In this document: piece by piece, positions 1-64,000 of the stretch
How the letters are laid out: each line of letters begins with the position of its first letter
Position numbering within the stretch: the first letter of the stretch is position 1
Position numbers and translations under genes: made by a program
Source: Symmachiella dynata
GTDB taxonomy: Bacteria > Planctomycetota > Planctomycetia > Planctomycetales > Planctomycetaceae
Assembly (NCBI RefSeq): GCF_007747995.1
Contig: NZ_CP036276.1
Location: 1,665,001-1,729,000 of the forward strand
Reading direction: 5' to 3'
Length of the DNA: 64,000 bases
Notes under the pieces: model-generated
Told to the model about the DNA's origin: nothing
What the model saw: the letters and a program-made list of their open reading frames with translations, nothing else
Databases searched by the model: none

Positions 1-849
1 CGCTCGTGTCTGGCCGGTTTTCGGTCCTTCGTTCAGGTCACCCAGCACGATGACGTGCTCGCCGGCCGCGACAAGATCGTCCACAATTCGTCGCACCGCC
101 TGGGCTTGTCGGCGGCGCTTCGCGCCGCCTCCGCCGGACTGCGACTTAAAGTGATTGACGAGGATGTGCACCGTGTTGCCGTTGGGCGTTTGCACTTCGT
201 ACTGCGCGCAGTCGCGGCTGAACACGGTGCCCACGTTATCAGTCAGGTCCACGTTCGACCGGATTGACTCGATTTCATACCCGGCGCGGGTCATGATTCC
301 CACGTCGATGCCGCGGGGATCGTTGCCATCGACGAGCATCACGTGGTCATACGGAATGTTCAACATCTCCTCATTGAACCGCACCAGCGACGGTCGATCC
401 TCCGCCTCGACGATTGCGATAATGTCGGCGTTTACATCGTCGATGACTCGTCCGGTCAGGCGCGTTGCCTTCTCATTGGTCGGTTCGGTGGCCAGTTCGA
501 CCCAACCGATCCATGCCCCACGACCGGTCGCGATGATCTTGACCGGTTGCGTCGCGTCTCGGGCTTGGCTGTCAAAACTGCCTCGATTGTTCCGTAGCCA
601 AGCCCATCGCGGTGTTGGGGTTCGCTTTCGACGCGGCACATTGTTTTCATTGATCGAATAGATGTCCAACCGCACCAACAGGTCGCGCATCCGCCGTCTA
701 TCTGCGGCCGAGTAAATCGGCTTATTGAACAACTCGTTGACTTCATGGTAGGCGTCGATGATCGGTTTACCTGCGTCCCAATCCATCGGGTTAAACGCAT
801 TGGGACGCGCAAAGAGGTTTTCGACGTTGTAGCAGGCAATGCGTGTCAT
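1..849 (-). CDS. Endonuclease/exonuclease/phosphatase (EEP) family protein, C-terminus beyond window
   Basis: Reading the minus strand from the ATG at 849 gives 283 codons with no stop before the window edge, so the gene is truncated here. The N-terminus MTRIACYNVENLF carries the CYNVENLF-type first EEP motif. The last visible residues contain LGDLNEGPKTG, the GDLN metal-binding/catalytic motif at residues ~270-273. A segment reading VNADIIAIVEAEDR supplies the usual second acidic motif (ExE). EEP enzymes cleave phosphodiester or phosphomonoester bonds with Mg2+; the substrate cannot be told from sequence. The start lies 18 bp from the stop of the upstream exonuclease gene, so the two are probably cotranscribed. 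Confidence 0.8.
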   Translation of the reverse strand, partial: MTRIACYNVENLFARPNAFNPMDWDAGKPIIDAYHEVNELFNKPIYSAADRRRMRDLLVRLDIYSINENNVPRRKRTPTPRWAWLRNNRGSFDSQARDATQPVKIIATGRGAWIGWVELATEPTNEKATRLTGRVIDDVNADIIAIVEAEDRPSLVRFNEEMLNIPYDHVMLVDGNDPRGIDVGIMTRAGYEIESIRSNVDLTDNVGTVFSRDCAQYEVQTPNGNTVHILVNHFKSQSGGGGAKRRRQAQAVRRIVDDLVAAGEHVIVLGDLNEGPKTGQTRA

Positions 850-867
850 CAGTGTCTCGCCTCTGGG

Positions 868-1476
868 TTACAGCCAGTCGATCATGTCGCCGAATGTCTG
901 GACATTGTGGTCGGCCAGTTCCTTGATCTGCTCCGCCAGCACTTGCGCACAAAGTCGCGTGTCGGCCAGCGCATCGTGCAGTTCTTCTTCATCGAAGTCG
1001 ATGCCGTAGTGCCGACCTTCATCCGCCAACTTGTGCGGTCGACCGGGATGAAGCTTCTGTGCCAGCAGCAGAGTGTCGATGTAGAAGTCTGACTGCACAT
1101 CGATACGCGTGTGTGATTCCGCACGGCGTATGAACGGCAGATCGAACCGCTTGACGTTGTGTCCCGATACCACCCGCTCGTTAACGAGTTGGTCGAACTC
1201 TGTGAGCACCGTGTCGATCGTTGGCTGGCCGCGGAGTGATTCCGTATCGATCCCCGTGAGTTCGACAATTACATCCTCAAGCGGAAGGTGTTCTTCGCCG
1301 GGAAAGACGAGTTGCACCCAATCGTTATTGGCGTTATTGGTTGGCTGGCCCTGATCAAACAGCACGACGGCGATCTGAATAATCCGATGCTTCGAGGGCA
1401 TCAAACCCGATGTCTCCAGGTCGAAGACCGCCACTTCAAGTTCGGCCAGTTTTGTTTCATACAGCGGAAATGGCAT
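868..1476 (-). CDS. DEDDh 3'-5' exonuclease (DnaQ/RNase T-like)
   Basis: This 202-aa protein is a stand-alone DEDDh exonuclease domain. The first motif is VFDLETSG with D19 and E21. The second is SGHNVKRFDLPF. The third is the H-D pair of LHDALADTRLC. Two-metal hydrolysis of DNA or RNA from the 3' end is the family reaction. The length fits the catalytic domain alone, so it is not a polymerase subunit fused to other domains. It lies between an EEP-family gene and a large DUF839-like gene, all minus strand with short gaps. A role in nucleic-acid repair or nucleotide scavenging is possible, but nothing local fixes it. Confidence 0.85.
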   Translation of the reverse strand: MPFPLYETKLAELEVAVFDLETSGLMPSKHRIIQIAVVLFDQGQPTNNANNDWVQLVFPGEEHLPLEDVIVELTGIDTESLRGQPTIDTVLTEFDQLVNERVVSGHNVKRFDLPFIRRAESHTRIDVQSDFYIDTLLLAQKLHPGRPHKLADEGRHYGIDFDEEELHDALADTRLCAQVLAEQIKELADHNVQTFGDMIDWL

Positions 1477-1507
1477 GGTGTTTCCTTCATTTTGATGTCG
1501 ACTTCAA

Positions 1508-3319
1508 TCAGTCGCCGTGCTGGTGGTACAGCTTGCGCCCGGCGTAATCCACTTCGTAGATCTCACACATGTGATCGACCGTGACCTGCGCGGGTTTAAC
1601 CTCCAACTCATCAGAGAGGACTTCTGGAATGAAGATCGCGCACAATTGGCCAGGCGTGACGAGGTCGGTTTCCATCTGCAGCTGCTCATTGTAGGTCAGC
1701 AGGCCGGGCACGACCTTACTTGCCCAGTCGGTTTCGACGTTCGCCTGCACGGCTGTGAGATACCATCCCTCGCCAAGCAGATCGAACACAGGCAAGATGC
1801 CAGCCGCCTCTTCGTTGGTTGTCAGAAAGTGCGACCCGCGGCGGTCGAACAGATCGAAGTTGCCCTCGGCCACCGCGTATAGCTTGTGACGATCCGGTGT
1901 ATAGACCAACGTACGGGTGCGATACGCCTCGTCGCCCGGGTCTTCCTGCAACAATACACGGCCCCACGGATCGATGCCCATGCTGTCAAGCGAATGGAAC
2001 AGATACTCTGCATCGGACGACTTATCCTCGGGATTGACGCGAGCATTAAGAACAATCTCGATCGTGCCACAGGGCAGGTCGTCCTCTCCCAGCGAATCGC
2101 AGTCATAGAACGTCAGGCGAAATAGCCGACTGTTGCCATCGAACTGATCGGTCGTACCGAAATAGAAGACCTGATCGTGTTCGTGATGCGGCTTGGGGCG
2201 AGGATCCCAGGCGCCGTCTTCGGGACGCAGAAACTGCGTGACGCCCAGACGAATGCTGTCTCGCTGCAGCGCAATGCCGGGGTTATCTTGCGCCAGCGGT
2301 TCACAGTCACCGTCTTTCGTTTCAGGTGGCAAGGCGACCGCTTTGGACCGATCACCCAGATCGATCAGGCGGAACTCCGCTTCACCTTCGTAAGTCGTCT
2401 GACCAAAGCCGAATTCACGGTGCTCCCAATTGATTGGCTCACCCTCGCGCACCACCTGAATTCCGTAAAGCTTGCCGCCGACCAACCCGGCTTGTGCCAA
2501 CTCCAGCGGCATACTTGAGTTCTTCGCATCCTCATGTGTCATCTTCTCGCCGACGTAAACATACATCTCGCTAGGCGGGCGGTAGTGGTCGTACCCCGCC
2601 GCACAAGGGTCGGGCGTACTACGCGGCGGATCATCCGATTTCTCCGTGTCGTAGACGCGATGTGATTCTGCATCGTCCGGAAGGATCACGATCGTCTTAC
2701 GTCCGGCCTTCGGACACGCCAGTGCATTCTCATAGCTGCCGCGGCCCAGGTGCGGCAGTTCATACGTGTGACCTTCGCGTGGCCCGGTCAATACGTGCGC
2801 AAACGCTCGTCCATGATCAGACTTGAACCGCGTATGTGTCTCTTCAGCACCAAGGAAGATGCGCTCAGTCGTGCCATACTCCGTGCCTTTTTCATCCTTG
2901 AAGTAGAGCGCGCTGGTCACGGGCAGATCCGCAGAACACAATCGTTCAATCGGCACGCTGCGGCTCGTCCGGTACCCGCCGCCAGCGTGTTGCCAGTGAT
3001 GAACGGCCTGAATCTGATCGCGGCCGGAGACGACGCCGATACGCCCCTTTCCTCGCTCGTCGTTCCAGTGGGTCGTATCGATCTGCCAACGAGAGACAAA
3101 TGCCCCGCTGCTGGCATGGGCGCGGCGCCGACCGGCGTTGAAGCGAAGTTCGTGGGTCAACACGATCTCAAACCCATTGTCCGTCCCGGGCAACGCGAAC
3201 GCACCGATCCCATCGGGCACACCGGCGAACTGATACTCACCATCGGGTGCATCGGGCACGGTCAGTAGCGGGCGAACGAGGATGTCGTGATGCTTGGGGA
3301 TCAGGTATTGGATGTACAT
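1508..3319 (-). CDS. DUF839/PhoX-like protein
   Basis: The product is 603 aa with no signal peptide or membrane segment visible. The N-terminal part has VPDGIGAFAL, VLTHEL and GAFVSRWQID. These resemble the opening blades of PhoX/DUF839 beta-propellers (DGIGAY...NHE...GAFVSRW). A late segment (RTRTLVYTPDRHKLYAVAEGNF) repeats a propeller-like strand pattern. True PhoX enzymes are secreted Ca/Fe phosphatases, and without a Tat signal this one would be cytoplasmic, so phosphatase activity is not assumed. It heads toward the 3' end of a minus-strand run with ferritin-like and flavoenzyme genes, suggesting a shared oxidative pathway (inference). Confidence 0.55.
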   Translation of the reverse strand: MYIQYLIPKHHDILVRPLLTVPDAPDGEYQFAGVPDGIGAFALPGTDNGFEIVLTHELRFNAGRRRAHASSGAFVSRWQIDTTHWNDERGKGRIGVVSGRDQIQAVHHWQHAGGGYRTSRSVPIERLCSADLPVTSALYFKDEKGTEYGTTERIFLGAEETHTRFKSDHGRAFAHVLTGPREGHTYELPHLGRGSYENALACPKAGRKTIVILPDDAESHRVYDTEKSDDPPRSTPDPCAAGYDHYRPPSEMYVYVGEKMTHEDAKNSSMPLELAQAGLVGGKLYGIQVVREGEPINWEHREFGFGQTTYEGEAEFRLIDLGDRSKAVALPPETKDGDCEPLAQDNPGIALQRDSIRLGVTQFLRPEDGAWDPRPKPHHEHDQVFYFGTTDQFDGNSRLFRLTFYDCDSLGEDDLPCGTIEIVLNARVNPEDKSSDAEYLFHSLDSMGIDPWGRVLLQEDPGDEAYRTRTLVYTPDRHKLYAVAEGNFDLFDRRGSHFLTTNEEAAGILPVFDLLGEGWYLTAVQANVETDWASKVVPGLLTYNEQLQMETDLVTPGQLCAIFIPEVLSDELEVKPAQVTVDHMCEIYEVDYAGRKLYHQHGD

Positions 3320-3367
3320 GAATGTTTCTTCTCGATCACATCGGTGATTAAGCGCTCATGGCTCGGA

Positions 3368-4354
3368 CTACTCGGTTTCCGGTTTCTCCACGCGTTCCAT
3401 CGTGTTGATGCTGATGTGCGGCCAGCGGATTAGGCCTTCGCCCTGCCCGGGCGGTCGCTCAAAGAAATCAAGCATGACGATCTGGAGATACTGAAGACGC
3501 AGTTTGTGCTCTCCGTCTTCGTCCTTCTCTTCCAATTCCTGGATCCAGAAGGTGGATTCCATCTTCGTGGCATCGGCCTGAGTCTCGATAAAGGGAATGT
3601 TGACGATGCCGCCAGCGAGAATGTCCGTATCGAGGTGGAGTTCGGTGGTGCGGAGAATATTGGCACCCGCATTCGCCTTTTGGAGCAAACGAGAGGTGTC
3701 CATCGGATCAAACAGGTTCTCGAACAGATTCTCGTTGAAGTGCTTGTACGGAAGCAGATAGTCTCGGTTGATGTCTTGCTCGACGCCGATCGGAAACGCA
3801 TGTACTTCATCGGGAATCCGCGGCGGCCCGTCGTGCTTGTGAACATCTTCGTCGAAGCGGCCCAGGCCAAGCGCGCTGTTGCCATGAGGGATCGTTGCCA
3901 GGCGTCCTATGTTCACGCCGTCGGTGTCTGCGTTAGACATGTGCAGGAAAAGCCCTGGTTCATGGTGGATCGCCAATCCAGGAAGTCCGGCTAGACCGCT
4001 GTCCGGGAAGTCTTCAGCGGCGACCTGAACAATCTTCTGTTCGTAGTCAAGTGTCACAATCAACTGATCGATATTCTGCCGAGGGTCATCATCGGTTAGT
4101 CCGCGGTTGGGTACAGCCTTGTCGACTGTGGTGAAACGCAGCACTTCGTTGTACTGATTCATCAAAAGGCGATAGTTCAGGTCGTGATCCGGTGAAGCGA
4201 ATGGCAATGCGATCAGGTTCCAGCCACGTCCCGGCAGGTTGGGCAGGTTTTTCCAGACGCCGGGCAACAACTGAAGCGGACCGAGTTCATCGTCGCCGGA
4301 CTTTGCTGGCGCGATGGTTCGACGCTGAGCTTGAAGCTTTTCAAATGTCGACAT
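3368..4354 (-). CDS. Unrecognised 328-aa protein of the oxidative cluster
   Basis: I do not recognise this family. The start chosen is the ATG at 4354 (MSTFEKLQAQRR), which has AAGGAGAT seven bases upstream; the upstream in-frame codons lack a ribosome site. Visible features are the motif LPGRGWNLIALPFA near the N-terminus, a central HEPGLFLHMSN, and a His-containing IPHGNSALGLGRFDEDVHKHDG. These give a soluble, beta-rich impression with no signal peptide. It lies 63 bp downstream of the ferritin-like gene and 48 bp upstream of the DUF839-like gene on the same strand, so it is likely in the same operon. Proteins of this kind are uncharacterised, and a lipid- or heme-pocket role would be a guess. 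Confidence 0.6.
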   Translation of the reverse strand: MSTFEKLQAQRRTIAPAKSGDDELGPLQLLPGVWKNLPNLPGRGWNLIALPFASPDHDLNYRLLMNQYNEVLRFTTVDKAVPNRGLTDDDPRQNIDQLIVTLDYEQKIVQVAAEDFPDSGLAGLPGLAIHHEPGLFLHMSNADTDGVNIGRLATIPHGNSALGLGRFDEDVHKHDGPPRIPDEVHAFPIGVEQDINRDYLLPYKHFNENLFENLFDPMDTSRLLQKANAGANILRTTELHLDTDILAGGIVNIPFIETQADATKMESTFWIQELEEKDEDGEHKLRLQYLQIVMLDFFERPPGQGEGLIRWPHISINTMERVEKPETE

Positions 4355-4417
4355 GCCTGCATCTCCTTGAATTATTTTGGCGCGCCACACTGCGACGCGC
4401 TCGGGTTATGGTTCGAT

Positions 4418-5524
4418 CTATTTGAACGCCGGAATGATGCCTCCTCCGCTGGAATGCATCAGTGCTGTCATCTGATACTTGACTTTGAACATCAGACCGC
4501 CGACCTCGCGGAAGTGAGTAGCCTTCTCGCCGAGTTCCTGTCCCTCACTCACCTTCTTCGAGCTGGTAAAGCCGAGTTCCAATTCGCGCAACAAATCTGA
4601 ATACGTCTGCTGAAACTCGGCCAGCTTTTCCTGGACGCCTGGCGACAGACTCGTCTGGCCGTTATCCTTAAGAACCTCAGCATGGTGCACCGCATTTTTG
4701 CTGTAATCGACAGCGATCTGTGGGCCGGTGGGATCGGCGTCGGGCGAATCGGTGGGCAGATATCGTCTACCAACGAGCAGTTCATTGAACTTGTAGAAGT
4801 GTGCGAGGTCCGGTTCTTCGCCAAACTGCTCGTGATCGCCGCTGAAGATAGTGTGGCCGAAGCCTTCGCCCTCATCGACGATGATCTTGATTGCGCGCCG
4901 CGCGGAGTCGTAATCAGTCACTTCAACGATCTCACCACCACCGCTGTAGTACTCCTCCGGCGGCGTCTGCACATCGGGATTGCCGATGAACAGTTCGGAG
5001 AACTTGTTTTTCTGGACTTTGCGACAATAGTAGTCCAGCTCATCTTTGATGGAGGCGTAGAATTGCCCGATTGACGAGTAACCTCGGCCTTGCGGTTCTG
5101 CGTCGATGGGCGTCGGCCGCTCGATGTCGAGAAAGGATTCCAACGCTTTCGGCGAGAAACAATTGAGCGAGACAACGACATTGCCATCGCTTTCGGGAAG
5201 GGGCCCCGGATAGGATAGTACGAAATCGGACGCGCTCATTTTCGGCGTGCCGCCAATGGCGAGCAGCAGGTTGGCGACGAGCGCCATATGCAGCATTTCT
5301 TCTTTGGCTACGCTGAGGATTCTGTCGGCTGCTGCGTCGTTGGTTCCATGTTTTATTGAATAGAGCGCGCACAAATACGGCGGAATCGTCGCATGCTCGA
5401 GTTGTAAGGCGATCTCCAAGTGATGGATCAATTCGGCACGGTGGGCTGTTTCATCTTTGCCACATCGGTCGAAGGGCGTTTCGATACTCGGCGGCACGCG
5501 ACGTTTGACTTTGATTGGCTTCAT
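4418..5524 (-). CDS. Ferritin-like protein (VioB/RebD-associated ferritin-like domain)
   Basis: The 368-aa protein opens with a four-helix ferritin-like domain. LEIALQLEHATIPPYLCALY gives the first E and the typical EHATIPPYL signature. KEEMLHMALVANLLLAIGG gives the ExxH iron ligands. This is the PF12902-type domain seen in iminophenyl-pyruvate dimer synthase proteins (VioB/RebD), but the much larger heme-type remainder of VioB/RebD is missing. A di-iron oxidative reaction on an amino-acid-derived or other small substrate is the reasonable expectation; the substrate is unknown. The neighbours are a GMC flavoenzyme 27 bp upstream and an unrecognised protein downstream, all minus strand. Confidence 0.75.
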   Translation of the reverse strand: MKPIKVKRRVPPSIETPFDRCGKDETAHRAELIHHLEIALQLEHATIPPYLCALYSIKHGTNDAAADRILSVAKEEMLHMALVANLLLAIGGTPKMSASDFVLSYPGPLPESDGNVVVSLNCFSPKALESFLDIERPTPIDAEPQGRGYSSIGQFYASIKDELDYYCRKVQKNKFSELFIGNPDVQTPPEEYYSGGGEIVEVTDYDSARRAIKIIVDEGEGFGHTIFSGDHEQFGEEPDLAHFYKFNELLVGRRYLPTDSPDADPTGPQIAVDYSKNAVHHAEVLKDNGQTSLSPGVQEKLAEFQQTYSDLLRELELGFTSSKKVSEGQELGEKATHFREVGGLMFKVKYQMTALMHSSGGGIIPAFK

Positions 5525-5551
5525 AACAAAGATCCAGAGCCTTCGGGGCCA

Positions 5552-7435
5552 TTAGGCCAATTCTTTTGTGATCGCATCGGCAGCCTTGAACGCGAGCGCG
5601 GCGATGGTCAGCGTCGGGTTGGCCGTGCCGATTGTGCAAAAGTTGCCCCCGCCAACCAGGAACAAGTTGGGATGATCCCACGTGCGCTGGTCGGCATCGA
5701 CCACCGAGTCGCGCGGCGAATTGCCCATGCGATGTGTGCCTACGGCGTGCCCCGCACCGTGGTATTCGTACCACTGGCCATCGACCTTGAACCGCCCCGC
5801 TGCGATGCCGCTGGGCCGGTCGTAGTCGGTTTCATCCGTCACGCCGAGTTTCGCGAAGATCTCGTCCGAAGCCTTCCTGGCATTGACGATGCCCTTCTTG
5901 CAATAGTCATCAAGACGGTATGAGATGACCGGCCGGTAGTTACCGATCGCGTCTTTATAGCGCGATTGGATCGTCACACAGTTCTTCGGGTCGGGCAATT
6001 GCTCAAGCTCAAAGCCCAGACGGAACTGCCGCGAACAGACATCTTGCATCTCTTGCCGCAATGCCTTGCCGAACAAGTCACCGGCATGTTCGGCTTGGCG
6101 AATCCCTTCGGGGTGATTCCCAAATGCATCATTGAAGTGCTTGCGATCGACCAGCGACATCAGTGTTGTATGTGGTGTGCCATTGGGAAAATCGACGCCC
6201 CAATTGCCGATCTCGACGCGAAACGCGGCGGATTCACTGCGGAATGCGCCATCTCGGAACAGCGGGATGCCCGATGTTGAACCCGGCCCGCGGTAGCTGC
6301 CGATCGGCTTGGGCATTAGACCCCAGGTCAACACAAACGGGTGATCCATCAGGTTGCAGCCAACCAATTCGCTCGAGTTGGCGGCGTCCGACGCAAGCAA
6401 CAGTTTGGCTGTCTCTATCGCGTGCGCCGCAATCACATAGACTCGGCCCCGCGCGACGTGCTCGGTAAAGCTGGGCTGATCGGGATCTGCGTACTTCTTG
6501 TAGCGCACCCCCACGACGCGCTCGGATCCGGGATCGATCTCGATCAACGAGGCGACGGCTTTGATGATCACGTCGAGCCGACCACAGTTTCGCTCAATCG
6601 CGGTGCGGAGTGTCTTGAGGGCTGAATACTTCGCCTGTACCGGGCAGATCGGGATGCAGCTTGCGTTGCCCTGGCATCGCCCACCGCGCTCGTCCGGCAG
6701 GTCCGGGTCGCCGACCGGGCGATACGACCCGACGATCTCGCGGGCTTCACGCGGGTCGGTCAGGTTTGCGCGCGGGATTGAGTTGCGCGCCGCCGGCGTG
6801 CTGGAAACCTCTAGTGGATAGGCACGACCATCAATGTCAATCGACTTTCCCTCAAAACGCTCTCGGATGGTGTCGTCCAGATAGCTAGGTGGCACGCGCT
6901 CCATCGGGTAGTCGTAGCCGGTGGCGTAAAGCTGATCGTCACGATCGACACTCTGCTGCTCCGCTGCATTTGCCGAGACACCCAGTTCCCACTCGGCCAT
7001 CTGGTAGTACGGCTGTAGGTCGGTGTAGGTAATCGGCCAGTCGATGCCGTGGCCGTAGAGCGACTTGAGTCGAAAGTCCTCCGGCAAGAAGCGCAGGCAG
7101 GTTCCCATCCAGTGCAGCGTCGTGCCGCCGGCGTGGCGCATGTAGTTGCTGCCGTAGTTCATCGGCCCGCTCTGCTCGTAATACTCATGGAAAGGTCGCT
7201 GAATCGGTGCGTTATCGCTGTGCGGATAAGGCGAAGTTGGCGTCTTGAGTTCCTGAGTAAGAAACCGCTCGACAAAGCTCTGAAACCCGCCCTGCTCCAA
7301 CCCTGTGCCTGGACCAGCTTCGAGCATCAACACGCGCTTGCCACGGTCAGCCAACTGCTTGCCGAGGATCGAGCCGGCCACGCCTGCGCCGACGATCACG
7401 ATGTCGTAGAAATCGTCCTGGATCATGACTGTCAC
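5552..7435 (-). CDS. GMC-family FAD-dependent oxidoreductase
   Basis: The 627-aa protein begins with an FAD dinucleotide fold: DIVIVGAGVAGSILGKQL, then EAGPG around residue 40. A GGTTLHWMG segment matches the GMC family FAD-loop region. C-terminal GHAVGTHRMGN and FLVGGGNFCTIGTANPTLTI match the GMC_oxred_C catalytic and FAD-contact motifs. A CQGNASCIPICPVQAKYS segment is the cysteine cluster seen in sorbitol/gluconate/fructose-type dehydrogenase large subunits. Such enzymes oxidise an alcohol group and pass electrons to a quinone or cytochrome. The small gene 13 bp upstream encodes an FAD-SLDH-type small subunit, so the two probably form one dehydrogenase. Confidence 0.87.
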   Translation of the reverse strand: MTVMIQDDFYDIVIVGAGVAGSILGKQLADRGKRVLMLEAGPGTGLEQGGFQSFVERFLTQELKTPTSPYPHSDNAPIQRPFHEYYEQSGPMNYGSNYMRHAGGTTLHWMGTCLRFLPEDFRLKSLYGHGIDWPITYTDLQPYYQMAEWELGVSANAAEQQSVDRDDQLYATGYDYPMERVPPSYLDDTIRERFEGKSIDIDGRAYPLEVSSTPAARNSIPRANLTDPREAREIVGSYRPVGDPDLPDERGGRCQGNASCIPICPVQAKYSALKTLRTAIERNCGRLDVIIKAVASLIEIDPGSERVVGVRYKKYADPDQPSFTEHVARGRVYVIAAHAIETAKLLLASDAANSSELVGCNLMDHPFVLTWGLMPKPIGSYRGPGSTSGIPLFRDGAFRSESAAFRVEIGNWGVDFPNGTPHTTLMSLVDRKHFNDAFGNHPEGIRQAEHAGDLFGKALRQEMQDVCSRQFRLGFELEQLPDPKNCVTIQSRYKDAIGNYRPVISYRLDDYCKKGIVNARKASDEIFAKLGVTDETDYDRPSGIAAGRFKVDGQWYEYHGAGHAVGTHRMGNSPRDSVVDADQRTWDHPNLFLVGGGNFCTIGTANPTLTIAALAFKAADAITKELA

Positions 7436-7448
7436 ACCCCACTGCTAC

Positions 7449-7913
7449 TTACTCGATCACCGGCATCTCCGGCGCTGCGCGCCACATGCCAAAACCCGCG
7501 GGCTTCACGCCACGCGGATGCGTGCCCATATTTGGCCAGACCAACCCCTCGCGATACGCATTCGCCGAGATTACATGCCCTTCCAGCGGCGAATGCGACG
7601 GTGGCGCAAACGCTGCATGCCAATCCACCGAAAGCGGATGCCAGTTGCCGACGTACCACATTATGACGATGCTGCGCGCCATCGGGCCGAAGCGGTCGTC
7701 ATCCCAAATCGCCCGCTCGATTGCCTGTTCGTTGGGTCCCGCCGACTGCGCTGCGATGAGTAGACCATCGGCGTTCGTCTGCCCCGCGCCACGGACCAGA
7801 GTGTCGAAGTATTCCTGCCCCACGCCGGTTAGCAGGAGTTCTGTCTCGTCGAACCCGGTCAGGACAACGGACAAGTCAATGAATTGCTGAAGCAATAACG
7901 AAAGTGTTGGCAT
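7449..7913 (-). CDS. FAD-SLDH-like small subunit of the adjacent GMC dehydrogenase
   Basis: The 154-aa protein has the layout of small subunits of membrane-associated FAD sorbitol/fructose dehydrogenases. It has an N-terminal FIDLSVVLTGF segment, a middle with ERAIWDDDRFGPMARSIVIMWYVGNW, and a C-terminal SANAYREGLVWPNMGTHPRG segment. The (I/L)WY-G-W stretch is typical of the FAD-SLDH family (PF12318). No twin-arginine signal is visible, unlike the exported proteobacterial versions, so the complex may act in the cytoplasm. The stop lies 13 bp from the GMC gene start, indicating translational coupling. Assignment rests on motif resemblance and on this pairing. Confidence 0.65.
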   Translation of the reverse strand: MPTLSLLLQQFIDLSVVLTGFDETELLLTGVGQEYFDTLVRGAGQTNADGLLIAAQSAGPNEQAIERAIWDDDRFGPMARSIVIMWYVGNWHPLSVDWHAAFAPPSHSPLEGHVISANAYREGLVWPNMGTHPRGVKPAGFGMWRAAPEMPVIE

Positions 7914-7951
7914 TTAAGTACCCTCGTCTGCGGGCCGCGCACCGTCTATTC

Positions 7952-9457
7952 TTACGCGAAGGTTCGTTTCAGCGGACTCAAATCGAGCGAACCGCCTGGC
8001 TTTGGAGGCGATGGATTGAAATCCGATCCAATGCCCTGCTGAAAATCAAAGAATCCGTTAGGGTCTTCTTTCATTTTGATCTTAACGAGTCGGTCGTAAT
8101 ACTTTCCGTAGTACTTCTGCTGCCAGTCGACCAGCAGCGGGTCGATGTAGTTCATATACGCACCGATCGCGCCCGAGGCGTCAGCGAGTTCTTCGTAGAA
8201 CTCATACGCCCACTCAACATTGCGTCGCATCTCATCAGGCTTGGATGAATCCCAGATCGCTTTGACCTCCGGCACATATCGCGCGTGGCGGAATGCAAAG
8301 CAACCGTCGTCCTCACTGAAGTCTTCTTCTTCCGCGCCGCCCAGGTGCGTCCAGACAACAAAGCTGTCTTCCGACGGGGCGCGGATCATGTGTTTCTTGA
8401 ACACATGGGCGACATCTGGGGTCATGCTCTTGGGTTCGGAAATGACCGAGCGGATATACGCGCTGCGTCCCTCGACCTGGGTACCGGCACCGATGAAGTC
8501 TTCCCACTCCGGCAGGGTCATGCGACGGAAATCCACCAGAGCTGGCCGTGGCAACTGCCTCAAGAGCGGCATCAGGCAATCCATGCCGTCTTCAAAGTTG
8601 CCATTAAAAATCGTCGTCAGCCGAAGCGTGAGCACCTTGTGGCTGCTGCTTGGGTTCCGGGGATTGGGCTGATGGCCGAAGTAACCATACACCGCCATTT
8701 CGCGTGGGAAGTTCTTCTCTTCGATCCACTCATTGTAATACGCAAGCACGTCCGCCATGTGGTCAAACTGGTAGATGATCTGTCCGACCATCATATCTTC
8801 CGCTTTGGTCGGTTGGGCTTCCAGCTCGGTCTCGACCGCGAGTGCATAATTGCCGCCGCCGGCACCGCGCATCGCCCAGAACAGGTCGGGGTTGTTGTCC
8901 TTGTCGAGCGTCTCGATCGTCCCGTCGGCTTTGACGACGGTCAGCGACTTCATGTTGTCCGACCCCAGTCCGTATGAGCGTGAGACGAAGCTAAACCCCG
9001 CGCCCAGCAGAAAGCCGGCAATACCCACGCCCGGGCAGCCACCGCCGACCGGAAGCATCGTTGGAGCGACAAACTCGAGATAGTCGTAAACGTCGCGCCA
9101 GATGTTGCCCATTCCAAGGGTTAGTCGGCCCGACTTGCGGTCAAACGCCTTGTTGTTGAGCCGGCGCATGTCGACGACGATCCCGCCAGTGTTCAAGCAG
9201 TAACCTGAGGCGCCGTGACCGCCGCAACGTGCGGTCAGGCGAAGCCGACACGCGGACGAGTGGTTGTAGTCGGCGACGTACTTCACCGTTACCGCCACAT
9301 CATCGTGATCGACCGGCACGACCACCACCGTCGGGTTGTGTCGCACCCGACCGTTGTCGATCATGACGGCGGACTGGTATTCTACCTCACCTGCATCCAC
9401 GACATTGCCGCGGATCAATTGCGAAAGGTCACGAACGATCTTGTTAACTTGGTGCAT
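7952..9457 (-). CDS. Berberine-bridge-type FAD-linked oxidase (PCMH fold)
   Basis: A roughly 500-aa flavoenzyme of the PCMH/berberine-bridge type. RCGGHGASGYC contains the His that normally carries the 8-alpha FAD linkage. GGGCPGVGIAGFLLGAGF contains the Cys that forms the second, 6-S-cysteinyl bond, so bicovalent FAD is expected. DLFWAMRGAGGGN matches the conserved FAD-domain end, and DWQQKYYGKYYDRLVKIK with FFDFQQGIG matches the C-terminal BBE segment. Such oxidases couple substrate oxidation to O2. I use the ATG at 9457; an in-frame GTG at 9502 would add 15 residues, and neither has a clear ribosome site. It belongs to the minus-strand oxidative gene run. Confidence 0.85.
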   Translation of the reverse strand: MHQVNKIVRDLSQLIRGNVVDAGEVEYQSAVMIDNGRVRHNPTVVVVPVDHDDVAVTVKYVADYNHSSACRLRLTARCGGHGASGYCLNTGGIVVDMRRLNNKAFDRKSGRLTLGMGNIWRDVYDYLEFVAPTMLPVGGGCPGVGIAGFLLGAGFSFVSRSYGLGSDNMKSLTVVKADGTIETLDKDNNPDLFWAMRGAGGGNYALAVETELEAQPTKAEDMMVGQIIYQFDHMADVLAYYNEWIEEKNFPREMAVYGYFGHQPNPRNPSSSHKVLTLRLTTIFNGNFEDGMDCLMPLLRQLPRPALVDFRRMTLPEWEDFIGAGTQVEGRSAYIRSVISEPKSMTPDVAHVFKKHMIRAPSEDSFVVWTHLGGAEEEDFSEDDGCFAFRHARYVPEVKAIWDSSKPDEMRRNVEWAYEFYEELADASGAIGAYMNYIDPLLVDWQQKYYGKYYDRLVKIKMKEDPNGFFDFQQGIGSDFNPSPPKPGGSLDLSPLKRTFA

Positions 9458-9523
9458 GTGCTTGCTCGCTGATGGGCCCCACGGACGTGCCAACACCCCC
9501 ACGGGCTTGTCTCATTCTGTCAA

Positions 9524-9874
9524 TCAATCGCTGTCTACCGCGATGTCGATGTATGAATCGAACACGCGCCGGTGATTTGAAATGCTGCCGGCAACGGTGA
9601 TGAACTCCTCGTGACGCCCATCCTCGGCGTACTGATCGTACGATGCTTTGTCCTTAAAGATCATGTGCATCGCGATGTCGAAATCGCGATCGCTGACCGG
9701 ACGCGTCATCTCCACATCACGATCCGCAACCGAGAAATGAACCTGCCCCGGATGGTTTGCCAGGTATTTCACGCACATATCAATGAACCGCTGCCGCACC
9801 GAAGGCGATCGATCGGGTAACGAAAAGAACACGATATGGGCGTATGCGCACGCGTTTGGGTTTTTCTTAGCCAT
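9524..9874 (-). CDS. Dabb-like (stress-responsive A/B barrel) protein
   Basis: A 116-aa protein starting at the ATG at 9874, with TGAGGTG just upstream; the in-frame GTG two codons earlier lies inside that ribosome site. The sequence AHIVFFSLPDRSPSVRQRFIDMC, the VADRDVEMTRPVSDRDFDIAMHMIF segment and the YDQYAEDGRHEEFI helix match the ferredoxin-like Dabb domain in its usual order. Dabb proteins are dimeric small barrels; several act as cyclases or olefin-modifying enzymes in biosynthetic clusters, others have unknown roles. It is the first gene of the flavoenzyme cluster. Confidence 0.7.
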   Translation of the reverse strand: MAKKNPNACAYAHIVFFSLPDRSPSVRQRFIDMCVKYLANHPGQVHFSVADRDVEMTRPVSDRDFDIAMHMIFKDKASYDQYAEDGRHEEFITVAGSISNHRRVFDSYIDIAVDSD

Positions 9875-9880
9875 AATCAC

Positions 9881-10200
9881 CTCAGAGGTATTTGCAATGT
9901 GTGAGTTGTTCCCCTGAAATCACCAATAATCATCCCCTACTGTTAGGAGTGTAACGCCAGCCGGATTGACGACGATCTTCAACTATCTTAGCGCACGGTT
10001 CAAGTAAAATCTAAACATTTTTCCTTTGCATGGCTCATTTCGATCCTGCTCAACGTCGGTTTGAGGAGGCTTGCCGGGGGATTCACTGTCGCCGCGCGTC
10101 CTTCGCCCTGCGATCTTGTGTCGCAAAATTGCCTTACGCCTTAACTCGCCGTCTGCTGCTACTCCAACTTTTATGACACAACTACGTGCTGTGATTCCTA
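9881..10200. other. Intergenic region upstream of the oxidative cluster
   Basis: About 320 bp between the Dabb-like gene and the insertion sequence. The part next to 9881 should hold the minus-strand promoter of the cluster, but no clear -35/-10 pair could be picked with confidence. A 48-codon open frame from an ATG at 10030 to a TGA at 10174-10176 exists on the plus strand. It has no ribosome site and looks non-coding. Confidence 0.4.
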
Positions 10201-11177
10201 GAACCAGTTTTGCTCTGTTGGAAACAACACTTGAATTGTTGGCGACAGCGCGCTAAATGTATTTCGCACGAGCAAGCCCCATCAAATGAACGTGCTGTTG
10301 GAAGTCGCCTCGCTACCGATGCGGCTGTCTACGAAGTTCTTACAACCCTATTCGCACCCCAAAAGCCCGCACAAATTCACGCAGTCGCAACTGCTGACGA
10401 TCCTGATTCTTAAAGCCTATTTGAAGACGACCTATCGCGGCATCATCGAAATCCTCGGCGCATCCGACCAACTGAGAGAACGGATCGAGCTCATGCGCTT
10501 GCCGCATTATTCCACGCTGAAGTACTTTGCCGATCGGTCACACGTGCTGGAGATCATTGATCAAATGCTGGCGGAAATCGTGCGAGAATTTGCTCCCGAT
10601 GCGGAGGAAGCCTCACTCGATTCCAGCGGTTTGGAAACCTCCTCAATGAGTGCTCATTATCAATCACCCAGTGGTCAGTCTCGGAAAAAGTATGTCAAAC
10701 TCTCAATTTGCGTGTTGGCCGGATCGATGTTGTCGGCCGGTCTGGTCGTGAGTTGGGGGCCGTACAACGACAAATGGGAAGCCCGGCCACTCTTGGCCAA
10801 AACGCATCACGTGACGCAGCCGGTACGGCTGTTTGCCGACAAGGGCTACGATGCGGAATGGGTCCATGAATTCTGCCGCGACGACTGGAACGTGGAAAGT
10901 TGGATCCCTCCGGCCGTGCATCGCCAAGACGGCGGCGTGAATGGCCGCTATCGCTCGCAGATGACGAAGCGGCGATTGAAGAAAAACGGTTACGGTCGGC
11001 GTTGGATCGTGGAATCATTTTTCAGCGGATTGCAGCGGACGATGGGGTCGGCACTCAACGCAAGGACTGACCAAAGCCTGTTTGTGGAAGCCGGCCTAAA
11101 AGTCTTGGCGTACGCCCTGCGGCGTTAGCCGGTTCACCAACATCGTAAATTAGTTTTCAACAAAGCAAAACTGGTTC
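10201..11177 (+). mobile_element. Complete IS4/IS5-type insertion sequence, 977 bp
   Basis: The element is bounded by 25-bp terminal inverted repeats at 10201-10225 (beginning gaaccagttttgct) and 11153-11177 (complement beginning gaaccagttttgct). The repeats differ at two positions. One transposase gene fills most of the interior. Immediate flanks (…ttccta and atggca…) show no convincing target duplication. Either the duplication is very short or the flanks have changed since insertion. Confidence 0.85.
10286..11128 (+). CDS. DDE transposase of the IS4/IS5 superfamily
   Basis: The 280-aa product fits a full IS4/IS5-type transposase. An N-terminal DNA-binding part (SQLLTILILKAYLKTTYRGI) precedes the catalytic domain. 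LDSSGLET supplies the first Asp and RLFADKGYDAEWVHEF the second Asp. GRRWIVESFFSGLQRTMG supplies the Y/R-...-E signature around the catalytic Glu. The frame is intact, so the element could be active. It starts 60 bp inside the left terminal repeat and ends 24 bp before the right one. Confidence 0.9.
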   Translation: MNVLLEVASLPMRLSTKFLQPYSHPKSPHKFTQSQLLTILILKAYLKTTYRGIIEILGASDQLRERIELMRLPHYSTLKYFADRSHVLEIIDQMLAEIVREFAPDAEEASLDSSGLETSSMSAHYQSPSGQSRKKYVKLSICVLAGSMLSAGLVVSWGPYNDKWEARPLLAKTHHVTQPVRLFADKGYDAEWVHEFCRDDWNVESWIPPAVHRQDGGVNGRYRSQMTKRRLKKNGYGRRWIVESFFSGLQRTMGSALNARTDQSLFVEAGLKVLAYALRR

Positions 11178-11532
11178 ATGGCATTGTTAAATAAACACGG
11201 TTTCGAGTCGGCCGCGCTACTGCGTCACCACTCAACATCCCCGAAACCATGTCCGAATCGTATTTTGTGTGCCGCAAAGTCGAATCTTTATCCATAGTCG
11301 TGAAGGACGACATTTAATGGCGTTGGAAGGTTCGAATTTAGTCTCTTGGCTGTACAGCATCCAAGCCGGAAATTGTCTGGCGCTTAGGTGATCATCTCCC
11401 GAGCACGAAACTGCGCCGGCCTCATCGTCCGACGTGGATTTCCTGAACATCGCAGCATGCTAAGATGGGCGTGTCCTTGCCAGTTGCCCGTAAGGATTCG
11501 AAACGTGCGCGTGGTGTGTCCTTGCGCACCAA
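11178..11532. other. Gene-free stretch with a possible second IS end
   Basis: The 355 bp after the insertion sequence contain no credible gene. The sequence ggcattgttaaataaa directly beside the IS resembles the terminal repeats of IS903/IS5-group elements (GGCTTTGTTGAATAAA). It is followed by gtttcgagtcgg, also reminiscent of such ends. This may be the relic end of another IS, but no partner end or transposase was found. Confidence 0.3.
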
Positions 11533-12342
11533 TCAATCGTGAAGTTCGCCGTAAAGCAGTGCATGATCGGAAAAGTCGTCTAGCCACTTGCGCTTTTTGG
11601 CAACAGTTGTTTCTTGGGGCCAGCCGAGCACGTTGATTGTTGCTCCATTCTTAGCTCGAATGTCCAAATGATCAGAGGCAATTACATGGTCGAGGTTGCT
11701 AGGGCCGAGTCTTCCACCACTCCACCATGTGTGCGGTTCATCCTTGACTGAGAACGACATATTAACACGCGAAAAGCGCCGCTTGAGACGCCGGATCTCC
11801 TCATCGCCATCAAGGTCGTTGTCACCGTCTCGGACATTTAGCCCCATGGTATTGAGATCACCGGCGACAACGAAGTTGGCATCGCCATTTGCAACACGCT
11901 TGTCGAGCGCTTTTTTCAGGTTGATCGCGTGTTCCATCATATCTGTGCGAAGCCCCCATCCCCGCGGATCCGTCAGGCTCTTTACATGAAGGAAGAGAAA
12001 GGAGTAGCTCTCTCCGCCAAGAATCATGGTTACAAGAGTTCCGGGCCTGAGCGTTGGTGTCTTTGATTTGAAGGCATGGCGCTGAGTGACAAAAGCCGTG
12101 AGCCCTTTGCGTACACCAATCAGAGTTTCTTGAAACTGCAGACCCTCCGTTACGTAGAAATTGTGACTGGAGATAAGGCTAATGAAGTCATCAAAGACCT
12201 TATCGCCCGTAACCTCGAAGATTGCAAATAGATCCGGGGCGTGAGCCGTACCGTTTAGGAAATTGGCGATCCTAGCCGCGCGTCCCTGGCTATTCTTGAA
12301 CTGTTCGACGTTCCACGATGCAAACTTCAACAAGCGTGCCAT
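11533..12342 (-). CDS. Endonuclease/exonuclease/phosphatase-family protein
   Basis: The 269-aa product is a single complete EEP domain. KFASWNVEQF at residues 6-15 is the first motif, FAIFEVTG the second acidic motif, FVVAGDLNTMG the GDLN motif, SNLDHVIAS the NLD/H motif, and DFSDHALLYGEL the terminal SDH motif. All catalytic residues appear present, so it should be an active Mg2+-dependent phosphodiesterase or nuclease. It is not closely similar to the EEP gene at the window start. It sits alone on the minus strand between the IS and the primase-like gene. A nuclease at the edge of a mobile region could be cargo, but that is inference. Confidence 0.85.
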   Translation of the reverse strand: MARLLKFASWNVEQFKNSQGRAARIANFLNGTAHAPDLFAIFEVTGDKVFDDFISLISSHNFYVTEGLQFQETLIGVRKGLTAFVTQRHAFKSKTPTLRPGTLVTMILGGESYSFLFLHVKSLTDPRGWGLRTDMMEHAINLKKALDKRVANGDANFVVAGDLNTMGLNVRDGDNDLDGDEEIRRLKRRFSRVNMSFSVKDEPHTWWSGGRLGPSNLDHVIASDHLDIRAKNGATINVLGWPQETTVAKKRKWLDDFSDHALLYGELHD

Positions 12343-12494
12343 GACTGTTCTCCAAATAGCTTAGGTGGTTGACTTTGACAATACCGTATTCTCTTTGATC
12401 GTTGATGGCTGATCTTTGTTGTGATCAATTGCACCATCGAGCCATCGGAGAGTGCTTCTACGATACCGAATTCGGCGCCGCGTGAATGTACTAA

Positions 12495-13700
12495 CTAAGC
12501 TGTCAAGGCCGTATAAATTAATTTTTCCCATTCTTCCGGGGTCACGCTTTCTGGTTGCCGGTCGCTGAACCTGCCGTCGCTTAGACTGGTTGTCCATGCA
12601 TACCGCACACAGCATCGCTGTGCCAGCTTCAGCACAGTCTGCCCAGCCCCGTTCTCCCCCTGTCGGTCCAGATCGAACATAACGGAAACAGTCCCGTTAC
12701 TGAACTCGCAAGCAAGCGCCGCGAGTTTGTCAGCCTGTTTTTCCGTTACCGTATTGCTGCAGACAGCGACCGCCGGTACACCGAGTGCATTGAGATTGAT
12801 CACGTCGTTTGGTCCCTCCACGACGATTACGCCCATATCGCGAACCTGTTCAGCGTTCGCTTCGCTCCGAAAGACATTTTCGCCATAGAGTACCAGCCCC
12901 CGATGAAAGCCCTTCACGAATTTGAACTTGTTTGGCTCCTTGCTGCTGTCGCCGGCGCGTCGCCATTTGCGGTGCTGTGTTTCGTAATTCAGATTCCGGC
13001 CGAACCAGGTGAGAATGTCGCCGTGTTGATCGGCCCAACCGTAGACGAAGTGCCCGCGAAGTAAGCTGCCGGCGTCTTGAGGCAGATAACCACAACGGAA
13101 TTTCTGCATGATTTCGGGGGTCATGTACGGCCGGCTGCGGACGTACGACGCGGCTTGTGGACTCATCTCTGCTACATCGGTTACAAACTTTTCATCGAGA
13201 TTTACGAGCGAGCGGGCGCGTTCATTTTCTGAATCTTTCAGCGGGATATTGAACGCCGATTTGTCTGCTGTGTCTTTTGTACTCGTCGGTTCATTGTGTG
13301 ATTCTGCTTTGGTTGTTCGAGGCTCGCCGCGCACGAGTGCTTTAAGGTCTTCGGCCATCTCTTTAAACTCGCGGCCCTGCAGTCTGTCGCCGGCTGGTGG
13401 GCGGTCGTGCTTCATCCAGTGCATGAGCGTCAGGACGTTACCTCGAACAGTGCAACCGTAGTGAAAGCAGCGCCAGAGCGTCGCGTCGCCTCTCGTTTTT
13501 AAGGAGATAGCACGGTCGCCGGTCGCTTCGGTTTTCCCGCAGGCGAATTGGCAGGCCATGCGGGTCTCGTTCGCCGTTGTGTGCAGTTGTCCCGTCTCGA
13601 CGCCGTAAAAACCGGCGATCCGTTCGACCACGTCACCCTGCTCGGCAAGTTCTTCCTGCAGGGCATCAACGTCGATGTAGCCACGTTTTCGCTCGGTCAT
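12495..13700 (-). CDS. CHC2 zinc finger/Toprim primase-like protein of mobile region 1
   Basis: The ATG at 13700 gives MTERKRGYIDVDALQEEL and a ~401-aa product. Longer in-frame extension to 13832 would overlap the divergent gene and is rejected. A zinc-finger segment MACQFACG...LWRCFHYGC supplies four Cys in the CHC2 pattern, followed by NVLTLMHWM. The Toprim core is VIVVEGPNDVINLNALG with the catalytic E, and VMFDLDRQGENGAG with the DxD motif. Such DnaG-like proteins prime replication of plasmids and integrative elements. A helicase domain is absent, so it is a primase-only protein. It diverges from the replication-relaxation-like gene across a 56-bp gap, which should hold both promoters. 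Confidence 0.82.
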   Translation of the reverse strand: MTERKRGYIDVDALQEELAEQGDVVERIAGFYGVETGQLHTTANETRMACQFACGKTEATGDRAISLKTRGDATLWRCFHYGCTVRGNVLTLMHWMKHDRPPAGDRLQGREFKEMAEDLKALVRGEPRTTKAESHNEPTSTKDTADKSAFNIPLKDSENERARSLVNLDEKFVTDVAEMSPQAASYVRSRPYMTPEIMQKFRCGYLPQDAGSLLRGHFVYGWADQHGDILTWFGRNLNYETQHRKWRRAGDSSKEPNKFKFVKGFHRGLVLYGENVFRSEANAEQVRDMGVIVVEGPNDVINLNALGVPAVAVCSNTVTEKQADKLAALACEFSNGTVSVMFDLDRQGENGAGQTVLKLAQRCCVRYAWTTSLSDGRFSDRQPESVTPEEWEKLIYTALTA

Positions 13701-13756
13701 GCAAGGGGAAGTCGGTAGCAAACAAAAGGCGGGGAGGTTACACTGCCAGCCAACGG

Positions 13757-14647
13757 ATGGCAAGCAGTTCGCACCGTTGGCAGAAAACCGAGCGCGACGA
13801 CGAGATTCTGGCGGCGCTGGACCTCTGCCCACTGGAGTACCGGGATCTGCTGGCCCTCAGCGAGACATTTTCACGACCGTTCGGAAGTCTGGACCGTGTC
13901 CGGCGGACGCTCAAGCGGTTGGAGGCGGCAGGACAGGTGCGTTCGTGGCGGTACGCCACGACCAGCGCGAGCGGTGGAGCGTCACCTCTTTATTACAAAT
14001 TGACGCCTGAAGGGTACCGCACTCTGCACGGTGATGACGATGCGGTACCGCCGACGAAACGGTATTTGCAGGAAACCAGCCCCGGTCGACACCAACATCA
14101 ACAGTTTTTGACACAGTTCACGGTGAAGACCCACGTTGCCGCTCACAGGCTCGGCCTGCCGATTGTCGAGAGCTTTCCCGAAAACACGTACAAGATGGAG
14201 ACACAGCACGGGCCAATCTTTCCGGACCGGCGGTTTACACTGGTGATTCCGCCGGTAACATCACTCACGTACTGCATTGAACTGGATAACAGCACCGAGA
14301 CGATTGTCTCCCGCAAGAGCACCGACACGATCGAGATGAAAATCTGCCGGTATCTGGCTGACCTGCGGTCGTGCGATTATTCGTACCGTGTATTGTTTGT
14401 CGTGACCGGAGCGAAACAGCGGATGCAGAATATTCTCAGCGTTATTAGGGAGAACGAACCGTTCGTCGATTTCCACCCGTTTTATGTCGTGCAACTTGAG
14501 CACTTTCTTCGGAGTGAGAATCCGTTCTTCGATCCAATCTTTGCGCATCCTCGCAACGCGCGGATTGCATTGCTTCGCTCGCATGCCGAGTCGATCTTTA
14601 GCATTGAACCGCCGAAAGCGCCGCTGGTTCGTCCGCTGGGAGTGTGA
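13757..14647 (+). CDS. Replication-relaxation family protein (copy 1)
   Basis: The start at 13757 (MASSSHRWQKT) follows the divergent primase promoter region; upstream in-frame codons overlap that gene. The ~296-aa protein has an N-terminal winged-helix part (RDDEILAALDLCPLEYRDL, VRRTLKRLEAAGQVRSW, YYKLTPEGYRTL). A relaxase-like/nuclease-like C-terminal half follows, with YCIELDNSTET and YRVLFVVTGAKQRM. This is the layout of the Replic_Relax family (PF13814) found on plasmids and integrative elements, where it is thought to act on replication origin DNA. The E-x-D segment is also reminiscent of restriction-type nuclease folds. The TraD-like gene follows on the same strand. A second family member lies at 41494-42462. 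Confidence 0.72.
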   Translation: MASSSHRWQKTERDDEILAALDLCPLEYRDLLALSETFSRPFGSLDRVRRTLKRLEAAGQVRSWRYATTSASGGASPLYYKLTPEGYRTLHGDDDAVPPTKRYLQETSPGRHQHQQFLTQFTVKTHVAAHRLGLPIVESFPENTYKMETQHGPIFPDRRFTLVIPPVTSLTYCIELDNSTETIVSRKSTDTIEMKICRYLADLRSCDYSYRVLFVVTGAKQRMQNILSVIRENEPFVDFHPFYVVQLEHFLRSENPFFDPIFAHPRNARIALLRSHAESIFSIEPPKAPLVRPLGV

Positions 14648-14824
14648 TATCGTGTCGCCCTGCCGGCAGGCCCGCCGCTCTGACGGTTTGGAGCTTTCGC
14701 TCGCCACTCCCGCTAGGGACTGGTTCTTCACTGCCGAGCGAACAGGAGGCCACAGCAGGGCAATGCCCGCTCTTCGAACCACGCACCTTCGACGGCGGGC
14801 CTTTTGTGGTATCATCCCGCCCCT
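14648..14824 (+). promoter_or_regulatory. Leader region before the TraD-like gene
   Basis: The 177-bp gap between the replication-relaxation-like gene and the TraD-like gene is longer than others in the module. It holds no gene. It could carry a promoter or an origin-like element, but I see no clear iterons or hairpin, so this is only a placement note. Confidence 0.25.
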
Positions 14825-17119
14825 ATGTTGTTTTCCGTCAGCGACACGCCACAGAACGAACGCGGTCCGAGGCACACCCGCTCGATTCTGGCGGCGATCC
14901 ATCATGCGTCGACAAAACGCACGCCAGTATCGTTGATCTTCGCGCGACACGATTCATCAGCCGGCCTGTTTTGTCGCGTTTCGGAGGACTTGAGCGGGCC
15001 TGTCCGGCGGCAGTTTCGCGCGAAGTATCCCGACTGCACGGTCGATGAATTAACCGATGACGCGCTTGCTCCGCAGTCGGGACAGATGACATGGACGATG
15101 CGGCTGCGGTTGCGGCCGGATCTGTTTCCGCTACTCCGCTATCAGCAGTTTCATGAAGCAACCGGAGATGAGGCCGATGATCCGGTCGGCGGAATTCTTC
15201 AGGCACTGGGTAGTGATGACGCTCAGGTCAGTTCCATGATTGAACTGAATCTGATTCCGGCATCGCGCCGACGCGTTGAACGGGCGCAGAACGCCGTTGC
15301 CAGACTGACTCGCCCGTTTTTTCGGTCGCACCGGTCAATAGCCCGTCGCTATGCAATGCTGGCCGCCAGCCCCCGAAGGTTCGACCGCTTCGCTGCATGG
15401 TGTCTGGCGAATCTTTTTGCCGGGCGGACCGACGAACGGCCCCTTGACGACGAGCTTTCCAAGACCGCCAGTCGTATGCATGACAGTGAAAAGGAACTGC
15501 AAGCGGCGGCACATAAGTTGGGCCAGCATCTGTTTGAGGTCGAACTTGTGCTCAGTGTATCAGCAAAAATCGAGCACGAAACTGCGGCAAATCTGAAGTT
15601 ACAGGAATTGGCGGCCGTTCTGAACAAATTCACGGTGCCACGATTTGGCGTGTTTCAGGCTTCCCAGATCAAGCAAAACCCGAGTCGGACGAAAGGGGAC
15701 CGGAAGTTCCGATTTTTGCTGTCTGACGAGGAAATCGCGTCGATCTGGCATCTGCCGACGAAAAGTGTGCGGGATACGTCGATGCAGGCGACGCGTTCGC
15801 GGCGGCTGGAACCGCCGGTCGGGTTACCCCTCAAGGAAAAGGAGCCAACGATTTGTGAATTGGGGCGGGTAGCGTTTCAGGAGCGGCGGGACCGGTTCGG
15901 GATCCGCAATGAGGACCGGTTACGCCATCAGTTTATCTGTGGAAAAACTGGGAATGGGAAGACAAGCGTTCTTTTCAACGCGATTGTCTCAGACATGCGT
16001 GCGGGGAATGGCGTTGCGGTGGTCGATCCGCATGGGGACCTCGCAGACTGTGTGTTGGCGTCGGTGCCCAGCTTTCGGACGAATGACGTGATACTGATCG
16101 ATCCGGCGGATTTCGCTTATCCGGTGAGTATCAATCCGCTTGACGTGGATGCATCGATGGCTGATCTCGCCTGCGACGGGATGGTGAGCACGTTTCGCAA
16201 GGTGTTCGGGACGGGCAATCACACGCCAAGGCTGGAAGATATTCTGTGGAACACGGTGCTGGCCCTGATGCTGGCCGGTGACTGCACGCTGTTGGACGTG
16301 CTCAGGATGTTCGGTCCGGATGATCGTTTCCGGACGGGGATTCTCAGCTGCGTCGGGAATCCCGTGGTCTGCAACTGGTGGCAGACGACTTTTCCGAAAC
16401 TGCAGGGGCTTCGGGGGGAAGATCCCTTTGCGTCGGTGGAGAACAAACTGCGTCAATTGCTCACGAACCCCGTGATCCGCAACATTGTGGCGCAGCCCCG
16501 CACGCGGGTGATTTTTCGTGAGGCGATGGATGCCGGCAGGATTTTGATCGTGAACCTCTCCAAAGGGAAACTCGGCGAGCGGACTTCGTCGTTTCTGGGA
16601 TCGCTAATCGTCACGCAGTTGCAGCTGGCGGCGATGAGCCGGGCGGACATTCCGGAAGCCGACCGACGCCCGTTCTATCTGTACGTCGACGAGTTCCACA
16701 ACGTGGCGACCTCCAGCTTCGCGTCGATCCTCAGCGAGGCCCGCAAATTCAAGCTGGGGCTCTGTCTGGCGACGCAGTTTCTGGATCAGGTGGATGACGT
16801 GACGCTGCAGGCCGTGATGGGAAATGTCGGTAGCCTTCTGGTCTTCGCCGTGGGTCCGAACGATGCCGATGTGCTGGCCGAGCAACTGGGTGGGAATGTG
16901 ACCGCGTCCGATCTGATCGCGCTGCCGAAATATAGAGCGTATGTGCGGTTGATGATTGACGGTGTGTCCCGTCCGGCATTCTCTATGGAGACGATCGAGC
17001 CAGGCGTAGTCGAAAACGCGGAGAGGGGAGTAATCGTTCGGGAGCAGTCCAGACGCCGATTTTCCACGTCAGTATATACGGTGGAGCATCACGTTTCATC
17101 GGTGCTCTCAACTTTGTAA
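14825..17119 (+). CDS. TraD/VirD4-like conjugative DNA-transfer ATPase (copy 1)
   Basis: The start at 14825 (MLFSVSDT) gives ~764 aa. The N-terminal ~340 residues are unrecognised. A P-loop follows with CGKTGNGKTS at about residues 372-381, then VVDPHGDLADCV. Walker B is LYVDEFHNV near residue 620, and LATQFLDQ is the sensor-type segment. The DPHGD motif and the order are those of type IV coupling proteins/TraM-recognition ATPases that pump DNA. No N-terminal membrane segment is obvious, so it may belong to the soluble, HerA/TraD-like group typical of element-encoded proteins paired with replication-relaxation genes. A shorter relative is at 39654-41513. Confidence 0.83.
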   Translation: MLFSVSDTPQNERGPRHTRSILAAIHHASTKRTPVSLIFARHDSSAGLFCRVSEDLSGPVRRQFRAKYPDCTVDELTDDALAPQSGQMTWTMRLRLRPDLFPLLRYQQFHEATGDEADDPVGGILQALGSDDAQVSSMIELNLIPASRRRVERAQNAVARLTRPFFRSHRSIARRYAMLAASPRRFDRFAAWCLANLFAGRTDERPLDDELSKTASRMHDSEKELQAAAHKLGQHLFEVELVLSVSAKIEHETAANLKLQELAAVLNKFTVPRFGVFQASQIKQNPSRTKGDRKFRFLLSDEEIASIWHLPTKSVRDTSMQATRSRRLEPPVGLPLKEKEPTICELGRVAFQERRDRFGIRNEDRLRHQFICGKTGNGKTSVLFNAIVSDMRAGNGVAVVDPHGDLADCVLASVPSFRTNDVILIDPADFAYPVSINPLDVDASMADLACDGMVSTFRKVFGTGNHTPRLEDILWNTVLALMLAGDCTLLDVLRMFGPDDRFRTGILSCVGNPVVCNWWQTTFPKLQGLRGEDPFASVENKLRQLLTNPVIRNIVAQPRTRVIFREAMDAGRILIVNLSKGKLGERTSSFLGSLIVTQLQLAAMSRADIPEADRRPFYLYVDEFHNVATSSFASILSEARKFKLGLCLATQFLDQVDDVTLQAVMGNVGSLLVFAVGPNDADVLAEQLGGNVTASDLIALPKYRAYVRLMIDGVSRPAFSMETIEPGVVENAERGVIVREQSRRRFSTSVYTVEHHVSSVLSTL

Positions 17120-17160
17120 TATCGGAAGCTGACTTCGACAGCGCACGAACGGAGAAGAAA

Positions 17161-17964
17161 GTGGAACCCTTAGATATACCTCAATTAAACTGGAATGACT
17201 ACTCACGGAATGACGCGGTCGCTGCCGCTCTCCAGGACCTGCGTCGGGTCACTTCAAGAAAGATTTATTTGCACTCGCGCTCACTGGTCCCAGGCGTCCC
17301 TGAGAGTTTTTATTGTGCCTGGAGCATCGCGATTCACATCTTCATTGATGAGTTTTCATCACGTGTCAATCACTCGATTGTACACGAGTTGCTCCATGGG
17401 ATCCTTGTGGAAGAGGGATATCACAAAATCTCTGCAAGACTGCCGATCTCCGTCAATCAAATCCTTTCGAATGAATTACAGCATCCCGAGATCTTCCGAA
17501 GGATGGAGAACTACCGTCTCAACATGGCGCTTTATTGGCCTCATTGGGACGGACAAATGAGGTCAAAGCTGGATGAAATGAAATCGCAAGTGCTCGACCC
17601 ACATGCCGAATTTGCACATTTTCCGCGATTATTTACGTGGTTCTTCTTCCAGCAAGTTTCGAAGCCGTATTTGACGGTGTACCGTGATCACCACCCGCAC
17701 GTGTTTCAGGCAGCACAAACAGCGTACGATGACACGAGGCGAATCGGCTTTGCAGACGTGTATAGTCAGCGGAAGAGCATCGAGATATTCAAAAACCATT
17801 GGTCGCAGTTCTGTGGTCGGCACCTGCCAAAGGACAAGTTTGGTCTAGAATTAACCGACCAGTTACGTGGCGCCGCGATTAAGCCGTTGATTGATTTTGA
17901 ACGAAACCGAGCGGGAACGGACATCATTGCATTGCTAAAAAACCACGGGCTTCGCCCCTCGTAG
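17161..17964 (+). CDS. HExxH-motif protein, putative metallopeptidase
   Basis: The start is GTG at 17161 with GGAGAAG a few bases upstream. The 267-aa protein carries a single strong signature: SIVHELLHGILVEEGY with H75-E76-x-x-H79 in a predicted helix, as in zincin metallopeptidases. A third zinc ligand is not certain; E85/E86 lie close behind. The rest does not match a family I know, and there is no signal peptide, so action would be in the cytoplasm. It sits 41 bp behind the TraD-like gene but its lower GC suggests separate acquisition. It could be a toxin, a defence effector or a housekeeping protease of the element. Confidence 0.6.
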   Translation: MEPLDIPQLNWNDYSRNDAVAAALQDLRRVTSRKIYLHSRSLVPGVPESFYCAWSIAIHIFIDEFSSRVNHSIVHELLHGILVEEGYHKISARLPISVNQILSNELQHPEIFRRMENYRLNMALYWPHWDGQMRSKLDEMKSQVLDPHAEFAHFPRLFTWFFFQQVSKPYLTVYRDHHPHVFQAAQTAYDDTRRIGFADVYSQRKSIEIFKNHWSQFCGRHLPKDKFGLELTDQLRGAAIKPLIDFERNRAGTDIIALLKNHGLRPS

Positions 17965-18112
17965 GGCAAATCCCGGTGCGGATTCCTGCGATCCGGAACG
18001 ACTACAATTTGTGCCATTCAGCGGTTAGACTAACAGAAGTGTTCCGTTGCGCTGGTCGTCCCTCTGAGAGTACGACCTCATTTGTGGCTAGCAAATTCGG
18101 CATGATGTCCCA

Positions 18113-18808
18113 ATGAGCAAATACGACTTTAATAACGCCGAAACATACGCTATTTGGTTACTTCACGACAAACGCTGCTGGATTTGTTTAGAACCATTGC
18201 GACTTGGTGAATGCTCGGTTGACCACGTCATCCCAGAATCGCTCCTCGACTCCGTCGACGACCTCGCAAATGTCCTGCAACAGTATGGGCTGCCGAACGA
18301 TTTCCGGATTAACTGGTTTGGAAACTGGCTTCCAAGCCATGTGCGTTGTAATCAAACCAAATCCAACAAGATCTTCGAATACGTTCCTGGCCTCAAACTG
18401 ATACTGGATCGCCTTGCTAAGAAAGCTGAAGCAGTTGCGAAATCGGCTCGATCTATCTCAGCCAACGTCGAAAAAGACAAAGTGTTTGCCAAAGTATTTG
18501 TTGCACTTGAAAAAGAGACAATTTCACTGGACGACCTGCAAGAAGTCTTCTGTGAATTGCGCCACATTGATGACGTGGATACCGTTGTTCTCGAAGAGGA
18601 AATTAGTATCCATTTCGATCCAGATCGCTGGACCATTGCGAGCGAAGGTTCCGGATACGTTGTTGTTACCGATGGAAGATTAGGAGGGATTGTTCCGTCT
18701 GGACCGTCACCACACATTTCATGGATGTGCCCAACCTGTAGAAGCTACGGCCCATGGAATGGAGTAAGATGCATGTCGTGCGGTCACATGAGTGATCCGC
18801 ACGGTTGA
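18113..18808 (+). CDS. HNH endonuclease with C-terminal zinc ribbon
   Basis: The 231-aa protein contains a full HNH motif early: CWICLEPL, then CSVDHVIPESL with the first His pair, then NWLPSHVRCNQTKSNK with the N and last H/N residues. The CxxC and a later C form the structural zinc site. The C-terminus adds CPTC and CMSCGH, a second Cys4 ribbon that could bind DNA or protein. The middle ~70 residues are helical and charged. HNH nucleases of this kind occur as mobile-element cargo, restriction enzymes or homing nucleases. There is no modification partner nearby, so a stand-alone defence or invasion role is only a guess. Confidence 0.8.
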   Translation: MSKYDFNNAETYAIWLLHDKRCWICLEPLRLGECSVDHVIPESLLDSVDDLANVLQQYGLPNDFRINWFGNWLPSHVRCNQTKSNKIFEYVPGLKLILDRLAKKAEAVAKSARSISANVEKDKVFAKVFVALEKETISLDDLQEVFCELRHIDDVDTVVLEEEISIHFDPDRWTIASEGSGYVVVTDGRLGGIVPSGPSPHISWMCPTCRSYGPWNGVRCMSCGHMSDPHG

Positions 18809-18874
18809 CAGCCAGATCTTCGGCCATTGTATTGTCCGTTTGTAAAACTCTGGCGGTGAAAGTCCAACCTGTGG

Positions 18875-18880
18875 TATACT
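18875..18880 (+). promoter_or_regulatory. Putative -10 box of the toxin-antitoxin operon
   Basis: TATACT lies six bases before the antitoxin ATG at 18887, so transcription may start at or next to the start codon, giving a leaderless mRNA. The surrounding tgacagtatacc / ggtatactgtca is partly self-complementary and may be the antitoxin operator. No good -35 is visible. Confidence 0.4.
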
Positions 18881-18886
18881 GTCAAC

Positions 18887-19147
18887 ATGACTCCTCGCAT
18901 CAACGACGAAATCAATCAGGCACTCAGCGAACACCATGGATTCGTTCAGGCCGAAGGGCCGGACGGCAAGGTGATTGTGATGTCTATGCAGGTCTATCGC
19001 GAAATGATGGGCGTCGGCTCCGATGAGGAAATGGCCGACTCACTTCGGGCGATCGACGAAGCGATGGCCGATATCGAAGCCGGCCACACCGTGCCGATGG
19101 AGCAGGTTTTCTTGGAACTCGACGAGAAATATGGCGTACACGGTTGA
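18887..19147 (+). CDS. Type II antitoxin
   Basis: An 86-aa acidic protein (MTPRINDEINQAL start) followed by an overlapping RelE/ParE-type toxin. The N-terminal half has the look of a Phd-like fold (FVQAEGPDGKVIVMSMQVYREMM). The C-terminal half is an acidic helix (DEEMADSLRAIDEAMADIEAG) that would wrap the toxin. Such antitoxins bind and neutralise the toxin and repress their own operon. The ORFs overlap by 17 bp, typical for cotranslated pairs. Confidence 0.78.
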   Translation: MTPRINDEINQALSEHHGFVQAEGPDGKVIVMSMQVYREMMGVGSDEEMADSLRAIDEAMADIEAGHTVPMEQVFLELDEKYGVHG

Positions 19148-19448
19148 GTTCTCCGCCCGTGCCCGTCGCGACATCGACGAGATCGTCGCTTATATCCAGG
19201 CCGATTCTCCCCGCGACGCGACCCGCTGGCGGCAGAAGCTGCAAGAGAGAATGAATGCTCTTCGCACGATGCCCGAGGCGTGCGGTTTGGCTCCTGAGAA
19301 CGACGAGTCGCCGCACAACGTGCGGCAACTGTTGCACGGCCACTATCGCGTGCTGTTCACGATCCGTGAGCAGCGGGTGTTTGTTCTGACAATCCGCCAT
19401 GGCGCACGGCGATTTATGAAGGCTGCTGAATTCGACGCGATCAAGTGA
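19131..19448 (+). CDS. RelE/ParE-family toxin
   Basis: The real start is the ATG at 19131 inside the antitoxin gene, giving ~105 aa. AYTVEFSARARRDIDEIVAYI is the typical ParE/RelE opening helix pair. HNVRQLLHGHYRVLFTI and RVFVLTIRHGARRF give the closing beta strands with the R and H residues found in the family. RelE members cleave mRNA on the ribosome; ParE members poison gyrase; sequence alone does not decide. A longer upstream in-frame version exists but overlaps the antitoxin in another frame and is not credible. The pair would stabilise the mobile region. Confidence 0.85.
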   Translation: MAYTVEFSARARRDIDEIVAYIQADSPRDATRWRQKLQERMNALRTMPEACGLAPENDESPHNVRQLLHGHYRVLFTIREQRVFVLTIRHGARRFMKAAEFDAIK

Positions 19449-19565
19449 GAGGACGTCGATTCGCTCTCGTCTGCAAATTCGCGAGACTCAAAGGAATAGA
19501 GTTTAGAACACACGGCAAGCCGTCTCGTTTGCCAGAAGTTTGCGGAGAGGGTAGTCTCCGATCCT

Positions 19566-19862
19566 TTGTCTGAGAAACTCCTCAACTTACTTCGGCAGCA
19601 CCATGTAGAACGTTTGATCGCAGACGCCGAGCTCATCCGCGACTGGCCGGATTCCGCAGAGAGGATTGATGCGGCCCGCCGTCACATTCGACAGGCGATG
19701 TATCTGCGGACTCTCGGAAAAGGGGACCACCAGAGACCGCAGATCAACGTCCACACGTCGATCACCGAAGAAGAGCTTCAGCAGATATTCGGTATTCTCG
19801 ACTTTGCTGTCGAGCCTGCGGAAGAGCTTCAGGCCGATCGCTGGCAAGACTTAGCCGGCTGA
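19566..19862 (+). CDS. Small mobile-element protein, family shared with 35241-35522
   Basis: The 98-aa protein (TTG start at 19566) is of unknown function. It aligns over most of its length with the protein at 35241-35522: LLRQHHVERLIADAELI versus VLRQRWMKRLLADAALI, then RIDAARRHIRQAMY versus RIEQARRLLRSAMY, then ITEEELQQIFGILDFAV versus ITDAEFHQLHGLLVIAI. Both are short, helical and charged. Each copy lies in one of two regions that also each carry a TraD-like and a replication-relaxation-like gene. That co-occurrence suggests an element-maintenance role. Upstream signals are weak, so the exact start is uncertain. Confidence 0.6.
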   Translation: MSEKLLNLLRQHHVERLIADAELIRDWPDSAERIDAARRHIRQAMYLRTLGKGDHQRPQINVHTSITEEELQQIFGILDFAVEPAEELQADRWQDLAG

Positions 19863-19939
19863 CGCTGAGGCTGATTTCTCTTCAGAGGCCGAATCTGAAC
19901 CACTCTGAAGAGCACCAGAAACTCACCGTCCAGTCATAT

Positions 19940-20587
19940 TTGCAACGGATCTTGTCTATTCACTTCTCGCAGCAACCATTTGACGAAACATTCACTTCGT
20001 GGCAGAGTCACTCCGCCTTGAATTCCATCTCGCAGAAAAACTTCGGCATCCTGATCGCGTACCTGATTCCCGGTTTCACGACGCTGTGGGGCGCAAGTTT
20101 CTTCTCGGAAACATTACGTGCGTGGCTGGGTGCGTCGCCGGTCGGCGCGCCGACGGTGGGCGGATTTCTGTATGTGACGATTGGTTCGCTTGCGGCGGGG
20201 CTGATCGTCGGCACCGTCCGCTGGGCCGTAATCGACAGGCTGCACCACCGCACCGGCATCAGCGAGCCGGCGTGGGATTTCGCGAGATTACGTGAGAGCG
20301 TGGCCGCCTACGACGTGCTCAACGAACTCCATTACAAGTATTACAAATGCTACTCCGCGATGTTCATCGCTGTGGCGTTCGTTTACGTGTCTCACCGGTT
20401 AGCCTTCGGCTTCGACTCACCTCCGCCGGTCTGGACCGAAGCCGGTCTCATCGTGCTGGAATCGATACTCTGGATGGCGTCGCGGGATGCATTGCACAAA
20501 TATTACACGCGCGTCGAGCGACTTTTGGGAACGGAATCGGTTGCTGGTGCTCGGAAGGTCGATCCGGATGACACCGATCGCGACTGA
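19940..20587 (+). CDS. Membrane protein of unknown function
   Basis: The 215-aa product shows hydrophobic segments at NFGILIAYLIPGFTTLWGA, VGGFLYVTIGSLAAGLIVG and MFIAVAFVYVSHRLAFG. A weaker fourth segment is VLESILWMAS. No catalytic motif is visible. A TTG start at 19940 is used; a later start would remove ~30 residues before the first membrane segment. It lies in the accessory part of mobile region 1 and its stop is 16 bp from the end of the convergent XRE gene. Function unknown; immunity, entry exclusion or transport are all possible. Confidence 0.6.
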   Translation: MQRILSIHFSQQPFDETFTSWQSHSALNSISQKNFGILIAYLIPGFTTLWGASFFSETLRAWLGASPVGAPTVGGFLYVTIGSLAAGLIVGTVRWAVIDRLHHRTGISEPAWDFARLRESVAAYDVLNELHYKYYKCYSAMFIAVAFVYVSHRLAFGFDSPPPVWTEAGLIVLESILWMASRDALHKYYTRVERLLGTESVAGARKVDPDDTDRD

Positions 20588-20603
20588 TCCGAGCAAAACC
20601 GTA

Positions 20604-20864
20604 TCATCGCGTCTGGTTCTTGGATTTCAGACGCTTCTCAAGTTTCCCGACGAAGGCCGGAAGTGACGTGCCCAAAACATTGCAGATCGTCCGCAACTGG
20701 ATGACATCCAGCCGCCGTTCACCCCGCTCGACTTTGCTGACAAAAGACTGAGTCTGGCCGAGCTTCTCGGCAAGTTCGATTTGCGTCACGTCGGCCGCCT
20801 GCCGGGTCTCCCTCAGCAGACTAAGCAGGGCCGTGTATTCGCGGGTGAAAACTGACTTTTCCAT
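20604..20864 (-). CDS. XRE-family HTH transcriptional regulator
   Basis: Starting at the ATG at 20864 (MEKSVFTREYTALL) the product is 86 aa and consists almost only of a Cro/CI-type HTH. The motif is QIELAEKLGQTQSFVSKVER, followed by GERRLDVIQLRTICNVLG. Longer in-frame extension to 20996 runs through the divergent promoter and is rejected. The gene faces a small gene across a short intergenic region with a perfect dyad (20913-20929), the natural operator. It probably represses itself and the small gene and DUF932 operon to the right. Confidence 0.85.
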   Translation of the reverse strand: MEKSVFTREYTALLSLLRETRQAADVTQIELAEKLGQTQSFVSKVERGERRLDVIQLRTICNVLGTSLPAFVGKLEKRLKSKNQTR

Positions 20865-20912
20865 GGCAACCCTTGAAGAATGTGGGCCGCGATGATAGAG
20901 TCCGTTTTGGAA

Positions 20913-20929
20913 TAGTCCAAAATGGACTA
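20913..20929. promoter_or_regulatory. Dyad operator between XRE gene and 34-aa gene
   Basis: TAGTCCA-aaa-TGGACTA is a perfect 7+7 bp inverted repeat in the divergent promoter region. A diverged half site (tagagtcc) lies just before it. Its position between the XRE gene start (20864) and the small gene start (20976) makes it the likely XRE binding site. Confidence 0.65.
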
Positions 20930-20975
20930 CTATTCGGCGATGCGAACATGCTTTGGAAACAGAAGGAGGTGAGAC

Positions 20976-21080
20976 ATGACCAACGGCGGCACCCACAAAC
21001 CGGGCCAGTCAAAGGAAACCAAGCCCAAACAGTCAAGCAGCGGCAAACCCAAGGACGGCGAGCAAGTCAAAAAAAGCTGA
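20976..21080 (+). CDS. 34-residue hydrophilic small protein with strong RBS
   Basis: AAGGAGGTGAG lies immediately before an ATG at 20976, one of the best ribosome sites in the window. The 34 residues (MTNGGTHKPGQSKETK..., ending EQVKKS) are Lys/Ser/Gly/Gln rich with no hydrophobic core, so probably disordered. A rho-independent terminator follows 27 bp downstream. That makes a self-contained transcription unit under the XRE dyad. The function is unknown; it could be an anti-repressor, a small regulator, or the 5' cistron of the DUF932 operon. Confidence 0.6.
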   Translation: MTNGGTHKPGQSKETKPKQSSSGKPKDGEQVKKS

Positions 21081-21106
21081 AACACCTGATCGGCAGAATT
21101 GACCCG

Positions 21107-21158
21107 ACACTCCCGGACCGCACTGGATTCATTTTCAGCTGTGATCGGGAGTGTTTTT
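21107..21158 (+). terminator. Rho-independent terminator after the 34-aa gene
   Basis: The 9-bp arms acactcccg (21107-21115) and cgggagtgt (21146-21154) pair perfectly across a 30-base loop and are followed by TTTTT. It ends the short transcript of the 34-aa gene. Confidence 0.75.
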
Positions 21159-21298
21159 CTGCGCATTGTGCTTGCGCGGGCACTGAAACTTCGGCACCCT
21201 CTTCCGCCTTTGTCTCTCGTTGAGACAGGGGACTGCTGAGAATCGGTCCTTTTCATCACAGACTCTATTCATCAAGCACACGGAAAGAAGGTGTCACT

Positions 21299-22324
21299 AT
21301 GACGAATTTGACGAAAGCCCATCAGGAACTCTTTCGCCGCACCCCCGACGAGACGTTTGCCACGCTGTCGGACTTGCGGACCCACTGCCGGTCGCTTCGC
21401 GATTCATCGCGGGAACTCTGGCAGCAGCCGCAGTCACTGGAGCCTACCACTTCAGAGGGCGTCATTCAGGTCACACTGGAGGACGGCAGCCGCAATCGGC
21501 TCAACGACTGGTCGTTCACGCAGCTTTGCCGGATGGCGAGTGTCTCAAAAGAAACGGTCAACCGGCTCTCAGCCGAGACGGCTTGTAAAGCGTTTCGTGA
21601 AACGCTGCCAGGCTCGGCCAAGCCGATGCAGTGCCTGCAGCAGGACGGGATAGTTCGTTCCCTGCACGGCATTTCCTACACGCGGCTGTGGAATGCCGAT
21701 CTGCTCGGTGTGATCGATGAGTTCGCCACTGACTTCCAGCCACCGCAGACCGCTGTCGGCGGTGGAACGGGACTCTATTGCGGCGAACAGGACATGTTCG
21801 TGTTCCTCATCGATCCGACCGGTTGGGCCGAGATCGAGGGGGAAGCGTTCGCGCCGGGATTCTTTTTATGGAATTCCGAAGTCGGGCGTCGTTCACTCGG
21901 TATACAGACGTTTTGGTTTCAAAGCGTCTGTGCCAATCATCTGGTTTGGGATGCGGTTGAAGTCGTGGATTTCTCACGCAAGCACACGGCCAAGGTCCAT
22001 GACGGACTGGGCGAAATTCGCCGCATCATCGAAAGTCTCGCCAACAAGCGGGACGAGCGCCGCGACAGTTTCGTCCGCGTGCTCTCCAAAGCGATGACGG
22101 AGAAGCTCGGCGACGATGCCGATCAGGTCCTGAAGGAACTGTCCAAGCGGGGTATCCCCCGTGGACTGGCCAAAACCGCATTGGAAATCGCCGAGGAGCG
22201 GGGCGCATTTACGATCTTTGCGGTCGTGGACGCCCTCACACGCCTCACACAGAAGGCGACCTACGCTGGCGACCGCGCGGAAGCCGACGCCAAAGTGGCG
22301 TCACTGCTTGCACTGGCAATTTAA
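21299..22324 (+). CDS. DUF932 (plasmid/phage-type) protein
   Basis: The 341-aa protein matches the DUF932 family in overall size and in recognisable parts. It has an N-terminal ~100-residue segment, then IVRSLHGISYTRLWNADLLGVIDEF, then QDMFVFLID with GFFLWNSEVGRRSLGI and FQSVCANHLVWDA. DUF932 proteins occur on plasmids, phages and integrative elements and are of unknown biochemical function, often near recombination genes. AGGTGTC precedes the start. The next gene starts 20 bp downstream with its own good ribosome site, so the genes form an operon. Confidence 0.72.
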   Translation: MTNLTKAHQELFRRTPDETFATLSDLRTHCRSLRDSSRELWQQPQSLEPTTSEGVIQVTLEDGSRNRLNDWSFTQLCRMASVSKETVNRLSAETACKAFRETLPGSAKPMQCLQQDGIVRSLHGISYTRLWNADLLGVIDEFATDFQPPQTAVGGGTGLYCGEQDMFVFLIDPTGWAEIEGEAFAPGFFLWNSEVGRRSLGIQTFWFQSVCANHLVWDAVEVVDFSRKHTAKVHDGLGEIRRIIESLANKRDERRDSFVRVLSKAMTEKLGDDADQVLKELSKRGIPRGLAKTALEIAEERGAFTIFAVVDALTRLTQKATYAGDRAEADAKVASLLALAI

Positions 22325-22344
22325 CGCCGAAAGGAGCCGTTGTC

Positions 22345-22566
22345 ATGGATCCTCAAGCCGCTTGGAAAAATCTGTTGGACGCCCATCAGGCCCGCGACGG
22401 GAAAGGACTCTGTGAGTCTGCCGCTGCGTTGCTTGATTGGCTCGATCGCGGAGGCTTTCCGCCGCAGACGATTCCCGGTCTGACCATGTCGGACCGCTGG
22501 AATCGCGCCGTGGCCGTGGCCGGTTGCCTGACGGCACTGGCCGAAGCCAAACCGTGGGACATCTAA
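22345..22566 (+). CDS. Small hypothetical protein downstream of DUF932
   Basis: The 73-aa product (MDPQAAWKNLLDA) follows the DUF932 gene by 20 bp and has AAAGGAG upstream. ARDGKGLCESAAALLDWLDRG and VAVAGCLTALAEA give two amphipathic helices. No family is recognised. Position suggests a plasmid-type accessory gene cotranscribed with DUF932. Confidence 0.6.
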   Translation: MDPQAAWKNLLDAHQARDGKGLCESAAALLDWLDRGGFPPQTIPGLTMSDRWNRAVAVAGCLTALAEAKPWDI

Positions 22567-22615
22567 GCGGAGTCCCCGGTTACCATTTCCTAATTTCCAT
22601 TTACGAAAGGACGAT

Positions 22616-23287
22616 ATGAATGAAACGTATGAGTGCGACAAGTGCGGCGCATGCTGTCAGGGCGGATTGATCGTCGAAGCCGACTGGCTCGATCTCTCCC
22701 GTGAGCCGCGACTCCTCGAAGCCGACCGGCACCGCGCCGGATGGACACTCGACGAGGCGCTAACAGATTTGGAAGAGCCAGGCAAAGCGATGATAGTCGC
22801 TGCCGGCTGTCACTGTCCGTTTCTGAATGGCGACAATCACTGCGAAATCCATCCCACTCGACCCACCGTTTGCGTGGGCCTGCAGGCAGGGGACGAGCAG
22901 TGGCAGGCTGCCAGGAAGGATGCTGGACTCGAACCGTTGCTTCCGTTATCGGAGCAAGGAGAGCTTTGTGAGTGCGAAAAACCGGGACATTTCCATTCGG
23001 GAGTTCCCGGCATTCTGGCTCACGTGGAAAACGGCAAGATCGCAGCGGATGCGAAAGTCGAACGTTGTGATCTCTGTGCACGGTATCCGACCGATGAGGC
23101 GGCACGAGAAAAGCTCATTGAGCTGGGTAAGATTTGCGAGGCGGACCCGGCAAGCGAAGGCGAGACCGGTGATCGAGGAGAACTCGTGGTGTGGATTCTG
23201 ACGATCCACACCGAAAGTTCACCAAAACTGACCGTCTGGAAGACCTACGAATCGACCAGATTGGGACTGTACGATCACGTCAAATAA
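22616..23287 (+). CDS. YkgJ-type cysteine cluster protein, likely prematurely stopped
   Basis: The 223-aa product begins with the metal-chelating cluster ECDKCGACCQGG (C7, C10, C13, C14), followed later by GCHCPFL and HCEIHPTRPTVC. This is the YkgJ family pattern (CxxxCxxCC and related), thought to bind zinc or an Fe-S cluster. The stop is TAA at 23285-23287. The same frame continues open for 38 further sense codons (starting WWESEFGEEP) to a TGA at 23402, with protein-like composition. The TAA therefore probably truncates an originally longer protein. AAAGGACG precedes the ATG. Confidence 0.7.
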   Translation: MNETYECDKCGACCQGGLIVEADWLDLSREPRLLEADRHRAGWTLDEALTDLEEPGKAMIVAAGCHCPFLNGDNHCEIHPTRPTVCVGLQAGDEQWQAARKDAGLEPLLPLSEQGELCECEKPGHFHSGVPGILAHVENGKIAADAKVERCDLCARYPTDEAAREKLIELGKICEADPASEGETGDRGELVVWILTIHTESSPKLTVWKTYESTRLGLYDHVK

Positions 23288-23404
23288 TGGTGGGAGTCGG
23301 AATTCGGCGAGGAACCGCTTCCCGACGACCGGGAAACTGCCATCCGCCGCTACTTCGACCGCAGCGACGACACGTATGAAATTCAGGACGTGAACGTCGG
23401 CTGA
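23288..23404 (+). pseudogene. In-frame C-terminal extension after the YkgJ stop
   Basis: The 38 codons reading WWESEFGEEPLPDDR...YFDRSDDTYEIQDVNVG are in the same frame as the YkgJ-type gene, immediately behind its TAA, and end at TGA (23402-23404). The composition is coding-like and no separate start or ribosome site precedes it. A single sense-to-TAA change (for example Tyr codon) would explain the split. Stop-codon readthrough is a less likely alternative. Confidence 0.5.
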
Positions 23405-23465
23405 CGTTTTAGGAATTTTTTTCGAAGGTTTTACGGCCACAGTTAGCAGAGCCGATTCTCAGCTC

Positions 23466-23492
23466 AGCCTCCACCACGCGTGGAGGCTGTTT
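23466..23492 (+). terminator. Putative terminator hairpin
   Basis: agcctcca (23466-23473) pairs perfectly with tggaggct (23481-23488) across a 7-base loop and is followed by gtttt. It lies downstream of the YkgJ-type gene. Confidence 0.65.
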
Positions 23493-23495
23493 TCA

Positions 23496-23726
23496 GTGTT
23501 TGATGATCAATCAAAGAACTTTGCAAAATGTTTTGATTCGGCAGTCCAATACCTAAAACGCCAATTGCTCCATTTGAAAGAATCGGAATCCGATTCACCA
23601 TTTGGCTACAATTTAGGTGCTTGTGCCGACTGGAAGGTATGTTATTATGCGGGGTGCGTCATTGGACGGCATGTTGAAATTCTACCCGACATTAACGTGA
23701 ATCCCCATATCCTCCAGACGATATAG
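23496..23726 (+). CDS. Small hypothetical protein
   Basis: A 76-codon frame starts at GTG 23496, right behind the terminator, and ends at 23726. The product (VFDDQSKNFAKCFDSAVQYLKRQ) is plausible as a small helical protein with several Cys (ACADWKVCYYAGCVIG). There is no ribosome site, and the start abuts a terminator, so a start further in is possible. No family is recognised. Confidence 0.4.
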   Translation: MFDDQSKNFAKCFDSAVQYLKRQLLHLKESESDSPFGYNLGACADWKVCYYAGCVIGRHVEILPDINVNPHILQTI

Positions 23727-23738
23727 GAATTGTTCATC

Positions 23739-24140
23739 ATGACAGAAAATCGAGTGTACGCTGTCGAGGGAGATGCTGCTGAACTAATTGAATCGCAAGT
23801 CGCTGATCGCGTGGCGGCACTGATGGAAAAGCTGGCAACAGACGACGCTACGCGTCAAGCAGTCAGTAAAAATGACGCCAAGCTCCTTCAAGAGTTTGAT
23901 AAAATTCGAGACCAACTCGCATGCTCCGACGACACAGATCTATCTATAACATCGTTGATTTCAATTCAAAATGATGGTGCCGGCCTAGAACCCGGCACAA
24001 TTCTCATCCTTGTCACTCTCGGACCACCTTTGGTGGAACACGTTGTTGGCCCTGTAGCTGTGCATGTTTGCACGAGCGTGTGGGACAATTTTATCCTACC
24101 TGAACTCGTCCGTTGGTTTAAGAAATTTGAACCCAAGTAA
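23739..24140 (+). CDS. Hypothetical protein with C-terminal membrane-prone segment
   Basis: The start at 23739 (MTENRVYAVEGDAAEL) gives ~133 aa; a TTG three codons earlier is the alternative. The N-terminal two thirds are acidic and helical (QVADRVAALMEKLATDD, DAKLLQEFDKIRDQLA). The last third is hydrophobic (ILILVTLGPPLVEHVVGPVAV). No family is recognised. It resembles small membrane-associated cargo of mobile regions. Confidence 0.5.
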   Translation: MTENRVYAVEGDAAELIESQVADRVAALMEKLATDDATRQAVSKNDAKLLQEFDKIRDQLACSDDTDLSITSLISIQNDGAGLEPGTILILVTLGPPLVEHVVGPVAVHVCTSVWDNFILPELVRWFKKFEPK

Positions 24141-24180
24141 TCCCTCCACGATGCCACTCCGGCTGTTACAGGCTTCCTAG

Positions 24181-25425
24181 ATGAGTGTTCCGGAACACCT
24201 TCCGCTGCAACATCGCAAAACCCTCTGTGGCCGTGTTCGCATCTTTGAAGCAATGCGACCATGGCAGCGAGGCGTTTCGTTCTCCAACGGGGCGCATGCG
24301 TTTGCCAATCTCCGAATGGACTTGGCGGAAAAAGTGACTTATGAATCTCCGAAACATCAAGACACATCGCTCGATGCTTTCATTCATGGTCTGATTCCAA
24401 TGCTCCAGCCGAAGGTTAGGGCTGTTGCTGGTGACATGCCAAATGGCGATTATCTCGACCAGATCGAGGCCGCCGTCAATGGAAAACTGGCTGAAATATC
24501 CTGCCGGGATTGTTCGGGATCTGACACGATCTGTACCGGATACTGCCCCGTTGATGACGAAATCGTCGTCCATGGTGGCGCGTGCCTCCATCCTTTCAAG
24601 GAACAGTTTGATTTTATTCGAGAAGCGGTGTTGGACAAATACAAAGAACTATGTCCTGGAGCGGATGTTTTAGATGATGTTAGCGTCGTTCTTTCGACGG
24701 AATTGCTCACGGCAAAGGCTCCATTTAGGTTTTGTGAAAATGCGAATGCTGCTGCCCGTTATCGAGACAGTTCCGAGCAACGGATCACGGAAGTGCGACT
24801 TCTGTTAGATCCGGGGCTGATCGATGCGGCGAGTTTTCTTGCCGTTCCCTACTTATTCTTTCACGAATTAGTTTGCCACGCATGGCAAGGCGCTGATGCT
24901 GATTTGGCAACTTCACGAAATGACATTGCAAGTACTCGTGCGGACGATTCGTTTGCCGAGGGTTGGATGGACGCCGTTGCGTGGCACCTTTTTGAGAGCA
25001 CTGTTCAAAGATATGCAGCTAGCATCCCATACTTGCAAGACGACCACCGCGAATGGGGTTTTGAGGTCCATAGGGAGCGACGTGTCCCTCAGATCGGACA
25101 AATACCGGAGCAATCGCCGGCTGCCCACAACTCACAGGCTCGCACACGAGAGATGATTCGACTTGGAGTTTCGGCTGCTCAAATGTTTTTCAGATTCTTG
25201 CGCGATCATGAAACCGGATTCGTTGCCGAGGAGGCGTGGCTGAAAATATCGTTTGCCTTGAACCTTCGAGGTGGTATAGTTCAAAAGCGGCAGGAATTCG
25301 TCACGGCGGTGTATTCTGCCTTGGTAGGAGGGCATACTGCAACCGCTAAGGTGATGTTGACTTTGGTGCGCAAGTACCTGCTCACCAATGACATAGGCGC
25401 ATTTCTGGATGGTTTTCTTGGATAA
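24181..25425 (+). CDS. HExxxH-motif protein, putative metallopeptidase
   Basis: The 414-aa protein has FFHELVCHAW (H228-E229-x-x-x-H233) and, 27 residues further, FAEGWMDAVAWH with E260. A HExxxH plus downstream Glu is known from dipeptidyl peptidase III-type (M49) zinc peptidases, where one extra residue sits in the usual HExxH. The rest does not resemble M49. Two Cys-rich spots (SCRDCSGSD, CTGYC) may bind another metal. No signal peptide is visible. It is part of the low-GC accessory cargo, as is the HExxH gene at 17161. Function and substrate unknown. Confidence 0.5.
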   Translation: MSVPEHLPLQHRKTLCGRVRIFEAMRPWQRGVSFSNGAHAFANLRMDLAEKVTYESPKHQDTSLDAFIHGLIPMLQPKVRAVAGDMPNGDYLDQIEAAVNGKLAEISCRDCSGSDTICTGYCPVDDEIVVHGGACLHPFKEQFDFIREAVLDKYKELCPGADVLDDVSVVLSTELLTAKAPFRFCENANAAARYRDSSEQRITEVRLLLDPGLIDAASFLAVPYLFFHELVCHAWQGADADLATSRNDIASTRADDSFAEGWMDAVAWHLFESTVQRYAASIPYLQDDHREWGFEVHRERRVPQIGQIPEQSPAAHNSQARTREMIRLGVSAAQMFFRFLRDHETGFVAEEAWLKISFALNLRGGIVQKRQEFVTAVYSALVGGHTATAKVMLTLVRKYLLTNDIGAFLDGFLG

Positions 25426-25541
25426 AAAAGTAAAGAACGGCGTAAGTGGAAGACGATTTTGTTTGACAGGTGTCCAACAATTGACGAGAATGCTTCCTGC
25501 TTAATCAATTTGACTCCCCGCTGCGACAATTGAATTTGAAC

Positions 25542-26348
25542 ATGCTAATACAAGGCTTCGATCGATACAAAGTGTTGTCGACAGCTATTGATCTGAACAC
25601 TTTTACAGTGCGCGATCTAGCGGCGCAATCGCTTGTTTCCGAACAGCATGTCCAGAAAATCATAAGTCGGTCGAGTGATCTGTTTGACGGCTGTGGTACT
25701 ATTTCGCAAGGACGCGGTCGCCCTGCCAAACTTTATCGGATTTACCCGGACCGTGTTGATCTCCTGCGCCGCGAGTTGCACGCTCACCGCGAAGAACTGC
25801 GACAAGTGATGGGAGTTAGCACACCCGAACCGGAACCTGAGTTCGCAGAGGAGGGATTGCTTCCCCTTCGCATTGCCGAGATCGAGTTATACGATCGGTT
25901 TGAAGAAGCTAAAGATACTCAAGAACAAATATCCGTCTTGGAGCGTGCACGTAATCTACTCATCGCAGTTCGAAATTCTGGCCAGTTATCGCCCAATGAA
26001 GAGCCCAGGCTCAGTGAGGCTGAAAAGCGTTTATCGGAACTCTCCTCGTTGTTCTCAAGCCATGATTCTAGCGAACCTGGGCCAGCGGCAGACTCACGTG
26101 CGAATATGAATCCGTATCTTGCATTGTCGCCGCAAGAGCGAGCCCTTCTCAATCGGCCTATTTCTGACCTGAATCTCCCGCTAGAAATACGTAAGCTCGC
26201 TGCACGCCTAGGGGTGACTTTGATCGGCGAAATATTTGAGCAGACCGGACATGACATCAAGTTGATCATGCGCTTTGTTGACAACAAGCCCACCGATGCG
26301 CCTGCTGGTATGCGCTCGCAAAAAAAAGTCGCGGCACACCGGAGTTAA
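25542..26348 (+). CDS. Winged-helix protein with possible RNA polymerase alpha-CTD-like tail
   Basis: ATG at 25542 is chosen over a TTG four codons earlier. The N-terminal ~60 residues form a wHTH: FTVRDLAAQSLVSEQHVQKII and GRGRPAKLYRIYP, where the last is the wing. The middle is charged and coiled. The C-terminal part has ISDLNLPLEIRKLAARLGV followed by TLIGEIFEQTGHDIKLI. That follows the order of the RNA polymerase alpha C-terminal domain (LSVRAxNCLKRAGI, TVGDLLxxTEEDLLxI), a helix-hairpin-helix that binds DNA and activators. If correct, the protein could touch promoter DNA in two ways. No ribosome site is evident. Confidence 0.55.
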   Translation: MLIQGFDRYKVLSTAIDLNTFTVRDLAAQSLVSEQHVQKIISRSSDLFDGCGTISQGRGRPAKLYRIYPDRVDLLRRELHAHREELRQVMGVSTPEPEPEFAEEGLLPLRIAEIELYDRFEEAKDTQEQISVLERARNLLIAVRNSGQLSPNEEPRLSEAEKRLSELSSLFSSHDSSEPGPAADSRANMNPYLALSPQERALLNRPISDLNLPLEIRKLAARLGVTLIGEIFEQTGHDIKLIMRFVDNKPTDAPAGMRSQKKVAAHRS

Positions 26349-26371
26349 CTGACCCGTTGTTGTTCCGGCGA

Positions 26372-27290
26372 CTAACGGATGAACGCGACCGGAAGTAGTG
26401 GAAAACTCAATGCCGGCTTGTCACATACGTAGATCTGAACTGTATCAATAATCGCTGCGTGTTCTTCAAAAACAGGTTTAAGCATGCGACGAACAATTTC
26501 GTAGCCAATGCTGTTTATGGGATTTCGCCGCAAGTTTGCAGCGGCCTGGCGCCTTGGTATTGCAAAAGTTGCTAGCGAGCGTATTGCCGCGATACCCCGT
26601 TCGTAACCTCGTAACTCGTGGCCCAAATTGATTGGACGGTTCAGGTTTCCTTCAAAGGATTCCGGCTGGTACATCAAACTGCCCTTTCAGCGAAAGCAGC
26701 GCCGCGACATCGCGTGATATTGGCAGGCCGCCGCCCACGTTGAATTCTTCGGACATTCACGCCGGTGCCGGACGGATGGGGGAGAGGAGAGCCGGAGCGC
26801 ACGCGGCGCGATTCTCTCTAAGAATATAATTCGTCGCCGCCGCAGTTAGGGCCTGCTGGGCCGCAGCCGTTCGAAGAGCAATTGTCAATTGTTGTATTCT
26901 TGAGTGTATCTCAAGCGGCACGTTCCATTGGGTCGTCCCGCAGCGGACGTACAAGGACGCCGATCAGTTCATACGCTCCAACAGCTTCACCCGAGACGAG
27001 ATTCCAGTCGCCGGCACCTACTCGAACAGGCCTGGGGCCATGTCCTGGATGTTGATGCGAAGTAGTCTTCCCGCTTTCTCGCAGGCTCCGAACATTCAAA
27101 CCGGCCGCCACTGGCTGCTCATGTTCAATGTTGTGATCGCATTAACAGGTCAGCACCAACGCAGAGCACGTCATCTTTGGCATAGCAAGTGCGATCCACA
27201 ATCTCCCCGTTCGCTGCTCGGGCGGACAGACCGACGATATGCATTACGCGTTCTTCAAACATGTACGCCGGAATTCCCAGTTTGCTGGAC
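26372..27290 (-). pseudogene. Decayed phage-like structural genes (minus strand)
   Basis: Several minus-strand coding fragments follow one another in shifting frames. The first is DEELILYGTITA, a stop, then KLGIPAYMFEERVMHIVG. The next contains GAGDWNLVSGEAVGAYELIG and ends VLVRPLRDDP. A third is EEFNVGGGLPISRDVAALLS, overlapping an open frame (26372-26677) with NLGHELRGYERGIAAIRSLA. The GDW...LIGVLVRPL pattern resembles phage capsid-cement-type proteins. Frame changes and internal stops indicate decay. I cannot name the phage type. The minus-strand run points away from the recombinase gene at 27563. Confidence 0.45.
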
Positions 27291-27529
27291 TAGGCGGTAA
27301 TTGTCCCATAAAGGATCAATTCTTCGTCGTCGCGGGGCGGTTCGTGTTGGGCGATTGGCCAACTCCCATCGTTTTGCCGTCGATCTCCAGAATTGACATC
27401 TTGCCGAACTGATGTCGTTGTCGCACTTGTGGTCGCGAAACGATAACAATGCGGGGCATCGTGTTTCGGTAGGAGGGGGATTTTTGACGGAATATATTCC
27501 GCCACAATCTTCGATCTCCGCAATGGATC
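27291..27529 (-). pseudogene. Upstream part of the decayed phage-like block
   Basis: An open frame starting near the recombinase (IMHDPLRRSKIVAEYIPS, ending DEELILYGTITA) runs minus strand into the decayed block. Another frame in the same stretch, KMSILEIDGKTMGVG, also looks coding-like. This indicates at least one frameshift. It is likely the N-terminal part of the first degraded gene. Confidence 0.35.
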
Positions 27530-27557
27530 ATGCATGATAATCGGTTCTATCATGCAT
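27530..27557. promoter_or_regulatory. 11-6-11 inverted repeat, candidate recombination core or operator
   Basis: ATGCATGATAA - tcggtt - CTATCATGCAT: the two 11-bp arms are inverted repeats matching at 10 of 11 positions around a 6-bp spacer. It lies immediately before the first credible starts (27563, 27614) of the tyrosine recombinase. Arm and spacer lengths equal those of Xer/dif-like core sites. An autoregulatory operator is the main alternative. Confidence 0.5.
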
Positions 27558-27562
27558 CACGT

Positions 27563-28729
27563 ATGGCACGACAAGACAACCACCGAATTGAATCAGACGT
27601 GAGCAATCACAAAATGTCAGAACCGTTCGCTAGCAGATCCCTCAGCACGCCTCAATCCCCCACCCCGCAACTTGACAACCTGCCTCCCATCTTGTCGGGT
27701 CGCTCCACAGTCGCTGTGGAGCGAAATGTCGGTGAATTCTATCTGTCGATTGCCGACATCTTCGAACGCTGGATCGCCCGTCGATCGAGCCCACACACTA
27801 AGCGGAGCTATCGGCAGGACGTAGCCTCATTCATCGAGTTCCGCGGCATAAGATGGCCCGAAGAGTCGACGATGTTGTTGCGAGTTTCGGTCGCCGACAT
27901 TCAGGCTTGGCGCGATGAAATGGTCCAAGGAGAGTATGCTCCCAAGACCATTAGCCGCCGCATCTCGTCCCTTTCGTCGTTCTACCGCTTCCTGCAAGGA
28001 GTGGCCGCAGAATTGCGGTTGCCGATCACCGTGCCGAATCCCGCACACGCCCAGTTTATCGGACGATCGGGAACCGATCCCCTGTATGAAACGAAGGCTC
28101 TCAGCGCCAGGCAGGCACGGCAATTGATGGGATTGCCAATTGGGGAGAGCCTGATTGGCTATCGCGATCGGGCGATCTTGAAGTTCTTCCTGTATAGCGG
28201 AGCCCGCATCGGAACCGGTTGTCGTCTCAAGGTCTGCGACATCCATCGTGACCGAGAGGAAACGACAATTCGACTGCACGAAAAGGGTGGCAAGCGCCGC
28301 ACGATCGGTTTGCACGTTGCGGCAGCGGAAGCAATCACCGAATACGTTGACACGGCCGGAATCTCCAACGGCCCACTGTTTCGACCCCGTCTGAATTCCC
28401 GCAGCTGTCAGCTGGCGAATCGCCCAATGCACACCGCGACGATGTACCGCATCATTCAGGGATATCTGAGCCAATTACCGGGGACAATGCAGCCCGTCAC
28501 CGATACCGGCGGCCATCCACCAGAATCTGATCATCCCAACGCAAGATTTCGATGCGTCTATACGCCGCACTCCCTGCGTGCCACGACCGCGACGTTACTG
28601 CTCGACGCCAAGGTGGACATTATGAAGGTCAAAGAACTCCTCGGCCACCGCCACGTCACGACCACGCAAATCTACGACAAACGCCGCCTAGCGACGAAAG
28701 AGAGTGCCAGCCACGACGTGCCGATTTAG
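27563..28729 (+). CDS. Tyrosine recombinase (XerC/integrase family)
   Basis: The product is ~388 aa from ATG 27563 (MARQDNHR) or ~371 aa from 27614 (MSEPFASR); the ATG at 27530 lies in the inverted repeat. A core-binding SAM-like domain spans residues ~50-160 (FERWIARRSSPHTKRSYRQD). The catalytic set is present: Arg in LYSGARIGTGCRL, Lys in HEKGGKRRTIG, HxxR in PHSLRATTAT, His in LGHRHVTTTQ and the nucleophile Tyr in IYDKR. It should be active. The adjacent 11-6-11 repeat may be its site. It probably integrates or resolves mobile region 1; the partner site was not found. Confidence 0.88.
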   Translation: MARQDNHRIESDVSNHKMSEPFASRSLSTPQSPTPQLDNLPPILSGRSTVAVERNVGEFYLSIADIFERWIARRSSPHTKRSYRQDVASFIEFRGIRWPEESTMLLRVSVADIQAWRDEMVQGEYAPKTISRRISSLSSFYRFLQGVAAELRLPITVPNPAHAQFIGRSGTDPLYETKALSARQARQLMGLPIGESLIGYRDRAILKFFLYSGARIGTGCRLKVCDIHRDREETTIRLHEKGGKRRTIGLHVAAAEAITEYVDTAGISNGPLFRPRLNSRSCQLANRPMHTATMYRIIQGYLSQLPGTMQPVTDTGGHPPESDHPNARFRCVYTPHSLRATTATLLLDAKVDIMKVKELLGHRHVTTTQIYDKRRLATKESASHDVPI

Positions 28730-28888
28730 GGTAGTCGAACGGAGCCGCTTTCGCGATGATTTACGACGCGCACCGAGTTTGTGATTTAGAGCCCAGTGTC
28801 TGTGTCATATCCAGCGATGGCGGAGACTTCGCATTGACATACGTGCTTGCACCCCAGTCCGCGAAAATGTCCGACTGGTGCACACAAA

Positions 28889-28918
28889 CGGCCGGTCACC
28901 GCTAGGGATGACCGGCCG
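28889..28918. terminator. Perfect 10-bp GC-rich hairpin between convergent genes
   Basis: CGGCCGGTCA (28889-28898) pairs perfectly with TGACCGGCCG (28909-28918) across a 10-base loop. It lies between the ends of the recombinase gene and the convergent gene at 28952, so it may stop transcription from both sides. No T-tract follows. Confidence 0.5.
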
Positions 28919-28951
28919 CTACTCTACAAACGAAGCAATTCCTAGCCACGA

Positions 28952-29614
28952 TCACAACGTGTCAAGACGGCCTGAGGCAACATGAAAGATGGCATTGATG
29001 TCATTCTCGCAGGCCGCCTTCATCGCTTGATCACGGTCAGCATAGAGCAAAGAGAAATCGATACACCAACAACAAGTGCTCAACTCTTGCCACACCGCCA
29101 TACACGGAACTCCGTCGTCGGCATCGAGGTCAGCTGCACGTTCCAACAACGACCGCTGCTTTCTCAGGATGCGATTGACATAATCACGGCGGGGACGAAT
29201 TAGTGTGGTGCGACGGTGCCCCGGCATAGCGACGAGATAACGGTCCTGTTGCCAGTCGAGTGGCCGGGCGGTCTGCAATGAAATCATGCAGCAGTCGCGG
29301 TAGCGCAGCCATTGGTCCAAGAGCATGGCGGTAATGGACGCTCGCAGCAGCAGCATTGTTCGTGGCAGTTGCCGAGACACAGTCGAAGCATTTTTACCAA
29401 TTTCCGTTGCGATCTGTCGTTGTGCGAATCCTTCCGAGTGAAGTAGGCCGACTTTGAGTCGTTCCGATTCCATTTCGCAGGCCTGCTGAACGTCCCGAGC
29501 AAGGCGCACGGCGCGATCGCGATCGAGATCCAGCATCCGACGATCCAGACGAGTGCCGTCGTGGCCGACGAGTGCCATCTCATCGAGGTTTTCAAAATAC
29601 CTTTGACGTCCCAT
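28952..29614 (-). CDS. HTH protein of unknown function
   Basis: The 220-aa protein has a single helix-turn-helix, EGFAQRQIATEIGKNASTVSRQL, after an N-terminal helical region (DLDRDRAVRLARDVQQAC). This resembles sigma-70 region 4/resolvase-type HTHs in which a sensor helix precedes QIA.EIG...STVSR. The C-terminal half (CCWCIDFSLLYADRDQAMK) contains clustered Cys. It is not a clear sigma factor because region 2 is missing. It may regulate the neighbouring genes or be a DNA-binding element protein. Start at ATG 29614; upstream on the same strand lies an 81-aa gene, so they may be an operon. Confidence 0.5.
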   Translation of the reverse strand: MGRQRYFENLDEMALVGHDGTRLDRRMLDLDRDRAVRLARDVQQACEMESERLKVGLLHSEGFAQRQIATEIGKNASTVSRQLPRTMLLLRASITAMLLDQWLRYRDCCMISLQTARPLDWQQDRYLVAMPGHRRTTLIRPRRDYVNRILRKQRSLLERAADLDADDGVPCMAVWQELSTCCWCIDFSLLYADRDQAMKAACENDINAIFHVASGRLDTL

Positions 29615-29737
29615 TTGAGTATCTCCACTATGATTTAGGTTTTCTAGTATGTCGTGAAACGCTATCAGACGAATGAAGCGGCCAATCGGTGGACACGTGC
29701 CAAATGGTTGGACGGTCCGCCGATCCGCATGCCACTA

Positions 29738-29983
29738 TTACAAGAAACGTCTTAATAGTTCCTCTTCGACGTCCGGCGGCAGGGGTGGCATTGATGCCAA
29801 TGAGTCTCGCAACGACTTCAGATAGCCGTACAAGGTCTCATGATTTTCGAAACCGTCACCACCCGCGGCAGCCATGGGAGACGAGGGAGGTTTCGTACCA
29901 CCACAATCGTCAGTCTGCAGAAGAGGTTCCGGTTTCGCAGATGCGCCACTTCTCGTGGCCTCTCTCAGGGTTTCCATGGGCAT
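29738..29983 (-). CDS. Small hypothetical protein upstream of the HTH gene
   Basis: An 81-aa frame (ATG 29983; MPMETLREATRSGAS) with a coding-like C-terminus: NHETLYGYLKSLRDSLASMP and PPDVEEELLRRFL. It is Pro/Ala rich in the first half and helical at the end. No family is recognised. It is 123 bp upstream of the HTH gene on the same strand. Confidence 0.45.
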   Translation of the reverse strand: MPMETLREATRSGASAKPEPLLQTDDCGGTKPPSSPMAAAGGDGFENHETLYGYLKSLRDSLASMPPLPPDVEEELLRRFL

Positions 29984-30290
29984 CCTCCATTCGATAAGGA
30001 ATTTGGATGTCCACAGCTCGACAGGGAAATGCTTGACCCCAGGATGCCTGATGTGGCATTGTGTACACGTGTCAGCGCCAGTCCAACTGTGGGCGTTGAT
30101 ACACCGAGCGGGGCCGCCCCCAGCGGTCCCCGCTCACCTCAGCAACGTCGCTGAGGCCAACGCTTGTTCGCTGGAATGATTCGTTCGCGTGTATGGGAAA
30201 TCACCGGGATTGCTTACGGTTTGTGGGACTTTGAACGAAATGGATAGCTTTGGACGAGATTAATCAACTTTGAATGGCTTGGAGGTTTGG
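29984..30290. other. Intergenic region upstream of the NACHT gene, with large hairpin
   Basis: About 300 bp without a gene between divergent transcription units, so it should contain promoters for both. The outer arms GAGCGGGG (30105-30112) and CCCCGCTC (30127-30134) pair perfectly; the inner CCGC and GCGG also pair, with one bulged base. A hairpin at this place could attenuate or regulate the NTPase gene. No T-tract follows, so it is not a standard terminator. Confidence 0.4.
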
Positions 30291-33050
30291 GTGGAGAAGA
30301 AATACAAGCCCGATGCGAATGCGTTTGAGTCCTATTTCACTGGACAGTTCGGCCTAATGAATCTTAGTCAGCTCCACAGAAAACGATTTAAAGGGCTATT
30401 GAGCAAAACAATGCTGTCGAGCGTGAAAAACGGTCACGAGGTTACCGCCCGTACGATCAACGTGGTCGCACATGTTTTTCGTGTTCCACCTGCAAACCTA
30501 GTTCACCCAAGCGATGTCGCACGGTTTCTCACTGACTACCCAGATGGGGATAAACCACGCCCTGATCCAGATAGTTCGCCTAATGAGGGAAACGAGGCGG
30601 CAAGACAGATTTCAACAACGACGGGTAAGTCTGATGCTGATTCATGTCTCTCACAGGTATCAACAATCGAAACCGTTATTGACTTTCTAGAACGGTTAGT
30701 CTTGAACGGGTTCAGAGAAAACGTTGTGTACTTACCGCCAAACCTCACGCCGGGCGACGGTAATTCAAGCAAACCAGACGCGCGAGGTGCAATCGACAAT
30801 TTGGCACACTTCTGCCTGCCGGTGCGAGTAATCGAGCAGGACGATTGGCAGCGGTTGGACCACCAGCGGGCTGCGCCATTGCGTTCGCGAAGTTGGAATG
30901 CGGCACACGTTCGAAACCGCATTGTTTCGACAAGCGAAGACTTTTGTCGAATAGATGGCGAGCGGCAAACGCAACCACAGCCACTGGAGTCAGTTCTTGC
31001 GTCTAACCGACACGTCATCCTGCGAGGCGAGCCGGGCGAAGGAAAGACGACATCGCTGTTCCTGCATGTTGTTAAGCAGTGTCGCGAATTGGCGGCGGGA
31101 TTGTGCAGTGGGCAATTCGACCACTTAAGCGAAGAGTGCCGTATTCCGCTGCCATTGCCGCTCGGGAAGGCTGCGCCGACCAAAGAAGACGAATCGTTTT
31201 GTGTCGTTGACAGAGCACGAGATGAAGCCTTGCGAATCGCATATGGACAGGTGGAGAAAGCTCCACACGAAGTCACAGAATGGATTAAAGAAAAGGTGTT
31301 GCGCAACGAAGTTGACCTCTGCCTGGATGCCCTAGACGAGTTGGATATCCGCTGGCACGAATCACTTCGTAAAGAACTGGTGCACTGTAGCGGAATGGGT
31401 ATTTTTCTGACGACGCGAACGTCTGCTGACGATACGAACGTTATTGCGACTGATGTCTGTCATCGCTATCACCTCGTCAGTTTTGGCCCGGCACAAGTTC
31501 GGGAATACATCAAGCGATTCTTTTCGCAAGCCGAGAAGAGGGGCGAACAACTTTCTCGCGAACTTCGCGATCAACTGAGACTTTCGCATGGACTTCAGGA
31601 ATTAGCTCAACTTCCATTGTTATTGGCCTTGCTGTGCCAGTGGTTATCCGCCCGATGGCAGTGGCAGCTCACAGAGATCCGAAGGGACATCCCAAAGAAT
31701 CGCACAACGCTGCTTAGGGACGCACTGCATCAATTGATGGAACGCGGAGATGCCAAGCATCGCGGGATGCCCGTTTCCCAGTCGCCGAGCGAACGAAATA
31801 GAATCAAAGAGACCGTCCTGAGGCATGTCGCTTGGAGATTCTTTGCCGCCGGACCACTGCCAATCGTGAAGCAGGACCTCATTGCGGTCTTGGAACAACA
31901 CCTTGAACATTCTGTGTGGAAGGGATATGCGCCGCCGCACAACGCCGAGGCGTTACTCACAGAATTTTTGGAAGACGGCGTACTCGTGCGCCAGAACCGA
32001 GGCATTTATCGTTTTGTACTTCGCGCTTTTCATGAATTCTGTGTCGCCGAATGGATCTTATTTGAATTGCGAAATTGTAGTCGTGTTTTTAAGACACGCC
32101 ACTACGTGAGAAGGGTTTGCGGTAATGCCATGACCTGGGGTCGCCGCGACTGGCCTCGGTCGCTTCAACCGATTGCCGAACCCGGCTGGAGTGCGATTTG
32201 GCTATTGGTGGGTGAGCAGTTAAAGGGCAAAGAAGTTGCTTTGTTTTTTCGGGCGATCCGCCGGTATCTAAATCCAATCGCCGATCCATATGCGATTCTA
32301 CTTCACGTTCTAAAAGGGGCCTGGCCGTTGGACTGGCCACTTAATACCTCTGACGAGTATCCTGTAATGGAACTGGGAGCACGTGTTTGTGGGGAAACCG
32401 AGAGTTCATGGGGAGCGAAAGCATATGTATCCCGCTTAATCCGCTTGACGAAACACTACTGTTTCAAGGACAAGGTACCATACTTTCTAGCAATGACACG
32501 TAAAGAACGTGCATTGGCATGCCTGATTCGTATCGTTCGTGATAACTCAATTGACGTGCAAATTCGATATCAGTGTGCGCAAGCCTTGGGACTATCGGAC
32601 TCGACCGAAGTACGCAAGGATCTTTTGTCCGTGTCGTACCAAATAGATGACGGTACGCTACGATCTATTTGCACGGAATCTCTAGTCCGGCTTTGCCGAT
32701 ATGGTGACGATGAGTCCATCGAATTGCTTTATACGCTGTTGCTTCATGGTGGCGATACACAGGCCAACCTCCAACACACGGTTGACATGCTTGTGGAAAT
32801 CGACACAGTTGCTTCAGTTAAGGCAATTAAAAAGGCCGTAGCGGCAGCCGCCGACGGCTACGTGAGGTATCTCTGCATCCACCGCTTAGCAAGACTTGGC
32901 CACTCTGAAATGGCGGATCTTCTTGGCAGGATTGACGCCGAAATAAGACGGCAATTGAATCTGGGCGCCCGTGGCTACGTTACTCTGCTAAAGTTTGTCA
33001 CGTTGCAATTAACGAGGAAAATGAACGAACGCAATACAAAGACGAAATGA
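30291..33050 (+). CDS. NACHT-type STAND NTPase, putative antiphage protein
   Basis: The start is GTG at 30291, chosen because GGAGG lies five bases upstream; TTG at 30270 has none. The ~919-aa protein begins with an HTH-like region (LSKTMLSSVKNGHEVTART and VVAHVFRVPPANLV), similar to XRE folds. The NTPase core has Walker A GEPGEGKT (~246-253), Walker B DLCLDALDELD and a sensor FLTTRTSA. A winged-helix part and HEAT/TPR-like helical repeats follow (QIRYQCAQALGLSDSTEVRK). STAND/NACHT proteins of bacteria sense phage and trigger abortive infection. No separate effector domain is obvious; the HTH-like head or a partner may serve. Lower GC than neighbours suggests recent acquisition. Confidence 0.8.
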   Translation: MEKKYKPDANAFESYFTGQFGLMNLSQLHRKRFKGLLSKTMLSSVKNGHEVTARTINVVAHVFRVPPANLVHPSDVARFLTDYPDGDKPRPDPDSSPNEGNEAARQISTTTGKSDADSCLSQVSTIETVIDFLERLVLNGFRENVVYLPPNLTPGDGNSSKPDARGAIDNLAHFCLPVRVIEQDDWQRLDHQRAAPLRSRSWNAAHVRNRIVSTSEDFCRIDGERQTQPQPLESVLASNRHVILRGEPGEGKTTSLFLHVVKQCRELAAGLCSGQFDHLSEECRIPLPLPLGKAAPTKEDESFCVVDRARDEALRIAYGQVEKAPHEVTEWIKEKVLRNEVDLCLDALDELDIRWHESLRKELVHCSGMGIFLTTRTSADDTNVIATDVCHRYHLVSFGPAQVREYIKRFFSQAEKRGEQLSRELRDQLRLSHGLQELAQLPLLLALLCQWLSARWQWQLTEIRRDIPKNRTTLLRDALHQLMERGDAKHRGMPVSQSPSERNRIKETVLRHVAWRFFAAGPLPIVKQDLIAVLEQHLEHSVWKGYAPPHNAEALLTEFLEDGVLVRQNRGIYRFVLRAFHEFCVAEWILFELRNCSRVFKTRHYVRRVCGNAMTWGRRDWPRSLQPIAEPGWSAIWLLVGEQLKGKEVALFFRAIRRYLNPIADPYAILLHVLKGAWPLDWPLNTSDEYPVMELGARVCGETESSWGAKAYVSRLIRLTKHYCFKDKVPYFLAMTRKERALACLIRIVRDNSIDVQIRYQCAQALGLSDSTEVRKDLLSVSYQIDDGTLRSICTESLVRLCRYGDDESIELLYTLLLHGGDTQANLQHTVDMLVEIDTVASVKAIKKAVAAAADGYVRYLCIHRLARLGHSEMADLLGRIDAEIRRQLNLGARGYVTLLKFVTLQLTRKMNERNTKTK

Positions 33051-33118
33051 GGTGGCAGGGGCCAACAAGCCAGGAAAGCGATCACCATGTCGAAACGACT
33101 TTGAGTACAAACAAGCGA

Positions 33119-33180
33119 GCAGTGCCAGATCTGCATCAGTCGGACGACGCCCAGACGAGTTGGTCTGAATCTGGCACTGC
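33119..33180. repeat. 12-bp perfect inverted repeat after the NACHT gene
   Basis: gcagtgccagat (33119-33130) and atctggcactgc (33169-33180) are perfect inverted repeats with a 38-bp spacer. They lie ~70 bp after the NACHT stop and could form a terminator-like hairpin or be an element end. No T-tract follows. Confidence 0.4.
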
Positions 33181-33379
33181 CTCTGCGGCGGATTCACGAT
33201 CCAACAGTTACGCTGTCGCTTGGGAATTCTGTTCAGAAGATCACGCAAACCGAGTGACATCGGGATTCCCTGAACCCGGCGTTTCTTCTGTCGCGATGGA
33301 ATAGCAATCCTTGCGTGCCGGCCTGCTTACGTCAGCCTCGGAGTGTGGATGTGACGGGCGGAATTTCAGGGGAAGTCCA

Positions 33380-33523
33380 TCAAGTCGCTGCCACGCAAGT
33401 CGCTTTCCCACAGGATGCATATTGCGATTCTGCGATTGGGCGCGGTTTCCTGACTGACGATTGCAGCAGTTCCCTCATCATCCTTTTGAATTCTTCGTCG
33501 GTTGTGGGACTGCCGTTCATCAC
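33380..33523 (-). CDS. Possible small gene or fragment
   Basis: A minus-strand frame of 47 codons from GTG 33523 (or ATG 33520) reads MNGSPTTDEEFKRMMRELLQ then SQYASCGKATCVAAT. The composition is coding-like, but no ribosome site is visible and no family is recognised. Confidence 0.3.
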   Translation of the reverse strand: MMNGSPTTDEEFKRMMRELLQSSVRKPRPIAESQYASCGKATCVAAT

Positions 33524-33527
33524 GTCG

Positions 33528-33773
33528 TTAACGGGCAGTTATTCCAGCGGGGGCACACCTGAGATTCATCGGCGCGGGTGACCTAACCGTGCAAATGGCA
33601 GCACCGACCACACCCATCTCGTCAGAATACGCAGCTTCATCGCTTGGTCTCTCCAGCACACATCTCGACTTCCCAGGCACATCCACCACAGTTACACGAT
33701 TCTGCTCAAAAGCGTAGTTTTCCAGAACAAAGAGTTTGTTCTGATGGCCAACAAGGTATGGGGTAGTCAGAGT
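33528..33773 (-). pseudogene. Unrecognised coding-like fragment without start
   Basis: The minus-strand frame between stops at 33774 and 33528 reads TPYLVGHQNKLFVLENYAF, QNRVTVVDVPGKSRCVLERP and EMGVVGAAICTVRSP. This looks like real protein sequence, yet no ATG/GTG/TTG start lies near its beginning. It is probably the remnant of a larger gene, perhaps lost at an element boundary. Confidence 0.3.
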
Positions 33774-34117
33774 CTACAGGTTCTCACCGTCGCTCATGGC
33801 AAACTCGTCTGCCTGCACGGACTATTGCAGTACATGATCGAATCGCAACTTGTCGGTTTCGCTCGCACATGGCCGCTCCGCCATCACGGCCTGTCTCACA
33901 AACGCCCTGCGGCCTAGTGCCCGACGGTCCGGTGAGCCGGTTCATCTCGACACTCCTAGTGTTCAAGGACCGACATGCAGCGCCTGCGCCAATGGGTAGA
34001 GGGCATGGCTATCGGGCCCCTTTGTCGAGGCTTCTGGTGACATCGTCCCATGGAACACCGGACGTCCACTGGACAAGCCGATTCGAGGGCGCTGCCGGTC
34101 GTTTTTCAAGAACTCAA

Positions 34118-34474
34118 ATGGAGACAGCGTATATGGCGCGAAACACGTGGAATGTAGCTCGAACGGGAACTAGGTGCTGGTTGGATGATACCAAGGCGAT
34201 TTACAGGAGGCTGATGTTTTGGTGCGGCATACTCGAAAGCGTATCCCTGTGGGGGCTGTTTTTCGGCATGACGACGGGGATTGTTTACTACAACACATCC
34301 GATGTCGTGGCGGCGGCTGCGTCCGGCGGTGTCGCCGCCTCGTGCAAATGGCTGCTAACCATCGCCAATCGTTATGTGTGGGGCAAGATTCGCAGCGTCA
34401 TCATCCAGCTGGTGCTTGGAATTCCGCCTTTTCTGGCAAGCGACCTTGCCGACTGTGCCGTTCCATTGGAATAG
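34118..34474 (+). CDS. Small membrane protein at head of mobile module 2
   Basis: The start at 34118 (METAYMARNTWN) gives 118 aa; ATG 34133 is the alternative. Two hydrophobic segments are clear: LMFWCGILESVSLWGLFFGM and VVAAAASGGVAASCKWLLTI. A third, IQLVLGIPPFLASDL, lies at the end. A longer upstream in-frame reading lacks a ribosome site and coding character. It is the first of a long plus-strand gene series, so may be an entry-exclusion or membrane-anchor component. Confidence 0.5.
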   Translation: METAYMARNTWNVARTGTRCWLDDTKAIYRRLMFWCGILESVSLWGLFFGMTTGIVYYNTSDVVAAAASGGVAASCKWLLTIANRYVWGKIRSVIIQLVLGIPPFLASDLADCAVPLE

Positions 34475-34555
34475 ATTTTGTACTTGCGATTCCGCAAGCA
34501 CGTTGGGTTCCAAAATCGCCCTACTCAAGGCTTAGAAAAAAAGAGAGGAGATGTG

Positions 34556-34855
34556 ATGACTTCAAATCGAGCTGAAGGTGAGACCGCCACATCGACCGAT
34601 GCGCCGGCATCCCCAGATTGGAAGCGATCGATGGCGGGCAATTCCGTCGCAATCTTCAAAAGTGACGCGAGTGACGAACACGGCGGAAACAGGACACAGA
34701 CTTCGATCTACGTGCAGAGACGGATTCGGAATCGAGAAAATGGAGAGTGGACGAACGCCAAGTACTTCTATCCGTCTGACATCCCGATTCTGCGCGCTTT
34801 GCTAGCGGCGGCTGAACAGCATTTGCTCGCCAGCGATACCGACGTTCCCAGCTGA
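34556..34855 (+). CDS. Small protein, possible ssDNA-binding-like fold
   Basis: ATG at 34556 follows GAGAGGAG. The 99-aa product has SVAIFKSDASDEHGG, then TSIYVQRRIRNRENGEWTNA, then PSDIPILRALLAAAEQHLL. That is beta-hairpins rich in basic and aromatic residues followed by one helix, a layout shared with small ssDNA-binding/transcription-cofactor (PC4/PUR-like) proteins of mobile elements. The similarity is by pattern only. The first ~35 residues are Ser/Thr-rich and likely flexible. It lies upstream of further small genes and the E2/JAB/E1 cassette. Confidence 0.55.
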   Translation: MTSNRAEGETATSTDAPASPDWKRSMAGNSVAIFKSDASDEHGGNRTQTSIYVQRRIRNRENGEWTNAKYFYPSDIPILRALLAAAEQHLLASDTDVPS

Positions 34856-34905
34856 GCGTGCGTCCGTGATCGAGGAGAGTGAATCTAAAAAGAAAGGATC
34901 AGCAA

Positions 34906-35088
34906 ATGTGGCCAATCGAAATGATTATCGTCCAGAACGCGCGGGCAGCAGGTATTTCAGTCGAGCAAAACCTCGAAGAGGCCGCTGCGGGGCAATTCAT
35001 TCCTGCGCCGGCTCTTGAATCGCGAACCGACAGGACGGATCTGAAAGAGCGCTCGACGAAATCCCAAATGACAAAGTGTGCGGAATGA
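34906..35088 (+). CDS. Small hypothetical protein
   Basis: ATG at 34906 has AAAGGA upstream. The 60-aa product (MWPIEMIIVQNARAAGISVE) has a short hydrophobic start, then a charged, probably flexible tail. No family is recognised. It is followed by a 150-bp gap containing a gc-rich hairpin-prone stretch (gtgcggggccgcatccccggcggcc). Confidence 0.4.
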   Translation: MWPIEMIIVQNARAAGISVEQNLEEAAAGQFIPAPALESRTDRTDLKERSTKSQMTKCAE

Positions 35089-35240
35089 CAATCTGACCCT
35101 CTGCGACATCGCCGTCTGAACGACGGCAGTGAAACCAGGCAAGAATCAGGCCGTGCGGGGCCGCATCCCCGGCGGCCTTTTTCTTTGCCTCGCAGAGGGC
35201 AACACAGTGTTTCACTGATTTCAATACATACAGAAAAGTA

Positions 35241-35522
35241 ATGGTAAATCTGGAAGATGTCCTTCGGCAGCGGTGGATGAAACGGCTCTTGGCTGACGCC
35301 GCGTTGATCTCCCATTGGGCGGATCGCGGCCAGCGAATCGAACAAGCGCGCCGGTTGTTACGAAGCGCGATGTACGAATGGTCGTTGCAAAAAATCACCG
35401 ACGCGGAATTCCATCAACTTCACGGACTTTTGGTCATTGCGATCTCGAAGCGATCAGAACATCCGGCGGCAGAGCCGCCTGATGTGTCAATTGACCGCGA
35501 TATGACGGAGATGAACTTGTGA
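35241..35522 (+). CDS. Small mobile-element protein, family shared with 19566-19862
   Basis: A 93-aa protein from ATG 35241 (MVNLEDVLRQRWMKR). It aligns with the protein at 19566-19862 across the helix VLRQRWMKRLLADAALI, the helix RIEQARRLLRSAMY and the segment ITDAEFHQLHGLL. The family is unknown. The next gene overlaps the stop by four bases, so translation is coupled. Its presence in both mobile regions suggests a conserved maintenance or transfer role. Confidence 0.62.
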   Translation: MVNLEDVLRQRWMKRLLADAALISHWADRGQRIEQARRLLRSAMYEWSLQKITDAEFHQLHGLLVIAISKRSEHPAAEPPDVSIDRDMTEMNL

Positions 35523-35719
35523 GACAGGGCAAAGCAATAAACGGCCAACCGCTGCTAGGCAAATATCTATTGCAATGCGTCGCCGCCATGAAGAAAGGCT
35601 ACCATTCTGGCAAGTCGCGGCTGCCTCCCCGCATTGATTCGGCCTCAGTTCTCATCCGAGATCCTTATGACGAACTGGCCTTGAAGATCAAGAACACGTT
35701 GGATGAGAGATCGATGTGA
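35519..35719 (+). CDS. Small basic protein translationally coupled to the previous gene
   Basis: GTG at 35519 overlaps the previous TGA as GTGA. The 66-aa product has a basic middle (KKGYHSGKSRLPPRID) and an acidic/helical end (DPYDELALKIKNTLDERSM). No family is recognised. The 4-bp overlap supports that it is expressed with the preceding protein, maybe as a complex. Confidence 0.5.
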   Translation: MRQGKAINGQPLLGKYLLQCVAAMKKGYHSGKSRLPPRIDSASVLIRDPYDELALKIKNTLDERSM

Positions 35720-35845
35720 CGTGAACTTCGCGGATACGGTTTTGGCAAACTTTCGTATTGATCGGTTGGCACTTCAAGTGCGTGGCGACGTCGTCGTCAG
35801 TGCATAGCCCAACCAACTCGCTCCTCTAGACAAAAAGGCGGAGAC

Positions 35846-36079
35846 ATGAAAATCGAAATTCTCGGACGAGAAGCAAGCGGTACCTGTGACGTCACACAAA
35901 AGAAAGACACGCTGGTCTACGTGATTCGCGTGGGTGGCCCGGACGGCGTCGAAAAACGGGTCTGTAAGTCCCGCCTGATCGAGGTGATCGACTGGAACTG
36001 CGACCTTCCGGAGAGCAGTCCGGCGACGGCAAAACAGCCGCAACCGTCTCGCGAACCGTGTGGCGCGAAAGGCAATTAG
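35846..36079 (+). CDS. 77-aa protein preceding the E2-like gene, modifier candidate by position only
   Basis: The product starts MKIEILGREASG with GGCGGAGAC upstream. About 50 residues are beta-rich (DTLVYVIRVGGPDGVEKRV, KSRLIEVIDWNC), followed by a flexible Pro/Ser/Gln tail ending PCGAKGN. It overlaps almost into the E2-like gene (2-bp gap). In ubiquitin-like operons a small beta-grasp modifier is usual at this place, but I see no C-terminal GG and cannot confirm the fold. Another possibility is an SH3-like adaptor. Confidence 0.5.
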   Translation: MKIEILGREASGTCDVTQKKDTLVYVIRVGGPDGVEKRVCKSRLIEVIDWNCDLPESSPATAKQPQPSREPCGAKGN

Positions 36080-36081
36080 TG

Positions 36082-36405
36082 ATGGCCATCGTCAAGCATT
36101 ATCGCCATACGGAAACGGGGCACGAATACTCATTCCGTTTCGAAAAGCACGGAGAAACGTGGAAGGTGTTTTGCCTCAAGCACCCGCCGAACCCCCATAA
36201 GGGATCGAGCGTCGTGACGCACATATTTTCCGACGGCCGATTGTGCATCACGCACCCGCCCCAATCGGCCGAACAAGCGGCGGCGGCGGCGTTCCGCTGG
36301 ATGCACGGCTACAGCACGTTCGTCCTCTCAGGGAAATTCCCCAACGACGCCTGCCGCGCCGTCGTGCCCGATTACAACGACGCCCCCGAATGGAACTCGG
36401 GCTGA
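36082..36405 (+). CDS. Prokaryotic E2-like (UBC-fold) conjugating protein
   Basis: The 107-aa product from ATG 36082 has the order expected for bacterial E2-like domains. Beta strands (YSFRFEKHGETWKVFCLKHP) come first. HIFSDGRLCIT follows, with H47 and C55 at the places of the E2 His and catalytic Cys. A helix with AFRWMHGYSTFVLSGKFPN then matches the W..xYxxW..G(K/E)WP tail of E2 proteins from CBASS-type and related operons. E2s receive a ubiquitin-like modifier from an E1 on the Cys and pass it to a target. The E1 and a JAMM peptidase are encoded 1-1.5 kb downstream. Assignment is by pattern, without a structural comparison. Confidence 0.6.
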   Translation: MAIVKHYRHTETGHEYSFRFEKHGETWKVFCLKHPPNPHKGSSVVTHIFSDGRLCITHPPQSAEQAAAAAFRWMHGYSTFVLSGKFPNDACRAVVPDYNDAPEWNSG

Positions 36406-36672
36406 CCACTAGCAGTAAAGACACCGGTGTTCGTGTCGCCGCTCGATGCTTGCGGCTCTCTCGTCGAGATCGGCGACGGTTGCCCAGGAGAGACCGATTG
36501 ATCCAGGAGGCTGACAATGAGACGTCAATGCATGGGAATTGAAGAAATTCCTGACGGAACTCTTCACTGACCGAGTCAACTTCAGTGTGCCTGTGTGCAC
36601 ACATCGCCACGGGAGAACTGTTCTCCCGTGGTCTGCTCTTCACCTCAATTCGTTCAACTTACGGAGGTTTTG
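36406..36672 (+). other. Gap between the two E2-like genes
   Basis: A 267-bp gap that contains no gene with support. ACGGAGG lies close before the next start. The palindromic cgggagaac...gttctcccg at about 36609-36630 could be a terminator-like hairpin or regulatory element. Confidence 0.35.
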
Positions 36673-37044
36673 ATGGAAGCACTCATTCTGTTGGGCATCT
36701 GCTGCGGAATCATTGGGGGAATCGCTGCGGCGGCCTGTTGCGCCAACTCTTCGGTCATCAAGTATCGCTGCCGGATCGGCAATCGGTCGTATGAGTTTGA
36801 CATCAAGCGGCGGCCGAACGGCACCTTTGACATTTATTCCCGGAACAGGCCGCCGAATCGCCGCTTCAGCAACTCCCCCGCCAAGGCGCACGTCTACTCC
36901 AACGGGAAAGTCTCCGTCACGGCTGGGCATGCGCCCCGTTCGCTCGATCAAGCCAAGGCGATCGCCAAGCATTGGGCGACAGGCTACCACTCGTACTTGA
37001 GCAGTGGAGTCTTTTTTAACGGGCCGGCGCGCATGCGGGTTTGA
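36673..37044 (+). CDS. Membrane-anchored E2-like paralogue lacking the catalytic Cys
   Basis: ATG at 36673 follows GGAGG. The 123-aa product starts with a hydrophobic segment (LILLGICCGIIGGIAAAACC), then a domain that aligns with the E2-like protein at 36082. RPPNRRF...AHVYSNGKVSVT corresponds to HPPNPHK...THIFSDGRLCIT, and KHWATGYHSYLSSGVFFN to FRWMHGYSTFVLSGKFPN. The position of the catalytic Cys55 holds Ser81. It therefore looks like a catalytically inactive E2-variant tethered to the membrane, comparable in concept to eukaryotic UEV proteins. It could place the modification machinery at the envelope. Confidence 0.6.
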   Translation: MEALILLGICCGIIGGIAAAACCANSSVIKYRCRIGNRSYEFDIKRRPNGTFDIYSRNRPPNRRFSNSPAKAHVYSNGKVSVTAGHAPRSLDQAKAIAKHWATGYHSYLSSGVFFNGPARMRV

Positions 37045-37123
37045 CTATTTTTTTGTTCAAGGTGTCGCAACAAAGCGATGCGACGCCCTTTCTCGAAAAC
37101 CAAATTTATCAGGATACCTTGCG

Positions 37124-37813
37124 ATGTTTCCAAATGACCTCATGAACCGTGATCTCCCGTCACGTGAACGACAGGAGGAATCAATTTCGGCGTCCGGATC
37201 GGCCGACTATGGCTGGCCTGGGCCCGCCGCTCTTCCGCTTTTTCCGCGCCCCCAACTGCCGGAAATTGGCCAGGAGTCCGAGTGCGAGAATTCTCTGGCA
37301 CAGCCAGATGAAGATCACGGCAGCACGGCGCAATTCCCTTGGTTTCAAGCGGACCGGGTGGCGCGACGATCACCGCCAAGGCTGGTTTTTCGAATCACGC
37401 AGTCCTGTTTCCGTGAAACGTTGGAATACCTCGGCCGTCGGCCCCCCGAACAGGCGGGACTACTCTTCGGCCCGAAGGATGATCCGACGCTGGTTACCCA
37501 CTTCATCGCCGAACGAGGCGGTCACTCGACGAGTGTAACCTTCTCGATCAATGCGCACTTTTGCAACGTTTGGCTCCGCAAATTCAAGGCGGCCCATATG
37601 ACGTGTCTGGGCGTGTGCCATTCTCACCCCGCAGGCGTTCACACCCCCAGCGGGGGAGACATCGTATTTCTTGAAAAACTTTTTGCGCGGCCGAAGAACA
37701 CGGATGCGGGGTACGTCCTCCTACCGATCGTTTGCCACGGCCGCTTCTATCCCTATGTGATTCACCAGTCCAGGCCGCACGACGTGTTGATTCCCGAACT
37801 GGTTCTCGTCTGA
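37124..37813 (+). CDS. JAMM/JAB-domain isopeptidase-like protein
   Basis: The ATG at 37124 (MFPNDLMNRD) is used; ATG 37142 is an alternative. The first ~80 residues are Pro-rich and likely disordered. The C-terminal ~145 residues form a JAB/MPN domain. E109 lies in PPEQAGLLFG. The metal motif is CHSHPAGVHTPSGGD, with H166, H168, S176 and D179. The complete JAMM signature indicates an active zinc isopeptidase that trims or removes a ubiquitin-like modifier. The E1 starts 49 bp downstream. PRTRC, CBASS Cap3 and Bil operons contain analogous JAB proteins. Confidence 0.85.
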   Translation: MFPNDLMNRDLPSRERQEESISASGSADYGWPGPAALPLFPRPQLPEIGQESECENSLAQPDEDHGSTAQFPWFQADRVARRSPPRLVFRITQSCFRETLEYLGRRPPEQAGLLFGPKDDPTLVTHFIAERGGHSTSVTFSINAHFCNVWLRKFKAAHMTCLGVCHSHPAGVHTPSGGDIVFLEKLFARPKNTDAGYVLLPIVCHGRFYPYVIHQSRPHDVLIPELVLV

Positions 37814-37862
37814 ACACCGCAACTGTTTGTCTTTTGAACATTACCGAAAGGACGGTCGTACC

Positions 37863-38909
37863 ATGATTGATTTACGACGACTCAAACAGACGCTCGATAC
37901 GGAAAAGCTTCGCCATGCCACGGTCGGGATCTTCGGCCTGGGAGGTGGGACCGATTTTGCCGTCGACTTAGCGCGAAACGGTGTGGGCAACTTTCGTTTG
38001 ACGGACCTGGATGTTGTGGGGGCTGAAAACATCGCCCGCCAAGGTTTTCAGCAGGCCGACGTGGGGACCCCCAAGGTGAAAGCGACGGCAAAGAAGATCA
38101 AAGCCGTCAACGCGGAAGCCTCGGTCCTCTACTTCCACATGGATTGTACGAAGCTGACGGATGAAGAGGCGGACGCCCTGTTTGGGGACTGCGATGTGCT
38201 CATCGCCGCCACCGACAACCTCGAAGCACAAGTCTGGATCAACCGGCTCGCATTACGCGACGGCATCCCCGCCGTGTGGGTGGGGCTCTATCCGTCCGGC
38301 GCTGCGGGGGAGATCATCTTCTGGAAGCCGGGGCTCGACTGCTACCACTGTTTGTGCGAGCACCGCATCCGCAAACACGAAGCCGCCGCCGAAGAGCGGC
38401 GTTCGCTTGACCCTCCCAGCGACGGCGTGACTCGATTTGACGTGGGGATCGTGGACGCGATTGCGGGGCACATCGTGCTGGGGCTGCTGACGGAAGGGAG
38501 TGACAACCGCTTCGGCCGGTTGATCGAACGCTTGGGCGACCGAAACTTCTTGCAGATCAAGCTCGATCCGGACTGGCAGCTCAACGGCCGCGATGTGATT
38601 CGCCGGGGATTGGGCATCGCCGAGGAGTGCGATGCCTACATCTCGTGGTGCACAATCGCCTGTCGTAACGGCGCCACGCTGATGCCATGCCGCGATTGTG
38701 TTGAGTTGCGGGGTCACCGCTTTGAAGAGACGAACTGTGGGGAGTTCTCGGTTTTCCACCGCACCGACTATGGAGTCGATCGCGATCTGGTCGGCGGCAA
38801 AGAATTATCGGCGGCAGCCGATGAAACAACCCCTCAAGAAGAGGAAGCGGAGTCGGTGAGCAAACGAGCTGCGGACGATCCTCAGGTCGAGCAGGAACTG
38901 GGTTTCTGA
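37863..38909 (+). CDS. E1/ThiF-family modifier-activating enzyme
   Basis: ATG at 37863 follows AAAGGAC. The 348-aa protein has the nucleotide-binding GIFGLGGGTDFAVDLARNG. The E1 core LTDLDVVGAENIARQGF contains the D, the R and the Q of the adenylation site, followed by GTPKVKATAKKI. IAATDNLEAQVWINRLA is the second D-N motif. Two Cys pairs, DCYHCLC and MPCRDC, are the usual zinc ligands or catalytic Cys. It should adenylate the C-terminus of a small modifier and hand it to a thiol. The C-terminal ~40 residues are acidic and flexible. It follows the JAMM gene in the same direction. Confidence 0.88.
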   Translation: MIDLRRLKQTLDTEKLRHATVGIFGLGGGTDFAVDLARNGVGNFRLTDLDVVGAENIARQGFQQADVGTPKVKATAKKIKAVNAEASVLYFHMDCTKLTDEEADALFGDCDVLIAATDNLEAQVWINRLALRDGIPAVWVGLYPSGAAGEIIFWKPGLDCYHCLCEHRIRKHEAAAEERRSLDPPSDGVTRFDVGIVDAIAGHIVLGLLTEGSDNRFGRLIERLGDRNFLQIKLDPDWQLNGRDVIRRGLGIAEECDAYISWCTIACRNGATLMPCRDCVELRGHRFEETNCGEFSVFHRTDYGVDRDLVGGKELSAAADETTPQEEEAESVSKRAADDPQVEQELGF

Positions 38910-38915
38910 GGGGGT

Positions 38916-39566
38916 ATGGTGATGGAATTGATCATTGCGTCAGCCGTCTTGTTAGCGGCAGCCGGCTACGGCATCTACCGCAACTATAGCCGCCTGCGGC
39001 GAAACCGTCGGCAACGCCGGTGGCAGCACGAGCAACGTCGACGGCAGCAGGTGAGAGAGGCAGCCGCACGCAGGCGTGCGGCCGCCGAGAAGCTGCGGCG
39101 CTTAAATGCGATTGCCCGCAACCTGCAATTGGCCCTCATGCAAATCAATAACGCGCGGGACTTTCAACGGGCTGCGTCGTGGGCGGCCAAGGCGCAAGGA
39201 TTACCGGCCGGGTTTCACCAAAGGCAGTTTCGGCGATTCCGCTCGCGGCTGCGCGACCATGCCCTCAATCGTATCGTTGCCGGTGAGAATCCCGAGCAGG
39301 TGCACGATTCGCTGCAGTCGCTGGTTCGCAATCTCGGCATCGCCGAGTTCGAGGCCGACTACTTGATGGCGGAAGTGCTCGACCGGCAGCCCCAGCGCCG
39401 CGATGCCAACGGCGCCTTCGAGAACCAATTGCGGCAGTCGCACGACGAGCACCGGCGGCGGATGGAAGTCCTGCACAACATGGAAGGTCTCGACGAGGAC
39501 ATCCGAGAACAGTTGCTGGAAGCGGAACTGGGACGGTTCCGTTCGCGGTTGTTTGGCGAGGTGTGA
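38916..39566 (+). CDS. Membrane-anchored basic coiled-coil protein
   Basis: The 216-aa product starts with one hydrophobic segment (LIIASAVLLAAAGYGIY), then a very Arg-rich helix (RLRRNRRQRRWQHEQRRRQQ). Further charged helices follow to the end (AFENQLRQSHDEHRRRMEVL). It begins 6 bp after the E1 stop, so is in the same operon. A membrane-tethered helix with a basic face could bind DNA or the TraD-like ATPase next to it. It could also recruit the conjugation enzymes to the membrane. No family is recognised. Confidence 0.6.
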   Translation: MVMELIIASAVLLAAAGYGIYRNYSRLRRNRRQRRWQHEQRRRQQVREAAARRRAAAEKLRRLNAIARNLQLALMQINNARDFQRAASWAAKAQGLPAGFHQRQFRRFRSRLRDHALNRIVAGENPEQVHDSLQSLVRNLGIAEFEADYLMAEVLDRQPQRRDANGAFENQLRQSHDEHRRRMEVLHNMEGLDEDIREQLLEAELGRFRSRLFGEV

Positions 39567-39653
39567 CGGCATTCGTGACACCAATCTGGCACCGGCAATC
39601 AGCCGGCTTTCCGAAGACTTTGGATTCACAACCTGCTGAAGGGGAAATTTCCA

Positions 39654-41513
39654 TTGAAACGACTGCTCCCGAAACAGACAGCCAGAGTGCTGCGGTCAGC
39701 CCTGACCGACGACAACATGGGGGCCGGCATCCAGTTGAGCGGTGTGAGTGGGTCGGGGAAATCGCGTCTGCTGGTCTGGATCGTGTTCACGTTTCTTTCG
39801 CTGGGAATTCCAGGCCTATTTCTGGACCCGCACGGGGACGCGGTCGCTTTGCTTCGGCGAATGACGCTCACACTTCCCCGCCGGCGGCGCAAAAAGATCT
39901 GGTTTTGGAGACCGGCCGACGGCGATTGTACGGCCGGCATCAACCCGTTCCTGTTTCGGGAGGAGGGATTGAGCAGTTACCAGCGGGCTGCCCGGCTCCG
40001 CGTTCGCTCGGAGCTGTTTTCGAGCATCGTGCTGTCGGACTACGGCGAGACAGAATTCGCCGGCCGGACACGCTTGCGGAAGCACTTCTCGCGGACCACC
40101 ACGATTTGCGGAGAAAGCCGTCTACCCCCCGCGTTCACGACACTGCTGGTCGATACGCAAAGCCCGCTGTATCCCCTGCTGTGCCAGCTGGCTCCCGACG
40201 AAATGGACCGCTACCAGATGGAGATGATCGCCGCCATGCGCCCGGCCGATCAGGAGGCCGAGGTCGGCAGCCTGCGAAACCGGCTGATGAGCACGCTCGG
40301 TCATCCCACATCTGATATGCTGTTCTCACGTTGGGACAATGTGATCGATTTCGAGTACCTCTACGACAACGACATCACGTTATTGGTCGACCTCTCCAAA
40401 CTGGACCTGCTAACCGACGGCGTGCAGCAACTACTGGCCAATACGACTCTGCTGTGCATGCAGTCGGTCGTGATGTCGAAGCCGGAGCACGAGCGACGAC
40501 GACGATTCTGTGCCCTCGATGAGCTACCCCTATTCGCATCGAGCTTCCCGCTGCTGCAAACGCAGTGCACCGAAATCCGCAAGTTCTGCACCAAGTACGT
40601 CTTTAGTCACCAGGGAAGCGCCCGCTTTCCCGGACGGCATGACAACGAATTTCTCAACACGCTCACCGACATGTGCCGTTTGCACGTTTTCTTTCGGCAC
40701 GGTGCGGGCGATGCGAAGTTTTTTGGGGAGCAGATTTCGCTGTCCAACTGGAATAAGAAGAACAAGGTCAAACACATTCAGCGCACGCCTCAGCAATTTA
40801 CCGAGGGGCACGAGATCGTAGAACTGACCGACCACGCGACGGCGAACGGCGACACCAGCGGGACGGCCGAGATGGGCGGCACGACCAACCAGATTAGTGA
40901 AGCCTTACAGACGGCCGCCGACGCGGCCCGTATGTCACGGACCAGCGGACACTCCGACGCCCGGCAGCATACGCAGACTCGCACCGACAATCGCACGCAC
41001 ACCGAAACCACAACCTGGAAGCAAACCTTGGTTCCGAAGGTCGTCACCCGCGACGTCGTCACGGCGATCCAATTCTATACGCCGGAGGAACTGGACCGCG
41101 AGGATGCTGCGCGGATCCGTGAATTCGACACCCGCGAGGCTTTCCTGTTGATCGACGGGTTGGCGACCTATGAAATCCAAACACCCAAGGTGACCGATCC
41201 CTACGCGACCACGCCCCGTTTCGCACGGCGGAAGCTGAATGAATGGTTTCAGCGGCAAATCGCCAATCGCCCTGAGTTTTCGACGCCGTTGGAGATTGAA
41301 CGGGAACGGCAGGCCTTTCTGGAGAGGCTCATCAGCGAATTGCAGCGGATGGCCTACGAACGGCCACGGGGAACGATTGTCGCTCCGTCCCGGTTGCTGA
41401 TCCAGCCGCAGGCGACGCTCATTCTGCCAGATGATGCAGCGGCCGACAGGCAGCGTCCTGAATCACAGAACGATGTCGCGAAGGAGGCCACCGATGCCCC
41501 GTGGGAAATCTAA
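39654..41513 (+). CDS. TraD/VirD4-like ATPase (copy 2)
   Basis: A TTG start at 39654 follows GAAGGGGAAA; no ATG exists between the in-frame stop at 39576 and the P-loop. The 619-aa protein has Walker A GVSGSGKSR (30-38), LFLDPHGDAVALL as the DPHGD motif, and Walker B FCALDELPLF near residue 285. SHQGSARFPGR supplies the sensor-type segment. A Thr/His-rich stretch (RQHTQTRTDNRTHTETTTW) follows. It lacks the long N-terminal half of the copy at 14825, so it is the ATPase core only. It ends overlapping the next gene by 20 bp. Confidence 0.8.
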   Translation: MKRLLPKQTARVLRSALTDDNMGAGIQLSGVSGSGKSRLLVWIVFTFLSLGIPGLFLDPHGDAVALLRRMTLTLPRRRRKKIWFWRPADGDCTAGINPFLFREEGLSSYQRAARLRVRSELFSSIVLSDYGETEFAGRTRLRKHFSRTTTICGESRLPPAFTTLLVDTQSPLYPLLCQLAPDEMDRYQMEMIAAMRPADQEAEVGSLRNRLMSTLGHPTSDMLFSRWDNVIDFEYLYDNDITLLVDLSKLDLLTDGVQQLLANTTLLCMQSVVMSKPEHERRRRFCALDELPLFASSFPLLQTQCTEIRKFCTKYVFSHQGSARFPGRHDNEFLNTLTDMCRLHVFFRHGAGDAKFFGEQISLSNWNKKNKVKHIQRTPQQFTEGHEIVELTDHATANGDTSGTAEMGGTTNQISEALQTAADAARMSRTSGHSDARQHTQTRTDNRTHTETTTWKQTLVPKVVTRDVVTAIQFYTPEELDREDAARIREFDTREAFLLIDGLATYEIQTPKVTDPYATTPRFARRKLNEWFQRQIANRPEFSTPLEIERERQAFLERLISELQRMAYERPRGTIVAPSRLLIQPQATLILPDDAAADRQRPESQNDVAKEATDAPWEI

Positions 41514-42462
41514 CATTGTGCCGTCCCCGATTCGGTTGCTGCCGGCCCACATCGAGCAGTTGCAGACGCTCGGTGAAGTCGAACTGCTCGACTCGGACGA
41601 TTTCGGTTCACGGTTTTATCCGAACGATAGGACGGGCCAATCCTATCGCCGGCGGTTGCGGCTCTACACGCAGCACGGCCTCCTGCAACGGATCGAGCTA
41701 CCGCTCGTATCGACCGGACGACAAGGGAGATTACCAAATATTTACCGGCTGACTCCCAAGGGGGCGGACCTGCTGGAACAGGAAACTGGCCAGCGGCCTC
41801 CACGATATGCCCGCAGCGATCCGCCGCGCCAATCCCACACTTGGCTGCACCGGCTCGGCATCGCGAAGATTCAGCTCAGCTTCAACGACGCCTGTGCCCA
41901 GGCGGGTCTGCCCAAGCCGGACTGGCTGCTGGAGTACGACACGCTGCCGGAGGCAAAGATCAATGGGCCGATGTCCGAGCGGTTCGTTCTGTGCCACCAG
42001 TTTCCGTTGGCCAACGGCAAAAAGCTCACCGCTTGGCCGGATGCGGCCGCCCTGTTGCGCGTACCTCAAGCCGGGCAGATTTGGCGGCTGGGACTGTTTG
42101 TCGAGTACGACCGTTCGACGGAAACGCACACGCAGCTTAACGGCACGAAGCGGTCGCACGCCGGAAACGGCAAGCTTGACGGCTACAGTGCGTTGTTGAA
42201 GACAGGTGAATACCAACAATATTGGCCAGACGCCGACGGCGTGCGCATCCTATTCGTCGTCCGCTCCGAAGGCCGGCTGCGGAATATCGCTGAGACGTTC
42301 CGCGATCACGGGGTGGCCGATTCCGTGCGGTTTGCCGTTGAGGCGGAGATGACACCCGAGCGGGTTCTCAATTCACAGATTTGGCGAACAATCGACGGTG
42401 AAAGACGCAGTATCATTCGCGGCAGCACAAGCACGGTGCGAGATTCCGATGCAACTTCTTAG
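41494..42462 (+). CDS. Replication-relaxation family protein (copy 2)
   Basis: ATG at 41494 (MPRGKSNIVPSP) follows AAGGAGG and lies inside the end of the TraD-like gene. The 322-aa protein has the two-part layout of the copy at 13757. A winged-helix start (RLRLYTQHGLLQRIEL, IYRLTPKGADLLEQE) is followed by a C-terminal half with LGLFVEYDRSTET and IRILFVVRSEGRLRNI-like strands. The FVEYDRSTE site is equivalent to CIELDNSTET of copy 1. These proteins act on origin DNA of plasmids and integrative elements. Confidence 0.72.
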   Translation: MPRGKSNIVPSPIRLLPAHIEQLQTLGEVELLDSDDFGSRFYPNDRTGQSYRRRLRLYTQHGLLQRIELPLVSTGRQGRLPNIYRLTPKGADLLEQETGQRPPRYARSDPPRQSHTWLHRLGIAKIQLSFNDACAQAGLPKPDWLLEYDTLPEAKINGPMSERFVLCHQFPLANGKKLTAWPDAAALLRVPQAGQIWRLGLFVEYDRSTETHTQLNGTKRSHAGNGKLDGYSALLKTGEYQQYWPDADGVRILFVVRSEGRLRNIAETFRDHGVADSVRFAVEAEMTPERVLNSQIWRTIDGERRSIIRGSTSTVRDSDATS

Positions 42463-42748
42463 TATTGAAGAGGCGGCACGGATGCTCGGCTATACGACAA
42501 AAGGACTCAGAAAAATCATTGATAGATCGCGTGCCAAAGCGAACGGCGCGCACACGTCCGGACCGACCATCCGCTTTTTCCAGACAAGCAAAGGGGCACC
42601 CATCAAATTCAAATCTGAATGGATAGAAGAATTTGTCGAAAGGCACACGATAGAACCAGAGGCCGCGCCATCCATTCGAAAAAAGCAACACAAGAAGGAG
42701 AAGCAAGTCCCGGCCTATGGGCTTGATCCGCAATTCTTCGACGTGTGA
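42449..42748 (+). CDS. Excisionase/MerR-like HTH protein
   Basis: The ATG at 42449 gives 99 aa, overlapping the previous gene by 14 bp. LLSIEEAARMLGYTTKGLRKIIDRSR is an HTH_17 type motif, and RFFQTSKGAPIKFKSEWIEEFVER its recognition helix and wing. Such proteins bind DNA as excisionases or plasmid regulators. The integrase gene starts just beyond on the opposite strand, its 3' end only 4 bp away, consistent with an int/xis pair. The C-terminal tail is basic (RKKQHKKEKQ). Confidence 0.68.
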   Translation: MQLLSIEEAARMLGYTTKGLRKIIDRSRAKANGAHTSGPTIRFFQTSKGAPIKFKSEWIEEFVERHTIEPEAAPSIRKKQHKKEKQVPAYGLDPQFFDV

Positions 42749-42752
42749 TTAA

Positions 42753-43934
42753 TCAGACCGCCTCCCAGAGCGGATCGTTGTCGATTTCGCTCCACTGCAG
42801 ATAATGCTCACGGCAGACTTGCGGTGTGTTTCCCATCAACCGTGCCAACGTCTCGATATTCGTCGGTTTGCCGGACCAATACCCTTGCAGAATCCGTTTT
42901 GCGAATGTATGCCGGCACGAATACATACAGCAGTCCTTGTCGAGTTCAACTCCTTGCTGGGATAGCCGCTTCTTGAGCGTACGGAAGCGCTGCGACAGAT
43001 TTCGCCGTTCCCAAGGCGTTCCCACGCTGTTGCGGAAGATCGGGCCTTGTGAAAATTGCTCGGCGCATACCCGTGTGATTTCCATAACGCCCGGATCGGT
43101 GATCCGAATTACGCGTTTCCTGCGGTTCTTGATCTCACTCGGTTTGAAAACCCATTCCATACGATCACCGTGATCAACAATGTGTTCTTTGGTCAGCTTG
43201 GCAAACTCGGAACCGAAGCGTGCCCCCGTCCGTATGCAAACACGAATTGCAGTTTCCAATTGGGGATTCGCATGCTCGTACATGGCCTGTTCTTGCTCTG
43301 GCGTGATATAAGTCACCCTGCTGTTGGAACGGGCGAGCTTGTAGCCCCGAATCGGATTGCTTGCGATCATATCTCGTTCGACTCCGAAGTTCAGTGCGCG
43401 CTTGACAGCCTGAACGCGGGTACGGCATCCACCGTTCCAATTCTCGTGAGCAGACAGCCACTCATCGATGTGCGCCCAATTCAACTCGGCAGCCGGTAAA
43501 TTCCCAAATCCGGGATGAATCCGTTTGTTTGACATCTCGGCTCTCTGCTCCCGCGTGAGCCGTTTCGGACCGCTGCCGTCCTTTTTTCGGTATTCGGGTG
43601 GCAGCCCAAAGCAGAAATCGAAGAGAGTATCGGCACGATCGAAATGAGTTTTTTCGGCTCCGTTGGTCTTTGCATATCGGAGGTAGGCCAAGCAAACGTC
43701 CAGCACCGTGATGTCGTTCTGAACCTCGACAGCAGTTTGCTTGTCCAACAGAAATCGGGCATACGCTTGCTTCAAATCCTGATCATCGGCCAATTGAACT
43801 TTGATATGTTCGCCGTTTTCGTCACGCAACGGGAGCATATTGTGCCTGCTTGAGACGTACCAACCCCGACTTTTTCGGAAGAAATACCCCTTGTTACGGC
43901 TCCCCTTCTTGCGACCCCCACGTTTTTTTGCCAT
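42753..43934 (-). CDS. Tyrosine integrase beside tRNA-Arg
   Basis: The ATG at 43934 (MAKKRGGRKKG) gives 393 aa; further extension crosses the tRNA and is rejected. The N-terminus is basic. A SAM-like core-binding region spans the middle (ELNWAHIDEWLSAHENW). The catalytic set is Arg in IRTGARFGSEFAKL, Lys in SEIKNRRKRVI, the HxxR-type CRHTFAKR, and Tyr in REHYLQWSEI; the usual LGH motif reads LMGNTPQ, so the second active-site His is replaced by Asn. It ends 4 bp from the excisionase-like gene and starts ~110 bp before tRNA-Arg, the normal place for an integrase that uses a tRNA as attachment site. Confidence 0.85.
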   Translation of the reverse strand: MAKKRGGRKKGSRNKGYFFRKSRGWYVSSRHNMLPLRDENGEHIKVQLADDQDLKQAYARFLLDKQTAVEVQNDITVLDVCLAYLRYAKTNGAEKTHFDRADTLFDFCFGLPPEYRKKDGSGPKRLTREQRAEMSNKRIHPGFGNLPAAELNWAHIDEWLSAHENWNGGCRTRVQAVKRALNFGVERDMIASNPIRGYKLARSNSRVTYITPEQEQAMYEHANPQLETAIRVCIRTGARFGSEFAKLTKEHIVDHGDRMEWVFKPSEIKNRRKRVIRITDPGVMEITRVCAEQFSQGPIFRNSVGTPWERRNLSQRFRTLKKRLSQQGVELDKDCCMYSCRHTFAKRILQGYWSGKPTNIETLARLMGNTPQVCREHYLQWSEIDNDPLWEAV

Positions 43935-44042
43935 AATCCCGTTCTCACTTGGCCTCTGCATAAAAGGCCGTTTACTGCCAAAAATACTGCCAACCGACTC
44001 TATATGGCATTTTACGGCTGCTATTTCAGCAGACAAGTGGCT

Positions 44043-44202
<160 letters not shown>

Positions 44203-44448
44203 AACGCGGGGCAGGGTTCGACGCCGATAGACCTGACGGGCCTCACCGTGGGATTTCACCTGGTGAGGGTCACCGGCGTGACGGTGGGCGATGCGGAAAA
44301 CGGTTTGGTTTCCAAGGAGTTTATCGCGGCGGTTGTGGAAACGTCTGGGCGGTTCTACGGGTACTTTGTTGCGATCGACGGAGACGGTAAAGAAGAGACG
44401 TTTCCGGTGGATGGGCGGCGGTTGGTGGTGAAGGTTTATGGGGATTGA
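44203..44448 (+). pseudogene. 5'-truncated phage baseplate-like protein fragment
   Basis: A plus-strand frame ends at 44448 with coding-like sequence TPIDLTGLTVGFHLVRVTGV, VGDAENGLVSKEF and GRFYGYFVAIDGDGKEETF, then PVDGRRLVVKVYG. The order (DLTG-T-FHLV..., then a GRF-Y-F...DGK-TFP-DG pair of strands) is that of BppU/DUF2479-like phage baseplate or tail proteins. The frame continues upstream only through the tRNA repeat. The gene's 5' end is therefore missing, cut exactly at the repeat boundary. Confidence 0.5.
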
Positions 44449-44602
44449 GGGGGGGTACAAAAATCGGGCGTTTTTTGGCGTATGTCACGCGCGACGACTT
44501 GTTGACACACACAGATTCGCAAGCTCTCGAAACTGCATCGGTGTTTCACGCCGACGCTAGTTAAAGGTGCGATCAGACGCGTGCAGCGGCAGCCATTGGG
44601 TT
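44449..44602. other. Intergenic stretch before the GNAT gene
   Basis: About 150 bp between the phage fragment and the end of the GNAT gene. No feature can be supported; a G-run (ggggggg) follows the fragment stop. Confidence 0.3.
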
Positions 44603-45139
44603 TTACCAATAGGCTGGTTCTCTGAAGGCCTCAACGCAAGTACACTCGCCGGACAAGGTCTCGATTGAATTGCCAACGAGCGATTGGCCAAGCCATCCTT
44701 CTGGTTGCGATAGCTCAAAGGGAGCCATTACGGTCTCGTGTGATATGGCTCGGAACCCAACCTTGCTGTAGAATTCTGGGTCTCCATAAGTCAGAGCAAC
44801 GCTTGCCCCTTCGTCCCGTAACGCATTCAGGCCGTGACGAATCAATGCCTGGCCTACGCCTTTGCGTTGGTGGTCGCTGTGTACCGCTACTGGGGCCAAG
44901 AGAAAAGCCTGTATGCAATCTACAAATCGCAGGCGACTGAAGAAAATGGAACCAATTATCTGGCCATCGATTTCCGCAACGAAGTTCAACAGATCACACT
45001 CGTCCGTCTTCTCGAACAAGTCAATGGCCAACCGACCAATCAATGTCCCTTCGCTTTCCCCTTCGGAATTGGCAAACACCGATTCGAAGAGCTGCACAAT
45101 TGCCCGTGAATCATTCTTCGTATGATGTCTAAGCTTCAT
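44603..45139 (-). CDS. GNAT-family N-acetyltransferase
   Basis: The ATG at 45139 (MKLRHHTKNDSRAIV) gives 178 aa. The GNAT core has FLLAPVAVHSDHQRKGVGQALI, the acetyl-CoA Q/RxxGxG/A loop reading HQRKGVGQ. YSKVGFRAIS gives the typical YxKxGF motif. The family transfers an acetyl group from acetyl-CoA to an amine; the substrate is unknown. GNAT genes of this kind are frequently mobile or chromosomal singletons. It is the only intact, clearly assigned gene between the two tRNA-Arg copies. Confidence 0.82.
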   Translation of the reverse strand: MKLRHHTKNDSRAIVQLFESVFANSEGESEGTLIGRLAIDLFEKTDECDLLNFVAEIDGQIIGSIFFSRLRFVDCIQAFLLAPVAVHSDHQRKGVGQALIRHGLNALRDEGASVALTYGDPEFYSKVGFRAISHETVMAPFELSQPEGWLGQSLVGNSIETLSGECTCVEAFREPAYW

Positions 45140-45443
45140 GGCGAGTAAAGACTCCGTTGTGTGTCGCACGAGTATCATGGCAAATTGTTGGCAAAATGAG
45201 TAGGCGTTGAATGCATCGGTGGCTCAAAGGAACCAATCCGCAGGGGGATGGAAGTCACTTGCGCGCCGCAGTGGTGGGCTTGTGATTGCTCGTAAACGAT
45301 TCGCGAGTGCGTGGATGGCTACGCTGCATGATGGTGCGAGGTGCGGTGAGGGCACCGGACTTCCGGAGGTGAATCTCCTGATTATTCGCATATTCGGATA
45401 AAGTACTACGGGTTTTTAAGCGCTATCAGCCTATTATACCTTT
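45140..45443. other. Intergenic region
   Basis: About 300 bp without a credible gene. The GNAT promoter should lie near 45140 on the minus strand and that of the following gene near 45440, where ttaagc...ataatacctt-like AT-rich sequence is seen. Nothing else can be supported. Confidence 0.3.
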
Positions 45444-46037
45444 GTGGTTACTGATTTGAGCCCTTGGCACTCAGGGTTAGCCCGGAGAGCAATAGGGTTT
45501 ATTGTGGATGTCACGACGCAATTTTTGGTCTATAGAGCAGTTCAGTTGCAGGTTTCAGACAACTGCGAAGTATTGGGGTTTCTGACGCCGCCCGGATCTG
45601 AGTTGCCGCGGAAACCCGATGAGATTGTTGGTAAGAAGCTGGTAGATTTTCTCTCTGAGCTATCGTTTACCAATCGCGTGATGCGCGCCGTCAGAGACGT
45701 TCTTGCATACGGCGATGAGCGAGTCTTCTTGGACGCGATTTTACTTACAAACGGTGACTCACACTTGGCGCGTGTTACAGTCAGCCGCAGCGACTCAAAT
45801 CCAGAGACGGCAGACATCAAATTTAGCGACGAAGGAATCTCGCTTGAGAATAACGATAAAGATCGTGGAATCATGCACTCCGAGTTTCGCGCGTGGCAGT
45901 TGCGAGCAACCGGGATGAGCACTGTTGACATTGCGATTGCCATGGCAGTCAGTCGCAGATTGGTTAAGCAACTGATCTTGCGGTTTGAGAGTAAGCGAGC
46001 GGGTGGAAAAGCAAATCACTGCAAAGATCGACACTGA
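45444..46037 (+). CDS. PAS-like/HTH protein of unknown function
   Basis: The frame starts at GTG 45444; GTG 45504 is an alternative. The predicted ~197-aa protein has LQVSDNCEVLGFLTPPGSEL with DEIVGKKLVDFLSEL. That resembles the start of a PAS domain (a sensory loop followed by GxxLxDxL). The C-terminal part GMSTVDIAIAMAVSRRLVKQLILRFES reads as an HTH (DIAIAMAVSRRLVKQ). If real, it would be a PAS-HTH sensory regulator. No ribosome site is convincing, so the start stays open. Confidence 0.5.
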   Translation: MVTDLSPWHSGLARRAIGFIVDVTTQFLVYRAVQLQVSDNCEVLGFLTPPGSELPRKPDEIVGKKLVDFLSELSFTNRVMRAVRDVLAYGDERVFLDAILLTNGDSHLARVTVSRSDSNPETADIKFSDEGISLENNDKDRGIMHSEFRAWQLRATGMSTVDIAIAMAVSRRLVKQLILRFESKRAGGKANHCKDRH

Positions 46038-46158
46038 GAACGAATAATTCCCAATCCCACAAATTGGAGAAGACTTTCAAGTGCAGTTTAGGCGTGAATC
46101 GGCGGTCCCCAGGGACTGCTTTGTTCGTGCGTCTATCGTCGCTGTGTTGAGTTGCTAC
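46038..46158. other. Spacer before the partial tRNA copy
   Basis: About 120 bp. The left part is the trailer of the PAS/HTH-like gene. The last bases (gttgagttgctac) replace the acceptor and D-arm of the second tRNA-Arg copy. No gene is seen. Confidence 0.3.
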
Positions 46159-46307
46159 CTCAATTGGATAGAGCATCGGTCTACGAAACCGAAGGTTAGT
46201 GGTTCGAATCCACTGAGGTGTACTTCTTCTTGCTTCGCCACGCTGGCGAGGCAACCCGCTGCCGACGCATGTGGTGGCATTGCGACTTTATCCGACTGCT
46301 GCGGATT
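46159..46307 (+). repeat. Direct repeat copy 2: partial tRNA-Arg (pseudo-tRNA) and flank
   Basis: From ctcaattgg on, the sequence matches the tRNA-Arg at 44045 (anticodon loop and T-arm identical, 3' acceptor gaggtgt instead of ggggtgt) and its flank, with a few changes. The 5' acceptor strand and positions 8-9 of the tRNA are missing, so it cannot fold as a tRNA. It is a degenerate copy or attachment-site relic. The spacing between the two copies is ~2.1 kb. Confidence 0.75.
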
Positions 46308-46416
46308 GACAAAATTGATCGTTTCCGAGAACACGACATCAGCTGGCTATTGTGCTAGCCAGTGTAAGCCCCACAGTCTCCAGTCCGCGACATCCATTAT
46401 TTCGTAATATCGTGGT

Positions 46417-46809
46417 TCACGGAAATCGAGGACCATAAGCGAACGCGCAGATAATTTCGTAGGACCAAACGATTATAAACGGAAGAAAGGAGAGGGAAGC
46501 ACCAATTTCCGCCAATTTCTCGCCGATTTTCGAACCGTGACGATTGGCAAACCGACAGCATGATTGTGCGAGTGGTGTACAAATCAAGAATCCAAAGATA
46601 GTTGGAACAAACATCAGATGAAGCCAGCTTATGGGTAGTAAAGAGAATGCCAACTGATTGTGAAATACAGACTCATACCAGTAAATCGCATAGGTAGTGA
46701 CGACGAAAAGTGACGGTGCTAAGCCGATCAATAACCCCAGAATTCCGACAATTCCCCCTGCATCTGTGAACCGTGGCTGTCGGATATTGGCAGTCTCATC
46801 TCTTGTCAT
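46417..46809 (-). CDS. Membrane protein of unknown function
   Basis: The 130-aa product begins MTRDETANIRQPRF and has hydrophobic segments GIVGILGLLIGLAPSLFVVT, SLLPISWLHLMFVPTIFGFL and SLSFLPFIIVWSYEIICAFA. Three membrane helices are expected. No family is recognised. It lies alone between repeat-rich sequence and has no obvious ribosome site. Confidence 0.55.
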   Translation of the reverse strand: MTRDETANIRQPRFTDAGGIVGILGLLIGLAPSLFVVTTYAIYWYESVFHNQLAFSLLPISWLHLMFVPTIFGFLICTPLAQSCCRFANRHGSKIGEKLAEIGASLSFLPFIIVWSYEIICAFAYGPRFP

Positions 46810-47516
46810 GGCTGGTTCCCCCCAGTCAGAATTTCTAAATCAAATCAAAGTTTTCGAGACTCGTTCCGATCAGATCGCACCGGTTGCTGGCTCACTCAAT
46901 GTTATTCTCCGACCGAGCTAATCGATTGACATTACCTTCTCAGTAATAAACGAGTTTATTTGGCAAGATTTGCCAAATCGAAAAACAAAACTTTGGATTG
47001 ATGTGCGAGCAGCGGCTGGGACACACCCATCCAGGTTGTGTTGAATCGGCGCTTCACAGTGAAGCACCAGTGGGGAATGGTGTCCGAAGCGTTGTCTGCT
47101 AAGGACGTCGTTGCGTCCGGTCGACGCTTCGCCAACTTAGCAGTTAGGGGGCAACGAGGTGGCGGAAGCGTTTACGCTGAATGGGGGGGCTGGTCGTCGT
47201 GAAAACGGTCGATATTTTGCGTGAGTCTGCTTTGGCGAGTTTTGAGACTGACAGTCAATGAATCCAGGCTCTGGGGCTGCACAAATCCCTCCGGACACGC
47301 CCACCTGTGTCACAAAATCGGGCCTTGGCAACCGACCAAGCGACTCACTTTGTGGCGCCGTTCGATTGACAATGCTTCCTCTGAGGTGATCGCCACCGCC
47401 TGCAGATGCGCGAAAGGCTGAGACGCTGAAGTTTGTCTGCGTCTGTAGATTCACGAACTTCCAGAGGTCGATATAACCGAGGTGCCGTAGAATGCTGCGA
47501 GCCACGGTTGTCAGGT
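46810..47516. other. Gene-free AT-rich stretch
   Basis: About 700 bp with no convincing open frame. It contains a 14-bp T/A-rich area (aataaacgagtttatttggcaagatttgccaaat with self-complementary ggcaagatttgcc near 46960-46980). No homology to a known element is seen. Confidence 0.35.
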
Positions 47517-47658
47517 GTTCACAGGTAACTACTCAATAACCCCTTGTTAACTTTCTTACCCTAACCCCAACTCAAAGCAAATCCTCCGGTGTTTTCCCAG
47601 CTAGCATCCTCGAATTCGCAAGGGTGACCGAGGGGTTATTGAGCAGTTACGTTCACAG
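47517..47658. mobile_element. 126-bp MITE with 20-bp terminal repeats and 8-bp target duplication
   Basis: GTTCACAG occurs at 47517-47524 and again at 47651-47658. Between them, GTAACTACTCAATAACCCCT (47525-47544) and its inverted copy at 47631-47650 differ at one of 20 positions. There is no coding capacity. The size, terminal repeats and target duplication are those of a non-autonomous DNA transposon. The parent transposase is not in the window. Confidence 0.85.
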
Positions 47659-47675
47659 AACTCGAACCAGCGGAA

Positions 47676-47716
47676 ACATGTTCCGCGTGGCGGGTGTCCG
47701 AGTCCCTCCTCCGCCA
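47676..47716 (+). other. tRNA-Ser/Leu-like 3' fragment
   Basis: The sequence gtggcgggtgtccgagtcc followed by ctcctccgcca resembles the T-arm and acceptor 3' end of a class II tRNA (…GGGTTCGAGTCCC…CTCCGCCA), with a damaged T-arm. A hairpin gcggaa/ttccgc just before it could be a long variable arm. It is not a functional tRNA and may mark a former attachment site. Confidence 0.35.
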
Positions 47717-47789
47717 CTTTCGACGGGCAGGCAGAGTACGGCTATGCAGGCAAGACGACTCATGTTGTGAATACTTTCGGATGAAAGTG

Positions 47790-48017
47790 TTAGTCCGTTG
47801 AGTCTATTGGCTCGCCGGCGTAACCGACCTTGGCCAGAGCAGACTTGATTTCGGCAATCGGCACGGGACAGCAAGCTTTCGCCCCGATGGTCGCTTGTTT
47901 GGTTCCGTAGTTCACTTCCACCGCGATCACGCCGTCCACACGTTTGATCGTTTCAGCAACTGTCGTCGCGCAGCCTTCACAAGTCATGCCCTCAATAGCG
48001 AGAACGGCGCGGTTCAT
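47790..48017 (-). CDS. Heavy-metal-associated (HMA) domain protein, MerP/CopZ-like
   Basis: The 75-aa product is one HMA domain. AIEGMTCEGCATTVAETI has the GMTCxxC metal site. VDGVIAVEVNYGTKQATIG is the typical beta-strand pair. No signal peptide is visible, so it may act as a cytosolic chaperone rather than a periplasmic MerP. It begins 4 bp from the end of the MerT-fusion gene and is cotranscribed with it. Two extra Cys (KACCPVP) may form a second site. Confidence 0.85.
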   Translation of the reverse strand: MNRAVLAIEGMTCEGCATTVAETIKRVDGVIAVEVNYGTKQATIGAKACCPVPIAEIKSALAKVGYAGEPIDSTD

Positions 48018-48021
48018 ATCA

Positions 48022-48981
48022 TCATGTTACAACCGCGTTGCCACCAGCACCGAAGAGCAGACCGACATAGCTTGGAAAGGCCAGGAACGCGATCGCCAGC
48101 ACGGTGACGACCCACAGCATGACTTTGTTCATCGCGGCCATACTCCAACGCAACGTCGTTTTGGGCGTACAGCACTCTAATTCGCCTACCATAGTCGAGT
48201 CACAGCACGACGCATCGTGGTTCGCATCGCTTGCTGGCCGAGGCCGGTAAGTGAAGTAAAAGGCGGCTCCCAGAAACCCGAATGTGATGAGCATGAACAG
48301 GGGTCGATATGTCTCGAGTGCGACCGCGATGCCGGTACCGGACACGCCTACGGCCAATAGGACCAACGGAAGCCAGCAGCAGCTCGATGCCATGATCGCC
48401 GAGACGATGGTCCCGACCTTGGCGATCTTCTCTCCCCGGCCCGAAGGAGGTTCGGAACCAATGTGCGATTCCGTCGCTGCCAATTCACCTTTCGCGATTT
48501 CAATTCCCTTGGCCACGCTTCCGAGGCAGCAGGATCCGCTGGGATTCGTCACTTCACAATGGCACGCCTCTCCTTTCATCCGCGAGCGGATGTCCTCGAC
48601 CGCGGTCGATTCTCCCGTTGCCTCCAGCTCACGCTTGATGCTGGTCACCGAGTGGTCAAAGCAATAACAGAGCGGGCGGTCGCCAGCTGTCTCCTTGACC
48701 CCCACTGCAACTTTCAGTTGTGGTTTGACAAACGTATCGTCACTCTGCTCCGCGAAGTACACAACATCGCATGCCGGCGAGTCACAGAAACGCCAGCCGG
48801 TGTCTTCGTTGATTGCGTGACATCCCGTTCCATCGGTCTGGCAACACGAATCGCCGTCTTGGAATCCTGATGCAGCGGGTTCCTTCAACAGGCTGCGAAT
48901 CGTGCGCAGCGAAACACGTCTTGCTTTATGGCCGCAAGTCGGGCACGTCTGTCTGGTTGCGGTTGTAGCGTTCTGGTTCAT
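48022..48981 (-). CDS. MerT-like transporter fused to a Cys-rich metallochaperone domain
   Basis: The 319-aa protein has two parts. The N-terminal ~160 residues are Cys-rich (CPTCGHKARR, GDSCCQTDGTGCH, SPACDVVYF, LCYCFDHS, GEACHCE, GSCCLGS), the pattern of Zn/[2Fe-2S] CopZ-like metallochaperones. The C-terminal part has membrane segments with IMASSCCWLPLVLLAVGV, the Cys-Cys pair in the first helix that is the MerT mercuric transport signature. ITFGFLGAAFYFTYRP and VMLWVVTVLAIAFLAFPSYV are further helices. The fusion suggests that metal is passed from transporter to chaperone in cis. Confidence 0.82.
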   Translation of the reverse strand: MNQNATTATRQTCPTCGHKARRVSLRTIRSLLKEPAASGFQDGDSCCQTDGTGCHAINEDTGWRFCDSPACDVVYFAEQSDDTFVKPQLKVAVGVKETAGDRPLCYCFDHSVTSIKRELEATGESTAVEDIRSRMKGEACHCEVTNPSGSCCLGSVAKGIEIAKGELAATESHIGSEPPSGRGEKIAKVGTIVSAIMASSCCWLPLVLLAVGVSGTGIAVALETYRPLFMLITFGFLGAAFYFTYRPRPASDANHDASCCDSTMVGELECCTPKTTLRWSMAAMNKVMLWVVTVLAIAFLAFPSYVGLLFGAGGNAVVT

Positions 48982-49022
48982 GGCTTCTCAGGCCTATGTT
49001 GTGAATCCGGTCATCTGCGTCT

Positions 49023-49054
49023 ATTATCGAGGTTGCACCTAAGTGCAAGGTCAA
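49023..49054 (-). promoter_or_regulatory. MerR-type promoter with 20-bp spacer and dyad operator
   Basis: On the minus strand, -35 TTGACC (49054-49049) and -10 GATAAT (49028-49023) are separated by 20 bp instead of 17. The spacer holds the perfect dyad TTGCACCTAAGTGCAA-type repeat (49033-49048). This is the classic arrangement for a MerR-family activator that twists overlong promoter DNA. It would drive the MerT fusion and HMA gene. Confidence 0.85.
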
Positions 49055-49109
49055 GTGGATTTGCAAAAAAACTGAAAACCAGTTTCCCAAGGGCGATTTG
49101 AGCATTGCT

Positions 49110-49514
49110 ATGCCCAACGATTACACCATAAGCCAGTTGGCCAAAGCGGCTGAAATTCCGACAACGACAGTTCGCTACTACGAGCGAATCGGGCTTGTTG
49201 AACCCGATAATCGCAGCCAGGGAAACTACCGCTTGTACAGCGGTGAGTCGCTCAACAAGTTGAAGTTCATCCGCGCGGCACAAGCAATCGGGTTTACGCT
49301 CGACGACGTGAAGGCGTTGCTCTCCGACGACGATGGCGGCATTCCGACGTGCGGCAACGTGCAGCGCCTGATTGAGGAGAGACTGGCGGATATCGACCAG
49401 CGGCTGAAGGACCTACGGCGCGTCCGCAAGGTGTTGAAGAACGCGCTCGAGCAATGCCAGACCCAAAAGAAAACAGACTGCTGCCAAGTCGTGGCAGGAT
49501 TGAAGGCCCAATGA
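49110..49514 (+). CDS. MerR-family regulator, metal-responsive
   Basis: ATG 49110 (MPNDYTISQLAKAAEI) is preferred; TTG 49098 is an alternative. The 134-aa protein has the MerR HTH (TISQLAKAAEIPTTTVRYYERIG). KLKFIRAAQAIGFTLDDVKALL follows, then a coiled dimerisation helix. The C-terminal Cys (GIPTCGN, EQCQTQKKTDCCQ) are at positions used by MerR/CadR-type sensors. The C...CC set suggests Hg, Cd, Zn or similar. It is divergently transcribed from the MerT fusion gene with the overlong-spacer promoter between. Confidence 0.87.
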   Translation: MPNDYTISQLAKAAEIPTTTVRYYERIGLVEPDNRSQGNYRLYSGESLNKLKFIRAAQAIGFTLDDVKALLSDDDGGIPTCGNVQRLIEERLADIDQRLKDLRRVRKVLKNALEQCQTQKKTDCCQVVAGLKAQ

Positions 49515-49515
49515 A

Positions 49516-50346
49516 ATGAGTCAACTGAAAAAAGCGATTGTCGCCGGCGATGTCGAACGCGCCCGGCAGCTTCTGAATGAGAACCCAAAGCTGGCTTCCA
49601 CGCCGATCCGCTGGGGCAGCATTCTGAACAGCTGCCAGACTGAGCCGCTTCACTTCTTAAGCGATGGCCCTTTCAATCAACTCTGGGATCACGGCCGGCA
49701 AGCGGAGCTGGCACGCGCTCTGATCGACGCAGGCGCTCCGGTGGACGGACTTCCAGGAGGTGGAGAGACGCCTCTTCACGGCGCGGCGAGTTTGGGAGAG
49801 GCGGGTGTTGCTCAAGTTCTGATCGACGCCGGCGCGAACATAGAAGCAGTTGCCTCCTATCCCGGCATCCCCGATGGCACGCCGCTGGATTTCGCCGTTC
49901 ATTTCGGCATGGTCGAAGTCGTCGACCTGCTCTTAAGAAAGGGTGCGAAGGTTTTGTCGACACGAATAGCGGCCGGAGTTGGAAAACTCGATCGAGTGCG
50001 AGCGGACCTTGAGTCGGCATCCTTATCCAATGAGCAAGCGTTTGACGTGCTGCGTTGCGCCGTAGTCTGCGATCGTATTCCCGTCGTGGAATACTTGCTC
50101 GATAGCGGTCTGGATGTGAACGTGATGGATGGGAAAGCGACCGCATTGCACTGGGCGGCCTGGGAAGCGAAGCCGAACATGGTGTCGTTTCTGTTGAGTC
50201 GTGGCGCGGACGCGACGCTCCTGGATGCGAAGTATCAAATGTCGCCTGGTGGCTGGGCCCGGCATCGTCGCAAGGAAGTCGGGCCACGTTGGGGGCACGA
50301 CGAAGTAATTCGAATTCTTGAACACCATGTCTCTGAACCAGCCTGA
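49516..50346 (+). CDS. Ankyrin-repeat protein
   Basis: The 276-aa product starts 2 bp after the MerR gene stop. Repeats are clear: ETPLHGAASLGEAGVAQVLI DAGANI-type units, GTPLDFAVHFGMVEVVDLLL and KATALHWAAWEAKPNMVSFL. Each has the TPLH...A..G...V..LL pattern and an inter-repeat loop (DAGAP, DSGLDV, SRGADA). Around five repeats are visible. No signal peptide is present. It is probably a cytosolic protein-binding module; why it follows a MerR gene is unclear. Confidence 0.82.
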   Translation: MSQLKKAIVAGDVERARQLLNENPKLASTPIRWGSILNSCQTEPLHFLSDGPFNQLWDHGRQAELARALIDAGAPVDGLPGGGETPLHGAASLGEAGVAQVLIDAGANIEAVASYPGIPDGTPLDFAVHFGMVEVVDLLLRKGAKVLSTRIAAGVGKLDRVRADLESASLSNEQAFDVLRCAVVCDRIPVVEYLLDSGLDVNVMDGKATALHWAAWEAKPNMVSFLLSRGADATLLDAKYQMSPGGWARHRRKEVGPRWGHDEVIRILEHHVSEPA

Positions 50347-50691
50347 ACGAGGTGTAGTGGCGGCAAGGAGATGATTTGAGTCCACAAAAGTCGCCTCCGG
50401 CTTCTACTTGCCGCTATTCACTACTGAGAAATTGTGACGGGACTTGTTCGTGCGTAAGGACGAACCGTCCGGCATCACGTAATCAGTTCCGCCCCCCACG
50501 CAAACCGGGTACGACGCCGCTTGGCTAAAAAAAGATCATGCAGCGGAATTAACACACGCTTGATCTACGCACCGCAATTAGGCGACAGCTGGCGGTCAAG
50601 ACCTGCGTCGATTGATTCGGCAACGGCTAGTACGTGGATTGATATGAACCACGGACCGTGCACGCCTAAAGGCCAAACCAAAAAACGACAA
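50347..50691. other. Intergenic region
   Basis: About 345 bp between convergent genes (ankyrin plus, TPM minus). No gene is credible. Nothing else can be supported. Confidence 0.3.
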
Positions 50692-51369
50692 CTAATCCAA
50701 AACCACCAGAGCATCAGACAATTCGTTGATGTCGTTGTCGTCTCGGGGCAGGACCCCGGATAGTTTTTCGCCGGTGGTGGCGATGGCGTTGCAAAGGGCG
50801 TTGGGGATTGTGCCGGAGCCCAGGTCGGTGGTGAGTTGCTGGCAGATTTCGTCTAGGGCGGATTGGCCGAGTTTGGTTAGGACCGATTCGTCAGCGATGA
50901 TGGCGGCGCGGTGTTCGAAGAGGGAGACGTAGATCAACACGCCGGTGCCGCCGGCTGTGTGGTGTACGCGGCGGTCGTAGAAGACAGACCGGGCTCGCTG
51001 CAATACGTCTTCTGCCATTTGTGCTTTGGGGGTGAAGAGCGCCCGCAGCCAGTTCACACGCATCGCCAGCACCACGCCGACGAAGAATCCCGCGACTAGT
51101 GAAACGATGTAGACGAAGAGTTGAAATGCGGCGGAGGGGCCGCCCCAGCTGTTGGCATCGGTTGAGGGGCTGGGCGTGAGCCACCACGCGGCGATAAAGG
51201 CGAGGACGCCGCACCACAGGCCAACGATGTCTTCGGGACGATCGTAACGGCCGGAAGACTTGGCGACGACCGGCATGATTTCGGCTGAGGTCTTTGCCTC
51301 GGCGGCAACGACCGCTTGAGTGATTTGTTGATGATCTTGTTCGGTGAACAGTGCGTTGGTATTGGTCAT
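50692..51369 (-). CDS. TPM-domain membrane protein
   Basis: The ATG at 51369 (MTNTNALFTEQDHQQI) gives 225 aa. The TPM domain is split around two membrane segments: TEQDHQQITQAVVAAEAKTSAEIMPVV first, then LWCGVLAFIAAWWLTP and FVYIVSLVAGFFVGVVLAM, then VHHTAGGTGVLIYVSLFEHRAAIIAD. This is the pattern of the TPM_phosphatase (YgcG/Psb32) family with the long loop. Such proteins are found in membranes and are of unknown role. The next TPM gene lies upstream on the same strand. Confidence 0.78.
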   Translation of the reverse strand: MTNTNALFTEQDHQQITQAVVAAEAKTSAEIMPVVAKSSGRYDRPEDIVGLWCGVLAFIAAWWLTPSPSTDANSWGGPSAAFQLFVYIVSLVAGFFVGVVLAMRVNWLRALFTPKAQMAEDVLQRARSVFYDRRVHHTAGGTGVLIYVSLFEHRAAIIADESVLTKLGQSALDEICQQLTTDLGSGTIPNALCNAIATTGEKLSGVLPRDDNDINELSDALVVLD

Positions 51370-51442
51370 GGCTGGAATCCATCGCCTCAGGTGATGTACA
51401 CGGTCAAACTGTTTGGGCATCAACAAAAATCGGCTGAGAAAG

Positions 51443-52255
51443 CTACCAAGAGCCGCTGGCCCCGCCTCCGCCGGAAAAGCCGCCACCTCCGAAAGAGCCT
51501 CCAGAGTAGCCGCCTCCGCTGCCGGAATTCGACAGCATGTGGTACAAAATCGCCCCGATGCCTGCGAAGACGAGGCCCCAGAATAACCAAGCCCAGCCGC
51601 TGGAGCCGCGGCGGATCAACGACACGACGGTAAAGATGCCCAGGCCGATCGCTCCAATGAGGACCGGATAAAACCAAGCAGGTTTGGGAGCGGCCGGCAG
51701 TTTGAGATCGCGGGCCATTTTTTCCAGCGACTGCACACCGGCGAGGATTCCCGCACTGAAGTTTCCTTGTTTGAATCGTGGGATGATCTGCTCGTCCATG
51801 ATCTGCAGACACAGGTCATCCTTCTCGCGCCCCCAACCGGCGCCTAATTCAATACGCGCCTTGCGGTCGTCTTTCGAGACCAACAACAGGATGCCTTTAT
51901 TCCATTGGTTCTCTCCCAATTTGGCGGGGCCGATTTGCCATTGGTCAAACAGCAACCGGGCAAAGGTCTCAATCCGCATCCCCCGACCGCCATGATCGGC
52001 CATGGAATTGATGGTGACCACGACCAGTGGAGCCGCCTTGTCGGTCAGAAGCTTGTCCGCCAATTCGCGAATTTGTGTCGCATCGGCCTCGTTGATCAAT
52101 CCCGCTTTGTCCAGGATAAATTCCCGCTGTCCGGGCGGATCGAGTTGGATCAGATTGTCGTTTTGCTGATAAGCCAAAAGCGCGGAGGTGTTCAGCAACA
52201 GGCAAGCGGCAACGAGACAGCCGATTCGGAAAGGAACATTTCGCGGGCGTATCAC
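51443..52255 (-). CDS. TPM-domain protein with signal peptide and Gly-rich tail (YgcG-like)
   Basis: The 270-aa product starts with a signal peptide (FRIGCLVAACLLLNTSALLA). A TPM domain follows: FILDKAGLINEADATQIREL, LVVVTINSM, KGILLLVSKDDRKARIELGAG and RFKQGNFSAGILAGV. After two membrane segments (AWFYPVLIGAIGLGIFTVV, WAWLFWGLVFAGIGAIL) the protein ends in a Gly/Ser-rich tail with GGSFGGGGFSGGGGASGSW, the YgcG/TPM hallmark. Orientation and family match the next gene, so they probably work together in envelope maintenance. Confidence 0.88.
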   Translation of the reverse strand: MIRPRNVPFRIGCLVAACLLLNTSALLAYQQNDNLIQLDPPGQREFILDKAGLINEADATQIRELADKLLTDKAAPLVVVTINSMADHGGRGMRIETFARLLFDQWQIGPAKLGENQWNKGILLLVSKDDRKARIELGAGWGREKDDLCLQIMDEQIIPRFKQGNFSAGILAGVQSLEKMARDLKLPAAPKPAWFYPVLIGAIGLGIFTVVSLIRRGSSGWAWLFWGLVFAGIGAILYHMLSNSGSGGGYSGGSFGGGGFSGGGGASGSW

Positions 52256-52276
52256 GGACTGAGGCTCCTACAAGTC

Positions 52277-52353
52277 GTTTCAAAACCCTCTGACGCATCT
52301 CGCTGACAATAAAAATGCAGGTTTCCGGAACAGACGCAACCGGGTTTTGAAAC
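52277..52353. repeat. Perfect 12-bp inverted repeat upstream of the TPM genes
   Basis: gtttcaaaaccc (52277-52288) and gggttttgaaac (52342-52353) are perfect inverted repeats 53 bp apart. Extension is imperfect but continues (tctgacgc...gcgtctg). It may be a small MITE/REP-type element or a regulatory hairpin in the TPM gene promoter region. Confidence 0.55.
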
Positions 52354-52865
52354 AGGTTCTAGCTATCGATGAAAATCCTAACGCATTCTCCGGAGATTGT
52401 AGTCAGGTCCCATCGAATAGTGAAATGCGTGACGACTAAGGTTGTTTCCGCTGCGTGTGCTTCTATTTGGCGACGGTATTCTTTCATGACACCCGCCGTC
52501 CTGCGGCTATCCTTTTCTCGTACGGGATCGTCAATTCGACAACAGATGTTGTCAAATCGTGGGCGGATGAGGGTGTTCATTTTGCTGCTATTACTGTTTT
52601 GGGATGACGTAACGCTTTTATCCGAATGCGTTTAGCGATTTTGGGCGGCCGGCTGGGCATGGCAATTGCTTTGTTGGATTGCTGGACATTGTTAGACGGA
52701 CGGTTTTGCTTGTTTCCGCCTTTTACGCGGCCTAAGATTTCATAGTCGCACGCATTTTGGGGAATTCAACCGTGGCACGCAGGTGTGTGCTCGGCTCGTC
52801 TTGACCCGATTCTGTTGAATTGCGATGATCATCCCCTGACGGGACAGATTCACTGGGAAAATTCT
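52354..52865. other. Intergenic region before the Cys/His-rich protein
   Basis: About 510 bp with no credible gene. The part after 52700 should contain the promoter of the metal-efflux genes. No clear hexamers are picked. Confidence 0.3.
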
Positions 52866-53351
52866 GTGTTACAACATTTCGCCACAATATTGACGTTGCT
52901 CGTTTCGGTTTTGCATGCCGGACTGGGGTGCTGCTGGCACCATGTTCATGCCTGTGAAACCTCTGCCGTTTCTTGTTGTTCGAATTCTCAGGACCACATC
53001 ACCTGTACGTCGAAACGGGGCGACTCTTCTTGCTGTCATCACCGGCATGGTGATGATTCAGTTGCCCGTCTGTCCTCAGAACCTGCTGAAACCTCGCAAC
53101 CTGCTGACGACGATGGACATCACCATCAGCACCAGCAGTGCGAGAAGAGCGGGTGCGTGTTTGTCGTCGGTTCACGAACGACATTTGTCCCGGACTCGCA
53201 ATCTCGCTGCTCGCTGGATGTCCCGGTCGTCATTGTTGAGACGTCGGTCGGTTTAGCGCCCGCTGTGTCGAGTCGAGCGACGGGTGCTTTTCGCGGCGTG
53301 CTGTGGGATGGTGCGCATGCTCCGCAATGGACTCAGACTTGGTTGCTGTGA
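52866..53351 (+). CDS. Cys/His-rich exported protein beside the metal RND genes
   Basis: GTG 52866 (VLQHFATILTLLVSVLHAG) gives ~161 aa with a signal peptide. The mature part is very rich in His and Cys: LGCCWHHVHACET, SCCSNSQDH, SSCCHHRHGD and a DDDGHHHQHQQC run. It is followed by KSGCVFVVGSRTTF. It should bind several metal ions in the periplasm or outside. It lies upstream of and in the same direction as the CusB-type gene, so is part of the metal-efflux operon. A longer frame from 52785 is less likely as it precedes the signal peptide. Confidence 0.65.
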   Translation: MLQHFATILTLLVSVLHAGLGCCWHHVHACETSAVSCCSNSQDHITCTSKRGDSSCCHHRHGDDSVARLSSEPAETSQPADDDGHHHQHQQCEKSGCVFVVGSRTTFVPDSQSRCSLDVPVVIVETSVGLAPAVSSRATGAFRGVLWDGAHAPQWTQTWLL

Positions 53352-53494
53352 GACTGCGTCTCAAGGCCCGAGTTTGACGTTATAAGCTGCACGCTTTTAA
53401 TCCGCAGCATTTCTTCTGATCCGCTTTATTAGGGTTGTTTGCGGATCGCCCTGCGCCGGTACGTCATGTCGTACCGTTCTTCATGGAGACTGTC

Positions 53495-54991
53495 ATGAAA
53501 TATCGTCTACCAAAAATCGCGGTCCAATCCGCTGCCGTCGTGGGCGGTCTGGTTGTCATTGGGGCTGCCTGGTATTTCCAATCCACCTGGATTCCTGCCG
53601 TCAAACAGTGGGCGGCAAATACCGTGGCGGCGGGTAAGAAGCAAACAGCGGGCGCCACGACTGACGATGCTGATGTTCTTATCGAAGACGATCATGCGGG
53701 GCACGATCACGCGGGGCATGAGGAGTCCTCTTCGTTGGAACTTTCCAAACAAGCCCAACGCAATGTTGGTTTGACAGCGGACAATATTCGCAAGGTTCAA
53801 CTGACCACGTTCACACGCAACATTAGCGTCCCGGCAATCGTTGCCGAACGTCCCGGCCGCACGCAGGTCAAAGTCGTGGCGCCGATGACCGGCGTGATCA
53901 CCGGTGTCTACGTGGTCGAGGGTGAAGCGATTCCGCAAGGCAAGCAGTTATTCAAAATCCGCCTGACACACGAAGACCTGGTGCAAGCTCAGACGTCGTT
54001 CTTGCAGGCACTTGGTGAGTTGGATGTCGAAAACCGCGAGATCAAACGGCTCAAACAGATCACCGAAGGGGTGGTTGCCGGCAAGGTGGTGCTGGAACGC
54101 GAGTATGCCCGACAGAAGTTAGAAGCCGTGTTAAATGCCAACCGCCAGGCTTTGATTTTGCATGGGCTGTCTGAAGCGCAAATTGATCAGATTGAAAAAG
54201 ATCGGCACTTGGTGAGTGAAATTGCCGTTTATGCGCCGAACGCGAATTTCGATTCCGATGAAGTTCGCACCCCCCAACCGCTGGTGCAACCGGTGTCTTT
54301 GATCTCGGTCGAGGGGAAAGCGGACGGTGTTGATCAAGGTCAATCGCCATTGATTGTTCAGGAACTAAATGTGAGCAAGGGGGGATTTGTGCAGGCGGGA
54401 GATACGCTGTGTGTGCTGGTTGACTATCGCGAGCTGTTTATCGAGGGCCGTGCATTTGAGCATGATGCCATCGAGTTGGCCGAAGCTGCCGCGAAAAACA
54501 AAAAACTGACGGCCGTCCTCGAAGGCAACCGAAAAAAATTAGAGACGATCGACGATTTGACAATCTCCTATTTGGACAATCGCATCGAACCCGATTCGCG
54601 GGCGTTTCACTTTTATGTGGGGCTGCCGAACCGTGTGATTCAAGATACGAAAGCTAGCGATGGCCGCCGTTTTCTATCCTGGAAATTCAAACCGGGCCAA
54701 CGGATGCAATTGCAAATCCCTGTGGAGGAATGGACCGACCGCATTGTCCTGCCGGTCGATGCCGTTGCGCAAGATGGTGCGGAGTATTTTGTCTTTCAGC
54801 AAAATGGCGACCATTTCGACCGCCGTCCGGTGCATGTCGAATATCAGGACCAATACTCGGTGGTGATTGCCAACGATGGCTCGCTGTTTCCCGGTGACGT
54901 CGTCGCCTTTGCCGGGGCGCATCAATTGCAAATGGCGCTGAAAAACAAAGCCGGCGGCGGTGTCGACCCGCATGCCGGGCACAATCACTGA
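53495..54991 (+). CDS. RND efflux periplasmic adaptor with His-rich N-terminus (CusB/CzcB-like)
   Basis: The start at 53495 (MKYRLPKIAVQS) gives 498 aa; ATG 53483 adds four residues. A hydrophobic anchor (VVGGLVVIGAAWYF) is followed by DDHAGHDHAGHEESS, a His-rich metal-binding strip as in CusB/CzcB-type adaptors. The lipoyl/beta-barrel core follows: FTRNISVPAIVAERPGRTQV, VVAPMTGVITGVYVVEGEAI. The membrane-proximal part has RIVLPVDAVAQDG. The C-terminus DPHAGHNH is a second His site. It links the CusA-type pump to the outer-membrane factor, exporting Cu, Ag, Zn, Co or Cd. Confidence 0.9.
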   Translation: MKYRLPKIAVQSAAVVGGLVVIGAAWYFQSTWIPAVKQWAANTVAAGKKQTAGATTDDADVLIEDDHAGHDHAGHEESSSLELSKQAQRNVGLTADNIRKVQLTTFTRNISVPAIVAERPGRTQVKVVAPMTGVITGVYVVEGEAIPQGKQLFKIRLTHEDLVQAQTSFLQALGELDVENREIKRLKQITEGVVAGKVVLEREYARQKLEAVLNANRQALILHGLSEAQIDQIEKDRHLVSEIAVYAPNANFDSDEVRTPQPLVQPVSLISVEGKADGVDQGQSPLIVQELNVSKGGFVQAGDTLCVLVDYRELFIEGRAFEHDAIELAEAAAKNKKLTAVLEGNRKKLETIDDLTISYLDNRIEPDSRAFHFYVGLPNRVIQDTKASDGRRFLSWKFKPGQRMQLQIPVEEWTDRIVLPVDAVAQDGAEYFVFQQNGDHFDRRPVHVEYQDQYSVVIANDGSLFPGDVVAFAGAHQLQMALKNKAGGGVDPHAGHNH

Positions 54992-55075
54992 TTCATGCGT
55001 CTGTTTGTGCCACTGCGCTAGCCAATTTCCGCCGAACGTCACCGGATCGTTTTCATTTTTGTTTGAGTATCCTCC

Positions 55076-58000
55076 ATGTTAAATGCCGTCATTCGCTTCG
55101 CCCTGCATCAGCGCCTCCTGGTGGTTGCGTTTTCGATGTTTTTAATCGGCTATGGCACCTGGCAGGCGCTGAATATCGATATCGACGTCTTCCCGAATCT
55201 GAACCGCCCCCGAGTGGTGGTGATGACCGAAGCGCCTGGGATGGCGCCCGAAGAAGTCGAAGCGCTGATCACGATTCCCTTGGAGACCACACTCAATGGA
55301 GCCAATGGCGTACAAGCCGTGCGGAGTTCTTCCGGCGTGGGGATCTCGGTGATCTATGTCGAATTTGATTGGGGAACCAACATCTACAACGATCGGCAGA
55401 TCGTTAACGAACGACTGCAACTTGTCGCCGACCGGATGCCACCGGGCGTTCAGCCGCAATTGGCGCCGATCTCCTCGATCATGGGGCAGATCATCATGGT
55501 GGGCATGTGGAGTGAAGGGGGCAAAACATCGCCGCTGGAGGTCCGCACACTGGCCGACTGGGTGGTCCGGCAACGACTGCTGACGATTCCCGGCGTCTCA
55601 CAGGTCTTCACCATGGGGGGCGGACGGAAACAGTTTCAGGTGTTGATTGATCCCAATGCGTTACTGAAATACGGCCTGACCCTGCAGGAGGTTCGCAAAG
55701 CGGTCGAGGAAAGCAATGAGAACGCGACCGGCGGCTATCTGGATGAACAAGGCCCCAACGAGTTGCTCGTCCGCGCGCTGGGACGCGTGCAAAAAGTTGA
55801 GGATTTGGAAAAACTGGTGGTCACCATGCGTGAGGGCCGCCCCGTATTGCTGTCCCAGGTCGCACGCGTGGTTGAAGGCGCACAGGTGAAACGTGGCGAC
55901 AGTTCCGCTTTTGTCCGCGAGGAGGACGGATCGTTCTCCGGCGGGCCGGCGGTTATTTTGACCATCAACAAACAACCCAATGCGGACACCCGCCAAGTGA
56001 CCGATGCCGTCATGGGGGCTTTGGCGGAACTGGAAATGACACTCCCCGAGGATATTCGCATTCAACCAGAATTGTATTCGCAAAAATCGTTCATTGATCG
56101 ATCCATCGACAACGTCGTCGAAGCGCTCCGCGATGGCGGGATTCTGGTGGTGATCATTCTGTTTTTGTTCTTGATGAACTTTCGAACAACGTTCATCACA
56201 CTGACGGCGATTCCGCTATCGGTCGCCATCACAATTCTGGTGTTCGCCGCATTTGGGCTGTCGATCAACACGATGACGCTCGGCGGCTTGGCGGTCGCCA
56301 TTGGCGAACTGGTCGATGATGCCATTGTTGATGTGGAGAATATTTTCCGCCGACTCCGCGAAAACCGACATGCCCAGGAACCGAAACATCCACTGCTGAT
56401 CGTCTTTCAAGCCAGCGTGGAGATTCGCAACTCGATCGTGTTCGGCACGATGATTGTCGTGCTGGTCTTCATTCCGCTGTTTGCACTTTCAGGAATGGAA
56501 GGCCGTTTGTTCGCGCCGTTGGGAGTCGCTTATATCGTTTCGATCCTCTCATCGCTGGCTGTCTCTTTGACGTTAACGCCGGTGCTTTCGTATTGGTTGC
56601 TTTCGAATGCCAAGTTCATGGACCAGGAAAAAGATGGGCCGTTGTTGCGGGTTCTCAAGTGGGCTGCCGGTGTCGCGATCAGCATGAGTCTGCGGTTTTC
56701 CAGGTTGATGTTGTTACTCGCCGCGGTGGGGGTGGCCATTGCCGCTCTGCTTCTTTCACAACTGGAACGCGATTTCCTGCCGCCGTTTAACGAAGGGGTT
56801 GTGCAACTCAACGTGGTCCTGCCGCCGGGAACCTCGTTGCGAAAATCCAATGACATTGCCGAAACGGTGATGCAGCGCTTGACCAAAATCGACGGCGTGG
56901 CTGCGTTCTCGCGGCGGACCGGCCGTGCTGAACTCGACGAGCATGCCGAAGGGGTCAACATCACGGAGATGATTATCGGTTTCGACGAGGACTTAGAACA
57001 GAGTCGCGAGGAAGTCCTCGATGAAATCCGCGAAGCAATGGCCGATATCCCGGGGATTGTCACAACTGTCGAGCAACCGCTGGCGCACTTGATCTCGCAC
57101 ATGATTTCCGGGGTGAAGGCGCAAGTCGGTATTAAGATTTACGGCGATGATTTGAGCATCCTGCGTACTAAGGCGCAAGAACTGGCAGCGGTGATGAAAG
57201 GGGTTAACGGGGTGACGGATGCTTTGGTCGAACCGCAGGTCGAAATCCCGCAATTGCGGATCGAATTGGATCGCGACAAACTGGAACTCTACGGATTAAC
57301 GCCCGCCTATGTGAATGACTACATCGAGACGGCGATGAATGGTGAAGTCGTTTCGAATGTGCTGCTCGGGCAACGCACGTTCGACCTGTTGGTCCGCATG
57401 GAAGAAGATTACCGCGAAAACCTGCAAGCGCTGCGCCGGCTCACGATCGAACTGCCCAGCGGCGGCACAACACCGTTGTCCTCCGTGGCGAAAATCTATC
57501 GCTCCAGCGGGCCGAATACGATCAACCGCGAACAAGTTCTGCGGCGGATTATCGTGCAGTGCAATGTCAGCGGCCGCGGATTAGTCGACGTGGTGGAGGA
57601 AATCAAACAGCGCCAGAAAAAAATTGTCGAGTCCTTGCCGCCCGGGTATTTCATCGAATATGGCGGACAATTTGAAAGCCAACAAGCAGCCAGCCGCACC
57701 ATCGGCATTCTGTTTGGCATCTCGCTGTTGGGCGTGTTTCTGGTACTCTACACAATGTTCCGCTCGGCCAATTTCTCCATCCAAGTCATGGCCGCTTTGC
57801 CGATGGCCTTCATCGGGTCGGTTACGGCGCTGGTTGTCACCGGGCAAACCTTGACCGTGGCGGCCATGGTGGGTTTCATTTCGCTAGGCGGTATTGCCTC
57901 GCGGAACGGGATCTTGCTGCTCAATCACTACCTGCATTTGGTACGTTACGAGGGCGAAACCTGGTCCAAGGCGATGATCATTCGCGCCGGTCAAGAACGA

Positions 58001-58330
58001 CTGGCACCGGTGTTGATGACTGCACTCACCTCGGGGATCGGTTTAGTACCGCTAGCAATGTCCGCCGGGGAACCGGGCAAAGAAATCCTCTATCCCGTTG
58101 CCACGGTGATTATCGGCGGCTTGCTCAGCAGCACGATCTTAGAATTCTTCGTCCGCCCCGCACTCTTCTGGACATTCGGCGTGAAGTCCGGCATGCGGTT
58201 GATTGAAGAATCCTCAGCAGAGGCGAGCATCGAACTGGTCGAAGAGGCGCACTTCTTTGAGGCCGACACAACGGGACCGCCTGAGGCTAATCCGGCGGCG
58301 CCTCCGCAGTCGGATGGCACGGTCGAGTAG
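55076..58330 (+). CDS. Heavy-metal efflux RND transporter (CusA/CzcA-like)
   Basis: The 1084-aa protein is a full RND pump. The start MLNAVIRFALHQRLLVVAFS is the first membrane helix. NIDIDVFPNLNRPRVVVM and a porter loop follow. The central GGLAVAIGELVDDAIVDVEN is the TM4 motif with the acidic pair used for proton transfer. LRDGGILVVIILFLFLMNF and later IGLVPLAMSAGEPGKEIL are typical. Size, the DVFPNLN-type start and the partner adaptor with His-rich ends put it in the HME/CusA-CzcA branch. It exports metal ions out of the periplasm with proton influx. No outer-membrane factor gene follows here. Confidence 0.9.
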   Translation: MLNAVIRFALHQRLLVVAFSMFLIGYGTWQALNIDIDVFPNLNRPRVVVMTEAPGMAPEEVEALITIPLETTLNGANGVQAVRSSSGVGISVIYVEFDWGTNIYNDRQIVNERLQLVADRMPPGVQPQLAPISSIMGQIIMVGMWSEGGKTSPLEVRTLADWVVRQRLLTIPGVSQVFTMGGGRKQFQVLIDPNALLKYGLTLQEVRKAVEESNENATGGYLDEQGPNELLVRALGRVQKVEDLEKLVVTMREGRPVLLSQVARVVEGAQVKRGDSSAFVREEDGSFSGGPAVILTINKQPNADTRQVTDAVMGALAELEMTLPEDIRIQPELYSQKSFIDRSIDNVVEALRDGGILVVIILFLFLMNFRTTFITLTAIPLSVAITILVFAAFGLSINTMTLGGLAVAIGELVDDAIVDVENIFRRLRENRHAQEPKHPLLIVFQASVEIRNSIVFGTMIVVLVFIPLFALSGMEGRLFAPLGVAYIVSILSSLAVSLTLTPVLSYWLLSNAKFMDQEKDGPLLRVLKWAAGVAISMSLRFSRLMLLLAAVGVAIAALLLSQLERDFLPPFNEGVVQLNVVLPPGTSLRKSNDIAETVMQRLTKIDGVAAFSRRTGRAELDEHAEGVNITEMIIGFDEDLEQSREEVLDEIREAMADIPGIVTTVEQPLAHLISHMISGVKAQVGIKIYGDDLSILRTKAQELAAVMKGVNGVTDALVEPQVEIPQLRIELDRDKLELYGLTPAYVNDYIETAMNGEVVSNVLLGQRTFDLLVRMEEDYRENLQALRRLTIELPSGGTTPLSSVAKIYRSSGPNTINREQVLRRIIVQCNVSGRGLVDVVEEIKQRQKKIVESLPPGYFIEYGGQFESQQAASRTIGILFGISLLGVFLVLYTMFRSANFSIQVMAALPMAFIGSVTALVVTGQTLTVAAMVGFISLGGIASRNGILLLNHYLHLVRYEGETWSKAMIIRAGQERLAPVLMTALTSGIGLVPLAMSAGEPGKEILYPVATVIIGGLLSSTILEFFVRPALFWTFGVKSGMRLIEESSAEASIELVEEAHFFEADTTGPPEANPAAPPQSDGTVE

Positions 58331-58346
58331 GGCTGTTTTCGGGTTC

Positions 58347-58363
58347 CACTGGCATTGCCCGTG
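58347..58363. repeat. REP-like palindrome (copy 1)
   Basis: cactggcattgcccgtg: a CACTGGC-att-GCCCGTG near-palindrome. Three similar ones follow at 58481, 61566 and 61700. Confidence 0.5.
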
Positions 58364-58480
58364 TTATATTCGCATGCAGGTTGTAGTACATTCCCGCACG
58401 AGAAAAAACGGATGTGTGGACGTCGTAGAAACGCAAGTTCATCATCACTTCAAACCTCAAGCCCTCCCCATCCTCAACAA

Positions 58481-58497
58481 CACTGGCAAAGCCAGTG
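58481..58497. repeat. REP-like palindrome (copy 2)
   Basis: cactggcaaagccagtg: perfect CACTGGC/GCCAGTG 7-bp stem with 3-base loop. Confidence 0.65.
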
Positions 58498-58727
58498 GCA
58501 CCCAACCTTATTGCATTTATTGCTTCATGCAATCAATTTCGAGGAGTTGCCTAATCGCAAAGCTAGGTGGCAGCAGACCACAGATCGTTGCGTCGCTTCA
58601 TTTGGTTCTGGTACGCTGGAATATTGTCTTATTCACTTATTCCAGTTGATTCCCTTTTGAAGACGATCGTCTTGCGCGACCCAAACTGAATCGAGGGGAG
58701 TGGCAGAACGGTCGGAGGCCCAACGTC

Positions 58728-59882
58728 ATGCGCATGTCGCTTCGCATTATTGCCATTGTTCTTGGATTCTTCGCGATCTCCGCTGATTCACAGTGCGATG
58801 CCGCCGATCCCCGAAAGCCGGGACCTTACACCGTGGGGGTGCGGACAGAAGTTTTTGTGGATGACCAGCGCGAATGTGCCATTACGGGCAAGCCGCGCAC
58901 CTTGGTGACAGAGATTTGGTACCCGGCGGACCAGGGATCAGAAAAACAACCGCTCAATAAGTTCAGCGATTTCTGGGGAACACCGGCTGGTGTTGCTGCA
59001 GGCAAAATCGTCATCGGACGGTTTGGCGGCCAGTTTGACAAAGTCGAAGAGACATTCAAAAACATCGCACATCGGAATGCAAAAATCGATGCGGGCTCAT
59101 TTCCACTGTTGGTGTTTTCGCACGGCAACGGGGGCTTTCGCCATCAAAATACTTATCAGGCAGAGTATCTCGCCTCGCACGGGTATATCGTGGCTGCGGC
59201 GGATCACACGGGAAATGCGGCGACGACGATTCTGCCCGGCCAGATCGTACCCTATAGCTTGGACACGCGCGAGCCGGAGCGGCGTGACGATCGCCCCCAT
59301 GATGTCTCATTTCTGATCACCCATTTGAGTGAGCTGAGTGCCTCGGGGGATCACTGGTTGCGAGATCGTATTGCCGACGGCCAGATCGGAGCTTTCGGCC
59401 ATTCGTTTGGCGGCTTTACGGTTTGCCGCGCTGCGGAATTGGATCCGCGCATCAAAGCGATTATTCCCATGACTTTGACTGATGCCTTGCGCGACATGCC
59501 GGAAAATAATGACTGCAAAATCCCGCTGCTCTTAATCTTGGGGGATACCGACCGGACAGTGGGAGAAGGGGGAAACAACCGCAGTATTGCCTATTTCGAA
59601 AAGGCGGCTGACCCGAAATATCTGCTCAACTTTAAAAATGCCGGTCACTATACTTTTACGGAGATGACGCAAATCAATACGAACTGGGGCGATGGTATTG
59701 GCATCGAAAAGGGGAAGGACGGCAGTCCTGACCTTACGTTTTCCGACGCGCTGGAAGACCAACGAATTACCAACGAGTATTCCGTTGCGTTCTTCGACAC
59801 GTTTCTCAAAGACTCCGCAGCGGCTAGGAAATTTCTTGACCAGAACCACTACCCCCAAGAGGTAGACTACCGGCGGGATTAG
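58728..59882 (+). CDS. Secreted alpha/beta hydrolase (PAF-acetylhydrolase/dienelactone-type)
   Basis: The 384-aa product has a signal peptide (RIIAIVLGFFAISADS). PLLVFSHGNGGFRHQN holds the oxyanion loop. GQIGAFGHSFGGFTVCRAA is the nucleophile elbow GHSFGG. LLILGDTDRTV supplies the catalytic Asp and NAGHYTF the His. This complete triad in the platelet-activating-factor-acetylhydrolase-like layout indicates an exported esterase. The substrate is unknown. An unusual IGRFGGQFDKVEETF segment lies between the first strands. Confidence 0.85.
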   Translation: MRMSLRIIAIVLGFFAISADSQCDAADPRKPGPYTVGVRTEVFVDDQRECAITGKPRTLVTEIWYPADQGSEKQPLNKFSDFWGTPAGVAAGKIVIGRFGGQFDKVEETFKNIAHRNAKIDAGSFPLLVFSHGNGGFRHQNTYQAEYLASHGYIVAAADHTGNAATTILPGQIVPYSLDTREPERRDDRPHDVSFLITHLSELSASGDHWLRDRIADGQIGAFGHSFGGFTVCRAAELDPRIKAIIPMTLTDALRDMPENNDCKIPLLLILGDTDRTVGEGGNNRSIAYFEKAADPKYLLNFKNAGHYTFTEMTQINTNWGDGIGIEKGKDGSPDLTFSDALEDQRITNEYSVAFFDTFLKDSAAARKFLDQNHYPQEVDYRRD

Positions 59883-60131
59883 TCGAGAAGTGCAACGTCG
59901 GGTGCACAATCGAAGTCGCATCAGGTCACTTCAATTCTCCCAACTCAATACAGGCAACGCTCGCGGTTTGCTACGTGGTTATTTCGCAACATCTACTGAA
60001 TTCAGGGGGGAGAATTGCCGAGGGCAGGGGGCAATTTACCGGCAATCGGCGGGATTTTCCGAGCGGACTCTAAAAGCAAGCTAGAGTTCGAGGGTTAATC
60101 ATTGTTCGCCCCCTTGTTCAGGAGAGACGTT
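59883..60131. other. Intergenic region
   Basis: About 250 bp between the hydrolase and the TIGR03067 gene. aggagag before 60132 is the only feature. Confidence 0.35.
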
Positions 60132-60575
60132 ATGAGATTTGGTATTGCGATGAGTTTGGCAGTCAGCATGTTGATGGGGGCCGGCGCGCCGGAAAACGAC
60201 GCGGCACCGACTTGCGGCACATTGAATGGCGTCTGGAGATTGAGCAGCGGCGAAGCGGATGGCAAAGCCCTTTCGAAATCAGAAATGAAGGATGCGAAGT
60301 TGGTCATCAAAGGGGACCAATACCGCGTCACGTTGCCTGAAATGGGAACTTTCACCGGGACGCAAATTCTGGACGCGACGCAGGCCCCCAAGACCATCGA
60401 CATCACCGATGCGACCGGTCCACACAAAGGCAAAACCAGCCTGGGTCTCTACGAACACAAAGGAAACGAATTCCGCGTGGTCTTTGCCCCAGCAGGGGAA
60501 CCCCGTCCGACGAGTTTCAAGCCCCAACCCGAAAGCGGCCAATGGATGCACGTCTGGAAACGCGTCCAGGAATAA
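60132..60575 (+). CDS. TIGR03067-domain secreted protein
   Basis: ATG 60132 (MRFGIAMSLAVSMLMG) follows AGGAGAG. The 147-aa product has a short signal peptide, then LNGVWRLSSGEADGKALSKSEM, LVIKGDQYRVTL, PKTIDITDATGPHKGKTSLG and GLYEHKGNEFRVVFAPAGEPRP. These are exactly the sequence of motifs of the TIGR03067 family, which is largely planctomycete and of unknown function. It is followed by a strong terminator. Confidence 0.88.
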   Translation: MRFGIAMSLAVSMLMGAGAPENDAAPTCGTLNGVWRLSSGEADGKALSKSEMKDAKLVIKGDQYRVTLPEMGTFTGTQILDATQAPKTIDITDATGPHKGKTSLGLYEHKGNEFRVVFAPAGEPRPTSFKPQPESGQWMHVWKRVQE

Positions 60576-60613
60576 CCCGCCGCGGTTGGTAGAGATTGTT
60601 GAGTGAATGCATG

Positions 60614-60646
60614 ACGCCCCGAGATTCTTCTTGGGGCGTTTTTTTT
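60614..60646 (+). terminator. Rho-independent terminator
   Basis: acgcccc (60614-60620) pairs with ggggcgt (60633-60639) across 12 bases and is followed by TTTTTTT. It ends the TIGR03067 transcript. Confidence 0.88.
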
Positions 60647-60733
60647 GATGCAGAGGTGGTTCACTCCATTCCCCCAACTCCGCCCGCAACTGCAGCAAGA
60701 CGCGTGACTTTATAACTCCAATGTACCTGAGCG

Positions 60734-61231
60734 CTATTCATTTTGCGGATCTGGTTCCAGCGCCCAATCCACAATCTCTTCAATTGTCGGTTCGTATTCT
60801 CCCATTGCGCGGCCGCCACCCCACGTGTTTGTCGAAGCATCGTAATCCGGTGGATAGAAGATCAAATTTGAAGCATGGGCTCGCGGAACATTGGCGTCAA
60901 AGATCGCCATGTATACCTCGTAGTCGGGATAGCCATTCTGCAACATGGCACGGCGGACGATCTCAATGAGTTCACCTCGTGACACGTCTGGAACAGGTTT
61001 GATCAGGCGCGCGTTAATGACTCGGCGAACCCAGTCGGCATGGTCTTCACCACCATAGATGCCTTGGAAATATTCGAATGGAAAATTTTCTTGCGAGAGT
61101 TCGTTAAACTCCTTGAGCCATTCGTCATATTCACCCGGCCTCGCCCCATCGATTTTTGAGGCGAGATCCGCTAATCGGGCAATGAGGGCTTCGTCAAGTT
61201 TTGGCGGTAGAAGTTCAGGACGTAGATTCAT
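60734..61231 (-). CDS. Unrecognised 165-aa protein
   Basis: The ATG at 61231 (MNLRPELLPPKLDEALI) gives 165 aa. IARLADLASKIDGARPGEYDEW, LSQENFPFEYFQGIYGGEDHADWVRRVIN and LIEIVRRAMLQNG are charged helices. The end DEYEPTIEEIVDWALEP-like is acidic. No signal peptide or motif is visible. It looks like a soluble SMI1/KNR4-like or immunity-type protein, but that is a guess. A longer in-frame start to 61348 lacks support. Confidence 0.6.
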   Translation of the reverse strand: MNLRPELLPPKLDEALIARLADLASKIDGARPGEYDEWLKEFNELSQENFPFEYFQGIYGGEDHADWVRRVINARLIKPVPDVSRGELIEIVRRAMLQNGYPDYEVYMAIFDANVPRAHASNLIFYPPDYDASTNTWGGGRAMGEYEPTIEEIVDWALEPDPQNE

Positions 61232-61565
61232 TGGAAAAGTTTCTCGTAATTGTAAGTCTGAGCTAACAGTGCGGTGACGTGAACTTGCCGACATACATAC
61301 CGGGTGGGAATTAACATCCCTATTAGTGGAACCCAAACTCCTTAGCAAACCTGAATCATCCGCCGATGCCTGCGAGAGATGACGTCAACAGGTACTTTGG
61401 TTGGTCCAACTTCTCAGGATGCGCCAGATAATGATCAACTTTATAACGCAGTTTCGATTCGGCATGGAACATTCCAATTCTGCTGCAAACTGTATGCAGT
61501 AAATGTGTGGCTAACCACCAAAAAGGCCACTCTGTCGTCCAAAATCCCATCATGGCGATGGGTGC

Positions 61566-61582
61566 CACTGGCTCTGCCAGTG
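61566..61582. repeat. REP-like palindrome (copy 3)
   Basis: cactggctctgccagtg: perfect 7-bp stem CACTGGC/GCCAGTG with a 3-base loop. Confidence 0.65.
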
Positions 61583-61699
61583 TTTTTGCCGTGGCTGCTA
61601 TAGCGATCCCTACCTGAGTAGAATAAACGAAGTTGCGGTCGTAGGGGCATCACAATCTCACCGTCAATTGAAACCTCTGGTTGTATTCATCCAAGAAAT

Positions 61700-61716
61700 C
61701 ACTGGCAAAGCCAGCG
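61700..61716. repeat. REP-like palindrome (copy 4)
   Basis: cactggcaaagccagcg: one change in the right arm relative to copies 2 and 3. Confidence 0.55.
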
Positions 61717-61744
61717 GTTGGTCGTCATTGACGGTAGAGGTGCG

Positions 61745-62353
61745 TCAATCCAATTCCCCCAACTCCGCCCGCAACCGTCGCAGGACGCGTGACTTGGCTT
61801 GTCGGACGGCCTGTGGGGTGCTGCCTAATTCTTTTGCGGCTTGGGGGGCGCTACAGCCTTCTAGGGCGGTGAGGCGGAAGGCGTTCCAGGTGCTTTCTTG
61901 GAATTCGGTGCGGATCATTTCTAAAGCGCGGTGGATGAGGCGGGTGACCGGGGGGGAGGTGGGGCTGCCTTCTTCTGTGTCGGGTTCGCGGTCGGGGACT
62001 TCGATCAGTTGCGCATGCGCGGCTGTGCCGCCGGCGGCTTGAGGTTTGCCGTGTTGGTTGCGGGCGAAGTCGCGGATTTTGTTGCGGGTGATCGTCCACA
62101 GCCAACCGCGAAAGGTGTCGCCGTCGCGATCGTCGTGGAAACTTTCGATCGCCAATGAAACGGCGCGAAACACCTCTTGCACCACGTCAGCGGAATCTTC
62201 AGCGGCCAGGCCTGTGCGGCGGCACCAATGATAGACCAGCGGGCCGTACAATTCCGACAGCCGTGCCCACGCCGCCGGTTCCTGTCGCCGCACGCGCGAG
62301 ATCAGACTGGACGACGTTGAGTGCGCGTCTTTCGCCGGAGTCCGTGTCGACAT
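61745..62353 (-). CDS. ECF-type RNA polymerase sigma factor
   Basis: The 202-aa protein is a sigma-70 family ECF factor. RRQEPAAWARLSELYGPLVY and SADVVQEVFRAVSLAIESF are region 2. FRGWLWTITRNKIRDFARNQ is region 2.4, which reads the -10 element. FRLTALEGCSAPQAAKELGSTPQAVRQAKSRVL is region 4, the HTH for -35. No anti-sigma gene is adjacent; the convergent or upstream genes do not resemble one. Planctomycetes have many such factors. Confidence 0.9.
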   Translation of the reverse strand: MSTRTPAKDAHSTSSSLISRVRRQEPAAWARLSELYGPLVYHWCRRTGLAAEDSADVVQEVFRAVSLAIESFHDDRDGDTFRGWLWTITRNKIRDFARNQHGKPQAAGGTAAHAQLIEVPDREPDTEEGSPTSPPVTRLIHRALEMIRTEFQESTWNAFRLTALEGCSAPQAAKELGSTPQAVRQAKSRVLRRLRAELGELD

Positions 62354-62416
62354 ATTTCAGGTGCGCCTTTGTGGTCGATGTGTGGCAAGTGAGACAATAC
62401 ACAGGTCCGCGACAAC

Positions 62417-63682
62417 TTATCGGGCAGGCGGAGGGCTGGGTGTTCCATGGTCGCGATTGATGGCTTCGATATCGAGAGATAATTCCTTGGGGTCCGTGAA
62501 TAGCCGGAAGGGAATCCTCCCCAACCCCTTGGTCACATTCAGAAAACGGGTGTCGCTGAGTTGGTCGTTGGTCACGTTGCGAATAAAAATCCCGACGACC
62601 TGCTCGGGATGCGATTGGGCTGTGGCACTATAAATCTCCGGATCTTTTTCGCCCGAATCACCGATCAGCAAAAAACGCCGCTGGGGGTAGGCGGCCAGGA
62701 TTTGTTCGATTGCGTTGAGTTTAGCCTCTTGGGGAGACTGGAGCATGTCCGCCGCGGTGCTGGGCTTCTTGAGACGAAAATGTTTCAACGCGAACGAGCC
62801 GCGCGGCAATTTCTCGGCATCAAAAAATTCCAGCAAGGGGAGATAGAGTTGCCAAGGGCTGCCAGAGACATAGTGAAAGGCGAACCCCTTGCGGGCGCAG
62901 GCCTGGTACAACTCCGGCATGCCGGGAGCGGATTGGAATTTGAACAAAAACGTGTTTTCCAAGACGGCTTCCGCATCGGTGACTTCGCTATGTTTGATCG
63001 TGTCGTCGATGTCGGAGATGATCGACAACCCCGTCGGCGGGACCAGATACGCGCGGCCCACGAATCTTCGCAGGTCAGATGTTCGAGTGACCGCTTCAAA
63101 CGGGAGGAACGCAGTTTGGCCATGTCGGACGATCAGGTTCTGGATGTCGGCATCGCGCAGGCGGATGGTGTTTTCGAAATGTCCGTTCGCTTCGGATTTG
63201 CCGATATTCACCACGCGATTGCCGATTCGAATCGAGATGTCCTGTCCCCGTTCATTGTCGACGAGAAAGTGGTCTAAAATACGGATTAGGTTCAGCGATT
63301 TGCGAGCATCCTCGTCCGAATCGGCCAAGCGGCTGATGGCAATGGCCATCGCGCTGCGCCGCAGCGGATTGACGGTGGGCTCATAAACCACGCCATGGAT
63401 GGGAATGACCCAGGTCGCGCCGTCGTTGTCGAGATGGGCTGACGTTTCATAAAAGACGACGACTTCGTCTCGATTGATGTCTGAAGCCTTTGCCGCTTCC
63501 TTGATCTGGCGGGCCTGAGCGGCGTTGGGTCGTGGCAGCTCCTGCCCCCAGCCGGTGCTGATCGCAATTTGGGCAAATAACAAATTCGCCGTAGCAAACG
63601 TCACGACGTAGCGTGGGAATCGCGCGCAATTCCGGTTCTCGGATGAGGCCGGTCGTCGATTTTGACGAGGTTCAAATTGCAT
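62417..63682 (-). CDS. APP1/DUF2183 domain protein, phosphatidate phosphatase-like
   Basis: The ATG at 63682 (MQFEPRQNRRPASS) gives 421 aa; extension to 63814 lacks a ribosome site. A hydrophobic stretch (VVTFATANLLFAQIAIS) near the start is a possible signal anchor. WVIPIHGVVYEPTVNPLR starts the family domain. LSIISDIDDTIKHSEV is the catalytic DxDxT motif, and FLLIGDSGEKDPEIY is the second HAD motif, as in yeast App1. The family dephosphorylates phosphatidate or a similar lipid. The gene lies upstream of the ECF factor in the same direction. Confidence 0.82.
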   Translation of the reverse strand: MQFEPRQNRRPASSENRNCARFPRYVVTFATANLLFAQIAISTGWGQELPRPNAAQARQIKEAAKASDINRDEVVVFYETSAHLDNDGATWVIPIHGVVYEPTVNPLRRSAMAIAISRLADSDEDARKSLNLIRILDHFLVDNERGQDISIRIGNRVVNIGKSEANGHFENTIRLRDADIQNLIVRHGQTAFLPFEAVTRTSDLRRFVGRAYLVPPTGLSIISDIDDTIKHSEVTDAEAVLENTFLFKFQSAPGMPELYQACARKGFAFHYVSGSPWQLYLPLLEFFDAEKLPRGSFALKHFRLKKPSTAADMLQSPQEAKLNAIEQILAAYPQRRFLLIGDSGEKDPEIYSATAQSHPEQVVGIFIRNVTNDQLSDTRFLNVTKGLGRIPFRLFTDPKELSLDIEAINRDHGTPSPPPAR

Positions 63683-64000
63683 ACAAAAATCCTCCAGCAA
63701 TACGTGGCATCCGTGGAGCGTCTTGCTGAGTTGTCTTCGCGAAAGCCGGAGCGTCTTGGTTCGCTTTCGCGGGGTTGCCGCCTTCATTCTTCGGCACTGC
63801 GGCGCGAATCGCAAGGCTGGTTGGGTTCATCGATTAAAAAACATCTGTGGTCGTCATCGCTCGACTGATTCCTATTTGGTTCGACCGTTGCGCGGCTTAG
63901 TCTTTTACTTGTAAGCGGAACCGATACAATATCCAAACCAACGCAAGGTGAGTAACGAACGGACAAACGGTTTTTGCCATTAAAGGTACCCTCTGCCATG
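63683..64000. other. Window end without an assignable gene
   Basis: About 318 bp. A minus-strand ATG at 63999 starts a 71-codon frame whose composition does not look coding. Nothing else is visible. Confidence 0.35.

Follow-up and report, generated by a model that had tools for sequence, protein, structure and literature searches.

In Cre/loxP of P1, ResD/rfsF of F and TnpI/IRS of Tn4430, a tyrosine recombinase carried by the element and a site beside its gene are used in resolution, with sequences and arm lengths that differ from those of the site described here. The inner letters of dif are ATAA..TTAT. The account given in PMC5357621 puts XerCD/dif at 28 bp with a centre of 6-8 bp, and describes xerS as immediately adjacent to difSL, the two forming a single module, and difH as lying near xerH; linked modules of recombinase and site of this kind, XerS/difSL and XerH/difH, are already known from the descriptions in PMC5357621 and PMC2731167. 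XerL/dif of the Legionellales, as characterised in PMC9765430, employs a single recombinase, and XerL occurs on a Coxiella plasmid, while a classification of simple tyrosine recombinases presents several as linked to mobile elements (PMC8138268). In the planctomycetes, dif prediction is reported to have failed in the one species tried (PMC3025954), and for this reason dedicated sites are of interest in this group.

In the 64-kb stretch of planctomycete DNA analysed here (the window, positions 1,665,001-1,729,000 of its 7.77-Mb genome), a 28-bp inverted repeat lies at the 5' end of a tyrosine recombinase gene, with the following components.

27530 to 27540, plus strand: left 11-bp half-site, ATGCATGATAA, aligned to 15 homologous sites
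27541 to 27546, plus strand: 6-bp central region, TCGGTT, from the alignment with homologous sites
27547 to 27557, plus strand: right 11-bp half-site, CTATCATGCAT, from its letters and the alignment with homologous sites
27563 to 28729, plus strand: tyrosine recombinase gene, with Pfam Phage_int_SAM_1 and Phage_integrase

The 11-6-11 repeat of the original prediction is present letter for letter at 27530-27557, with one mismatch between its arms, and can also be read as perfect 10-bp arms around 8 bp. We propose that it is very probably the site cut by the adjoining recombinase. In our judgement it is likely to be the core site at which a single Xer-like recombinase, linked to its own target, carries out crossover; the enzyme would most probably resolve multimers of plasmid-like elements.

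Like XerS/difSL and XerH/difH in their published accounts, the locus combines one recombinase with a site adjoining its gene, in the form of a dyad with a short centre. Those systems are described as resolving chromosomal dimers at a site near the terminus, whereas the genes seen here are accessory and are found on plasmids and islands; difSL is given as 31 bp and the centre of difH as 6-10 bp, whereas the present site is a symmetric 11-6-11. Nor does the recombinase replace XerCD or come close to universality in its clade, as XerS and XerH do, since it was found in 3 of 392 Planctomycetota genomes and 2 of 396 acidobacterial genomes, each time with the site, and beside ordinary Xer-type recombinases. 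The idea that the repeat is the dif of this genome was set aside because the module is absent from most genomes (it is present in those 3 of 392). With XerCD/dif and the plasmid sites cer/psi, as these are described, the repeat shares a 28-bp, 11-6-11 geometry and the inner ATAA..TTAT; there, however, two different host recombinases act on asymmetric arms, and here a single dedicated enzyme is paired with nearly symmetric ones. XerL, going by its published description and not by sequence, is similar in being a single, partly plasmid-borne recombinase, but serves chromosomal dif. The resemblance to Cre/loxP, ResD/rfsF and TnpI/IRS lies in an element-borne tyrosine recombinase with an adjoining site; as a point of difference, the loci compared here have no conserved transposase. 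The family appears akin in its workings to the known linked modules, yet by sequence it is not XerC, XerD, XerS or XerH. A literature search, the coverage of which stopped short of preprints and most subscription journals, found no paper describing the present module.

The longest open reading frame, 27530-28729, has its first possible ATG at 27530 and would take in the repeat, an overlap already noted in the original prediction. In relatives the site precedes the start, which makes 27563 or 27614 the probable first position of this gene; the repeat would then lie 5' of the gene and, as predicted, right before it. The protein is a tyrosine recombinase by its SAM-like core-binding and Phage_integrase catalytic domains and by its R-K-H-R-H-Y residues; the putative catalytic residues R215, K241, H336, R339, H362 and Y371 (numbered from 27563) are invariant in 11 of 11 aligned proteins, and a putative role can be given to each from the R-K-H-R-H/W-Y pattern. 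Its scores fall short of the curated equivalog cut-offs of the XerC (120.6 bits against 335) and XerD (116.3 bits against 329.6) models, as well as those of XerS (56.6 bits against 267) and of the integron integrase IntI, TIGR02249 (60.8 bits against 265), and its site is single-copy. The nearest PDB sequences are XerD and XerA-type recombinases, with E about 1e-10, while XerH was reached with an E of 6e-5 only, which does not place the protein in that family. In a tree limited to the sequences gathered here, with six short rows dropped, a warning of long branches and group labels of our own choosing, the recombinase falls in a clade separate from the Xer clade; loci L003 and L006 lie in the Xer-type clade and L004 in a second group. 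Two other Xer-type genes sit in the window's genome, and the three other recombinase loci found there are 25-31% identical to it in long segments. No close paralogue was found in that genome, and no other recombinase in the 64-kb window.

Taken alone, the repeat is statistically unremarkable, because 11-6-11 repeats with no more than one mismatch number five in the real window, against 0 to 2 in each of 40 Markov windows of the same composition and of 64 kb each (25 in total, 0.6 per window); it is conservation that makes this one stand out. The outer arms are symmetric, and the single mismatch is in the right inner arm, where C replaces the first T of the family's TTATC. A functionless repeat arisen by chance, or a decayed module, would be in keeping with the number of such repeats in the window, with this inner mismatch and with the absence of a partner site. 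We regard it, however, as the least probable of the readings considered here, given that the position, core letters and spacer agree with the family pattern (the other strand of the centre reads AACCGA and agrees with the consensus AAYCKG at five of six positions) and that the putative catalytic residues are intact.

A homologous 28-bp dyad is found 5' of related recombinase genes in both Planctomycetota and Acidobacteriota, and the original reading of the repeat as a core site of Xer/dif type draws support from the conservation of the dyad, the 6-bp centre and the 5' position across two phyla. The loci compared came from a scan of genome contigs (23), with L008, pK2D_1, L090, L091 and L149 in addition; L077 and L089 entered through the site search and not through the protein, and L056 to L059, which are fragments, were left out. 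At 18 of 27 loci, counting the window and the degenerate site of L050, the site lies 5' of the estimated start at a distance of 450 bp or less, and at none of the 27 does it lie within 480 bp 3' of the gene. Failure of the gene to be conserved with the repeat was to have counted against the original prediction, and on these figures the two are clearly conserved together. When only loci that can be judged are counted the fraction is 19 of 22, and 17 of 20 once L077 and L089 are set aside. L090 is outside the 450-bp limit, but about 530 bp upstream of its gene there is a perfect site; the gene of L046 is 5'-truncated, with the site at its end; the protein match begins only at residue 94 or 102 in L052 and L055; and the upstream DNA of L051 and L053 is too short. 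Three loci with intact 5' ends, L040, L041 and L048, have no nearby site, the matching site of L041 being 12 kb away. Between individual loci the shared sequence can be confined to the site itself, as in L039 and L042, which have exactly 28 bp in common (100%) within unalignable flanks, and pK2D_1 and pI41_1 have 49 bp (90%) in common at the site.

Sixteen sites were aligned, and since they were picked for having the site they gauge the upkeep of the dyad and not its frequency. The inner letters GATAA and TTATC hardly vary, nor does the centre AAYCKG; the six outer positions vary between elements yet match across the dyad. Some 90.3% of dyad cells are paired; covariation is 0.456, against 0.156 (sd 0.031) in shuffled alignments, none of 500 shuffles reaching the observed value, and at most 0.130 in slid controls; and 32 cells are changed on both sides, against 11.7 in shuffles. 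That a 28-bp dyad and its asymmetric 6-bp centre are kept, and the flanks are not, is what would be expected of a recombination site. Covariation alone would equally suit a hairpin, and a sequence that regulates the recombinase gene as operator or leader hairpin, and is never cut, would also be symmetric and would occupy a promoter or leader position such as this. Such a role is nevertheless improbable, because the asymmetric centre is conserved, both the window and L038 have the site in reverse orientation relative to the gene, the distance between site and estimated start ranges from 2 to about 530 nt, and the geometry and inner ATAA/TTAT suit Xer-type sites. The autoregulatory operator offered in the original prediction thus loses ground as a plain operator, on account of the conserved spacer and the reversed orientation, while autoregulation is possible as a side effect.

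The motif GATAAAAYCKGTTATC occurs four times in the 392 Planctomycetota genomes, once at a recombinase gene of the window's lineage (G329) and three times inside open reading frames of unrelated kind with no close recombinase. In IMG/VR, 87 stretches contain the exact core, and among the 80 that were tested (L161-L240) none has a recombinase of the window's lineage and one has at least five of six outer positions symmetric; a protein search of IMG/VR for the recombinase returned none. From the 80 of 87 stretches tested, the IMG/VR occurrences were rejected as true sites and are regarded as chance matches.

The module is carried on plasmids: pK2D_1 is a circular plasmid of 70 kb with RepA, ParA/ParB and TraI, and pI41_1 a plasmid of 54 kb. 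It also occurs on an acidobacterial contig of 43 kb (G066) that overlaps itself by 149 bp at its ends and encodes an RPA-like initiator scoring under the Pfam cut-off. Each of the three has one AAYCKG-type site, that is, one site per monomer. No other widely conserved neighbour gene was found at 21 loci, where the recombinase and its shadow frames alone recur widely. Judging by gene content, the module of the window sits in a plasmid-like chromosomal island with mobilisation-type genes, which include two pairs.

13577 to 17119, plus strand: Replic_Relax protein and TrwB-like ATPase, plasmid-like surroundings
39654 to 42462, plus strand: TraD-like ATPase (below cut-off) and Replic_Relax protein, plasmid-like surroundings

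Besides these two pairs of Replic_Relax and TraD/TrwB-like genes, the surroundings contain a ParE toxin, a weak match to DUF932, and ThiF and JAB genes; the JAB-like and ThiF-like genes adjoin at 37004-38909. A 926-aa protein encoded at 30270-33050 has weak matches to NACHT and HEAT and is perhaps a defence ATPase. A tRNA-Arg gene at 44045-44119 has a 57-bp copy at 46159-46215, 2.1 kb downstream, together with further in-register repeats, which are likely to be an integration or duplication scar. The tRNA-Arg repeat (44055/46159) was considered as a boundary of the module and rejected, as it does not enclose it.

In proposing how the module works, we infer binding, the positions of cleavage and resolution from sequence. 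Two recombinase monomers would bind the two 11-bp arms and cut where these meet the 6-bp central region, and the DNA would be recombined by exchange between a pair of such sites. One enzyme and one site just 5' of its gene would then make up a self-contained module on plasmids and plasmid-like islands, the likeliest task of which would be the resolution of the element's multimers or cointegrates, with recombination between the direct repeats of a dimer yielding two monomers. In the window's chromosome the partner site is absent, and action would be limited to a duplicated or excised element or to incoming DNA.

The original prediction had allowed for either an att or a resolution site, had called for a genome search for second copies, and had taken the want of any to speak against it. 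That search found no second copy in the 7.77-Mb single-contig genome of the window (up to three mismatches, free spacer), and no half-site with its spacer elsewhere in it (up to two mismatches). The single copy and the symmetric arms would therefore indicate an intact site, and not a hybrid attL or attR. Because there is a single intact copy in the 7.77-Mb genome and single copies on the plasmids, resolution is favoured, and the att half of the earlier suggestion loses for want of a second site; plasmid carriage and copy number make resolution seem the better reading.

The repeat could instead be an attachment site, with the recombinase inserting the island at a matching chromosomal site and excising it again, a reading which ranks second because there is neither a second copy nor a half-site with spacer, and which we consider unlikely. 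It would suit the fact that the only recombinase found in the window lies in a plasmid-like island. It would also suit the contig ends: among 14 draft contigs, which do not include the 184-kb contig of L149, four stop no more than 80 nt from the site where 0.195 would be expected (P 2.5e-5, for a threshold set after the data had been inspected), as a variable junction might cause. The distances are 0 nt in L037, 9 nt in L043, 41 nt in L090 and 80 nt in L091. Junctions that vary in natural populations could account for such ends, and so could repeats or insertions nearby. The window itself lacks two direct copies flanking an element as attL and attR, there being no second site within about 115 kb, and its outer arms are symmetric, unlike those of a hybrid attL or attR; the plasmids and most contigs likewise have single sites. 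One ambiguous pair is present in G068, where two direct copies with the spacer TGTATT lie 27.6 kb apart, one of them touching the recombinase gene. That gene is 5'-truncated, however, and another integrase lies inside the interval, so the pair may belong to another enzyme and was not accepted as proof of attachment. The region concerned (G068:C43, 111735-143350) holds a recombinase array and several Xer-like sites near a tRNA-Asp gene, the pair with the same spacer included.

As a core site for resolution, the repeat would provide a candidate target for an entire recombinase lineage, borne by plasmids and islands, whose members are recorded merely as 'XerD' or 'integrase', in two phyla, Planctomycetota and Acidobacteriota, with few genetic tools. 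Symmetric sites with differing arms, each served by a single enzyme, are possible orthogonal recombination tools, and the site could serve as a handle for spotting plasmid-derived islands.

Sites with a CGTCCT centre were found on some contigs. Searching 59 relatives with the 14-mer ATAACGTCCTTTAT gave nine matches in six genomes, against two matches in one genome for the reversed 14-mer; eight of the nine have another tyrosine recombinase in the 3-kb locus and the ninth is separated from such a gene by 1.4 kb. At L150-L158 (G023, G026, G031, G051, G052 and G053) a 28-bp dyad with the centre CGTCCT/AGGACG lies near the 5' end of the recombinase. Across the 34 recombinase loci from L003 to L036, in which two genes are counted twice, a strict Xer-like dyad is present upstream at five (L008 among them) and downstream at none, and the arrangement is therefore not confined to the lineage of the window. 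We tentatively suggest that Planctomycetota and Acidobacteriota may be home to a wide and as yet undescribed class of recombinase modules linked to their own sites, each lineage having a private 28-bp site (centre AAYCKG or AGGACG/CGTCCT) whose outer arms vary in concert from one element to the next. If so, the coevolving pairs would amount to a naturally occurring series of single-enzyme recombination systems insulated from one another, and islands would accrete through recombination between sites of the same kind.

The sites of both lineages occur side by side at G066:C90 (31054 and 31143) and G067:C326 (19201 and 19232), and both are present on the plasmid pI41_1 (31347 and 33932); the two modules may cluster or cooperate. 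In the window's own genome, a degenerate site, GTGATAAATAA-CATCCT-TTATTTCCCCC, precedes the aligned start of another recombinase, L004 (G000:C1, near 4615112), by about 200 bp.

What the first reader, a model, noticed from the sequence alone, without database searches (positions are those of the whole stretch)
35846..39566. Ubiquitin-like conjugation/deconjugation cassette inside a mobile replication/transfer module
A small unknown protein, an E2-like protein (C55 in GRLCIT), a second E2-like protein without the Cys, a complete JAMM isopeptidase (HSHPAG...SGGD), an E1/ThiF enzyme and a membrane coiled-coil protein lie in one plus-strand array. A TraD-like ATPase, a replication-relaxation protein and int/xis genes follow. 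E1, E2 and JAB together are the parts of bacterial systems such as PRTRC, Bil and type II CBASS, but no CD-NTase and no PRTRC ParB-type gene is visible, and no obvious modifier with a C-terminal GG. The inactive membrane-bound E2 paralogue and the coupling to DNA-transfer genes look new. Possible role: modifying element or host proteins during transfer or replication, or phage defence.
Basis: partly seen in the sequence, partly recalled or inferred. Interest (0 to 1): 0.9.

Follow-up and report, generated by a model that had tools for sequence, protein, structure and literature searches.

The report
Ubiquitin-type enzyme cassette in mobile element
A family of mobile DNA elements in planctomycete bacteria carries a complete set of ubiquitin-type activating, conjugating and deconjugating enzymes next to its DNA-transfer genes, yet encodes no recognisable ubiquitin and its activating enzyme lacks the usual cysteine, so what it attaches to what is an open, testable question.

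Summary
Window 35846-42748 carries one plus-strand array: small protein, two E2-like proteins, JAMM peptidase, E1/ThiF, membrane coiled-coil protein, TrwB-like ATPase, Replic_Relax, xis-like. The order E2-JAB-E1-CC-TraD-RR recurs in ten further loci of other planctomycete genomes. An AlphaFold2 model of E2a is UBC-like; its best solved match is the CBASS CdnG-E2 complex (Z 6.5), and all 50 rows listed are E2/UEV/UFC1. All JAMM ligands are conserved. The E2 Cys is kept in every family copy except the window's E2b, so the "inactive membrane E2" is a local loss, not a feature of the system.

The element sits in a 66-kb tRNA-Arg island. This is a new, UBL-less variant of bacterial E1/E2/JAMM systems. 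Target and role (transfer control or defence) are unproven.

The parts
34553..34855 (+). about 99-aa protein upstream of the operon; homologues lie at the same place in L036, L037 and, by eye, L085, L086 (backbone gene; PC4-like ssDNA-binding pattern is only an impression)
   Evidence: no Pfam match
35846..36079 (+). small protein, 77 aa; beta-beta-beta-alpha (residues 1-52) plus disordered tail; backbone gene, not UBL-like in topology
   Evidence: alignment; AF2; no confident fold match; also in cassette-free elements L085, L086
36082..36405 (+). E2a, minimal UBC-like E2, putative catalytic C55, invariant H47
   Evidence: AF2 (pLDDT 80), VIA (8hsb_B Z 6.5, 88 aa), alignments
36673..37044 (+). 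E2b, E2 paralogue with N-terminal TM segment and Ser where other copies have Cys
   Evidence: alignment
37124..37813 (+). JAMM/JAB metallopeptidase: E109, H166, H168, S176, D179; low-complexity N-terminal part
   Evidence: Pfam Prok-JAB; invariant residues; PfJAMM1 best solved relative
37863..38909 (+). E1/ThiF adenylating enzyme; ATP-site residues kept, probable Zn cysteines C160, C163, C276, C279; no conserved catalytic Cys; invariant S186
   Evidence: Pfam ThiF
38916..39566 (+). CC: N-terminal TM plus coiled coil, conserved C-terminal helical region; probable partner of the ATPase (inference)
   Evidence: alignment; strong profile matches found only beside TraD
39654..41513 (+). TrwB/TraD-like coupling ATPase, Walker A GVSGSGKS, Walker B DE (289-290)
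41494..42462 (+). Replic_Relax protein
   Evidence: Pfam PF13814; alignment
42449..42748 (+). excisionase-like HTH protein
   Evidence: HTH_17 E 0.0016, below cut-off
42753..43934 (-). tyrosine-recombinase-like integrase (no Pfam match; similar to the integrase of L022)
44045..44063 (.). right attachment repeat GCACCCCTAGCTCAATTGG in the 5' part of tRNA-Arg (44045-44119); left copy at genome 1642589-1642607, outside the window

Best explanation
The genes form a working E1-E2-JAMM protein conjugation/deconjugation set carried as an exchangeable cassette inside the transfer operon of a family of planctomycete integrative elements. The E1 adenylates a protein C-terminus; having no catalytic Cys it hands the activated carboxyl to the E2 Cys (C55) directly, or through its invariant Ser; the E2, in some copies membrane-anchored, conjugates it to a target near the membrane coupling complex (CC + TraD-like ATPase); the JAMM enzyme reverses this. 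No UBL was recognised in the operon, so the donor is either the C-terminus of a conserved non-UBL protein of the element, as in CBASS, or a host ThiS/MoaD-type protein. I judge regulation of the element's own transfer machinery the likeliest role. Shown: gene order, UBC-like model, conserved JAMM and ATP sites, lack of a conserved E1 Cys, linkage to TraD-RR. Inferred: enzymatic activity, donor, target, role.
For: Same order in eleven loci, always joined to TraD and RR. E2a model UBC-like: 8hsb_B Z 6.5, rmsd 2.5, 88 aligned; all 50 rows shown are E2/UEV/UFC1. E2 Cys kept in every copy examined but the window's E2b, H47 invariant in 20. JAMM ligands invariant in ten JABs. E1 profile best match UBA5 (E 9e-21), then MoeB and ThiF; invariant ATP-site residues but only the four CxxC cysteines, S186 invariant in 12 E1s including fused JAB-E1 relatives. 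Membrane-anchored E2s in the window and L038, possibly L036. CBASS is a precedent for UBL-less conjugation through a non-UBL C-terminus (PMC10097602).
Against: E2 Z-scores are modest (about 4 to 6.5), in a range the tool calls common, and Foldseek alone gave no E below 0.8. No modifier identified; C-termini of the conserved proteins lack the Gly/Ala ending seen in CBASS. TraD-RR also occur without the cassette and cassette and backbone trees disagree, so the cassette is not needed for transfer and may be cargo. Most bacterial E1/E2/JAB systems with a tested function are anti-phage.
Confidence: 0.5

Rival explanations
1. The cassette is an anti-phage (or anti-plasmid) defence module that travels in a variable slot of the element: on infection it conjugates a protein to phage or host targets, like CBASS, Bil or related systems.
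For: Known bacterial E1/E2/JAB sets with tested function are mostly defensive. The same slot holds a Trypsin_2 protease in L085 and L086, a domain that scores against the PADLOC defence models LmuA, RT-Protease and Avs1b. The island also carries a NACHT-HEAT protein and a type IIG R-M-like enzyme. Related E2 + JAB-E1 operons occur without TraD.
Against: In eleven of eleven loci the full cassette with CC lies inside the TraD-RR operon; none was found away from it. No recognised effector, sensor or nucleotide cyclase in the operon.
Confidence: 0.35
2. The E1 and JAB serve sulfur transfer (thiocarboxylate on a host ThiS/MoaD-like carrier), as MoeB, ThiF or CysO/Mec do, and the E2-like protein is an adaptor.
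For: The E1 has no conserved catalytic Cys, like an adenylation-only enzyme. The eight module-bearing genomes searched each encode ThiS-family proteins.
Against: E2 Cys conserved in all copies but one; no sulfurtransferase or rhodanese domain in the operon; always linked to DNA-transfer genes.
Confidence: 0.07
3. The window copy is decaying: E2b has lost its Cys, so this copy may be regulatory or non-functional although the family is functional.
For: Only the window E2b among the family E2s lacks Cys.
Against: All other catalytic residues are intact in the window, reading frames are open and starts have ribosome-binding-like sites.
Confidence: 0.05

Closest known systems
Planctomycete E2 + fused JAB-E1 operons (L116, L118-L122 here; JAB-E1 fusion as in Iyer et al. 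2006 type 6e)
   Same: Homologous E2, E1 (25-32% identical to the window E1) and JAB; E1 has the same invariant Ser and four CxxC cysteines and no conserved catalytic Cys
   Different: JAB and E1 fused in one protein; no TraD, CC or small gene beside them. Type 6e as published has a polyUbl, not seen here
Type II CBASS Cap2/Cap3 (Iyer type 6b) and the CdnG-E2 complex (8hsb)
   Same: E2, E1 and JAMM parts; no UBL; E2a model most like 8hsb E2
   Different: E2 and E1 are separate proteins here; no CD-NTase or effector; no conserved Gly/Ala C-terminus; no E1 Cys
PRTRC system (Iyer type 6d)
   Same: Separate JAB, E1 and E2 on mobile DNA
   Different: No UBL with C-terminal Gly recognised; E1 scores 26 bits against PRTRC_ThiF with cut-off 145
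BilABCD
   Same: Separate E1, E2 and JAMM genes
   Different: Bil has a two-domain UBL (BilA) and an E1 with two adenylation domains and a Cys domain (PMC11354881); here a 348-aa E1 with one ThiF domain, no conserved Cys and no recognised UBL
UBA5 / MoeB / ThiF
   Same: Single-domain adenylating enzyme with CxxC...CxxC pattern
   Different: UBA5 and ThiF use a catalytic Cys (general knowledge); none is conserved here

Membership tests
E2 / UBC fold | UBC-like fold | tested here: met
   AF2 model of E2a, VIA top row 8hsb_B Z 6.5, all 50 rows E2-like; Z below 8, so fold-level only
E2 / UBC fold | active-site Cys after an HxxxxGxhC-like motif | tested here: met
   E2a C55; all family copies except window E2b
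JAMM/MPN+ peptidase | E ... HxHP ... S..D zinc site | tested here: met
   invariant in ten sequences
E1/ThiF superfamily | ThiF domain with ATP-site residues | tested here: met
   PF00899 114 bits; invariant N56, Q60, K71, D118
Canonical thioester-forming E1 | conserved catalytic Cys | tested here: not met
   only the four CxxC cysteines are invariant in 10 and 12 sequences
Type II CBASS | CD-NTase and effector in the operon | tested here: not met
   no such match among operon proteins
Type II CBASS | E2-E1 fusion (Cap2) | tested here: not met
   separate genes
PRTRC | PRTRC ThiF above curated cut-off | tested here: not met
   26.2 vs 144.75 bits
Bil / UBL systems | ubiquitin-like modifier gene in the operon | tested here: inconclusive
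   no UBL family match in operon proteins; small protein is beta-beta-beta-alpha with no confident fold match; a diverged UBL elsewhere in the island is not excluded
Integrative element | integrase and direct repeats at a tRNA, empty site in a relative | tested here: met
   19-bp repeat; same-genus G001 lacks the insert at this tRNA
Self-transmissible ICE | type IV secretion mating-pore genes in the element | tested here: inconclusive
   none among the larger island ORFs scanned; not every ORF was scanned

The most novel reading that the evidence does not exclude
A ubiquitin-type cascade with neither a ubiquitin-like modifier nor an E1 cysteine, in which the E1 activates the C-terminus of the element's own coupling ATPase (or another backbone protein) and the E2 joins it to membrane or host proteins, so that reversible protein conjugation switches conjugative DNA transfer.
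Probability: 0.12. Interest if true: 0.88.

Novelty: new variant of a known kind. Interest (0 to 1): 0.66.

Why it matters
Bacterial E1/E2/JAMM systems with known function are mostly anti-phage. Here the same three enzymes are tied, in every full copy found, to a DNA coupling ATPase in mobile elements, with no recognised modifier and an E1 without a conserved catalytic cysteine. If active, this would extend ubiquitin-type chemistry to DNA transfer or to defence carried by transfer operons, and would test whether E1-to-E2 hand-over can do without an E1 thioester. The cassette is small and can be expressed and tested directly.

Tried and rejected
UBL search: the small protein was considered as modifier and rejected, because its topology is beta-beta-beta-alpha, its C-termini are not conserved and it is present in cassette-free elements; fold searches gave no confident match. 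C-termini of the other conserved proteins were listed; none ends in conserved Gly/GG. Sequence-profile search of E2 against solved structures gave nothing relevant. No relatives in viral contigs for E1, TraD or CC; plasmids gave only generic ThiF-type matches for E1 and nothing for CC. The genome-contig scan found only the two loci already known (narrow patterns). Homology of CC to the membrane proteins preceding TraD in L085 and L086 was tested by hhalign and is not established. A first search for direct repeats within part of the window failed because the left end lies 22 kb outside it. The Burroughs 2009 E1 survey is not held, so I could not check whether this E1 clade was named there. Paper searches found no description of this gene set.

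Full report
What is there. JAB, E1 and Replic_Relax pass Pfam cut-offs; the TraD-like protein is just below the TrwB cut-off, while its homologue in L085 is well above it. E2a, E2b, the 77-aa protein and the membrane coiled-coil protein (CC) have no Pfam or NCBIfam match above cut-off. PADLOC gives only a weak E2 hint for E2a.

Conservation. E1 homologues at 45-48% identity in two relatives, then profile searches with CC, gave nine more loci: L022, L023, L036, L037, L038 and two each in two genomes of one genus (L039, L040, L041, L042). In all, E2-JAB-E1-CC-TraD-RR are in the same order; the small gene precedes E2 in all but L023, whose contig begins just before the E2 gene. An E2 profile search of 398 genomes of the class added an eleventh locus, L115, in another family, with the complete order small-E2-JAB-E1-CC-TraD-RR. 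In the phylum sample of 392 genomes, close CC and E1 relatives occur only in the window's family, so the set is rare.

E2. An AlphaFold2 model of E2a built on 12 homologues (pLDDT 80) aligns best with the E2 of the CBASS CdnG-E2 complex (8hsb_B, Z 6.5, rmsd 2.5, 88 residues); all 50 rows shown are E2, UEV or UFC1 structures. Foldseek alone was not significant, so this is evidence of fold, not of activity. H47 is invariant and the Cys is present in every copy except the window's E2b (in L117 and L118 the aligner shifts it by a few columns). L038 also has two E2s, both with Cys, one with a TM segment; L036 may have a TM-anchored single E2. Membrane anchoring recurs; loss of the Cys does not.

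JAB and E1. JAMM ligands are invariant in ten JABs; the best solved relative is JAMM1 (5ld9). The E1 profile matches UBA5 best, then MoeB and ThiF. ATP-site residues and the four CxxC cysteines (a zinc site in relatives) are invariant, but no other Cys is. In an alignment with the more distant JAB-E1 fusions, S186 is invariant in all 12. By my reading of the UBA5 and MoeB sequences from general knowledge this Ser lies close to the catalytic Cys of other E1s; that correspondence is an inference.

No modifier. The small protein is beta-beta-beta-alpha with a disordered tail and gives no confident fold match. It also occurs in L085 and L086, which lack E1, E2 and JAB, so it belongs to the backbone. 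C-termini of the conserved proteins lack a conserved Gly. Host ThiS-family proteins exist in the eight module-bearing genomes searched. CBASS shows that a non-UBL protein can be conjugated through its C-terminus (PMC10097602).

Modular element. TraD homologues fall into the module-bearing set and a few without it. L085 and L086 carry the small gene, a trypsin-like protease and membrane proteins, then TraD and RR: the slot between the small gene and TraD is exchangeable. Trees of E1, JAB and CC agree broadly, whereas TraD and RR trees mix module-bearing and module-free elements. Seven further places carry related E2s; at most of them a fused JAB-E1 lies beside the E2, without TraD. So E2-JAB-E1 is a unit in its own right that was recruited into these elements, or left them.

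The element. An integrase gene lies beside tRNA-Arg. The same-genus genome G001 has this tRNA with its right flank, while its left flank maps to genome position 1642607, 66 kb away, and a 19-bp repeat of the tRNA start marks both ends. The window up to 44063 is thus inside a 66.5-kb island, possibly composite: it has a second TraD/RR/Toprim module and a second integrase. No mating-pore genes were seen among the larger ORFs scanned.

Interpretation. The enzyme set is complete and conserved except for the modifier, and always linked to a coupling ATPase and a membrane protein. I favour reversible conjugation acting on the transfer complex, with defence as a near-equal rival; the exchange with a protease and the defence-rich island fit both. 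Among the operon types of Iyer et al. 2006 (PMC1779556) none has separate E2, JAB and E1 with CC and TraD and without a UBL, so this is a new variant of a known kind. The 2009 E1 survey could not be read.

Noticed in passing
window 1-44063 and genome 1642589-1665000 (L053, L054): 66.5-kb tRNA-Arg island bounded by a 19-bp repeat; most of the window lies inside it and it extends 22 kb to the left.
   Followed up: partly
window 44045-44200 and 46155-46310: Partial second copy of the tRNA-Arg sequence flanks a 2.1-kb stretch with a GNAT gene; possible remnant of another integration.
   Followed up: no
window 12498-17116, 27530-28726: Second module with Toprim protein, Replic_Relax and TrwB-like ATPase, and a second tyrosine integrase: the island looks composite.
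   Followed up: partly
window 30270-33050: NACHT protein with HEAT repeats, possible NLR-like defence gene.
   Followed up: no
L053:2581-5607: Type IIG restriction-modification-like enzyme in the left part of the island; nearby a PHP-domain protein and an adenylosuccinate synthetase-like protein (L053:11495-12553).
   Followed up: no
L116, L118-L122: Operons with a small E2 and a fused JAB-E1; a GYTD-motif 70-76 aa protein follows in L116 and L118, an AAA ATPase in L120 (and a similar protein in L121), and L120 also has a Prok-E2_E protein beside a second JAB-E1.
   Followed up: partly
L085:7060-7860, L086:11052-11825: Trypsin-like protease in the slot otherwise held by E2-JAB-E1.
   Followed up: partly
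window 41486-41510 and homologues: TraD tails often end in an acidic D-x-P stretch with a hydrophobic end (DAPWEI, DADPRVTL, GDPEVTF); E1 tails of L023, L036, L038 end similarly. Meaning unknown.
   Followed up: no
window 41494-42462: Replic_Relax homologues share PD ... ExD ... K, reminiscent of PD-(D/E)XK nucleases (impression from alignment).
   Followed up: no
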